Source: a virus
Direction: 5' to 3' (one strand)
IMG/VR virus record: IMGVR_UViG_3300009128_001426
Location: 1 to 32,247 of that record
DNA length: 32,247 bases
Positions within the stretch are counted from its first letter, which is position 1. The number at the start of each line of letters is the position of its first letter. The notes beneath the pieces were generated by a model that worked only from the letters and a program-made list of their open reading frames with translations, did no database searches and was not told the DNA's origin. Positions 1 through 32,247 of the stretch are shown in pieces. Made by a program: the position numbers and the translations under genes.

Positions 1-11
1 GCTGAAGCGCA

Positions 12-275
12 TCAGGCCTCCAACCGAGCGGCGATCCACTCGGCGTTGCTGCCGCCGGTGTCTTCGCAGACCTGCCTGTAGGCGGTGACGGACATTACGC
101 ACGCGCCGTAGAGATCCGCCATCTCGCGCTTGACATCTTCCTTGCGCAGGACGCGTCCGGGGAGGGCGTGCGTCGGGTGACCGAGCCAGACCGATGCGCA
201 GCGGAGGTAGAATTCGTAGTTCGGGGTTCCGACGAGCACCCGGTAGTCGCGGCTGTTGATGGTGCGGGCTTCCAT
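12..275 (-). CDS. hypothetical small protein (87 aa)
   Basis: I do not recognise this protein. It has 87 residues, is soluble, and shows no signal peptide, membrane segment or metal-binding Cys pattern. It starts at an ATG only 2 nt after the stop of the preceding leftward gene, so it is probably translated from the same mRNA (unit L5, which also carries the VWA protein). Its last residues (RLEA) and the DNA coding for them resemble the end of the gene upstream (ELEA), possibly a short shared tail. Transcription continues past the left edge of the window. The call rests on an open frame, tight operon spacing and codon use like its neighbours. Confidence 0.7.
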   Translation of the reverse strand: MEARTINSRDYRVLVGTPNYEFYLRCASVWLGHPTHALPGRVLRKEDVKREMADLYGACVMSVTAYRQVCEDTGGSNAEWIAARLEA

Positions 276-277
276 GA

Positions 278-619
278 TCAGGCCTCCAGTTCGGCGAGGG
301 CACGTGCGAGGGCGAGGCGATCGGCGTCGGTTGTCTGGCCGTTGAGCCAGCGGTAAAGAATCTCTTTCTGGTGCGGAAGGCTTGCGCGCCCATGGGCATA
401 ATTCAGCGCGTAGGCGAAGCCCTGGGGGTCTTCGAGGTCAACGCGCTCGGTGTTTTCGGGGCCGAAGGTCGGGGCGTCCCATCCACCGGTGTCAACATCA
501 GCGGTGGACGTGAGCGTGGCAGCGTTCAGAGCGATGCATCGGCCGTAGTCCGGTCTTACGACTGGAACGGAGCGGGCCAGCGGGATGGCGGGCATGATGT
601 CGAGCCAGTTCGTTTCCAT
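278..619 (-). CDS. hypothetical protein (113 aa)
   Basis: Function unknown. The start ATG is fixed by a good ribosome site (AAGGAG, 7 nt before the ATG) inside the leader that recurs in this arm (GAACCACnnCAAGGAG followed by AAGACCATG). The C-terminal half is helical with alternating acidic and basic residues; the N-terminal half is rich in Pro, Thr and Val. No transmembrane segment or cysteine cluster is present. It lies directly downstream of the VWA gene with a 21-nt gap and is followed 2 nt later by the 87-aa gene, so it belongs to unit L5. Confidence 0.75.
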   Translation of the reverse strand: METNWLDIMPAIPLARSVPVVRPDYGRCIALNAATLTSTADVDTGGWDAPTFGPENTERVDLEDPQGFAYALNYAHGRASLPHQKEILYRWLNGQTTDADRLALARALAELEA

Positions 620-640
620 GGTCTTTCTCCTTGTCGTGGT

Positions 641-2206
641 TCAGGGAAGGGCGACCGCCACCTGTTTGGCATCGCCCTCGGTCTTGTCAATGTCCACGGC
701 CTCGTTGCAGATGGCCTGGACCGCAGGGGAAAGGCTCCCCCCGTTGACGGTGAGCCCGTAGACCTTCAGGCCTTCGTCAGCCTTCAGGGCTTCAAGGTCT
801 TCCATCACATCGGAAGGCAGCTTCTCGGCATGCCCGTCGGTCACCAGCACCAGGTCCGCGCGCTTGTCGCGGATGCTGGCAGGCAGGTTTCCGAGGGCCA
901 GCCGGAAGGCCGGGGCCAACTGCGTTCCACCCGAAGGACCCCGAGAAGCGATGGCCAGGGCCACCTTGCTGATATCGCCGATGGGCCGGGGGCTGCCGAC
1001 CGATCCGCTGGTGCGCCCCATGACCGGCAGCTCATACCCCTTGCCGTCAGCTGCGAGGTGGTGGACCGCAGTGATCCCGCCGTTGAACCCGATCACGGTG
1101 ACTGCTCTTTTCTCCTTCGCGCCGATCCCGACCGTAGCGATCCCTACCGCGCGGGCCCAGTCGTTGGGCTCTCCGATCATGGAGTAGCTTTCGTCCAGCA
1201 GCACCACGATGGGGCCCCTGCCCTGGGGCTCGCTGCCTTCCAACCGGTACTGGACCGCCTGGCGCTCCACGATGTCCCGAAGGGCCAGCAAGCGGAGCTT
1301 GGGGTGGCGCAGCCGAGCCAGGGAGCTGGGAAGCATCCGCCCGAGGTCCGCCCCGCGCTCGATATCCACCACCTCTTCCCTGGCGTTGACGTTCTTGACC
1401 TTCTTGCGCTGATCGGCGATCCGGCGAAGCCTGCCGGCCAGCTCCAAGCGCTTGCGCAGCGTGGGGTCGTTCTTCAGCTTCTCGGCCAGCTGCATGCGCT
1501 CGGGGTTGGGCTGGTCCGCAGCCGGAGGGGCCGCTTCCATCCCAGGGGCGAGCCCCGCGAGGGCTTCCTTGCCTTCGGCGGTCTCGGTGGTCGCGTTGCG
1601 CACCGCAGCCCGGAGGGCGGCCCGCATCTTGTCGGAGGCGGTGATCTTGGAGCTGCCCTTGCCGGGACCCTGGCCTTGGCCGTCCCCATCGCCTTCACCC
1701 TCGCCGTCTTCGGACTCTTCGCGCTCCTGCTCTTCCAGCAGCTCCGGCAGCTTGTCACCTACGGCCTTCAAGATGCCCTTGGCTGCGATGGCGCTGAAGT
1801 CGGGATCGCCCTGCACGGAAGCGCGCAGCTCTTCCCATTCGGGCAGCTCGTCCAGGATCGCATGAGCGGCTGGGGCCCATGGGGTCTCGGGGTCCAGCTG
1901 CTCGGGGTCCAGGGTTTCCGGGGCCCCATAAAGGCGCTCGAACACCTCGGTTCCGAAGGCGTGCGCCTGGTCGGCAGCTTCTTCGGTCCAAGCTTCCACC
2001 TGCTCGTTCGTCGCAGGGGGCGCGCCCTTCTCGGGCTCCAGCTTGCTGGGCTCGTGATTGTAGAGGGTTTCCCCGATCCGCTCCTGCTGGGCTTCCAGAG
2101 GAGGGCTGACCTGCAGCCTGGAGTCGTAGAGATAGGCCCCCCAGCGGCTGGTGTCGTATGCCAGCTGCCGGTGGGATTCGGTCTTGGCGGCGTGGTGGGC
2201 GCGCAT
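641..2206 (-). CDS. von Willebrand factor A domain protein, ViaA/CoxE-like
   Basis: A 521-residue VWA protein. The C-terminal domain (about 330-521) has a complete metal-ion-dependent adhesion site: DESYS at 338-342, Thr428 in GGT, and Asp457 in VTDG. An acidic, Gly-rich linker lies at about 160-186, and the N-terminal half is helical. VWA proteins with this layout (ViaA, CoxE, CobT-like) act with MoxR AAA+ ATPases, delivering or remodelling metal-bound targets. A RavA-type MoxR ATPase lies about 0.5 kb upstream in the next transcription unit, so a ViaA-like role is inferred. I chose the ATG at 2206 because it forms a TGATG junction with the preceding stop; an in-frame ATG at 2218 would overlap that gene further. 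E. coli ViaA is of similar size. The target of the phage version is unknown. Confidence 0.88.
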   Translation of the reverse strand: MRAHHAAKTESHRQLAYDTSRWGAYLYDSRLQVSPPLEAQQERIGETLYNHEPSKLEPEKGAPPATNEQVEAWTEEAADQAHAFGTEVFERLYGAPETLDPEQLDPETPWAPAAHAILDELPEWEELRASVQGDPDFSAIAAKGILKAVGDKLPELLEEQEREESEDGEGEGDGDGQGQGPGKGSSKITASDKMRAALRAAVRNATTETAEGKEALAGLAPGMEAAPPAADQPNPERMQLAEKLKNDPTLRKRLELAGRLRRIADQRKKVKNVNAREEVVDIERGADLGRMLPSSLARLRHPKLRLLALRDIVERQAVQYRLEGSEPQGRGPIVVLLDESYSMIGEPNDWARAVGIATVGIGAKEKRAVTVIGFNGGITAVHHLAADGKGYELPVMGRTSGSVGSPRPIGDISKVALAIASRGPSGGTQLAPAFRLALGNLPASIRDKRADLVLVTDGHAEKLPSDVMEDLEALKADEGLKVYGLTVNGGSLSPAVQAICNEAVDIDKTEGDAKQVAVALP

Positions 2207-2397
2207 CAGGCCACCCACTCGATCAGGTCATCGCCGTTGATCTCGACCTTGTCCATATCGAACAGAGTGTCAACGGCCTTCATGGCGTCCCGTTCGTTGA
2301 GCCCCGACCGGTGAATCAGCTCGGTCAGGTCGCCCCACTCGATGGGGGAGGCGATCTTGATGATGGCGGCGGTCATTGAGAGAGCGGCGGCTTCCAT
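2206..2397 (-). CDS. small protein, possible winged-helix fold (63 aa)
   Basis: A 63-residue protein. The start ATG follows AAGGAAGGAG in the repeated leader. An upstream in-frame ATG at 2445 would translate that leader as NHKEGA and is rejected. The sequence looks like a compact helix-turn-helix: a helix around TAAIIKIA, a second around WGDLTELIHRSG, a recognition-like helix NERDAMKAVDTLFDMD, then a short beta strand. This resembles small winged-helix proteins, but no family can be named. The stop overlaps the VWA start by one base, so the two are translationally coupled. Confidence 0.7.
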   Translation of the reverse strand: MEAAALSMTAAIIKIASPIEWGDLTELIHRSGLNERDAMKAVDTLFDMDKVEINGDDLIEWVA

Positions 2398-2449
2398 CTT
2401 GCTGGCTCCTTCCTTGTGGTTCTTGTCATCGTGGTTGATGCTCATTTGC

Positions 2450-2587
2450 CTACCTGAAGAGCGGACCGGATGCATCTACGAGGCGGTAGCTGGTGTGCCT
2501 GCTCGCGTGGCGTGCGGCGATGGCCTTGCTGTCGCTGCTGAAAATCGTTTTGCCAGTAAGTGAGTTGAAAACCTGGTAGCGGCGCAT
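2450..2587 (-). CDS. hypothetical 45-aa protein, first gene of unit L5
   Basis: A 45-residue basic protein with no recognised family. The ATG at 2587 is preceded by AAGGAAGGAG at proper spacing. A longer reading from 2635 would begin upstream of the predicted transcription start, since the -10 box lies at 2627-2632, so it cannot be right. It is the first gene after promoter 2627-2655. The gap to the next gene (2398-2449) holds only its repeated leader. Confidence 0.6.
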   Translation of the reverse strand: MRRYQVFNSLTGKTIFSSDSKAIAARHASRHTSYRLVDASGPLFR

Positions 2588-2626
2588 GTTCTTGGCTCCT
2601 TCCTTGTGGTTCCTTTCCATGATCAC

Positions 2627-2655
2627 AATATACACCCATAAGGGTTAAAGGGCAA
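2627..2655 (-). promoter_or_regulatory. sigma70-type promoter of unit L5 with palindromic operator
   Basis: Read on the minus strand: -35 TTGCCC, a 17-bp spacer, -10 TATATT. The spacer holds the dyad ACCC-ATAA-GGGT (2634-2645). The same arrangement occurs at 4563, 6107 and 7028. TTTCC directly precedes the -35, and the sequence CATGGAAAGG near the expected start site is also shared. Confidence 0.85.
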
Positions 2656-2675
2656 GGAAACAGGCAAAGAAAGCT

Positions 2676-2701
2676 AAAAAAGATGGGGCCCCGAAGGGCC
2701 C
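2676..2701 (-). terminator. intrinsic terminator ending unit L4 (after the RavA-like gene)
   Basis: On the minus strand GGGCCC, loop TTCG, GGGCCC, then CCATC and six Ts. A stable UUCG-type tetraloop hairpin with a T run lies 8 nt after the ATPase stop codon. It sits about 20 bp upstream of the next promoter's -35, a spacing repeated at the other unit boundaries. Confidence 0.9.
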
Positions 2702-2709
2702 TTCTCTCT

Positions 2710-3840
2710 CTACATATCGCCCAGCAGGTGCCGGGAAGCGGCCATGGCCAGTTCGCGCTGAAGCCCCTGGACCTTCTCCGCGATCTCCCCGATCTCGGGG
2801 TCGCCGGAATGGAGGTTCGCCAGGCTGCGCGCTTCGCGGGCCATGTCCCGCAAGCTGTGGTTCGCTTGGGCCAGAACTCCGGCGTTCCGCGCGGAGCTGT
2901 CGGCCATGTCCAGGTTCCCCAGCAGCTCCGTGGCCGCGTCCTGGATGCGGAGGGCCTTCTGCAGGTCGGGGTTGACCTTGGAGGCGATGGCCCCATGGAT
3001 GGCCGGGCGCTGCTCGGGGTCATCCCAGAGGGCATGCGCGAGGATCATCAGGTCGCGATGGGTCGCAGCTGCGCGCCCCTCGATCACCGCATGGGCTCTG
3101 ACCAGCCGGATGCACTTGCGCCAGCGCCGGTCCGAAGCCTCGATCCCGTGTTCCTGTTCCAGCTGCGCCTTCAGGTCCAGGACCGTGTCCAGGACCGAGT
3201 CCGGCAATTCCACCTGTTCGACCAGCGCGCGGAGCGCGGAGAGGTCCCCGGCTTCCAGCTTGCTGCGGACGGTGGGCTCGGCGGTCCCGCCCAGCAGGGT
3301 GCGCAGGCTGGACCGGCTGCGGATGGGCCCCACCCAGTGGCGTAGGACGAACCGATCGTAGAGCGCCTGCAGCGCGGTATCCTGGGGCAGCTCGTTCGAG
3401 GCGCCAACGGCCAGCTCCAAGGGGATGGGGATCCGCTTGCCGCCATCGTCGAACGCGCGCTCGTTCAGGGCGGTCAGCAGCGCGTTCAGGATGCTGCTGT
3501 TGGCCTTGAAGATCTCGTCCAGGAAGGTGAACTGCGCGCTGGGTAGGTAGCCAGCGGTCACCCTGCGGTATTCATCATTTTCGAGGCCCTTCAGGGAGAT
3601 GGGCCCGAAGACCTCTTCGGGTACGCTGAAGCGGGTCATCAGGACCGAGAAGCAGCTGCCTGCGAACGCGCCGGAGACAGCGTTCACCAGGGCGCTCTTG
3701 GCGGTTCCCGGAGGGCCCAGCAGTAGCACATGCTCGCCCGCGATCAGGGCGGTCAGGATGCTGCGGATCTCGTCCCTGCGCTCGTAGAAGGCGCCGTTCA
3801 GTTCGGATTCCAGGGTGCGGATACGGTCGGTGGGGTTCAT
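2710..3840 (-). CDS. RavA-like MoxR-family AAA+ ATPase
   Basis: A 376-residue MoxR AAA+ ATPase. Walker A is GPPGTAKS (42-49), Walker B FTFLDE (104-109), the sensor-1 segment is GASNELP (about 147-152), and the arginine-finger segment LYDRF includes Arg163. Signature stretches MTRFSVPEEVFGP (68-80) and SDRRWRKCIRL (237-247) closely match what I recall of E. coli RavA, placing it in the RavA subgroup. MoxR ATPases are cytoplasmic chaperone-like hexamers that work with VWA partners; a VWA gene lies in the next unit. The start at 3840 follows CAAGGAGCAAGACC; an in-frame ATG at 3891 lies inside the previous gene and lacks this site. RavA's usual C-terminal LARA/triple-helix parts are largely missing: E. 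coli RavA is about 500 residues. Last gene of unit L4. Confidence 0.92.
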   Translation of the reverse strand: MNPTDRIRTLESELNGAFYERRDEIRSILTALIAGEHVLLLGPPGTAKSALVNAVSGAFAGSCFSVLMTRFSVPEEVFGPISLKGLENDEYRRVTAGYLPSAQFTFLDEIFKANSSILNALLTALNERAFDDGGKRIPIPLELAVGASNELPQDTALQALYDRFVLRHWVGPIRSRSSLRTLLGGTAEPTVRSKLEAGDLSALRALVEQVELPDSVLDTVLDLKAQLEQEHGIEASDRRWRKCIRLVRAHAVIEGRAAATHRDLMILAHALWDDPEQRPAIHGAIASKVNPDLQKALRIQDAATELLGNLDMADSSARNAGVLAQANHSLRDMAREARSLANLHSGDPEIGEIAEKVQGLQRELAMAASRHLLGDM

Positions 3841-3862
3841 GGTCTTGCTCCTTGCTGTGGTT

Positions 3863-4195
3863 CTAGTTGAAGGCTTCGCGCTGGGCGGCATCGTCCAGCA
3901 GGTCCGCGTAGCGATCCCAGAGGCGTTCCATCCAGTTTTCTTCCAGGACCGAGCCCCCGGTGCTCCCGGATGAGAAATTGCCGTCCTCGTTCAGGGTGAT
4001 CGCCATGGAAAGCTCCTCGCCGTTCCTGCGAACGCTGATCGAGTAGGTCGCACGGGTAGCGGTCACCATGTACCGGAGGTGGCAGCCATGGGTCTCGGCC
4101 CAGTCCAGCAGATGGAAGGTCCAGCCGTCGCTGCCCCGGGGGGCGATCTGAAAAGCGGCCTTGGCGAGAGTGTCGCGGGCGGTGAGGGCGTTCAT
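3863..4195 (-). CDS. hypothetical protein (110 aa)
   Basis: Unknown function. It has 110 residues, with a helical start, a central region likely to be beta-rich (TRATYSISVRRNGEELSMAITL) and an acidic helical C-terminus. The start at 4195 has GGGAG in the repeated GAACCAC leader. The upstream in-frame ATG at 4342 would overlap the preceding gene and is rejected. The stop TAG opens the leader of the RavA-like gene (TAGAACCACAGC), so stop and ribosome site are packed together. It sits between the 106-aa gene and the RavA-like ATPase, so a role with that ATPase (adaptor or substrate) is possible but unsupported. Confidence 0.75.
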   Translation of the reverse strand: MNALTARDTLAKAAFQIAPRGSDGWTFHLLDWAETHGCHLRYMVTATRATYSISVRRNGEELSMAITLNEDGNFSSGSTGGSVLEENWMERLWDRYADLLDDAAQREAFN

Positions 4196-4217
4196 GGTCT
4201 TGCTCCCTGTGGTGGTT

Positions 4218-4538
4218 CTACGCGGCAGCCAGCTCGTCAGCTTCGACCTGGTCCCAGGTGCGGAAGCTGACCTTCGCGGCCTTGCGAGGGGTGGAAAGGT
4301 CGATCTTGGAAGCAGTGGCGTGCTCCCAGATCCCGAGGTCATTCTGCACCTCGAAGCAGCCCGTGCGGTAGGAGCCCTTCGGCATCCCGGCGGCCCGCGC
4401 GGCGGCCAGCGCGTCTTCCAGGTTCATGTTCGCGGCCAGCTCCAGCGTGATGCTGAAGGCAGGGAGGCTCCGGGGGTCAACCCGGTTGCTCTCGGCGCGG
4501 AAGAAGAAATCCCAGGAGATGTTCTTGGCTTCGTTCAT
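4218..4538 (-). CDS. hypothetical protein (106 aa), first gene of unit L4
   Basis: Unknown function; 106 residues, mixed alpha/beta. The start ATG at 4538 follows GGAAAGAGACC. The earlier in-frame ATG at 4571 lies upstream of the predicted transcription start because the -10 box is at 4563-4568, so it is excluded. It is the first cistron behind promoter 4563-4591 and is followed by the 110-aa protein and the RavA-like ATPase. The stop TAG is part of the next leader (GCGTAGAACCACCACAGGG). Confidence 0.75.
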   Translation of the reverse strand: MNEAKNISWDFFFRAESNRVDPRSLPAFSITLELAANMNLEDALAAARAAGMPKGSYRTGCFEVQNDLGIWEHATASKIDLSTPRKAAKVSFRTWDQVEADELAAA

Positions 4539-4562
4539 GGTCTCTTTCCTTTCCATGTTTTC

Positions 4563-4591
4563 AATATACACCCGTAGGGGTTAGAGTGCAA
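4563..4591 (-). promoter_or_regulatory. sigma70-type promoter of unit L4 with palindromic operator
   Basis: Minus strand: -35 TTGCAC, 17-bp spacer, -10 TATATT. The dyad ACCC-GTAG-GGGT (4570-4581) sits in the spacer at the same position as in the other three promoters. TTTCC precedes the -35. Confidence 0.87.
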
Positions 4592-4611
4592 GGAAAAAGA
4601 GAGGGAAAGGT

Positions 4612-4642
4612 AAAAAAAAAGCCCCATCTCGGCAATAGGGCT
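4612..4642 (-). terminator. intrinsic terminator ending unit L3
   Basis: Minus strand: AGCCCTAT, 7-nt loop, ATGGGGCT (8 bp, one T-G pair), followed by a run of nine Ts. It lies 31 nt after the stop of the 460-aa gene and just upstream of promoter 4563-4591. Confidence 0.92.
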
Positions 4643-4673
4643 TCGTTCGATTTCGGCGCTCGTCAGGCGTTGG

Positions 4674-6056
4674 TCAGGCGGCTGCGCAAGCCTTCTCGGG
4701 CTCGACCATCGCAGCTGCCAGCACATCGGCTTCCAGATCCTTCCGGCTGTACCCCTTCCCGAAGTTCCGGGGCTCGTCGCCGGTCAGGCGCTGGAACTCG
4801 TCCCGCAGATCCGCGGCGCTCATGGCCTTGACGCTCTTCGCGTAGACCTGCAGGTCGGGAGCCCCGGAAGGCTCGTTGGCCGAGTCCTCGGGGTTCGAGT
4901 CCTGGGGCTCGGCCAGCTCCAGCTGCGCGAAGCGCAAGATCGAGGTTTCGCCTTTCCTGGCGATCAGGGTGGCCTGCAGCCCCATCTCCCGCAGGGTGGC
5001 CCGGGGGGAATAGTTGTCCGTGTTCCAGTACGCGGGCTTGGTGATCGCGGTCTTGGACCAGCCGGCTTCGGCCAGCTGCGCGCCGGTCACCTCGTCGCCG
5101 TACTGCTCGCGCAGATCCTCGATCTTGCTCTTCAGCTTCTCGCTGGGGGTCCGCGCGGAGCTTCCGCCGTTCGTCGGCTTGGGGCCCTGCCCGTCCAGGA
5201 TGAACCGCGCTCGGTCTTCGGCACTGCCGATGGAGCCCAGCAGGGAGTCCAGCTGGATGTTCAGGCAGTCCGCGTAGAGCCGGGCCTGGTCGCGCAGCTC
5301 GCGGAACTCGGCGAAGGTGCGATCGGAGATCTTGCTGGAGGTGCGCTTGGTGGCACTCTCCCAGCCGTCCAATCGCTGCTTGATGTCCTTCAGCTTGCCG
5401 ACCAGGCTGCCCTGGGCGGAAGCGCCGATGGAGTCCCGGCTGTCCCCGGTGTCGGCCACATGGGAGACGTGGAACTGGGATTTCCCGAGCTGCCGGACCA
5501 CGCGGGCGATCCGGTCCAACTCGTCCATGCCCTGGGCGGGGACGAACACGATGCCGCCGGAGCGTCGCAGGTTGAAGGCTCCCAGCTGCGCCAGCGGGGC
5601 CTTGATCAGGTTGGGGCGAATCCACTCGTGGTTCAGGTACTGGAAGCGCCAGGAGATGCACTCATGCACTTCGTCGGCTTCGATCGTGTTGCCCTGTTCG
5701 ATGCGGATGGGGGTTCCGCCCTGCATGTCCGAGTAGACGATCCGGTCCACCTGCTCCCAGGCGACCTTCTTGGGGCCGATGCGGACGCGCTTCAGGATCC
5801 CGACGATCATGGTGTCGGAGTCGCTGAAGACCACATCAGCCTTGAAGCGTTCGGCGTTGCCAGCGCCCTTGCGCCAGCTGTTGGCCCCCTTGCGGATGGC
5901 CTGCTGCGGCTTGATGTCGGGGACCTTGATGTCCCACTTCTCGAAGCCGAGGATCCCGCGCAGCTCCGCGGGGCTGATCTTGCTGTCGAGCAGGTCCCAC
6001 CATGCGAGGGCTCCGATACCCTGGGCGAGGTCGTGTGCGATGGTCTGGTCGGTCAT
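4674..6056 (-). CDS. phage protein of unknown function (460 aa), possibly DUF6744-like
   Basis: A 460-residue protein and the only gene of unit L3. I tentatively liken the N-terminal two thirds to the large phage family DUF6744, from memory only; no catalytic motif is evident. The mid region (about 215-300) is helical and may be coiled coil. The C-terminus (about 410-450) has a motif of the form LxxxFxRLTGxEP...YSRxxL. Almost the same motif ends the unrelated 366-aa protein at 22341-23441 and resembles DUF2924-type sequences. The start ATG has AAGGAG seven nt upstream. The unit has its own operator-bearing promoter and a strong terminator, suggesting independent, high expression. Confidence 0.85.
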   Translation of the reverse strand: MTDQTIAHDLAQGIGALAWWDLLDSKISPAELRGILGFEKWDIKVPDIKPQQAIRKGANSWRKGAGNAERFKADVVFSDSDTMIVGILKRVRIGPKKVAWEQVDRIVYSDMQGGTPIRIEQGNTIEADEVHECISWRFQYLNHEWIRPNLIKAPLAQLGAFNLRRSGGIVFVPAQGMDELDRIARVVRQLGKSQFHVSHVADTGDSRDSIGASAQGSLVGKLKDIKQRLDGWESATKRTSSKISDRTFAEFRELRDQARLYADCLNIQLDSLLGSIGSAEDRARFILDGQGPKPTNGGSSARTPSEKLKSKIEDLREQYGDEVTGAQLAEAGWSKTAITKPAYWNTDNYSPRATLREMGLQATLIARKGETSILRFAQLELAEPQDSNPEDSANEPSGAPDLQVYAKSVKAMSAADLRDEFQRLTGDEPRNFGKGYSRKDLEADVLAAAMVEPEKACAAA

Positions 6057-6106
6057 GGTCTTGCTCCTTGTTGAGGCGCTTTGTGGTTCTTCCTGGCGCC
6101 TGTTCT

Positions 6107-6135
6107 AATATACCCCTTTACGGGGTAACCGGCAA
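6107..6135 (-). promoter_or_regulatory. sigma70-type promoter of unit L3 with palindromic operator
   Basis: Minus strand: -35 TTGCCG, 17-bp spacer, -10 TATATT. The dyad here is longer, ACCCC-GTAAA-GGGGT on the minus strand (6112-6126). The -35 box abuts the stop codon of the upstream gene, and no separate T-run terminator is seen before it. Confidence 0.82.
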
Positions 6136-6342
6136 CTATTCGTCGCCGAAAGCGTCTTTCCATGCGTCGTGCTCTTCCGCCTCGGTCAAGGGCCGCAGGC
6201 CCTCTTCCGCCTCGATGAGGATCGGGGCGTAGTACCCGGAGCGCGTCCCGATGAACGCGGCTTCGGAGACGGAGCGGTAATCTCCGCAGGCCTCGAAAGC
6301 CGGGGGGACGACATAGTTGCGATGGCTCTGGTAGCGGTACAT
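6136..6342 (-). CDS. hypothetical 68-aa protein
   Basis: A 68-residue acidic protein, rich in Tyr in its first half. No family recognised. The ATG comes 3 nt after the stop of the zinc-finger gene, with GGAAGGG as a weak ribosome site. Last gene of unit L2; its stop codon directly touches the -35 box of the L3 promoter. Confidence 0.7.
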   Translation of the reverse strand: MYRYQSHRNYVVPPAFEACGDYRSVSEAAFIGTRSGYYAPILIEAEEGLRPLTEAEEHDAWKDAFGDE

Positions 6343-6345
6343 GGT

Positions 6346-6672
6346 TCAGCCCTTCCCGTTGATGCGGTTGAGAGCCAGAACCCCGCGGTCCTGGATGTTC
6401 ACGGCGCGAGCACCCTTGCAGGTGGGGCAGCGAGGGAACAGAGCATCGATCGCGCGCTTCGTCGCGATGGGCCCCAATTCGGCGGGGATGCACACGCCAG
6501 ACCAATCAGGGCGCTGCTTGGAAGCGTACCCGGTGCCGTTGCAGTCGGGGCAGAGATCCCCGAAGCTCGGGGTAGGCTTGCCACGCTTGGCGCGTCGGCG
6601 GCAGATGGCATGGGACCCGCTGAAGAGGGTTCCGGCGGTGCCTCCGCAGTGCTTGCAAGATTCGAGGTTCAT
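6346..6672 (-). CDS. DnaJ-type zinc-finger protein (108 aa)
   Basis: A 108-residue protein with three Cys pairs in DnaJ-like CxxCxG context: CKHCGG (6-11), CPDCNGTG (41-48) and CPTCKG (about 82-87). No J domain is present, so this is a free-standing zinc-binding protein, as often found in phage early regions. It may bind nucleic acid or host proteins, but its partner is unknown. The start has AAGGAGAAAGACC ahead of the ATG. Two stem-loops (6700-6734) separate it from the preceding gene of the same unit. Confidence 0.85.
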   Translation of the reverse strand: MNLESCKHCGGTAGTLFSGSHAICRRRAKRGKPTPSFGDLCPDCNGTGYASKQRPDWSGVCIPAELGPIATKRAIDALFPRCPTCKGARAVNIQDRGVLALNRINGKG

Positions 6673-6699
6673 GGTCTTTCTCCTTGGGTGGCTTCCCGG

Positions 6700-6734
6700 A
6701 CGCCCGAAGGCGTTTCGGCCCCTGCCACGGGGCC
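6700..6734 (-). other. two adjacent stem-loops between genes of unit L2
   Basis: Minus strand, in order: GGCCCC-GTGGCA-GGGGCC (6717-6734), then ACGCC-TTCG-GGCGT (6700-6713), a UUCG tetraloop. Neither has a T run, so they are more likely RNA-stability or processing elements, or a partial attenuator, than a terminator. Confidence 0.6.
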
Positions 6735-6745
6735 TCGTCAGCGGG

Positions 6746-6982
6746 CTACGCAGCGAGCCTGTAGCTGTCGATGGCGTAGGGCTTCATGCCAGCGGGAAGC
6801 ATGTCTGCGGTGCGGTTCTTGGTTGAGACGAGGACACAGCTCATTTTGTTGGTCATGATGACCCGACAAAGAATTACGTCTTCCAGGGTTCCCCTGACTG
6901 TGCAACCTTCAGCTCTGACCGTGAGCTTGATGGAGGTATTGCCGGCGGCGTTGATGGCATTTTCGAGTTCGTTGCGGGTCAT
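6746..6982 (-). CDS. hypothetical 78-aa protein, first gene of unit L2
   Basis: A 78-residue protein, likely a small beta-rich fold (alternating strands KLTVRAEG, CTVRGTLEDVILCRVIM, SCVLVSTKN). No family recognised. The ATG at 6982 has GGAG 7 nt upstream. An in-frame ATG at 7021 lies at or before the predicted transcription start of promoter 7028-7056 and would translate the leader, so I reject it. The gene is visibly less GC-rich than its neighbours. Confidence 0.72.
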   Translation of the reverse strand: MTRNELENAINAAGNTSIKLTVRAEGCTVRGTLEDVILCRVIMTNKMSCVLVSTKNRTADMLPAGMKPYAIDSYRLAA

Positions 6983-7027
6983 TCTCTTTCTCCGGTTGAG
7001 GTCTTTCCGTTCCCTTTCCATGATCTA

Positions 7028-7056
7028 AATATACACCCGTACGGGTTAGAAGGCAA
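7028..7056 (-). promoter_or_regulatory. sigma70-type promoter of unit L2 with perfect palindromic operator
   Basis: Minus strand: -35 TTGCCT, 17-bp spacer, -10 TATATT. The dyad ACCCGTACGGGT (7035-7046) is a perfect 12-bp palindrome and gives the clearest form of the shared operator. Confidence 0.88.
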
Positions 7057-7076
7057 GGAAATAAAGGAGAAAGCCC

Positions 7077-7139
7077 AAAAAAAAGCGCACCCGCGAGCCC
7101 TGGGAAGGTGGGGGGGAGGAAAGGGCTCGGGGTGCGCTT
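7077..7139 (-). terminator. strong intrinsic terminator ending unit L1
   Basis: Minus strand: a long stem formed by AGCGCACCC.GAGCCCT and AGGGCTC..GGGTGCGCT, with a C/T-rich loop, followed by eight Ts. It closes the whole run of genes from 13183 to 7156, about 20 bp before the L2 promoter. Confidence 0.92.
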
Positions 7140-7155
7140 GGGGTCTGTCTCTGGG

Positions 7156-7401
7156 TCAGTCTCGATCAGGGTCTGGAAAGCTGTCCCCACCCCCCAACCC
7201 GCAGCTGCCCAAGTTCGGAGCCGCAGCCTTCTTCCAAAGGGCGCAGCTGGAGCCGATGCACCCCGTTCCATCCAGGTCGCCAGGATGAGCTGGGGGCAAC
7301 GGGGGGTTCGGGCTCCCAAGCTTGGCAAACCGTTCTTGAGCCTCAGCTCTTGGTGAACCAAGAACGGCCCGGCCCATCATCAGCAGGGGGCAGCGCTTCA
7401 T
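7156..7401 (-). CDS. small cysteine protein (81 aa)
   Basis: An 81-residue protein starting MKRCPLL, with a second pair in CIGSSCALW and a fourth Cys near the end (GSCGL). This spacing (CP.., then C-x4-C-A-W, then C) recurs in small phage proteins and suggests one zinc or Fe-S site; I cannot name the family. The start at 7401 is chosen because it gives an ATGA overlap with the upstream gene. An ATG at 7428 would lie inside that gene. It is the last gene of unit L1, before the terminator. Confidence 0.72.
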   Translation of the reverse strand: MKRCPLLMMGRAVLGSPRAEAQERFAKLGSPNPPLPPAHPGDLDGTGCIGSSCALWKKAAAPNLGSCGLGGGDSFPDPDRD

Positions 7402-7673
7402 GACGAGCAACTCTTTCCACCTGGGCAAGCGCAGCTCCCGGCCCTGGGGTCATCGAGATCCCGAGCGCAGAGATCCGGCCGGTAGCAGAAGCTGGGGAAT
7501 TGATCATTCCTCCAGCCCTCGCTATCGTCCAGCCTTGGACGCGCGGGGTAGCCGAGCAGCTGCACCTTTGTCACGGTGCCCGCGGCATCAGCCAGCTTGC
7601 GGGCTTCCTCTTCGGTCTCCCAGGCGCAGGCTTTGGGCCTATCGGAGAAGGTGAACCAGTAAAAGCGTTTCAT
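7398..7673 (-). CDS. hypothetical 91-aa protein
   Basis: A 91-residue protein beginning MKRFYWFTF, with an N-terminal part (about 1-40) that may be a small alpha/beta fold and four to five cysteines in the C-terminal half (FCYRPDLC, CACPGGKSC). A metal site is possible but the spacing is not a known motif. It overlaps both neighbours by ATGA junctions, so it is translationally coupled within unit L1. Confidence 0.7.
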   Translation of the reverse strand: MKRFYWFTFSDRPKACAWETEEEARKLADAAGTVTKVQLLGYPARPRLDDSEGWRNDQFPSFCYRPDLCARDLDDPRAGSCACPGGKSCSS

Positions 7674-7933
7674 GATCGATCCTCCCGTACCTGTTTTGTC
7701 AATGCCCAGAGCACCTTGCGCAGGGGGGCCAGCTGCGGAAGCAGCACCCTTCCGCTTCGCAGAGCGGTCCAGCCGGTCCTGCGGTCCGCACCGTAGTCCC
7801 GATCGAAGTGCAGGCCGGTTTCGTTGATCGTGGCTCGAATGGTAAGGGGTTCGCGGCGGAGGTAGAGAATCGGCGCCAGCCTGAACGGCTTTGATTTACG
7901 CCTTCTCGAAGGCTTCAGGCGTTCGCACCTCAT
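7670..7933 (-). CDS. hypothetical basic protein (87 aa)
   Basis: An 87-residue, strongly basic protein; the N-terminus is full of Arg and Lys (RLKPSRRRKSKPFR). No motif recognised. The charge suggests nucleic-acid binding, an inference only. ATGA overlap with the upstream 148-aa gene. Confidence 0.68.
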   Translation of the reverse strand: MRCERLKPSRRRKSKPFRLAPILYLRREPLTIRATINETGLHFDRDYGADRRTGWTALRSGRVLLPQLAPLRKVLWALTKQVREDRS

Positions 7934-8376
7934 GTCAGCCCCTTCTCCTTCGCCAGCCAGACCGGCAGGCTGCAGTCATACAAGCCCCCTGCTTCCAGAT
8001 CCTGGAGGGGAATGCTGGAGGAATTCAGCTCCCAGATCAGCTTTCGGGGCACCCAGCAGGTCACGTCCCCATCGTCAACGAGAGCGCTCTTGTCCCTCAA
8101 TTTCACCACTTCCAGGCACGTATCAAACGGGGTCCAGTCCTTGGACTCCCCTTCTCGAACTTCGCTGGCGGCGCTGCGCTTCAGGACCTTCGGAGGGATC
8201 GGCTTCGCTTCGTCTTCCAGGTCGGGGCAGCCTTCGTTCAGCCAAGCGGTGGTCGCTGCGGCCTGGGCGCCCCGAAGCCGACGAATGCCCCGCGTGTCCG
8301 TGGGGCGCGCTTGACAGTGGCGAACCAGGTCCGCGCTGGCCCGGAGGAGCGCCTGGGTCGTGGGGTGGGTGCACAT
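7930..8376 (-). CDS. hypothetical protein (148 aa)
   Basis: A 148-residue protein with a helical N-terminal half and a C-terminal half resembling a small beta domain around CWVPRKLIWEL. No family recognised. The ATG at 8376 is chosen because it shares a base with the upstream stop (TGATG). A longer reading from 8418 overlaps the zinc-ribbon gene. Member of unit L1. Confidence 0.72.
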   Translation of the reverse strand: MCTHPTTQALLRASADLVRHCQARPTDTRGIRRLRGAQAAATTAWLNEGCPDLEDEAKPIPPKVLKRSAASEVREGESKDWTPFDTCLEVVKLRDKSALVDDGDVTCWVPRKLIWELNSSSIPLQDLEAGGLYDCSLPVWLAKEKGLT

Positions 8377-8522
8377 CAGAAATTCTTGTCGCTGCGCAGC
8401 TTGCTGCAGACCGTGCAACGGAACACGTCGTGGTCCTTGGTCTGGTTGTGGACTCGTTTCCCGGGCCCATGGAGCTTGTCCTGGCCTTCATGTTTGCAGG
8501 TGCATTTGAGAATCTTGGTCAT
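8376..8522 (-). CDS. small zinc-ribbon-like protein (48 aa)
   Basis: A 48-residue protein with CTCKH near the start and CTVCSK near the end, separated by KLHGPGKRVHNQTK. The layout matches a small conserved phage protein that I recall as having the form KCTCxxxxQDxxxGxxxRVHN...RCTVC. It probably folds around one zinc ion. The start at 8522 is set by AGAGGAACGAAAA ahead of the ATG. Function unknown. Confidence 0.82.
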   Translation of the reverse strand: MTKILKCTCKHEGQDKLHGPGKRVHNQTKDHDVFRCTVCSKLRSDKNF

Positions 8523-8562
8523 TTTTCGTTCCTCTGGCTGGAGTTGGTGTCTTCCATCATTT

Positions 8563-8769
8563 TCAGCACCTGGGGGATGAACGGGCGCACCCGATCGGGG
8601 GCCCCGTATGCACGACCAGATTGCATTTCGACCAGCCGTGTCTCTCCGGGGACCAGATCGAGATGCGTAGGCCATCTAGGCGTTCGTATTCGCCATATCG
8701 AGCGGACCGCCACCAAGGGCGCTCGGGCACCTGCGCGGAGTCCAGGGGGTAGCCGTGGAAGGTGATCAT
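8563..8769 (-). CDS. hypothetical 68-aa protein
   Basis: A 68-residue protein with several Trp and Arg residues (PWWRSARYGEYERLDGLRISIW). No family recognised. The ATG at 8769 gives an ATGA overlap with the zinc-ribbon gene upstream, which decides the start. A 40-nt gap follows before the next gene, holding its ribosome site. Confidence 0.68.
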   Translation of the reverse strand: MITFHGYPLDSAQVPERPWWRSARYGEYERLDGLRISIWSPERHGWSKCNLVVHTGPPIGCARSSPRC

Positions 8770-9035
8770 GGCTTCGGCTCCCATCGGTTGTATTTCCCCT
8801 CGCCATGCTTGATGCAGGCATAGCAGGGCTTTTCCGACGGCCAGAGCGTCTCGTGCTTGCAGCTGCGGCAATTTCGGGTCTGGCTGGGCTTGCGCACGCT
8901 TCGCAAGGGACGGCCCTCGCCAAAATCTGGCAACGGCCCAATCAACCTGCCCCGCAGATCCAAGACCTCTTCCCATGTCAGGGTGCAGCCCATGCCGCTC
9001 TCCGCGGCTATCTCCAGCTTGGCCAGGGCGGTCAT
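8766..9035 (-). CDS. zinc-ribbon protein (89 aa)
   Basis: An 89-residue protein. The C-terminal 30 residues form a clear CxxC...CxxC ribbon (CRSCKHETLWPSEKPCYAC) followed by WEPKP, a pattern recurrent in small phage proteins. The N-terminal part is helical (LAKLEIAAES, TWEEVLDLRG). The start at 9035 gives an ATGA overlap with the gene upstream; a longer reading from 9206 would lie almost wholly inside that gene. Function unknown. Confidence 0.8.
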   Translation of the reverse strand: MTALAKLEIAAESGMGCTLTWEEVLDLRGRLIGPLPDFGEGRPLRSVRKPSQTRNCRSCKHETLWPSEKPCYACIKHGEGKYNRWEPKP

Positions 9036-9457
9036 CGTTCCAACTGCATGAAGAAATCGCGGATATCTTCCAGCTGCGGTCTCCAAGGATAATAGCCCCC
9101 GTAGCCGTCCGGCTCGAATACGCGCCCCTCTTCGTCCACCTTCATGACGATGTAGTCCCCATATTCGCCGGGGATGAGATCGGGAACGTAGTCTTCCAGG
9201 GTCCAACTGCGTGCCCCAGCCATCAGTTCATAGGTCCCTTCGTCGGTCACCTTGAGATGGATGTCCGCGGTTTTCCCCTGGGGCCAGCCGATCACGGTCC
9301 TGGTGTCCAGGCAAAGGATCAACCGCAACCGGCGTTCCTTCCCGTCATAGCCGGGCATGCCCTGAAATTCGTCCTGCTGGTCTTCGTACCGCATGGGTAC
9401 GTCCAGTTCGATGTGGGTGAATACGAACTCTTTGGCGATCTTGACCGTGGCCTTCAT
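9032..9457 (-). CDS. hypothetical acidic protein (141 aa)
   Basis: A 141-residue acidic protein. It starts with a likely beta-rich domain (ATVKIAKEFVFTHIELDV) and ends with a helical tail (LEDIRDFFMQLER). A Gly/Tyr-rich segment (EPDGYGGYYPW) sits near residue 118. No family recognised. ATGA overlaps at both ends keep it inside unit L1. Confidence 0.75.
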   Translation of the reverse strand: MKATVKIAKEFVFTHIELDVPMRYEDQQDEFQGMPGYDGKERRLRLILCLDTRTVIGWPQGKTADIHLKVTDEGTYELMAGARSWTLEDYVPDLIPGEYGDYIVMKVDEEGRVFEPDGYGGYYPWRPQLEDIRDFFMQLER

Positions 9458-9891
9458 GGGCTTGTCTCCCTCTTCCGCAGCTGATCGGCCCAGGCCCTCG
9501 CTACCCTGCAGTAGTCGTTCAGGCTGGAGCGCCGATCGTCGTTATACTCGATCCGGTAGGCCAGAGCTTCCTCCGGGGAGAGCCCCGAGACCGCGTCCGC
9601 GAAGACCCTTCGGTCCCTCGCACCGCAGTACAGCAGACTGTCCATGCAGTCGGCCAGCTCCGCTTTTTTGGAGTCGTTCACCCGTTTCAGGATCTCTTCG
9701 TAGCCGTCCCCCAGTCCGAACAGCATGATCGGCAGGATCGTATCGTCCTCGCCGTCCAGGATCGCGGGCTCCACCTGGGTCAGACCGAAGGCCCCGCGGC
9801 CCAAGAGCAGCCCAGCAACCTGCAGCACCTCCCGATCGGGGTGGGCGATGGTCATCAGGTCGCTGGGGTTGTTGATTTCTGCGATGATCAT
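9454..9891 (-). CDS. hypothetical protein (145 aa)
   Basis: A 145-residue protein with no recognised family, acidic and mostly helical. The start at 9891 is preceded by GGCAGGAGGCAACA, and the leader carries a full copy of the recurrent motif GGGGTAGAAC plus GGGGCAGGAGG, otherwise mainly seen in the rightward arm. Its stop overlaps the next ATG by ATGA. Confidence 0.75.
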   Translation of the reverse strand: MIIAEINNPSDLMTIAHPDREVLQVAGLLLGRGAFGLTQVEPAILDGEDDTILPIMLFGLGDGYEEILKRVNDSKKAELADCMDSLLYCGARDRRVFADAVSGLSPEEALAYRIEYNDDRRSSLNDYCRVARAWADQLRKRETSP

Positions 9892-9896
9892 TGTTG

Positions 9897-9917
9897 CCTC
9901 CTGCCCCGTTCTACCCC
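9897..9917 (-). repeat. recurrent leader motif (full copy, leftward)
   Basis: Minus strand GGGGTAGAAC followed by GGGGCAGGAGG, ending 6 nt before the ATG at 9891. It matches the copies at 13836, 14111, 16045 and 27977. Shorter leftward versions lie at 10350-10358 (GGGTAGAAC) and 11488-11499 (GGGGGTAGAAAC, partly coding). Confidence 0.75.
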
Positions 9918-9936
9918 TTCAGGCTGAATGGGTGGG

Positions 9937-10329
9937 CTACCGTGCGGCCAGCGATTCGAGCAGCGTCTTCGTCAGCTCGTTCAGCGACTGTCCGACCTGG
10001 TTGCCATTCGGGGTGAATTCCGCCAACCAGCCCAGATAATCCATGATCACCCCTGTCGTATCCACTGCGCTGAACGGGTAGCTTTCCTCCGATCTCTCGG
10101 CCCTGGGCAGCATGCGCAGCAGCTTGTACGGCCCCCAGCAGATCGGGAAATCGTACAGGTGCCAGCCCTGTGAGGGCCTGGGAAGTTCGCAGCCGGTCAC
10201 TTCGGGCGGGTCGTTGCAGAGAAAGCCGATTCGCTTCGCTTTTCCTTCGTCCGGGTTGCAGAGCCACGCATAATGGGCGTTATCCCCTATTTCGATCGGT
10301 TTGCCGCAGTTGGCGCAGTGTCCAAGCAT
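9937..10329 (-). CDS. hypothetical protein with N-terminal CxxC (130 aa)
   Basis: A 130-residue protein beginning with a CANCGKPI knuckle and further cysteines at WLC, FLC and GCE, which could complete a zinc site in the first 50 residues. The C-terminal part is helical. I do not recognise the family. The start ATG at 10329 follows AAAGGAGCGAACC, preceded by GGGTAGAAC. Member of unit L1. Confidence 0.72.
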   Translation of the reverse strand: MLGHCANCGKPIEIGDNAHYAWLCNPDEGKAKRIGFLCNDPPEVTGCELPRPSQGWHLYDFPICWGPYKLLRMLPRAERSEESYPFSAVDTTGVIMDYLGWLAEFTPNGNQVGQSLNELTKTLLESLAAR

Positions 10330-10365
10330 CGGTTCGCTCCTTTCGTTCCGTTCTACCCTCAGGCC

Positions 10366-11469
10366 CTACGTGCCTATCCGCCATTCGGGGCTTACCCACT
10401 CTTTGGTCCAGTCCAGAGGTTCGGACAGCGCAGCCACCTGGCCGAACTCCAACGCGTAGGCCTCCGCGATCTTGGGGTCTCGGATGATCAACGAGTTTTC
10501 CAGGCTGCGCGCCGACCCTTCCGTGAAGTTGAAAGATCCAGTCCAAACCGTCTTCCACTTGAATTCTCGATGCTGACGCTTGATGCCAGTCAACGGGTGT
10601 TCCCAGGTGCTGGTTTCCCTGTCGCCGAACACGGCGAACTTGTGGTGCATCAAGATTGACGGTTCTTGACGTTCCGGGCGACGAATCCCCATGCAGCGAA
10701 CGCCTCGGAAGATCCGATCCCGATTTTCCCAAAGGTAGCACATGTTCGGCAGCGGGTTCGGAAGGGTGTTCAGGTGAATGCCGCCAAGCGCGTCGTAGAG
10801 AGGACGAAGGTTCGCTGCAGATCGATCGCCGAAGTCCGGGCGCAGGAAATCCTCCTTTTGAACGACGATGGCGGTTCTGATCTTCGTCATCGCGTGCAGG
10901 ATCCGCTCGTTCGTCAGCCACGCCACGCAGCCGATCATCGCTCCGTATTCGTCCATCAGCCCCAACAGCGACTCCGTATGGTTTCGAAAGACGCAACGGA
11001 CTGTGCCGGACTCGATCCCAACGTCGGATAGTGGTCGATAGTCGCCCCCGATCATCGCTTCGTTCAAATCGTTCATGTTCGCACCTTGCTTTGGCAGCAG
11101 CTCATCAACGATGGCCCTGGCGCGTTCGCTCTCGGCCCTCCTTTCAGCGATGATCGCCGGAATGTCCAGCTCTTCGTCCCTTTGCGACTGAGCGACCATC
11201 CAGGCATGACGCCGTTCGCGATTGCGCTCCTTGGCCGCGTCGCTCAAGCGCCCATAGACCGGAGATCGTTGATGCAAACCGCAAAGCCATACTTCGGCTC
11301 CTTGGTACAGGCAGCGCCGAACCCCCATCTCCTGGCCGCAGGTCTTCCCAGCGACCGTCAGGTGCTCGCAACCGCCGAAGCGCGAGGGTTCCCGCCTGTC
11401 GATTACAAGCGGTTGTCTGCACATCCAGCCATGGTCCTTGAAGCGCACGAGTTCATCCGAATTCATCAT
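10366..11469 (-). CDS. phospholipase D-like (single HKD) protein, putative nuclease
   Basis: A 367-residue protein with one PLD-superfamily active-site motif: His275-x-Lys277 and Asp283 (HHKFAVFGD), then GSFN (311-314) and ENS (324-326), which complete an HKD signature. Before it, a typical strand-helix region (IGCVAWLTNERI, about 179-190) fits the PLD fold. Single-HKD proteins work as dimers and many are nucleases (Nuc, BfiI); a nuclease role is inferred. The N-terminus has a possible metal site (Cys34, His36, Cys44, Cys53, Cys63, His66). The start is ATG at 11469 or the adjacent ATG at 11466, after AAAGGCGG. It lies directly after the primase-like gene and is somewhat less GC-rich than its neighbours. 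Confidence 0.8.
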   Translation of the reverse strand: MMNSDELVRFKDHGWMCRQPLVIDRREPSRFGGCEHLTVAGKTCGQEMGVRRCLYQGAEVWLCGLHQRSPVYGRLSDAAKERNRERRHAWMVAQSQRDEELDIPAIIAERRAESERARAIVDELLPKQGANMNDLNEAMIGGDYRPLSDVGIESGTVRCVFRNHTESLLGLMDEYGAMIGCVAWLTNERILHAMTKIRTAIVVQKEDFLRPDFGDRSAANLRPLYDALGGIHLNTLPNPLPNMCYLWENRDRIFRGVRCMGIRRPERQEPSILMHHKFAVFGDRETSTWEHPLTGIKRQHREFKWKTVWTGSFNFTEGSARSLENSLIIRDPKIAEAYALEFGQVAALSEPLDWTKEWVSPEWRIGT

Positions 11470-11479
11470 TCACCGCCTT

Positions 11480-13183
11480 TCATTTTGTTTCTACCCCCAC
11501 CATCCCGATCAACCGGCATCGGAACGCCCGACCGTTCTTCAGCAGCCGCCAGCTCGGCTTGCGAAACCAGCGTCCAGGACCGTAGCTGGCCAGAGGGCAG
11601 ACGTGACCGCCTCGCCAGCCCTTTGAACGCACGATCCCGATGATCTGCGCCCCAAGCGATTCCAGCCTCGCGCGTACATCGGGATCCGCATACCAGCCCT
11701 GGGGATGCAACCGAATCGCCGATAGCTCCAGATAGACATGAACCCCGCGATCGCCGCTGCGATCCATGATGACAGCCCCGGAAAGACCGTCTTCGAGCGC
11801 AGCCAGATCGCCAACCTCCCGAAGAGCCTCCTCCAGGGCGCGATCGGCATACCCCCCATCCTCAACGTCCCCCATGGGTGGGGCGATCTTGTCCAGGTCG
11901 AAAATCAACCATTCCTGAGCTACCGCTTTCCATCGACACGGGATCCGCTGCATGCGATCCTGCAAAGGCAGATCCCTCCAGCCCACGGGGGCCACCCTGG
12001 ACCCCGTAATCATCAGCATGGGCATCCAGCGCTCGGGGTGCAGCTCTTTCAACTCTTCTTGCGTGAACATGGACGCCGCTCGCTCCTTCTCCTCCGCTTT
12101 TGCGCGAGCCGCAGGCCCCCTGGACATACGATCGGCGTTCCGCAGCACCTCTGGAAGACTTCCCTTGAGCCGATGGCCGTCCGTTCTGTAGGTCTCCGCG
12201 CAGTTGGTGCCCTTCACAGGCTTCAAGGATGCCCCGATCACCTCCCCGCGGGCCCATGAGGAAGCGATCCCCTTGTTCAATGAGGGGAACCGGGGCGCAG
12301 CCCCGGTATCAGCTTCGCACGCGGTCTCGCTAGTATGTGCTGAGTACTCATTGTCTACCTTGGGAGCGCCTTTCACGATCCCCAGATCTTCGAAGGTTTC
12401 ACGCAGTTCGATGACCCATCCCCTGCGATCTCGGACGAACCTGACGGCTGCCGCCTTCTCGCAGGATGCGCACCAAGCGGACCCGTAGCGACCCCCGTTC
12501 TTGTCCTTCTTGTCCCGAACCGCGATCATGGACGGATTGCGGTCTTCGTGATCCTCGCAGATGCACCGCACCTTGGTCGACACCCCTGGCATGGGCACCC
12601 GACCCAGCCGTCGGATCCACTCGAAGCGGGGAGGGGGCTCTTTCCAGTCCATCGTCTTCTTGGCGGCATCCCAGCCGATCGCCAACAGCTGCAGCTGGCC
12701 GCGAGTCAGGATCATGTGCCGGCCCCAGCGTTCGTGCTTTTGGAGCTTGCGCAGCTTCGCTCCCATGGCTGCGGCCACCTTGGCGGGCACCTCCTGCCAA
12801 CCGATCAGGTCGAGCACCGCATGCCAGGCCGTCAAGCACCCCCGATATCCGGGCGCCCCCTCGATCTCTTCCACGTACTTGGCGCAGCGTTCCAGATAGT
12901 AGAGGTCTTCATGGCCTTTCAGCTTCCGGGCTTTTCCGGCCCCGATCTCCCCCAGAACCCAGAGAGTGGCCGCCCCTCCCTTGGCGAACGCGCTGTCGCC
13001 GCGGGCCAGCTCTTCGCACGCGGCAGCCACCTCGGCGCGCCGCAGCGCGGGACTCGGAACCAGTTGCTGGCGTTGGATGATCTTGGCGATCCGCTTTTTG
13101 ACCGATTCCCGGTCTTCCAGGTAATCGCTCGGATCGAAGATCCTGCCCTGCACGGGGCCGGTCGCCTGCGCGCCCCCGATCAT
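11480..13183 (-). CDS. putative archaeo-eukaryotic-type primase (AEP/PrimPol-like) with zinc finger
   Basis: A 567-residue protein, first gene of the leftward arm. The central part has a zinc-finger-like cluster: Cys207, Cys209, His212, then CASC (238-241), similar in spirit to CHC2 primase fingers. The C-terminal region carries hallmarks of archaeo-eukaryotic primases: IFDLDK with the metal-binding pair Asp429/Asp431, and SGDRGVHVY (476-484), which matches the SGxxGxHV motif of PriS/LigD-PolDom/PrimPol enzymes. The third acidic motif is not obvious to me. The N-terminal 200 residues are helical and unrecognised. A second, TOPRIM-type primase lies on the rightward arm, so priming may be split by time or substrate. 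The start ATG at 13183 follows GGAGCTGCGCCC. Confidence 0.72.
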   Translation of the reverse strand: MIGGAQATGPVQGRIFDPSDYLEDRESVKKRIAKIIQRQQLVPSPALRRAEVAAACEELARGDSAFAKGGAATLWVLGEIGAGKARKLKGHEDLYYLERCAKYVEEIEGAPGYRGCLTAWHAVLDLIGWQEVPAKVAAAMGAKLRKLQKHERWGRHMILTRGQLQLLAIGWDAAKKTMDWKEPPPRFEWIRRLGRVPMPGVSTKVRCICEDHEDRNPSMIAVRDKKDKNGGRYGSAWCASCEKAAAVRFVRDRRGWVIELRETFEDLGIVKGAPKVDNEYSAHTSETACEADTGAAPRFPSLNKGIASSWARGEVIGASLKPVKGTNCAETYRTDGHRLKGSLPEVLRNADRMSRGPAARAKAEEKERAASMFTQEELKELHPERWMPMLMITGSRVAPVGWRDLPLQDRMQRIPCRWKAVAQEWLIFDLDKIAPPMGDVEDGGYADRALEEALREVGDLAALEDGLSGAVIMDRSGDRGVHVYLELSAIRLHPQGWYADPDVRARLESLGAQIIGIVRSKGWRGGHVCPLASYGPGRWFRKPSWRLLKNGRAFRCRLIGMVGVETK

Positions 13184-13201
13184 GGGCGCAGCTCCGCTGG
13201 A

Positions 13202-13213
13202 ACCCCTACGGGT
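13202..13213. promoter_or_regulatory. operator-like palindrome, fifth copy
   Basis: ACCC-CTAC-GGGT, the same dyad found in the spacers of the four leftward promoters, here 18 bp from the start codon of the primase-like gene and 16 bp upstream of the -35 of the rightward promoter. It is in the opposite orientation to the other four and has no good -35/-10 pair of its own. Confidence 0.65.
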
Positions 13214-13222
13214 TTATTCGCT

Positions 13223-13240
13223 CCAGGTGTTGATACCTGG
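13223..13240. repeat. inverted repeat overlapping the rightward -35 box
   Basis: CCAGGT-GTTGAT-ACCTGG, perfect 6-bp arms; the match extends outward as CTCC and GGAG with a two-base bulge. The -35 box TTGATA of the promoter at 13230 lies in its centre and right arm, so a bound dimer would block that promoter. Confidence 0.65.
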
Positions 13241-13258
13241 GGAGCGTGCGGATATTTT
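13230..13258 (+). promoter_or_regulatory. rightward sigma70-type promoter
   Basis: -35 TTGATA (13230-13235), 17-bp spacer, -10 TATTTT (13253-13258). Transcription would start near 13265 and run into about 600 bp with no convincing rightward gene, then meet the terminator at 13782-13820. Confidence 0.72.
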
Positions 13259-13455
13259 GTGGTCAGAGGATTTCTCACCTAGCCTCGTCCTCTACTTTCG
13301 CCCGTGGATGCCAGTCCGCGGGTGAAGCTTTTGGGGTCTGTCGTAGAAAGAATCTACCCCCGTTGTACCCGATTCCGAGCGCAGGTGCGACGGAGAGGGG
13401 CGAGGGGGGTAGAAATGAGGGAGCGCGGAGGGCAAGGTGTATGCCTTTTCGCGTG

Positions 13456-13485
13456 GCGCCCTCGGAGGGTTCTCTCCGGGGGCGC
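13456..13485 (+). other. strong stem-loop in the rightward leader
   Basis: GCGCCCTCGGAG, loop GGTTCT, CTCCGGGGGCGC: 12 pairs with one T-G. On the plus strand it is followed by ATGTTTTAGG, only four Ts, so it could be a weak terminator or pause site. On the minus strand no T run follows. Confidence 0.6.
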
Positions 13486-13518
13486 ATGTTTTAGGGGGGC
13501 TGCGCTTTGGGGGATCTC

Positions 13519-13743
13519 CTAAAGCTGAACGAGGACAGCATACCGCAAGGAGCGCGTAGCGTACAGGGGTACGCTTCTACCCAGGGGGTACAAAAGTATC
13601 CTGCAGGGGGGATAAAAAGATACCCTCCCCAAACGGGTGGTATTTGAATGCCTTGTCAGGGGTAGAATGAAGTATCGGGCCTCCCGATGACGGCTTCTGG
13701 GCTCTTTCCATAGCGCTGCATACCCCTTTTCTTGGGTGTTCAT
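13519..13743 (-). CDS. possible small leftward gene (74 aa), doubtful
   Basis: The ATG at 13743 is preceded by GGGAACACAAGGAGCACC and followed by AAC, very like the leader of the true leftward genes (GAACCACnnCAAGGAG ... CCATGAAC), which is the main reason to list it. The encoded 74 residues are basic and Tyr/Leu/Arg-rich (LLYPLGRSVPLYATRS) and look as if read through repeated GGGTA elements rather than through a folded protein. The region also carries the rightward leader on the other strand. It may be a decayed gene or a chance frame. Confidence 0.33.
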   Translation of the reverse strand: MNTQEKGYAALWKEPRSRHREARYFILPLTRHSNTTRLGRVSFYPPCRILLYPLGRSVPLYATRSLRYAVLVQL

Positions 13744-13781
13744 GGTGCTCCTTGTGTTCCCGGAAGCGGCTCGCGAGGTCA

Positions 13782-13820
13782 GGGCGCCCCGACCCGGTTC
13801 GTCGGAGGCGCCCCCTTTTT
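13782..13820 (+). terminator. strong rightward intrinsic terminator before the first rightward gene
   Basis: GGGCGCCCCGAC, 7-nt loop, GTCGGAGGCGCCC (12 pairs with one bulged A), then CC and TTTTT. It ends transcripts from promoter 13230-13258 and lies only 41 bp before the HicB-like start, so reading into the rightward genes would need antitermination or a promoter within those 41 bp. Confidence 0.85.
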
Positions 13821-13835
13821 CATTCGGGGCCCCCA

Positions 13836-13856
13836 GGGGTACAACGAGGCAGGAGG
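13836..13856 (+). repeat. recurrent leader motif (full copy)
   Basis: GGGGTACAAC followed by GAGGCAGGAGG, directly after the terminator and ending 5 nt before the HicB-like ATG. A TTTTCA sequence lies 17 bp before TACAAC, but other copies lack any -35-like box, so I do not call a promoter. Confidence 0.72.
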
Positions 13857-13861
13857 TGAGA

Positions 13862-14116
13862 ATGATCGTGCAGTTCGACAAGGAAGATGACGGCCGGATC
13901 ATCGCGGATATCCCTGCGGTCCCTGGGGCCATGGCCTACGGGGTCACGCATGAAGAGGCGGTCAATCGGGCGCTGGCCATCGCGCTGCCCGTCCATGTCA
14001 AGCGAACGGCGGATGTCACCAGGACGCGCATGGTGTACTGGTTGATCGGGGTTTGCTTCGGTCTCTGGATGCTGTCTGGGGTTCTTGAGGTTCTTGCCGA
14101 ACGCGTCGGCGGGTAG
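13862..14116 (+). CDS. HicB-like domain protein with C-terminal membrane helix (84 aa)
   Basis: An 84-residue protein. Residues 1-45 match the HicB antitoxin/partial RNase-H-like fold: DEDG-like turn (KEDDGRIIADIPAVPG), then GVTHEEAVNRALAIAL, the usual pattern D-G-x-P-x-x-P-G...G-x-T-x-E-E-A. Residues 57-78 (MVYWLIGVCFGLWMLSGVLEVL) are a single transmembrane helix. No HicA toxin gene is beside it, so it is not a standard toxin-antitoxin pair. It may tether something to the membrane or inhibit a host HicA; both are guesses. The start at 13862 follows AGGAGGTGAGA. An in-frame ATG at 13736 would run through the terminator and is rejected. First gene of the rightward arm. Confidence 0.78.
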   Translation: MIVQFDKEDDGRIIADIPAVPGAMAYGVTHEEAVNRALAIALPVHVKRTADVTRTRMVYWLIGVCFGLWMLSGVLEVLAERVGG

Positions 14117-14130
14117 AACAGGGCAGGAGG
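14111..14130 (+). repeat. recurrent leader motif (full copy)
   Basis: GGGTAGAACA followed by GGGCAGGAGG. The TAG is the stop codon of the HicB-like gene. The downstream AGGAGGTGATC is fully complementary to the usual 16S rRNA 3' end. Confidence 0.75.
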
Positions 14131-14135
14131 TGATC

Positions 14136-14555
14136 GTGGCCCGCATGATGCTGATGAACCTGGAGCCCGGAACCTGCGTTCGCAAGATTGACAGCGTAGG
14201 CGGTGAGGAAGGGGTCCTGGGGGTGAGCGTGTCCGGCGAGAGCATGGGCCGCGCTGAAATGCACCAACCGCTCGTCGGGCTGACAGCAGAGGGGGAGATC
14301 AACCTGATCCTGGTCGCGAAGGATCCGAGTGATTGTAGGGCGATCGTCCTGCAGCTGGGCCCCATGGAAACGGGGACCCTCTGCGCGGGGCTTGTGGACC
14401 TGCTCTATCGGGGTCGGTCCGATCGCCAGCAAGGGATCGGCGAGGACATCCGGGAGCAGGTGTTGGAAGCCGCCGAGGTGGTGGCGAAGAGGGGGCCGGC
14501 TATCCCGGATGTGGGGGTTCAGATCATGGAGGGCGTGCAGGTGGGGGAGGGGTGA
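14136..14555 (+). CDS. hypothetical protein (139 aa)
   Basis: A 139-residue protein, likely alpha/beta, with a helical acidic C-terminal part (GIGEDIREQVLEAAEVVAKRG). No family recognised. The start is the GTG at 14136, five bases after a perfect AGGAGG; an earlier in-frame ATG at 14085 is inside the previous gene. Its stop overlaps the helicase start as GTGA, so expression is coupled to the SF2 helicase. Confidence 0.75.
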   Translation: MARMMLMNLEPGTCVRKIDSVGGEEGVLGVSVSGESMGRAEMHQPLVGLTAEGEINLILVAKDPSDCRAIVLQLGPMETGTLCAGLVDLLYRGRSDRQQGIGEDIREQVLEAAEVVAKRGPAIPDVGVQIMEGVQVGEG

Positions 14556-16033
14556 CCAACCTCGCCCCCTGGCTCAATCAGGAGCGAGTAGGCTCCCGAG
14601 TGGACGCGATCGTGGATTCCGTGATCACTCTGCTGCATCCGGTTCCCGTTCGGTTCGCTGGGGCCCTTCGAAGGATGCTGACCCGCCCCAACCCCGAGAG
14701 AAACCGCAGGGGCTACACGGACCACCTTCCCGCGGATGTCTGCTATCTGCGAAGGTCTACCAGAGGGCTGATAGCTCCCAGGGGGATCGCCTCCAAGCTG
14801 CCGGGGCTGGCCCGAAAGCACGGGGTTGAGCTGCGCTGGGATTCCCGCGTGGTCTGCGCGGAGACCCCCAAACCCCTGGACGATGAACAGTTGGGGTTCG
14901 ATCTGCGTCTGTACCAGCAGACCGCCAGGGATCGGATGGTTCGAGCCCGACAGGGCTACATCGTGGTTCCCCCAGGTGGCGGCAAGACCGTGATCGGGTG
15001 TGCGGCCATGGCCCGAGTGGGCGAAGCCGCTCTGGTCTTGGTGCACACGACCGACCTGGCAGACCAATGGGAGGAGACCGCGTCCAGGATGGGGATGTCA
15101 GTTCGGTTGGTCGGAGGGAAGGGGGGGCCGGTGCCTTCCAGCTTCAACCCGGAGCCTGGCAGCGTTACCGTGGCCATGGCCCAAGCGATCACGGCTGCTG
15201 GTCCGAGGGGGCGTAGCTTCGTGGGGCTGTTTGGGGCCGTGGTCAGCGATGAGTGCCACCATGAAAGCGCGCCGACGAGATTGCGGACCCTGGATTCCTG
15301 TCCGGCTCGCTATCGCTGGGGGGTGACCGCCACCCCGGATCGAGCTGACGGCATGGGGTTCGTGCTGCCCTGGCAGATCGGCCCCGAGCTGTACCGGATG
15401 CCTGTCAAGAAACTGGTGGAGGGGGGCTTTCTTGTGGTCCCCAGGATCGTGCCCGTGGAAACGGGCTGGATTCCGGGCCAGCAGTTCTATGACGAAGACG
15501 GGTCTCTGCTGTATGCAGCCGCCCTTCGATCCCTCTGTGAGGATCCGCTACGCACCGCGGGCCTCGCCAAAGTGGTGGTTGCCGCGCATCGCGCAGGACG
15601 TAGAACCCTATGGCTGTCCCCCAGGGTGGATGCGGCAGGCCGATGGGCTGGAATCTTGCGGGATCATGGAGTCCCTTGCGCGGCGGTGACCGGCAAGGGA
15701 GCCAAGGGCCAGCGCCGATTGCGGATCCGGCAGCTGCGAGAGGGGAGCTTGACCACCTTGGTAGCCACCAAGCTTGCGGACGAAGGGCTGGACGTTCGAG
15801 CCTTGGACTGTCTGATCACGGCTCCGGGGAGAGCTTCGGCCCCGACCACCCAGAGAGCCGGTCGGGTCATGCGCCCCGAAGGCCGAGCCCCGATCGTGTT
15901 CGATCCCGTGGACGGGGGCCCGTTTCGCAGAGCTTGGAGCGCCCGAGCCAGGGCCTACCGATCCGAGCTGGGAGTCACCCCGGAAGGAAGCGTGGACTAC
16001 GATGGCGCGGTTCGACTGCTTCGCGGGTACTGA
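14552..16033 (+). CDS. SF2 DEAD/DEAH-type helicase (XPB/UvsW-like)
   Basis: A 493-residue ATP-dependent superfamily 2 helicase. Motif I is VPPGGGKT (139-146), motif II DECHH (233-237), motif III GVTATP (257-262) and motif VI QRAGRVMR (434-441). The Q-like segment LRLYQQTARDRM (118-129) precedes motif I. The layout and length are close to phage UvsW/XPB-like and ResIII-type helicases, which remodel forked or recombination DNA. The first 110 residues are a separate N-terminal domain that I do not recognise. GTG start, overlapping the previous stop by GTGA, with GGGGGAGGG as ribosome site. It sits at the head of the recombination block: helicase, nuclease, Sak4-like ATPase, SSB-like protein. Confidence 0.93.
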   Translation: MTNLAPWLNQERVGSRVDAIVDSVITLLHPVPVRFAGALRRMLTRPNPERNRRGYTDHLPADVCYLRRSTRGLIAPRGIASKLPGLARKHGVELRWDSRVVCAETPKPLDDEQLGFDLRLYQQTARDRMVRARQGYIVVPPGGGKTVIGCAAMARVGEAALVLVHTTDLADQWEETASRMGMSVRLVGGKGGPVPSSFNPEPGSVTVAMAQAITAAGPRGRSFVGLFGAVVSDECHHESAPTRLRTLDSCPARYRWGVTATPDRADGMGFVLPWQIGPELYRMPVKKLVEGGFLVVPRIVPVETGWIPGQQFYDEDGSLLYAAALRSLCEDPLRTAGLAKVVVAAHRAGRRTLWLSPRVDAAGRWAGILRDHGVPCAAVTGKGAKGQRRLRIRQLREGSLTTLVATKLADEGLDVRALDCLITAPGRASAPTTQRAGRVMRPEGRAPIVFDPVDGGPFRRAWSARARAYRSELGVTPEGSVDYDGAVRLLRGY

Positions 16034-16044
16034 TAGCCCTTGCG

Positions 16045-16065
16045 GGGGTACAACAGGGCAGGAGG
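16045..16065 (+). repeat. recurrent leader motif (full copy)
   Basis: GGGGTACAAC followed by AGGGCAGGAGG, ending 5 nt before the nuclease ATG at 16071. Partial copies at 17485-17500 (GGGGTACAACAGGGCA), 18524-18532 (GGGTAGAAC) and 22281-22290 (GGGGTACAAC) precede other rightward genes at greater distance. Confidence 0.75.
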
Positions 16066-16070
16066 TAGAA

Positions 16071-17483
16071 ATGCAACAACAGCTTGAAATGGCCCATCCC
16101 GTCGTCCTGCGAAGCGGGCAGGAAGGAGAGATCCTGGGGCTCGACACCGACAAGGCGATCCTGTTCAGCAACAGCGAGCGCAGCGCGATGGCCTGCCCGT
16201 CCAAGTGGTGGTTTCGGTACGGCCAGCACCTGAAGTCCCCGCCGACCGCCCCCATGTCCCTCGGGAAGGCTTGGCATTCCTGTATGGAGGACATGGCGCG
16301 GTACTGGGTGGCCAACGGGGGGGACGATTACCCGCGAAGCGGGTTTTGGGCTTGCGCGTGGTGCGACGAAGGCGAATCGTCTTCTTGCAAGCATTGCCAT
16401 GGGGATCGGAACGGACCTGTTCCCAGGATCGTGGCTCGCTGGATTTCGGACCAGGCTGCCATGGACTCTCCGTTGGTCGAGCAGGAAGAGATCGACGAGA
16501 TGGCCAAGAAGCTTTCTCGTATGTGCGAAGGGTACGTCCAGCGCTACGGCACGGCTTCCCCTGGCAGCTACGATATCGTCGCCGTGGAGGCGAACGTGGC
16601 CAGGCCCGTGCTTTCCCCGATCACGGGCAAACCGTATCGGCCCGCGGTGCCCATCGTGGACACCCCCACCGGCCCGCGGTTCGCGCGCTCCGAGGATTCT
16701 GAAGAGGCGATCAAGTGGGTCCGCTGGCCGTGGTATCAGCTGGGCATCTTGGACGCGATCGGCAGGGACCGAAGCAGTGGGCGCCTGATGGTGATCGAAC
16801 GCAAGAGCAGCGGCCAGCCTTCTTCCCTGGTTGGCAACCTGACCGTGGACCCCCAGACCACGGGGTATACCTGGCTGCTGGACGGCGCGGCCCGAGCCGG
16901 AGTGTTCGGTGATGCCGTCGCCACCATGCTGCGTCCCGTCATGGGCTGGATGTACCAGATCGCTGTGACCCATCTGCAGCAGGATCCCAAGCGCCTCAAG
17001 AAGGGGGGTTTATCGAAGGCCAAGAATGCCAGGGTTCCCAGCTGGAGGTTCCGGGCTGCGGTCAGGCAGGACGGTTTGGACGAGGCCGATTATGCCGACT
17101 ACATCCACGATCTGACCCAACGGGTGGACCCCAGCCTCTATATTGACGAGTTCGGGATGGTAGGCCCCACCGACCTGGCGCGCTACGCCACCGAGATCCA
17201 TGCAGTCGCCCAACGGCTCGCGCAAGCTCGGAGGGACGCCTACCGCGCGAAGGATAGCAGCTCCGTGATCCAGAAGTTCCCGCGGGTTCCTGTCTGTACG
17301 GCTCCGGGGTCCAGCTGCGCCTATCGCGGGCTCTGCGTCAGTGACAGTCCCCAGGGGCGAAGCTCGTTCGAGCAGGGCGAAGGCGCCTTGTGGTGGGCGG
17401 CCCGCAAGGTTGAGACACCGGCTGTCCAGCCCGAGGACGACAGCGGCGATTACCCCGATTTCGACCCCGATCTGGGGTTCTAG
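16071..17483 (+). CDS. PD-(D/E)XK exonuclease with Fe-S cluster, Cas4/AddB-like
   Basis: A 470-residue RecB-family nuclease. Catalytic residues visible: His69 after GxxxH, Asp228 in GILDAIG, Glu243 and Lys245 in VIERKSS, and the QxxxY motif Gln262-Tyr266. Four Fe-S cysteines are arranged as in Cas4 and AddB: Cys42 (MACPSKWWFRYG) at the N-terminus and Cys409, Cys416, Cys422 (CTAPGSSCAYRGLC) at the C-terminus. An extra CAWC...CKHC zinc-like knuckle (95-109) is inserted between. Such phage nucleases process DNA ends for recombination; the neighbouring Sak4-like ATPase and SSB-like gene support that. The start at 16071 follows AGGAGGTAGAA; an earlier in-frame ATG at 16002 is within the helicase. 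No CRISPR array or cas1/cas2 is present. Confidence 0.92.
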   Translation: MQQQLEMAHPVVLRSGQEGEILGLDTDKAILFSNSERSAMACPSKWWFRYGQHLKSPPTAPMSLGKAWHSCMEDMARYWVANGGDDYPRSGFWACAWCDEGESSSCKHCHGDRNGPVPRIVARWISDQAAMDSPLVEQEEIDEMAKKLSRMCEGYVQRYGTASPGSYDIVAVEANVARPVLSPITGKPYRPAVPIVDTPTGPRFARSEDSEEAIKWVRWPWYQLGILDAIGRDRSSGRLMVIERKSSGQPSSLVGNLTVDPQTTGYTWLLDGAARAGVFGDAVATMLRPVMGWMYQIAVTHLQQDPKRLKKGGLSKAKNARVPSWRFRAAVRQDGLDEADYADYIHDLTQRVDPSLYIDEFGMVGPTDLARYATEIHAVAQRLAQARRDAYRAKDSSSVIQKFPRVPVCTAPGSSCAYRGLCVSDSPQGRSSFEQGEGALWWAARKVETPAVQPEDDSGDYPDFDPDLGF

Positions 17484-17524
17484 AGGGGTACAACAGGGCA
17501 ACCGAAAACCAAGGAGGAACGAGC

Positions 17525-18523
17525 ATGTTCGACCTGACACCGATCGGTCAGCAGGACCCGGGTGACATCTTCATCAAGCTGCTGGTCATGGGCAACACCG
17601 GAGCCGGCAAGACCCGGTTCGGGGCTCGCAACGACAAGGGGGATACCCAGGTGGTGGTCCTGCTGTGCGAGCCCAACGGCAAGGCCACGATCGCGGAAAT
17701 CAATCCACGCGCCGTGGTCGTGGATGTGAAGAAGGAGAGTGCCAAGCTGGTCAAGGATCTGAAGGCTGCAGACAAGGCCATCCCTCTGGTTCCAGACCTG
17801 GAAATAATACGCCGGTTCATGCGGTTCGCCATCTCGGGAGCGCTCGTCAGCAGCTTCCCGGAGGGCACTCGGATCCGCGTGGTGGCCGATTCCCTGACCG
17901 AGATGCAGCGCCTGCTGAAGGACGAAATCCAGAAGCAGAACGAGATCCGGGCCAAGCGCGAAGAGGACCCCGAGAAGCGGCGCAAGATCCTGGAATTCAG
18001 CATCAGGGACTGGGGTGTTTTGACTGAGCGAACCCGCATGCTGCTCCGCACGTTCAGGGATCTGCCCTGCGACGTGGTGGGGATCACGCTCGCCGAAGAG
18101 GACAAGGACGAAGAAGCGGGGGTCAGGTACGTCAAGCCCCAGTTCGAGGGCCGCAAGATGCCCAACGAGGTGGGCGGCTACTTCTCGGGCATCGGCTACA
18201 GCTTTCGGCGTGAAGTGCAGAAAGAGGGCAAGGACAAGAGCACGATCTACAGGGTGCTCTGGGAGGGGCCGGGCCGGTACAAAACCAAGGCCTGCTGCCA
18301 GCTGACAGGCGTGACCAAGCCGGATCCCGATCTGGCCTTCGGGCTGGTGCGCGCGTCCTGGATGGCGGGCATGCTTTCGGACGGCGACGTGGTGATCCCT
18401 GCGGAGGGCGAAGCGCCCCCCAAGGATGAGCCCAAGGACGAAGAGCCGGAGAACGGCGAACCCGATCTGCCGGCCGACAACGAAAACGGCAAGCCCAAAG
18501 CCGGCGCGTCCTGGGGCGCGTAA
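17525..18523 (+). CDS. Sak4-like RecA-fold ATPase (single-strand annealing/recombination)
   Basis: A 332-residue P-loop ATPase. Walker A is GNTGAGKT (23-30), and the Walker B strand RIRVVADS ends with Asp122-Ser123. The core RecA-like fold covers about 15-270. The C-terminal 50 residues are acidic and disordered (repeats of PKDE, EEPENGEPD). Phage proteins of this size and motif set are called Sak4 or phage nucleotide-binding proteins and promote single-strand annealing, usually with an SSB partner. The next gene has an SSB-type tail, which fits. The ribosome site is AAGGAGGAACGAGC; the leader also holds GGGGTACAAC at 17485. Confidence 0.88.
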   Translation: MFDLTPIGQQDPGDIFIKLLVMGNTGAGKTRFGARNDKGDTQVVVLLCEPNGKATIAEINPRAVVVDVKKESAKLVKDLKAADKAIPLVPDLEIIRRFMRFAISGALVSSFPEGTRIRVVADSLTEMQRLLKDEIQKQNEIRAKREEDPEKRRKILEFSIRDWGVLTERTRMLLRTFRDLPCDVVGITLAEEDKDEEAGVRYVKPQFEGRKMPNEVGGYFSGIGYSFRREVQKEGKDKSTIYRVLWEGPGRYKTKACCQLTGVTKPDPDLAFGLVRASWMAGMLSDGDVVIPAEGEAPPKDEPKDEEPENGEPDLPADNENGKPKAGASWGA

Positions 18524-18559
18524 GGGTAGAACTGGACAACAACAAGAAAGGAGCGAGTC

Positions 18560-19225
18560 ATGGGCCGTATGTTCGATCCCACTTCCGAAGAGCACGACAA
18601 GCCGCGGTTTCCGATGTGCCGCGAGGGGAAGAAGCTGGCCGGCTTGGTCGGCTGCGATCCCTACAACCTCGAAGGGTACGACCCGGAGAACGAGGTGGAG
18701 GGGCGACCGAAGCCCTACTACCTGCTGCACTATGTGATCATCCGCGACCTGGAACAGCCAGCCGGGATGGAGCAGGAAGGGCCGGATATCGGCCTGGTGG
18801 TGCTGGTCAACGTCTACGTGTCGAACAAGGCCATCAGCCGGCTGGTGGGCGCCTGCAAGGGGGTTCAGCGCGTAAAGCCGTTCGATCCGCTCGACCCCGC
18901 GAAGATGGCCGAGGTCATGGGCAGCAAGCCCGTCGTTCTCGACATCATCCACGAGACCTATCGCGACAAGAACGGCCGGCCGCGCACGAAGGCGACCATC
19001 CCTTGGGACGGCTGGGAACCGTATTCCGGCAAGGTCCTGATGGAAGCCTGGGGTCCCATCCTGGAGACGGGTGAGGCGAAGTATGCCGAGTTCAAGCAGC
19101 GCGAGGCCGATCGGGCCGGCGGTGGCTCCAGCTCCGGGTCCGGCGGAAGCTCCGGGTCCAGCAGCGGGGGCAGCGTGGATGACAGCGACCTGAGCGACCT
19201 TCCGTCCGACGACATGCCCTTTTAG
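18560..19225 (+). CDS. SSB-like single-stranded DNA-binding protein (acidic tail)
   Basis: A 221-residue protein ending in a Ser/Gly-rich linker (about 182-205) and a canonical acidic SSB tip, DLSDLPSDDMPF. That tip recruits replication and repair partners in bacterial and phage SSBs. The N-terminal 170 residues are not a typical OB-fold by eye and resemble the DUF669-type phage SSBs, a guess. It immediately follows the Sak4-like ATPase with a 36-nt gap carrying GGGTAGAAC and AAAGGAG, matching known phage Sak4-SSB gene pairs. Role: coat single strands during replication and annealing. Confidence 0.85.
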   Translation: MGRMFDPTSEEHDKPRFPMCREGKKLAGLVGCDPYNLEGYDPENEVEGRPKPYYLLHYVIIRDLEQPAGMEQEGPDIGLVVLVNVYVSNKAISRLVGACKGVQRVKPFDPLDPAKMAEVMGSKPVVLDIIHETYRDKNGRPRTKATIPWDGWEPYSGKVLMEAWGPILETGEAKYAEFKQREADRAGGGSSSGSGGSSGSSSGGSVDDSDLSDLPSDDMPF

Positions 19226-19240
19226 CATATAGGGCTTTCT

Positions 19241-20203
19241 ATGCGCAATATCGCGCCATCAGACCGAGTGATCCGCGCAGCCTTCTGGAAGGACGCGCGG
19301 ATCGTCAAGCTTGAGCCGGTCGCGCGGCTGTCCTTCCTTTGGCTGGTGGCATGCGCGGACGGCGACGGGATCGCCCCATACAGCTGGGAATCCATGCTGA
19401 TGGACGGTTGCGGGCTTTCGCTCGACCCTGCCAGCTTCCTGGGAGGAGCGGTCCTTTCGGAGCTTGAAGAGGCCGGCCTTGTGGTCGGCTACCAGTCGTC
19501 CCTGACTGCGACGGCCGACGAGCCCGCCAGGTGGGTCTGGGTTCCCATGTTGGGAAAACATCAGCCTTCCCGAGGGGAGTTCAGGCCGACCAGAAACGGG
19601 GATCGACCCCCACCTCCGCAGCAGTTGGTCCGCGACCACATGGCCAAGCGCCTGGGAAGAGATCCCACAGAGGCCGAGTGCCGAGCCATCTCTCCGCGCA
19701 GCTTCGGGTTGACGCGCCAGGCATCGACCGTGGCCACGTCCGAGGATACCCAGCTGGTTTGGGAAGCGTGGAGGTCCAGGCAGCAACGGCCGAACGCCTG
19801 CAAGCTGTCTCTCCAGATCCGGTCTCTGATCGCGAACGCTCTGAAGCAGGCCGACGCGGCCACCCTTGCGGAGTTCATCGCATGGGCGCACGAATCGAGC
19901 GCTCCGGGGCCCAGATTCTGGCAGGGGCATAACAGGCAAAGACGCCGATACCTGGGGCTGACCACCCTGCTGCAGGGTGCGAAGCTCCAAGAGCGGCTCC
20001 AAGCGATGGCCCGCGACAAGGCCAAGAGCAGCGAGGAAGAGGAGGGCAGCTGTGGTGGCATCATGGCGCAACGCGGCATCAGAAAACGTGCGGCGCAACG
20101 CCTCGCGCGGTGGTCGCAAACCCAGCCGGACCAAGGTGGAGGAGTACCTTCGTCGGAAGGGTCCGATCAAGGTGGTCAGCGAAGCGGGGGGACCCCAAGC
20201 TAA
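19241..20203 (+). CDS. phage replisome-organizer / helicase-loader-like protein
   Basis: A 320-residue protein. The first 120 residues (DRVIRAAFWKDARIVKLEPVARLSFLWLVACADGDGIAPYSW) fit the winged-helix N-terminal domain of phage replication-initiation proteins. A Pro-rich linker follows at about 125, and then a helical domain. It lies directly before the primase-helicase, the usual position of a loader. The ribosome site is weak (ATAGGGCTTTCT). The C-terminal 50 residues are low-complexity (SQTQPDQGGGVPSSEGSDQGG) and lie where the next gene is already translated in another frame, an unusually long overlap of about 150 nt. Part of this tail may have little function. Confidence 0.78.
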   Translation: MRNIAPSDRVIRAAFWKDARIVKLEPVARLSFLWLVACADGDGIAPYSWESMLMDGCGLSLDPASFLGGAVLSELEEAGLVVGYQSSLTATADEPARWVWVPMLGKHQPSRGEFRPTRNGDRPPPPQQLVRDHMAKRLGRDPTEAECRAISPRSFGLTRQASTVATSEDTQLVWEAWRSRQQRPNACKLSLQIRSLIANALKQADAATLAEFIAWAHESSAPGPRFWQGHNRQRRRYLGLTTLLQGAKLQERLQAMARDKAKSSEEEEGSCGGIMAQRGIRKRAAQRLARWSQTQPDQGGGVPSSEGSDQGGQRSGGTPS

Positions 20204-22052
20204 GGGGGCCTGCCCCAAGTGCGGCAAGCCCGGATATCTGCATGTATCGCTCGCGCCGGCCAGCTGCGGAGCTTGGCGGTGCGTCAGCACCAAGTGCGGA
20301 GCGTCCGGCGGGTTCAAGGCCCTCCGAGAAGCCTATGGGGATGTCACCCAGGGAAGTTCTACGGGCAGGCCCGCAGGGGTGCCGGCGATCAAGCGGGCGG
20401 ATCAGCTGGTCAACGGGCTGCGCGCGGCGCGAGGAAAGGGCGATCAACCTGACAAGCCTGACCCCCTTCCGGGAACCGCCCCCGAAGGGGCGTCCCCTTT
20501 TCTGCTCTGGAAAACCAGGGACAAGGAATGCCACGAAGCTTTGCGGTCTCCCGAGGGCAAGGTGGTCCTGGACTACCTGCACGCTCGCAAGTTTACCGAC
20601 GAGACGATCGATTTCTGGAAGCTCGGGGCCACCTTCTTGCCCTACGCGGGCTCGCGGGTTCCGTTCCTGACGATCCCGATCCCGGACGAGGGGGGCGAAC
20701 TGACCAACATGAAGTTCCGGTCCCTGCCGGTGGATTGCCCCGCCTGTCGAGGAGCCGGCTGCTCCCAGAAGTGGTGCGACGGCGGCAAGATCAAAAAGAT
20801 GTTCGTGCGCTCACCGGGCAGGCCCAGCACCCTGTTCGGAGCGCACCTGCTGCCGGACGATCTGGATAGTGGGATCATCGTGACCGAAGGGGAGCTGGAT
20901 GTCATAGCTTTCTGGCAGTACGGCCTGAATCGGGGGGTGGTCTCCAGCGTCAAGGGGGCGACCGGAGCTTGGGAGGAGTCCTGGCTGGACATGCTGGAGC
21001 CCTATGCCCACTTCACCCTGGCGGTAGACACGGATGACGCAGGCGAGAAGGGCGCGGTCAAGCTTGCGGACCAGCTGGGCAAGGATCGGTGCTCTCGGGC
21101 GAAGTTGCCCAGAAAGGACGCTGCGGACTGCCAGCAGGCGGAAATCCCGTTTGAGACCGTGGAGAAGGCCCTGGAGCGGGCAAGCCCCATGCTGGGGGTT
21201 CAGATTGTCAGCGCCGAGTCCTACGCGGACGCCATAGAGCAGCTGATAGCCAGGCCGGACGAGCTGATCGGAATTCCTACGGGCAGCGGCAAGATGGACG
21301 AATGCGTAGGGGGTTGGCGCCCGGAGTTGGTGATCGTGACCGGGGATACTGGTCATGGCAAGACCACATGGGCGCTATGGGCTCTTCGCGAAGCCGCCTT
21401 GAAGGGTCATAACGTCCTGGTGACCAGCTTCGAAAACCGGCCCATCGGCGCGGTCATCAAGCTGTTGCGTATGGAGCTGGGAGGGGATTTCACCGACAGC
21501 AAGTTCACCCCACAAGATCGCAGGATGGCCCTTGACAGGATCTCCGAGCACATGCTGTTCGTGGATCACGCTGGGCACCTTCCGGCCGCAGAGCTGATCG
21601 CGACCGTCCGATACGCGAAGCGTCGCCGAGGGGTTCGCTTGGTCCTGGTGGACCATGCCGGGTTCGTCCTGCCAGCGGATACGGACGACGAGCGCCATGG
21701 GCTGGAAGCTTTGGCCCGAGCCCTGACCACCGTGGCCGCCCAGGACGATCTGACCATCTTCCTGATCGCCCATCCCAACCGGATGCACCGGGCCCAGCAA
21801 CGCAGGGTCCAACTGGGGGATCTCAAAGGGGCCAGCGGCCTTGAACAGGACTGCGCCACGGGCCTGGTCATCGCGCGAAAAAAGCAGAGCAAGGGAGATG
21901 CGCGCCTGCGAACTGTGGTCTACGCGGACAAGGTCAGATCCGAGTTCGGCATGGGCGGCAGCTACGCGACCCTCTATTACGACTACGAGGCGAATCGGTA
22001 CGCGGATCGCCATGAGGATCTCCCCGCGGCCCGCTACGTGGACCCGTCATGA
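20052..22052 (+). CDS. bifunctional TOPRIM primase and DnaB-type helicase (T7 gp4/Twinkle-like)
   Basis: A protein of about 666 residues. From the N-terminus: a zinc-binding domain (Cys54, Cys57, Cys72, Cys77, Cys82), an extra CPAC....C....C knuckle at 229-242, a TOPRIM domain with Glu279 (TEGELD) and the DTDDAG segment (326-331), and a RecA-type helicase with Walker A GDTGHGKT (431-438), Walker B VLVDHAG and LIAHPNR. This is the T7 gp4/Twinkle plan: one hexameric protein primes and unwinds at the fork. The start is uncertain. I chose GTG 20052 because GGAGGG lies 5 nt before it; GTG 20136 would shorten the overlap with the loader gene, and an ATG at 19977 overlaps more. The stop overlaps the next ATG (ATGA). 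Confidence 0.9.
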   Translation: MVASWRNAASENVRRNASRGGRKPSRTKVEEYLRRKGPIKVVSEAGGPQAKGACPKCGKPGYLHVSLAPASCGAWRCVSTKCGASGGFKALREAYGDVTQGSSTGRPAGVPAIKRADQLVNGLRAARGKGDQPDKPDPLPGTAPEGASPFLLWKTRDKECHEALRSPEGKVVLDYLHARKFTDETIDFWKLGATFLPYAGSRVPFLTIPIPDEGGELTNMKFRSLPVDCPACRGAGCSQKWCDGGKIKKMFVRSPGRPSTLFGAHLLPDDLDSGIIVTEGELDVIAFWQYGLNRGVVSSVKGATGAWEESWLDMLEPYAHFTLAVDTDDAGEKGAVKLADQLGKDRCSRAKLPRKDAADCQQAEIPFETVEKALERASPMLGVQIVSAESYADAIEQLIARPDELIGIPTGSGKMDECVGGWRPELVIVTGDTGHGKTTWALWALREAALKGHNVLVTSFENRPIGAVIKLLRMELGGDFTDSKFTPQDRRMALDRISEHMLFVDHAGHLPAAELIATVRYAKRRRGVRLVLVDHAGFVLPADTDDERHGLEALARALTTVAAQDDLTIFLIAHPNRMHRAQQRRVQLGDLKGASGLEQDCATGLVIARKKQSKGDARLRTVVYADKVRSEFGMGGSYATLYYDYEANRYADRHEDLPAARYVDPS

Positions 22053-22297
22053 TCGAGGGGCTTTCCCAGTGGATCGTCTCCGCGTTGCAAGATGGCCCGA
22101 AGACCGCGAGGCAGCTGCATGCGATCGTGCCAGCCACCTATCAAGGGGCTAACGCCAGGTTGCGGGCGCTTGCGGAGCTGGGGCTGGTCCGCAAATACAG
22201 GCAGGAGCCGGATCGGCGCGTGATCGCGTACAAGCTGACAGACAGGGGAGTCCGGTTCGCGGACGACCACCTGACCCCGAGGGGTACAACCCCATAG
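22049..22297 (+). CDS. small winged-helix protein (82 aa)
   Basis: An 82-residue protein with a clear winged-helix pattern: helix LSQWIVSALQDG, turn PKTARQLHAIVP, recognition helix QGANARLRALAELGLV, then wing strands RKYRQEPDRRVIAYKLTDRG. This is the layout of MarR/ArsR-like or DprA-tail-like DNA-binding domains. Coupled to the primase-helicase by an ATGA overlap, so it may be a replication accessory or autoregulator. It is also a candidate ligand for the palindromic operators, though nothing links them directly. Confidence 0.8.
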   Translation: MIEGLSQWIVSALQDGPKTARQLHAIVPATYQGANARLRALAELGLVRKYRQEPDRRVIAYKLTDRGVRFADDHLTPRGTTP

Positions 22298-22315
22298 GGG
22301 CCCTAATTCGGGCCT
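22281..22315 (+). other. overlapping stem-loops at the end of the winged-helix gene
   Basis: GGGGT-ACA-ACCCC (22281-22293), CCCC-ATA-GGGG (22290-22300) and GGCCC-TAATTC-GGGCC (22299-22314) are mutually exclusive or stacked hairpins. No T run follows, so this is not an intrinsic terminator. It may set mRNA stability between the replication genes and the next gene. Confidence 0.5.
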
Positions 22316-22340
22316 GAACGGATCTGAAAGGAGCGACAGA

Positions 22341-23441
22341 ATGATCCCCAACCTGGCACGCATGCCAAGCGCCAGCGACGACGGAACCCTCACAAAGCTC
22401 GATTTCAAGCAGGACGCGGACAGCGATGGCGCCTTGTTGGCCGCCTTGTGGCTGACCTACGACGTGGAGATCGACGAGGATGAGGAAGCTCTGGACGAGA
22501 TGATCCCGGGCAGCTCCCAGGCGGTCCGATATGGGATCGGCAAGGGCGGGCGTCCCACGATCAAGGACGCCAGCAACTATCCCGACCCGCGGATCGAACT
22601 GTACGACCTGGAGGACGACACCGAGCTGACCAAGGGCCAGGGCGAGATCATGGAGTCCAGCTTGGATGTCAGGGGTCCGGTGGCGAGTTTCACGATCAAG
22701 CTGCGGTTGGGGGGAGACGCCGGCGATTTCGGGTGCCTGCTGAGTTACCTCGGAGCCAAGGTGCGCCTGGTCATGACCGCGTACCAGCAGACACTCCCTT
22801 TCCAGACCATCGCGGACGCCGCCCCCCAGGTGGGCGCGCGATCCTACGAGCTGGGCCAGATCGTGAGCGGCACCACATCCGACGGCGCGCACCTGACGGG
22901 CGCCATCGTGGAGATCTACGAAGGCAGCGGGGACCTGGTGGTCCGAGATCTGGACGGCACCGAAGGGGACATGCCCCAAGCTGCTGTCCAGGCTCCGGTC
23001 CTGGTGAACGAACATCCCGGATCGGTCAACGCGTTCGCCGCGGGCTGCGCGGCTGTCATGGAGGCCCCCACCTGGACCTATCTGCTGGCCGGTCTCGGGG
23101 AGCTGTACGCTGGCAACCCCGACGCCCACGGCCCCCAGGACGATGGCAGCTATACGCTCGACCGATTGGCCGTGGAGGCCGGCTTGCGATCCCTGTGCGG
23201 GGACGAAGCTCGCTATCAGCTGCCGGACGATCTGCAGGAGCTGAAGCCCAAGGCGCTCAAGGACCTCTGGCGCCGCTTGACCGGAACCGAGCCCCAGGAG
23301 CTGAAGCGTGGGTTCACCCGAGAGCACCTGCGGGAGATGATCGAGGACAGAAGCTGCTGGCAGCGTGCGATCGATCGGGCTCTGGAAGCCGCCCGCGCCC
23401 ACATGGAAGGCGATGGGGACGACCTGCCCGCGGAGGCGTAG
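22341..23441 (+). CDS. acidic phage protein of unknown function (366 aa)
   Basis: A 366-residue, strongly acidic protein without a recognised catalytic motif. The middle is beta-rich (about 110-220). The C-terminal 60 residues contain LKDLWRRLTGTEPQELKRGF and a following helix, nearly the same motif that ends the 460-aa leftward protein at 4674-6056; both probably carry the same small binding domain. The start has AAAGGAGCGACAGA before the ATG, and the leader holds GGGGTACAAC and hairpins. It sits between the replication block and the DinG-like helicase. Confidence 0.82.
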   Translation: MIPNLARMPSASDDGTLTKLDFKQDADSDGALLAALWLTYDVEIDEDEEALDEMIPGSSQAVRYGIGKGGRPTIKDASNYPDPRIELYDLEDDTELTKGQGEIMESSLDVRGPVASFTIKLRLGGDAGDFGCLLSYLGAKVRLVMTAYQQTLPFQTIADAAPQVGARSYELGQIVSGTTSDGAHLTGAIVEIYEGSGDLVVRDLDGTEGDMPQAAVQAPVLVNEHPGSVNAFAAGCAAVMEAPTWTYLLAGLGELYAGNPDAHGPQDDGSYTLDRLAVEAGLRSLCGDEARYQLPDDLQELKPKALKDLWRRLTGTEPQELKRGFTREHLREMIEDRSCWQRAIDRALEAARAHMEGDGDDLPAEA

Positions 23442-23444
23442 CCG

Positions 23445-23720
23445 GTGAAGTACCGCGTGCTTCATGATCAGCTGTTCGAAAATGGCACCGATCCCGACGG
23501 TCGGTGCCGTCTTCCGAAGGGCACGGTAGTGGAGCCCGTACATCCGAACGAGCTAGAATGGCCGGACCGATCGGCCTTTCGCAAGATCCACGAGCCCCGA
23601 GCCGTGGCTGCCAACCGAAGGGCCGTAGTTTTTTGGTTCGACGGTCGGATACGGATCCTGGAGGTGGGCCCCGGAGGGCAGCTGACCCCGGAGGTTCGGG
23701 CTGCGTGGATGAAGGGATAG
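23445..23720 (+). CDS. hypothetical protein (91 aa)
   Basis: A 91-residue protein starting at GTG three bases after the previous stop. It looks like a small beta-barrel (MKYRVLHDQLFENG, RLPKGTVVEPVHPNE, RRAVVFWFDGRIRILEV), but no family is recognised. No cysteine cluster or membrane segment. Tight spacing puts it in the same operon as the 366-aa protein. Confidence 0.72.
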   Translation: MKYRVLHDQLFENGTDPDGRCRLPKGTVVEPVHPNELEWPDRSAFRKIHEPRAVAANRRAVVFWFDGRIRILEVGPGGQLTPEVRAAWMKG

Positions 23721-23724
23721 CGAG

Positions 23725-23967
23725 ATGGGCAGAGTCAGGATCGATACCAGCCGAAAGATCGACAGGAAGACCGCAAAGGAATTTATAGCGAAGAGCCTGG
23801 AAGAACGGACGCGCATCGCGCAAGAGGTTTGTGGTTGCGGGTGGCTCATAGACCCGGAGCTGGAATGCTTGGAAGACGGCTTGACGGGCTGGCCTTTCCA
23901 GGTGCTGATCCTTGAAGCCTACATGGGCGACGGTTGGGTCTGGATTCCTGAAAGCGAGGCAGGCTGA
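23725..23967 (+). CDS. hypothetical protein (80 aa)
   Basis: An 80-residue protein with a basic N-terminal half (RVRIDTSRKIDRKTAKEFI) and a helical, Trp-containing C-terminal half. Function unknown. ATG start four bases after the previous stop; the stop shares a base with the DinG-like start (TGATG), so the two are coupled. Confidence 0.7.
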   Translation: MGRVRIDTSRKIDRKTAKEFIAKSLEERTRIAQEVCGCGWLIDPELECLEDGLTGWPFQVLILEAYMGDGWVWIPESEAG

Positions 23968-26057
23968 TGGGACCGATCCAGGAACAGACCAAGAGAGCGT
24001 TCGCTCCTGACGGCCCGCTGGCTCAAGCGGGCTACGAAGATCGCGCGGGACAGGAGCGCATGGCGCTGGCCGTGGCCGGAGCTGCGGACGAGATCGAATG
24101 GACCGCGGTGCATGCGCCGACAGGCATGGGCAAGTCTCTGGCCTACTTGGTTCCGGGGTTCTACGCTTTGAAGCGCGCTCTCGAAAGCGCCCGAGGGCTG
24201 GTGATCTCAACGGCGAACATCGCGCTGCAAGAGCAGCTGCTGAAAAAGGACGTGCCCGAAATATCCAAGGCCCTCGGAATTCCGGTCAAGGCCGTTCTGC
24301 TGAAGGGCCGGAACAATTACCTGTGCTGGTCCCGCCTTTCCACGGCGCATGCCGTGTTTCGCGGTCAGAGAAATCCGGGGGTTCAGGACCTGCTGGATTG
24401 GGCCGATACCAAGGGCTGCGACGGGGACCGAGAGCATGTGCCCTTTCCGGTCAACCCCAGCGCCTGGGCGCAGCTGTCCAGCGGCTCGGCCGAATGCCTG
24501 GGCAAGGTCTGCCCGTACAAGGACGCCCAGGGAGAGCTGCGCCCTTGCTTCGCGGAGATGGCCAGGAACGTCATGGGCGGTGCGGACGTACTGATCTGCA
24601 ACCATTACTATCTCTGCGCGGCAACCCCGGGCCCCGCGGCGCTTCTGGCCGTGGACGAAGGGCACGCGCTGGAGTCTGCGGCTCGCGGGATCATGGGAAC
24701 CAGCATGAGGTACGGGGGCTTGCAGCGCTTGGCCTCCCAGACCGCCAAGCTGGCGAAGCTGGATGTCAGCAGGGTGCGGTCCATCGTGCTGGACCCGTTC
24801 GTCAGGCTGCTGAAGGACGTGGATCGCTACATGGGGGATCGCTATCGGGTGCGCCTGCTGCCCGGCTGGCGCAGGAACTCCCCTCCTTTGGACATGGCCG
24901 ATCTCGTCGCCCTGCGGAACGAAATCCAGGTGTTGAAGGACGGCGAGAGGAACAAGATCCGCAAAGAGCGGTTCAAGCAGATTTTGAAGCGCATGGACAA
25001 GGCGCGCATGGTCGGGCTGGCCGTGTCCGCAGGAAGGCCCGACCCGGAGGATGCGATCAGGCTGTCCAAGGGGGATGCCTGGGCGGTCTGGGCAGAGCGC
25101 GGTCGGAACAAGGGGGACCTGCCCGTGGTTCACGCGGACCAAGTGGACGTTCGGCCCATGACGGCGAAGCTGCGCAGGCGCTACCCGCGGGCCGTGCTGA
25201 CCAGCGCCACCCTGGCGGTCGGGGGTGATTTCGGACCCTTGCGCATGGGGCTGGGGATGGGGGCAGGCGAAGAAGCGCCGCCCCCTCCCGAGCAGGAGCT
25301 GGTTTTGCCATCGCCGTTCCCGCTTTCTCAACAGGGAGTGCTCGTCCTGCCGAAGGGGCCGGGGCCGAAGGATCGGGGCTGGCGGGACTGGGCAGCCACC
25401 CAAGCGGTCCAGGCCGCGAAGTTCGCTGGGGGTCGTTCCTTGATCCTGTGCAGCTCCTGGAAAATGGTAGGCGAGATCTCGTACCTGCTGCGCAGGTCGC
25501 GCCCGTCGTTCCGGGTCCTAGTGCATGGGGAGGCAGGTCGAGCCCAGCTGCGCAGAGCGTTCCGAGAGGACGTGACCAGCACCCTGATCGGGACTCGCAG
25601 CTTCATGGAAGGGCTGGACGTGCCAGGCGAGTCCTTGTCCTGCGTGGTGATCGATCGGATTCCGTTCAACGCTCCGGGCGATCCCGTGGAGGATGTCGTG
25701 GGCGAGGTGCTGTCCAAGCGCCACGGAGGGATCTCCCCTTGGCTGCTTCGGTCCCTGCCCGCCGCGTGCATGCTGCTTGAGCAGGCTTCGGGAAGGCTGA
25801 TCCGGTCTCACAAGGATCGGGGAGCCCTGGTGCTGCTGGACCGCAGAGCCCTCGGGTATACGGCCATGGGCCGATCCGTCCGAGCTGCGCTGCCTCCCTT
25901 CCCCATGGTCGAAGACCTGCAGGCGATCAAGCCCGTCCTGGCTGGCGAGTCTGTGCCGGACGCGAAGCCCATCGGGGTGGTTCACGCTCCGACGACCCAT
26001 CGCCCCGTCAAGCCTTCGCACCTCGCGTCAGCTGCCAGCCGCCTGGCGAAGTGGTAG
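23967..26057 (+). CDS. DinG/XPD-like Fe-S helicase
   Basis: A 696-residue superfamily 2 helicase of the DinG/XPD type. Motif I is APTGMGKS (50-57), motif II DEGH (230-233), and the motif VI region is QASGRLIRS (near 610). Four Fe-S cysteines lie between motifs I and II as expected: Cys120 (YLCWSRL), Cys177, Cys182, Cys194. The enzyme would unwind 5'-3' and resolve R-loops, G-quadruplex or recombination intermediates. Length is typical. The start at 23967 forms TGATG with the previous stop. It is the third helicase of the rightward arm after the SF2 and DnaB-type enzymes. Confidence 0.93.
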   Translation: MGPIQEQTKRAFAPDGPLAQAGYEDRAGQERMALAVAGAADEIEWTAVHAPTGMGKSLAYLVPGFYALKRALESARGLVISTANIALQEQLLKKDVPEISKALGIPVKAVLLKGRNNYLCWSRLSTAHAVFRGQRNPGVQDLLDWADTKGCDGDREHVPFPVNPSAWAQLSSGSAECLGKVCPYKDAQGELRPCFAEMARNVMGGADVLICNHYYLCAATPGPAALLAVDEGHALESAARGIMGTSMRYGGLQRLASQTAKLAKLDVSRVRSIVLDPFVRLLKDVDRYMGDRYRVRLLPGWRRNSPPLDMADLVALRNEIQVLKDGERNKIRKERFKQILKRMDKARMVGLAVSAGRPDPEDAIRLSKGDAWAVWAERGRNKGDLPVVHADQVDVRPMTAKLRRRYPRAVLTSATLAVGGDFGPLRMGLGMGAGEEAPPPPEQELVLPSPFPLSQQGVLVLPKGPGPKDRGWRDWAATQAVQAAKFAGGRSLILCSSWKMVGEISYLLRRSRPSFRVLVHGEAGRAQLRRAFREDVTSTLIGTRSFMEGLDVPGESLSCVVIDRIPFNAPGDPVEDVVGEVLSKRHGGISPWLLRSLPAACMLLEQASGRLIRSHKDRGALVLLDRRALGYTAMGRSVRAALPPFPMVEDLQAIKPVLAGESVPDAKPIGVVHAPTTHRPVKPSHLASAASRLAKW

Positions 26058-26068
26058 AGAGGAACCCC

Positions 26069-26356
26069 ATGGACAACAAGCCCACCCTGCACTTTCTGCC
26101 CGTGGCCGACATGCGGAGGTCCATCGAAGACCCCGCTCTGCTAAAGCTGCTTGAGGACGGCTACCGCCCGGTTGCTTCGCAGTTCATCGACCGTGGCCCC
26201 GGAACCCCTCAAGAGCTGCTGTGGGTGATGATCCCCGATCCCGCTGCCAGGCTGGAGCGCTCCATGGACAAGCTGCGTATGCTGGTGGCTGCCCTCGGAT
26301 GCACCGTCGTCTTCTTCGGGCTCGTGTTCGTCTTCCTGCTCATCCAGCGGGTCTGA
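26069..26356 (+). CDS. small tail-anchored membrane protein (95 aa)
   Basis: A 95-residue protein with a soluble N-terminal 70 residues and one hydrophobic helix at the C-terminus (MLVAALGCTVVFFGLVFVFLLI), so probably anchored in the inner membrane with the N-terminus in the cytoplasm. No family recognised. The start ATG at 26069 follows GAGAGGAA; an in-frame GTG at 26051 lies at the end of the helicase gene and is less likely. It precedes the QueD-like gene. Confidence 0.75.
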   Translation: MDNKPTLHFLPVADMRRSIEDPALLKLLEDGYRPVASQFIDRGPGTPQELLWVMIPDPAARLERSMDKLRMLVAALGCTVVFFGLVFVFLLIQRV

Positions 26357-26359
26357 AGC

Positions 26360-26788
26360 ATGGGCTACCAGCAGGGGTCCATCAGGTTCCGGCTTGCCCT
26401 CGCCCATCGGCTGAAGGGTTCCCCCACCGAAGGGGAGCGCCGGCTACACGGGCACGGCTACAACGTGGAGGCGCTCCTTACAGCGGAGCCCAGGCGCATG
26501 CACCTCGATCGGGCCGAAGGGGACGCTAACGCGTGGTGCTCTTTGTTCCTGGATCGCAGGATCGTGCTGCCCGACGGGGACCCGCTTGTGGACAAGTTGA
26601 TGGGGATAGGTCAACGAGTGCTCGTGCTGCCCCGGCCCATGTTCGTGGGGGGCTACATGGCAGCGCTCGCCAGGTACATCTCCGCGGAGCTGGCCCGAGA
26701 AGTTTCCCCCATGGAGATCCTGCGGATCAGGATCAGCGAGGACGGGGGCCCCTGGGTCGAGTGGTGGCCTGAAAGCCGAAAGGGATGA
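26360..26788 (+). CDS. QueD/6-pyruvoyl-tetrahydropterin-synthase-like protein, catalytic residues altered
   Basis: A 142-residue protein of the PTPS/QueD fold. The zinc ligands are in place: His16 in LALAHRL and His30/His32 in LHGHGY, the strongest family signature. However, the catalytic Cys that normally precedes LHGH (…C-G-R-LHGHS in QueD) is replaced (EGERRLHGHG), and the usual LDHxxL motif reads LDRRIVL, without the His. The enzyme may have lost QueD activity or use another substrate. QueD makes carboxytetrahydropterin on the way to 7-deazaguanine, which some phages put into DNA; no queC, queE or folE is in the window. Weak ribosome site; overlaps the next gene by ATGA. Confidence 0.78.
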   Translation: MGYQQGSIRFRLALAHRLKGSPTEGERRLHGHGYNVEALLTAEPRRMHLDRAEGDANAWCSLFLDRRIVLPDGDPLVDKLMGIGQRVLVLPRPMFVGGYMAALARYISAELAREVSPMEILRIRISEDGGPWVEWWPESRKG

Positions 26789-27051
26789 ACCCCGAGCTGC
26801 TGGAGTTCGTGGCAACCGTCGCGGTTTCCTTGGTTCTACTGCCCCTCGTCTTCCTGCCGCAAGGCGATAATCGCGGATGGTTCGCGAGTGCTGGACATGG
26901 AATCAGGGCACGAGAGATTGGGAGTCGCGAAAATGCTACGATCCAGGAATCCGAAGATCGCGCTATCATAGGGGAGGAGCGACCTGCAGGAGGATCCAGT
27001 GGCCAACACGAAAGCGCTGCCCAATGTGACCGGGAGAGCCCCCCCGGGTAA
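26785..27051 (+). CDS. small protein with N-terminal membrane helix (88 aa)
   Basis: An 88-residue protein. Residues 5-25 (LLEFVATVAVSLVLLPLVFL) form a membrane helix or uncleaved signal; the rest is polar and disordered with Glu, Arg and Gly (RENATIQESEDRAIIGEERP). ATGA overlap with the QueD-like gene fixes the start. Its last 53 bases overlap the start of the terminase small subunit in another frame. No family recognised; a spanin-like or other envelope role cannot be claimed. Confidence 0.6.
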   Translation: MNPELLEFVATVAVSLVLLPLVFLPQGDNRGWFASAGHGIRAREIGSRENATIQESEDRAIIGEERPAGGSSGQHESAAQCDRESPPG

Positions 27052-27976
27052 TCAACGCTATAGCGGCATTCCCCTGCATCCACGTACCGGATCGATGTTG
27101 CATGCCCCCCAGGCAATGCGCATGATGCACGAGGACAAGGAGAGCCCCACCAAACACTGCGCGTTTCTTTGCTGGGCGGTTCAGCCGGAAGGGAAGCGGA
27201 TCGTCTACAGAATCGGCAAGCTGCTGGGATTCAGCGACTCCACGATCCGCACATGGAAGAACCGCCACCGATGGGACGAGCGAGCAGAAGCCTGCTCTGA
27301 CCACGAAAATTGGGCCGTCTACCTCCTGCGGGAGTGCTACCCGGCGGTAGTTCATCGCGTGGCTTTCGCGGAGCTTCCCGGCGCTCTCCGCGCGATCGTA
27401 GGGAACGCCATCGACGAGGTGCGGGAAGAGGCCAAGGTCAGGAAGGCGATCGATGAAGCTCCGGGGGTGCCCGAATCGGACAGAAAGGCCCCACCGACTC
27501 CGGGCAGGGCCAAGCGCGAATCCGAAGCCGTGGAGACCCAGCTGCCACCGTCCACCGTTCAGGCCGTACCCAAACAGGCAGCAAGGGAAGCTGCCCAGCA
27601 GGTGCAAACAAAGCGGCGAACCACCGAAAACGATTTCTTGAGGGGAGTCACATCCGCAGCCCTGAAACAGATCGGGAAGAAGCTGCTGGACTCCGAAAAC
27701 CCATTGCCGGTCAAGGCCTCGGACATCCCCCCTCTGGTTCGAACCCACCAGCTGCTGACCGGGGCAGCCACCGAGCGGATCGGAATTGAAGGCCAGGCAG
27801 AGCAGCCCGAGGAAACCGTCCGAGTGGCCCAGGCCAGAGAGACCGGAGACCCCGACGAGCTGTTGGCTGCCATCCGCGCTGATTCCCTGGAAACCCTGGC
27901 TATCGTGGAATCCCTGCAAGCTCGGAGAGAGCTGGAGGAACGCGGGGGCGAAGTGGTGCGGTTTCCTGGGTCGTAG
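26999..27976 (+). CDS. putative terminase small subunit (HTH DNA-binding)
   Basis: A 325-residue protein. Around residues 70-92 a helix-turn-helix is readable (YRIGKLLGFSDSTIRTWKNR), followed by helices with HRWDER, a pattern common in terminase small subunits that recognise the packaging site. The middle (about 155-205) is a Pro/Ala/Lys-rich linker, and the C-terminus is helical (LLTGAATERIGIEG). The terminase large subunit lies 2.6 kb downstream with small genes and a methyltransferase between. The start is GTG 26999 after GCAGGAGGATCCA, a strong site. The call as TerS is by pattern and position and could be another HTH protein. Confidence 0.65.
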   Translation: MANTKALPNVTGRAPPGNQRYSGIPLHPRTGSMLHAPQAMRMMHEDKESPTKHCAFLCWAVQPEGKRIVYRIGKLLGFSDSTIRTWKNRHRWDERAEACSDHENWAVYLLRECYPAVVHRVAFAELPGALRAIVGNAIDEVREEAKVRKAIDEAPGVPESDRKAPPTPGRAKRESEAVETQLPPSTVQAVPKQAAREAAQQVQTKRRTTENDFLRGVTSAALKQIGKKLLDSENPLPVKASDIPPLVRTHQLLTGAATERIGIEGQAEQPEETVRVAQARETGDPDELLAAIRADSLETLAIVESLQARRELEERGGEVVRFPGS

Positions 27977-27997
27977 GGGGTAGAACAGGGCAGGAGG
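27977..27997 (+). repeat. recurrent leader motif (full copy)
   Basis: GGGGTAGAAC followed by AGGGCAGGAGG, directly after the TAG stop of the terminase small subunit and ending 6 nt before the next ATG (28004). Nearly identical to the copies at 16045 and 9897. Confidence 0.75.
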
Positions 27998-28003
27998 TGA
28001 GTC

Positions 28004-28306
28004 ATGCCGAGAAAGATCGGTTCAAAGATCGAGTTGGTAAGCAATCCTTCAGGGCTTCCCGTGGGGATCGCATGGCATGTCGCATGTGACAAGGAGATCG
28101 TCACTACAGGCATGATCAGGTTGAGCGAGGTTTCCGGGTTGCGTTTTTCAAGCCAGCAGCACGTCTATTCGAACAGTGATTTCGGCACGCTCTATATCGA
28201 GCTTCGCAACAGAAAAACCGCAATCAATGTCAACTATGCGCTTTGTCGTGATGCAGAAGTTGCCTTCAAAGCCTGGTCGACAGCTCTGGAAGAGGGGAAG
28301 ATCTGA
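28004..28306 (+). CDS. hypothetical protein (100 aa), lower GC than neighbours
   Basis: A 100-residue protein with no recognised family and likely beta-rich (TLYIELRNRKTAINVNYAL). The DNA is visibly less GC-rich than the flanking genes and uses codons such as AAA, AAT and TTT that are rare elsewhere in the window, which may mean recent acquisition. The start has AGGAGGTGAGTC ahead of the ATG within a full copy of the leader motif. The stop shares a base with the next ATG (TGATG). Confidence 0.75.
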   Translation: MPRKIGSKIELVSNPSGLPVGIAWHVACDKEIVTTGMIRLSEVSGLRFSSQQHVYSNSDFGTLYIELRNRKTAINVNYALCRDAEVAFKAWSTALEEGKI

Positions 28307-28686
28307 TGGCTGACGACGATCTGCTGCTGGACAAAAAGAACCGCGCCGGGGGCGTCCCCGTCCCCGCAGCATGGGAGACCCACGACGGCGCAAAGGAGGG
28401 GCCGATGGGATCGGGGGGGGATGCCCTCGTGGACGAATACGTGGTCCCGGAAGGGGGGATGCAAGCCCCAGGAGAGCGGTACATCCGGTTTTCTTCTAGG
28501 CTGTTGGAACACTGGCTGGCCATCGCCCTGTCTTCCAGGAGCGGGCGAGTCGTGATCCAGAAGGCCGGATTTCTGGTGCGGGTGCGCCAGCGGTCCGATG
28601 GGTCCACCTATGAAGAAATGACCCTGCTGGGGGAGGTGGGCCCCGAGGTGGAGAGCAAGGGTGCGATCGTTCTGATTGGAGGCTGA
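28306..28686 (+). CDS. hypothetical protein (126 aa)
   Basis: A 126-residue protein. The N-terminal 60 residues are polar and Gly/Asp-rich (probably disordered); the C-terminal half is a likely small beta domain (RVVIQKAGFLVRVRQ, YEEMTLLGEVG). No family recognised. ATG at 28306 coupled to the preceding stop. Confidence 0.73.
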   Translation: MADDDLLLDKKNRAGGVPVPAAWETHDGAKEGPMGSGGDALVDEYVVPEGGMQAPGERYIRFSSRLLEHWLAIALSSRSGRVVIQKAGFLVRVRQRSDGSTYEEMTLLGEVGPEVESKGAIVLIGG

Positions 28687-28687
28687 T

Positions 28688-28879
28688 GTGGCAAAAGTGA
28701 TCAAGGCCGATGCTTCCATAGCTGTCAAGACCGTGGAGGTGGTGGTTAGTCTCTCTGGCATAAAGCGCCTACGCCTGCGGTTCTGGTTGGGGCGCCTGCT
28801 CTTGGAGCTTGCCGCTCGGGTGCTGCCCTGCCAAGTGACCCTGGATCTACCTTTTTCTAGCAAAACCGGAAATGACTGA
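28688..28879 (+). CDS. small basic amphipathic protein (63 aa)
   Basis: A 63-residue protein with a basic, hydrophobic central helix (KRLRLRFWLGRLLLELAARVL). It may lie on the membrane or be a small phage protein with unknown role. The GTG at 28688 follows TTGGAGG with 5-nt spacing; a TTG at 28676 would put GGAGG inside the gene and is less likely. It overlaps the next gene by 8 nt. Confidence 0.66.
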   Translation: MAKVIKADASIAVKTVEVVVSLSGIKRLRLRFWLGRLLLELAARVLPCQVTLDLPFSSKTGND

Positions 28880-29078
28880 AGTTCCCCCCCTCGCGATCAC
28901 CGTCGCCCAGGCGATTGGAGATCTCGCCATCGTCATGCGGGTTCGAGAGCGAAGCGCCGGATCCGTGCTGCTGGAGACCGAGAACGGGCCGGTCCTGATC
29001 CTGCTGGCCCTGGGGGATAGCGCCATCCAGGCTGCGGAGGCGCTTCAGCCGATCTTGGACGGAGAAGAGGATGGGTAG
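28872..29078 (+). CDS. hypothetical protein (68 aa)
   Basis: A 68-residue acidic protein, predicted beta then helix (SVLLETENGPVLILLALGDSAIQAAEALQPIL). No family recognised. It overlaps both neighbours by 8 nt, so it is coupled with the winged-helix gene that follows. Confidence 0.68.
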   Translation: MTEVPPLAITVAQAIGDLAIVMRVRERSAGSVLLETENGPVLILLALGDSAIQAAEALQPILDGEEDG

Positions 29079-29304
29079 CAAGCGCCTGGCCAGCGAGATC
29101 GTGGACTGCTTGATCTCATATGGAATGATGACCGTCAACGACCTGCAGGAGGAGCTTCACGAGCCGAACTATGTCCAGGTTCATCGGGAGCTGGTCTGGC
29201 TTGAAAGGCAGCGACAGGTTCAGCGGTACGGAACGCAGGCTTCGAGCAACGGCAGGCCGGCAACCCTGTGGGGGATGTCTGGGCGCAGGGTGAAGAGAAT
29301 TTGA
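29071..29304 (+). CDS. small winged-helix DNA-binding protein (77 aa)
   Basis: A 77-residue protein with helix SEIVDCLISYG, helix TVNDLQEELHEP, recognition helix YVQVHRELVWLERQ and wing residues VQRYGTQASSNGRPATLWGM, a typical winged-helix order. It may regulate the late genes or bind DNA at packaging; not known. ATG start overlapping the previous stop by 8 nt; its TGA stop overlaps the TTG start of the methyltransferase (TTGA). Confidence 0.78.
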   Translation: MGSKRLASEIVDCLISYGMMTVNDLQEELHEPNYVQVHRELVWLERQRQVQRYGTQASSNGRPATLWGMSGRRVKRI

Positions 29305-30629
29305 GCAGGCTGTGCCTATTCGTGGAGCTTGCCGCGGGCACCGCAGCAATGAGCCTCGCCCTCGTCGGCGGCCCTCGTTGCAGGCCTCCTGTTAGCAGAA
29401 TTGGAAATAAGCATGGATACGTGAAAGCAATTGCAGCTGTCATGGGCCTTCGCCTCGGACGCGGCGCGGACGCGGTGCTGCTCGTGGAACCCGATCCCGG
29501 CATGGCCTCCGTTCTGCGCTGCTACCCGCAGCCGGAGAGGCTACGGGCAGTGGCGGAGATCATCCGGGGGTGGAAGGACGAGGAGCCGCGGGCGCTTTGG
29601 GAGAGGTTGAGGGCGGAGGGACGAACGGATGCAGCGTCGCAGGTCATCCTGAACAGGTGGAGCTTTTCACAACGAGGGCCCCATATCGGCTATGGAGGTC
29701 CTGGCTCAAAGGCTGGGATGATGGGGCAGGAACAAAGGGATCGCGCCCTTGGCTGCGAGGCTACGGCGGCGCGCGTCGAAGAGGTGGCCATCCCCTGGCC
29801 CCCCACCCTCATCCACGAAGGCCCGGCGGAAGACGTGGAGCCGAGGGAGGTGGCGAGGTGGTTGTGGGTGCAGGGGCACCAGAACTCGTGCGGAACGCAG
29901 CCAGCACCTCAGTATCTTCAGCCGGATGGCCAACCAGACGGATCCTGGAAAGCACCACCGCGGGACTGGTTGGCCTCTCGCGTCGCGGACCTGGCCGAAG
30001 TGCGCTGGCCCCCCACCCTCATCCACGAGGGCCCGGCGGAAGACGTGGAGCCGAGGGGGGTGGCGAGGTGGCTTGTCATTCAACAGGGGCAATCACGAGG
30101 AAAACCCATCCATGAGAAGGATGGAGAGTTCTGGACGCAGGGTGCTCCTGGTGGAATTGGTGGCGGGGCAGAATGTAGAGTCAGCTTTGATTCTTGGAGT
30201 ACGCTTGAACCTCTACCGCTTGCTAATCGCATTGAATCCATATCACGCGACTGGCCCCCCACATCCGTCTACCAGGGCCCCTGCGAGGACATAGAGCCGC
30301 CGGGGCTGGAGGGCGTGGTGGCGTACCTCGATGGGCCGTACCATGGGGACGGCTCGCGCAAGATCACGGGCTACGCCCACGAGTTCCCCAGGGAAGCGCA
30401 GCTATCGGTAGCCCGCAAGTGGAGCGAGGCCGGCGCGGTCGTGGCGGTCAGCGAATGCGTACCGCTCGCGGATGAGCTGGGCGAGGGCTGGCATGCGGTA
30501 GAGATTACGAACGAGAGGAAGGGCCAGCGCAGATCCTTCTCTAGACAAAAACGTGAGTTCCTCACTTTGAACCAGCCTCCTGCATGGAAGCCGTCCGTTC
30601 AGGTCTCTCTGTTCGGGGGTGCCTGTTGA
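29301..30629 (+). CDS. D12/Dam-class adenine-N6 DNA methyltransferase with internal repeats
   Basis: A 442-residue protein when started at TTG 29301, which overlaps the previous stop (TTGA); an ATG at 29268 would extend it into that gene. The methyltransferase layout is clear: motif I FVELAAGTAA (7-16), Arg-Ile-Gly-Asn-Lys near 34-38, VEPDPGM (62-68), and the catalytic motif DGPY (344-347), a variant of DPPY, followed by TGYAHEF (356-362). D12 enzymes methylate adenine and protect phage DNA from host restriction. Unusually, about 150 residues between the motifs hold three copies of a segment containing WPP(T)...EGPAEDVEP (166-187, 236-257, 318-339). The first two copies are almost identical in DNA, so they are recent duplications. 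The recognition site is not readable. Confidence 0.8.
   Translation: MSRLCLFVELAAGTAAMSLALVGGPRCRPPVSRIGNKHGYVKAIAAVMGLRLGRGADAVLLVEPDPGMASVLRCYPQPERLRAVAEIIRGWKDEEPRALWERLRAEGRTDAASQVILNRWSFSQRGPHIGYGGPGSKAGMMGQEQRDRALGCEATAARVEEVAIPWPPTLIHEGPAEDVEPREVARWLWVQGHQNSCGTQPAPQYLQPDGQPDGSWKAPPRDWLASRVADLAEVRWPPTLIHEGPAEDVEPRGVARWLVIQQGQSRGKPIHEKDGEFWTQGAPGGIGGGAECRVSFDSWSTLEPLPLANRIESISRDWPPTSVYQGPCEDIEPPGLEGVVAYLDGPYHGDGSRKITGYAHEFPREAQLSVARKWSEAGAVVAVSECVPLADELGEGWHAVEITNERKGQRRSFSRQKREFLTLNQPPAWKPSVQVSLFGGAC
29795..29861 (+). repeat. 67-bp direct repeat, copy 1 (methyltransferase)
   Basis: Begins CTGGCCCCCCACCCTCATCC. It matches copy 2 at 30005-30071 in 65 of 67 positions by my count, offset exactly 210 bp, so both are in the same reading frame and add 70 residues. 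Confidence 0.92.
30005..30071 (+). repeat. 67-bp direct repeat, copy 2 (methyltransferase)
   Basis: In-frame duplicate of 29795-29861. A third, diverged copy starts at 30251 (CTGGCCCCCCACATCCG), 246 bp further, again a multiple of three. It leads into the catalytic motif, so the third copy is probably the ancestral one. Confidence 0.92.
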
Positions 30630-32247
30630 GCGTCCTGACCCCCTTCGCAGCTGCGCGGGCCGCAGCGGAAGCGGGAGCCCGAACCACGGCTTCCCTGTCC
30701 CCCTTGATCGACCTGGCCCGTTATCACCACAGGACCACCAGAGGGCAGCCCCTGTCGTTCAGGGATCGGCCTTACTTGATAGAGCCCTATGCGGATTTCC
30801 CAGGGTTGACCGAGGCCAGTGTGGTCAAGGCCCCGCAGACGGGATGGAGCGAGCTTTTCATCCAGCTGGCCTTGGAGCGGTCAGGCTGGAAGGGCAGAAC
30901 GGTCGGCTACGTACTGCCGACCTACACCCTGCGAAACCGGTTCGTGCATACCAGGATCGATCCGGTCTTGGCCCGAGTTCCAGCCTATCGGGCTCGCCTG
31001 CCCGGAGGGCTGCATCCCCCAGGGGTCGGGAAGGACGGCAGGCCCCAGCAGAAGAAACCCAGGCAGGCTGGGTTCCGGGGGGCCAGCTCGCTGCAGACCA
31101 AGGCGTTCGGGCTGGGGACGATCCTGTTTCTGGGGGCGAACACGCCAGGCGATTTCGTGGAGTTCAGCGCGGACTGCATGATCATCGATGAGCTGGACCT
31201 CTGCCAGAAGGGCGGTCACCTTGCCCTGGCTTACGACCGGTTGAGGGCCAGCCCAAACCCCCAGATCTTCCGATGCGGAAATCCCACGATCCCCAGCTAC
31301 GGGATCGAGGCCACCTATTCGAAGTCCGATCGGCGGCTCTGGCACCACAGGTGCTCCAGGTGCAACGAGTGGCAGCCTATCGACTGGTTCAGTCAGGTGG
31401 TCGCCCAGGACGATGCGGGCCGGTGGGTCTTGCGGGACCGACAACGCCGCGCATCAGGGATCGTGCGCCCCATCTGTAGGAAATGCGGGCGACCGTTCGA
31501 CCGGGGCACATCTCCCGGATGCTGGGTGGATGAGTACCAATCGATCGATCGCAGGGGCTACAGGCTCTCGCAGCTGGACGTGCTATCCATGCCCGTCCGG
31601 CCGCTGTTCAGAGAATGGCTGGAAGCCCAGGGGAACACCGCTGCCTTGGTGGCCTTCTACGCTTCGGTTCTGGGAAGGGCCTACGAGCCCGCGGGCCGAA
31701 GGGTGGACCGAGAGCTGATCGCCAACGCGGCTACCGGCGATCCCATGCAGCCCGGAGGGGGAGAGGAGTTCGAGCCCCTGTCCGTCGCCATGGGGGTGGA
31801 TGTCGGCAGCGTGCTGAACTTCTCCGTGTCCATCGCGAAGGGCCGCAAGCGGAACGGTCGGTTTTTTGGGGCTGTCCGCAGCTTCGACGAGATCTATCGG
31901 ATCGCCAAACGCTTTCACGTAAAGTGCTTGTGCATTGATTCCAGGCCGGAGACCAGAGCTGCCCAGCAACTGAGGGACCGGATTCATGATGACCCGGACA
32001 TGGAATGCGAGGTCTGGCTGGTTCAGTTCCATGCGACCGACCGGGCCGGTAAGGAAGCCTATGGGCTGCGGGTGGACCGCAAGAGGGGCCTTTTGACCGT
32101 GGATCGGACCCAGCTGCTGGACGCGACCTTGGACGATCTGCGCGCCAGCCCCCCCAGGAGAATCCTGCCCTCGGACATTGGAACCGTGGAGCACTTCGCC
32201 GCGCAGATGCGGGCCCCAGTCCGGCGATTGAGCGATCGCGGGGATCG
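30626..32247 (+). CDS. terminase large subunit, lambda gpA-like (partial, runs off the window)
   Basis: At least 540 residues are encoded without a stop before the right edge. The start is TTG 30626, overlapping the methyltransferase stop (TTGA). The ATPase domain carries the gpA-type deviant Walker A, VVKAPQTGWSE (66-76), matching lambda gpA KSARVGYSK, where the usual Gly-Lys is absent, and a clear Walker B MIIDELD (185-191). A zinc ribbon follows (Cys243, Cys246, Cys284, Cys287). The nuclease part starts at MGVDVGS with Asp392 and continues with CLCIDSRPE. The enzyme cuts and translocates DNA into the prohead; gpA-type terminases usually act at cos sites. This gene identifies the window as tailed-phage DNA. 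Confidence 0.9.
   Translation, partial: MSVLTPFAAARAAAEAGARTTASLSPLIDLARYHHRTTRGQPLSFRDRPYLIEPYADFPGLTEASVVKAPQTGWSELFIQLALERSGWKGRTVGYVLPTYTLRNRFVHTRIDPVLARVPAYRARLPGGLHPPGVGKDGRPQQKKPRQAGFRGASSLQTKAFGLGTILFLGANTPGDFVEFSADCMIIDELDLCQKGGHLALAYDRLRASPNPQIFRCGNPTIPSYGIEATYSKSDRRLWHHRCSRCNEWQPIDWFSQVVAQDDAGRWVLRDRQRRASGIVRPICRKCGRPFDRGTSPGCWVDEYQSIDRRGYRLSQLDVLSMPVRPLFREWLEAQGNTAALVAFYASVLGRAYEPAGRRVDRELIANAATGDPMQPGGGEEFEPLSVAMGVDVGSVLNFSVSIAKGRKRNGRFFGAVRSFDEIYRIAKRFHVKCLCIDSRPETRAAQQLRDRIHDDPDMECEVWLVQFHATDRAGKEAYGLRVDRKRGLLTVDRTQLLDATLDDLRASPPRRILPSDIGTVEHFAAQMRAPVRRLSDRGD

Follow-up and report, generated by a model that had tools for sequence, protein, structure and literature searches.

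The window analysed here, which is the whole 32,247-nucleotide stretch of virus record IMGVR_UViG_3300009128_001426, encodes on its minus strand a short RavA-like MoxR ATPase, a ViaA-like VWA protein and a protein of the family DUF6744; this gene trio is also found in many unrelated phages and in some bacteria. We judge it roughly an even call that they form a three-component AAA+ remodelling module. The features concerned are listed below, with the units driven by each putative promoter read from the sequence pattern.

641 to 2206, minus strand: VWA co-chaperone, ViaA-like, with a helical N-terminal half and a C-terminal VWA domain with intact MIDAS
2206 to 2397, minus strand: small gene (63 aa) between the ATPase and VWA genes, translationally coupled to the VWA gene
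2450 to 2587, minus strand: small gene (45 aa), first of the VWA unit
2627 to 2655, minus strand: promoter TTGCCC-17-TATATT with operator dyad AACCCTTATGGGT in the spacer, predicted to drive the VWA unit
2686 to 2701, minus strand: terminator-like stem directly past the ATPase gene (terminator-like sites show no enrichment over the region as a whole)
2710 to 3840, minus strand: MoxR AAA+ ATPase of the short RavA-like type (376 aa), with all AAA+ motifs and AAA_lid_8
3863 to 4195, minus strand: 110-aa gene of the ATPase unit
4218 to 4538, minus strand: 106-aa gene, first of the ATPase unit, with its ATG at 4538
4563 to 4591, minus strand: promoter TTGCAC-17-TATATT with operator dyad AACCCCTACGGGT, predicted to drive the ATPase unit
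4618 to 4644, minus strand: terminator-like stem past the DUF6744 gene
4674 to 6056, minus strand: DUF6744 protein (460 aa), the third component
6107 to 6135, minus strand: promoter TTGCCG-17-TATATT with the related but non-identical dyad ACCCCGTAAAGGGGT, predicted to drive DUF6744

The ATPase and VWA genes lie at the positions and on the strand given in an earlier note on this DNA. The ATPase starts at an ATG with a good ribosome site, and a longer frame reaching 3891 is also present. Walker A (GPPGTAKS, residues 42-49), Walker B (FLDE, 106-109) and sensor 1 (GASNE, 146) are accompanied by YDRF at 161 and SDRRW at 236, AAA_5 and AAA_lid_8 both score above cut-off, and the bpMoxR model is matched at E 6.6e-55 (185.8 bits, cut-off 27), which places the protein in the MoxR class. 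It also matches the RavA model (E 1.5e-73) and solved RavA (E 4.9e-63). Its earlier description as a RavA-type MoxR protein with all AAA+ motifs holds for the motifs, the class and the RavA-like AAA+ part, but the protein falls far below the RavA family cut-off (NCBIfam NF010054, 248.6 bits vs 681), with the match confined to the AAA+ part, and is separate from true RavA. In the tree, true RavA forms its own group (SH-aLRT 87) and the window ATPase is placed among phage and short bacterial forms (SH-aLRT 82), both with moderate support. Domain scans found neither the LARA domain nor the RavA C-terminal domain in the ATPase and showed both in the E. coli RavA control, confirming that RavA's C-terminal LdcI-binding part is missing, as had been noticed before. 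To judge from its sequence, the ATPase is RavA-like in its AAA+ part and is not itself RavA proper.

The VWA protein has the intact metal site ascribed to it, with DESYS at 338-342, GGT at 426-428 and TDG at 456-458 (MIDAS residues D338, S340, S342, T428 and D457), and its AlphaFold model has a pLDDT of 85.7. Similarity to ViaA is weak (E 3.2e-14 with the ViaA model), and the score of 53 bits, which covers residues 238-382 only, lies far below the ViaA cut-off of 500 (NCBIfam NF008230). The basic amphipathic C-terminal helix of enterobacterial ViaA binds lipids and is needed for this in E. coli (PMC9489729); this helix is absent from the window protein, whose last 18 residues carry a net charge of -2, compared with +6 in E. 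coli ViaA. The C-terminal charge is likewise missing from ViaA of Vibrio and Marinomonas. The proposed RavA/ViaA-like pair is a real MoxR-VWA pair of that kind, but it is not RavA/ViaA proper, since LARA, the RavA C-terminal domain and the basic tail of ViaA are all missing.

The pattern TTGC-N19-TATATT occurs four times in the window (2627, 4563, 6107 and 7028) against an expectation of 0.00, and each occurrence has an ACCC...GGGT dyad in its spacer. The ATPase, VWA and DUF6744 units all have this one promoter type, with related operators. The pair had already been described as lying in adjacent units with the same operator and separated by two tiny genes, and both points were borne out: pattern and dyad precede both units, and the genes at 2450-2587 and 2206-2397 lie between, the stop of the latter overlapping the VWA-gene ATG. 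DUF6744, whose unit comes next and has the same promoter, had been overlooked.

The DUF6744 assignment rests on a Pfam PF20529 score of 37.8 bits (cut-off 27, E 1.4e-9), and an HMM built from four other DUF6744 proteins also finds the window protein (E 6.9e-21); across 7,975 ORFs, no locus gave this HMM two matches. The protein has a conserved core at about 11-290 (pLDDT about 90+), which in the predicted structure ends in long helices, followed by a possible winged-helix segment at 304-378 and a three-helix C-terminus at 402-459. Putative DNA binding by this C-terminal part is read from predicted secondary structure, and a Pfam scan of the part gave no match. Among other DUF6744 proteins, one has a HARE-HTH domain, one a weak SAP match and one a lysine/alanine/proline-rich tail. 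Since no conserved catalytic residues were found in DUF6744 and some members have tails of DNA-binding type, a role as adaptor or client is more probable than an enzymatic one. A fold search against the PDB gave no match with E <= 0.001, and sequence comparison with solved structures gave only helices at chance level. Among viral models, the fold search returned four confident unnamed phage proteins, one of them from HVTV-1, which corresponds in length to gene 25 and was confirmed by sequence as DUF6744 (E 3e-19). None of the papers in the collection searched names DUF6744.

Single-sequence searches of viral contigs gave no close relatives of the window VWA protein or DUF6744, and alignments were needed to find their relatives there; no near-identical phages were found in INPHARED, and a plasmid search gave no DUF6744 match. 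Searching with the ATPase gave 54 distinct viral contigs, in which linkage was examined. A VWA relative is present on the same strand in 53 of them, within 2.5 kb in 51 and usually next door, and nearly all VWA relatives lie beside such an ATPase, so the pair recurs and its VWA member belongs to a MoxR-associated family. The genes between are not conserved: no relatives of the four small genes (2206-2397, 2450-2587, 3863-4195 and 4218-4538) were found in the compared loci. DUF6744 is present in 40/54 contigs, within 2.5 kb of the ATPase in 37 and on the same strand in 39. The trio is found in several gene orders, and therefore the linkage has been re-made repeatedly. In the reverse direction, five of seven loci found through DUF6744 alone have an adjoining ATPase; the other two lack it, one of them being a 151-kb record without any ATPase. 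The 14 of 54 contigs that lack DUF6744 include a clade of 9-10 in which the linkage is to genes for RNA polymerase and reverse transcriptase, and thus the ATPase-VWA pair can work without DUF6744. Distances computed for the three proteins are correlated, with rho of 0.64-0.67 against at most 0.37 in 999 permutations, a comparison made with no control gene, so that shared vertical descent could also produce it. Bacterial genomes (Myxococcota, Bacillales and others) carry the trio as well. Moorella phage MTATph1 has the same trio, with DUF6744 at E 5.6e-61, although its record annotates only the ATPase and hypothetical proteins. In the haloviruses Hardycor1, HVTV-1 and HCTV-2, AAA and VWA genes lie side by side or close together, and HVTV-1 also encodes a DUF6744 protein; however, the HVTV-1 AAA and VWA proteins do not match the window-type HMMs, and DUF6744 lies about 15 kb from that pair. 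The genes that Campylobacter phage A11a seemed to offer as a phage-borne RavA/ViaA show 100% identity with E. coli DNA, and this case was rejected.

The trio of the window sits opposite a replication module, and no capsid or tail genes were recognised there. Across contigs, the ATPase has an exonuclease, Sak4, DnaB or PolA gene within 5 kb in 14/30, and a terminase or portal gene in 1/20; its distances to replication and to structural genes do not differ significantly (Mann-Whitney p = 0.06), and a replication module as the universal neighbour is only partly true. Large genomes have the trio at a great distance from replication and structural genes alike. The module reading joins sequence identities, conserved linkage and promoter/operator architecture, which were observed directly, to a joint action of the three proteins that we infer. 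The MoxR ATPase would be a ring-shaped motor and the VWA protein a co-chaperone gripping a client through its metal site; DUF6744, as dedicated third partner, would offer an acidic residue or peptide to the VWA protein, either itself or through a complex that it holds; the ring, hydrolysing ATP, would change the shape of the DUF6744-containing or DUF6744-tethered complex. More speculatively, the setting would probably be the phage replication/recombination nucleoprotein machinery early in infection. In its fullest form the proposal is a tentative one: DUF6744, MoxR and VWA might make up a three-part AAA+ machine not described before, which tailed viruses and bacteria exchange and which remodels a replication or recombination nucleoprotein complex; DUF6744, whose fold has no solved relative, would be the DNA-facing adaptor of this machine.

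The role of a phage-borne pair had been called not known, which is incomplete because the MoxR ATPase p618 of Acidianus two-tailed virus and its VWA partner p892 are reported to act as chaperones when the tails develop (PMC4124505). The window pair could likewise fold or remodel tail or head proteins, with DUF6744 as structural client or scaffold, and we consider this rather unlikely. p618 is a major virion protein that binds p892 strongly and several virion proteins as well (PMC4124505), a role in virion assembly has been proposed for the MoxR-vWA pair of group 2.2 jumbo phages (PMC7824862), and long helices at the end of the DUF6744 core would suit such a function. However, these pairs are of different architecture. 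The nearest match to the window ATPase in the Acidianus virus (tblastn) is only about 25% identical and no DUF6744 is reported there. In the jumbo phages the VWA protein carries a metallopeptidase fused at its N terminus (PMC7824862), and no such peptidase was found here. The neighbourhood described above also argues against virion assembly, and the repressor-type operators in the trio promoters suggest early or regulated expression.

A conflict or defence module, in which a MoxR-VWA switch and a third component are used against competing phages or host defence, is unlikely. MoxR-VWA ternary conflict systems exist in multicellular bacteria (PMC7159879) and resemble the trio in their logic of MoxR, VWA and a third component, the window ATPase scores with their bpMoxR model, the trio is carried on bacterial chromosomes, and in Paenibacillus L100 it is flanked by SIR2-like, GmrSD_N and CHAT genes. 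The third component of the window is instead DUF6744, Pfam and PADLOC scans of the trio found no VMAP, iSTAND, FtsH or VWA-fused beta-propeller partner or effector, PADLOC had no match for the three window proteins, and in a Myxococcales MAG the trio is followed by recombination genes instead (Rad52 and a PD-(D/E)XK nuclease gene). It is very improbable that the phage pair is a RavA-ViaA that works, like that of E. coli, on the host's respiratory complexes or membrane lipids. The RavA and ViaA model matches point that way. The window pair has in common with E. coli RavA-ViaA the AAA+ core and lid of the ATPase (43% identity over 272 residues), a VWA protein with MIDAS and a partly common middle segment, and the adjacency of the genes. 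Yet LARA, which in RavA binds LdcI and lipids, the RavA C-terminal domain and the basic helix of ViaA are missing, and true RavA stands outside the phage group; the window pair also differs in its putative DUF6744 partner. A tie to respiration, lipids or aminoglycosides was rejected as unlikely, the domains responsible in E. coli being absent.

MoxR-VWA pairs occur in many prokaryotes and viruses, but the client is known for few of them. A further protein that accompanies the pair in distant phages as well as in bacteria is the natural first candidate for client or adaptor, and the link to DUF6744 turns the question of viral MoxR-VWA targets into simple binding and deletion tests. Moreover, DUF6744, a family of unknown function, gains a concrete context.

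Three consecutive minus-strand units of the window encode a DUF6744 protein, which the earlier note did not mention, a MoxR AAA+ ATPase and a VWA protein:

6056-4674, minus strand: DUF6744 unit
4538-2710, minus strand: ATPase unit, the ATPase gene preceded by two small genes
2710-3840, minus strand: MoxR AAA+ ATPase, 376 aa
2587-12, minus strand: VWA unit, the VWA gene with two small genes ahead of it and two further genes after it up to the window end
641-2206, minus strand: VWA protein, 521 aa

Both reading frames lie where the earlier note had placed them, and its description of their motifs was borne out, with the full set of AAA+ motifs located in the ATPase and a complete metal site (MIDAS) in the VWA protein. 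Profile matches of the ATPase (bpMoxR 6.6e-55, AAA_lid_8 2.4e-20, RavA 1.5e-73) and of the VWA protein (ViaA 3.2e-14) leave no doubt of family membership, and the AlphaFold model of the latter (mean pLDDT 85.7) shows a VWA fold preceded by a helical N-terminal half. Each unit is opened by a common promoter, TTGC-N19-TATATT, with four sites in the window and none expected; AACCC-N3/4-GGGT dyads lie inside the spacers of three of the four, the spacer ahead of DUF6744 holding a related dyad, and terminator-like stems stand 3′ of DUF6744 and of the ATPase. Thus, the operator said to be shared by the ATPase and VWA units is indeed common to them and reaches the DUF6744 unit too, and we infer that a single repressor would govern all units. 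An extra operator-like dyad, GAACCCCTACGGGTTTA (13200-13216), lies directly upstream of the minus-strand gene 11480-13183; the TTGC/TATATT promoter is missing there.

An IMG/VR profile scan gave 53 loci, which together with phage records and after collapsing of duplicates made 54 distinct contigs. A same-strand VWA relative was present within the fetched stretch in 52 contigs and across contig ends (L051/L064) in a 53rd, at a median gap of 47 bases from the ATPase, so that the VWA protein neither fell outside a MoxR-associated family nor was rarely found with the ATPase, either of which would have spoken against the proposed pair. Judged by sequence, however, this pair is not RavA/ViaA proper, its scores against those models being far under the equivalog cut-offs. 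As had been proposed, the ATPase is without the LdcI-binding C-terminal part of RavA: neither LARA nor the RavA C-terminal domain was found, while the same scan detected both in the E. coli control. In a tree of 92 rows, whose deep branches have moderate support only, LARA-bearing RavA proteins form a separate group (SH-aLRT 87), and the window ATPase pairs with that of phage L026 (SH-aLRT 91) among short forms of phages, Myxococcota and other bacteria. The E. coli LARA domain binds LdcI and phosphatidylglycerol, and E. coli ViaA contacts lipids through a basic helix at its C-terminus (PMC9489729); both elements are absent here, and therefore lipid, respiration or aminoglycoside effects find no support in this phage. 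The record of Campylobacter phage A11a (MG065691) is probably contaminated, because its RavA-ViaA genes (L010 7953-10918) match E. coli DNA at 100% identity, and a contig of a MAG labelled Klebsiella pneumoniae (L086), whose short-type ATPase and VWA protein cluster with Deltaproteobacteria and Binatota forms, is probably mis-binned.

DUF6744, upstream of the ATPase in the window and found in several relatives, was recovered by an HMM made without the window protein (6.9e-21). It occurs in 40 of the 54 contigs, no more than 2.5 kb away in 37 of them and with matching strand in 39. The gene order varies, with DUF-ATPase-VWA in 23, ATPase-VWA-DUF in 7, ATPase-DUF-VWA in 6 and other arrangements besides. 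The Pfam model alone matched 35/50 whole records and 0/14 control genomes. In the reverse search from DUF6744 the ATPase adjoined in five of seven loci, the other two being a 6-kb fragment and a 151-kb record lacking the ATPase. Contigs of genomes assigned to Myxococcota, Bacillales, Desulfobacterales and Chloroflexota also carry the trio. The pairwise distances among members of each of the three families are correlated with one another (0.64-0.67; permutations, ≤0.37), a comparison with no control gene in which co-evolution and common descent are not separable. One phage clade (L003, L005, L036, L037, L041, L043, L046, L047, L048) has the pair and no DUF6744, and keeps as neighbours a reverse transcriptase (RVT_1) and a giant gene with both Rpb2 and Rpb1 RNA polymerase domains. 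In two unrelated phage records (L011 2514-3791, L012 4376-5785) the pair adjoins a gene for the DNA polymerase III beta clamp.

The DUF6744 core (residues ~11-290) is predicted confidently, with no significant PDB fold match and no solved relative by sequence search. Among viral models its matches are four phage proteins without a name, one of which, from the archaeal tailed virus HVTV-1 (L154 9815-10966), is a family member by sequence (E 3e-19); its gene lies downstream of one for ribonucleotide reductase, an arrangement shared with Moorella phage MTATph1. GGxYFVP is the strongest motif in the family, and no catalytic-type residue is conserved. Past the core follow a HARE-HTH domain (L070), a weak SAP match (L026), a lysine/alanine/proline-rich tail (L014) or, in the window, a predicted helix-strand-helix-hairpin, a candidate winged helix. 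Such tails, and the lack of conserved catalytic-type residues, suggest an adaptor able to touch DNA.

The trio faces a replication module made up of a superfamily-2 helicase, a PD-(D/E)XK exonuclease, a Sak4-like protein, a primase-helicase and a second helicase, after which comes a terminase small subunit. Exonuclease, Sak4, DnaB or PolA genes lie ≤5 kb from the ATPase in 14/30 contigs and terminase or portal genes in 1/20, the overall difference in distance being not significant (p = 0.06). In a Myxococcales MAG, Rad52 and PD-(D/E)XK genes follow the trio. In Paenibacillus (L100) DUF6744 and the ATPase are separated by a small DUF4258 protein, and another stands directly upstream of the trio in L111. 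The virus itself recurs in other metagenome records, since two further IMG/VR contigs, L156 and L157, are 99.5% identical to 14621-32049; two similar stretches of ~70 bases (29795-29865, 30005-30076) give crossed 96% matches with L157.

Viral MoxR-VWA pairs have been described in haloviruses (PMC7911831), Bacillus phage 0305phi8-36 (PMC2147016), jumbo phages (PMC7824862) and ATV (p618/p892). The last is the only experimental viral precedent, and by it the pair may serve virion assembly (PMC4124505). Alternatively, the trio may act in conflict, as the SIR2-like, GmrSD_N and CHAT genes that flank it in a Paenibacillus island would allow. Our literature searches on MoxR/VWA in phages returned pairs or single ATPases only and no paper naming DUF6744; the three-part form and its short RavA-like subgroup appear undescribed in the searchable literature. 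In known pairs the VWA metal site grips a client and the ATPase ring drives remodelling (PMC7159879). By analogy, the best reading is that ring and VWA co-chaperone would work on DUF6744 or on a complex held by it, and the neighbour genes and DNA-binding-type tails make the replication/recombination machinery the most economical candidate target.
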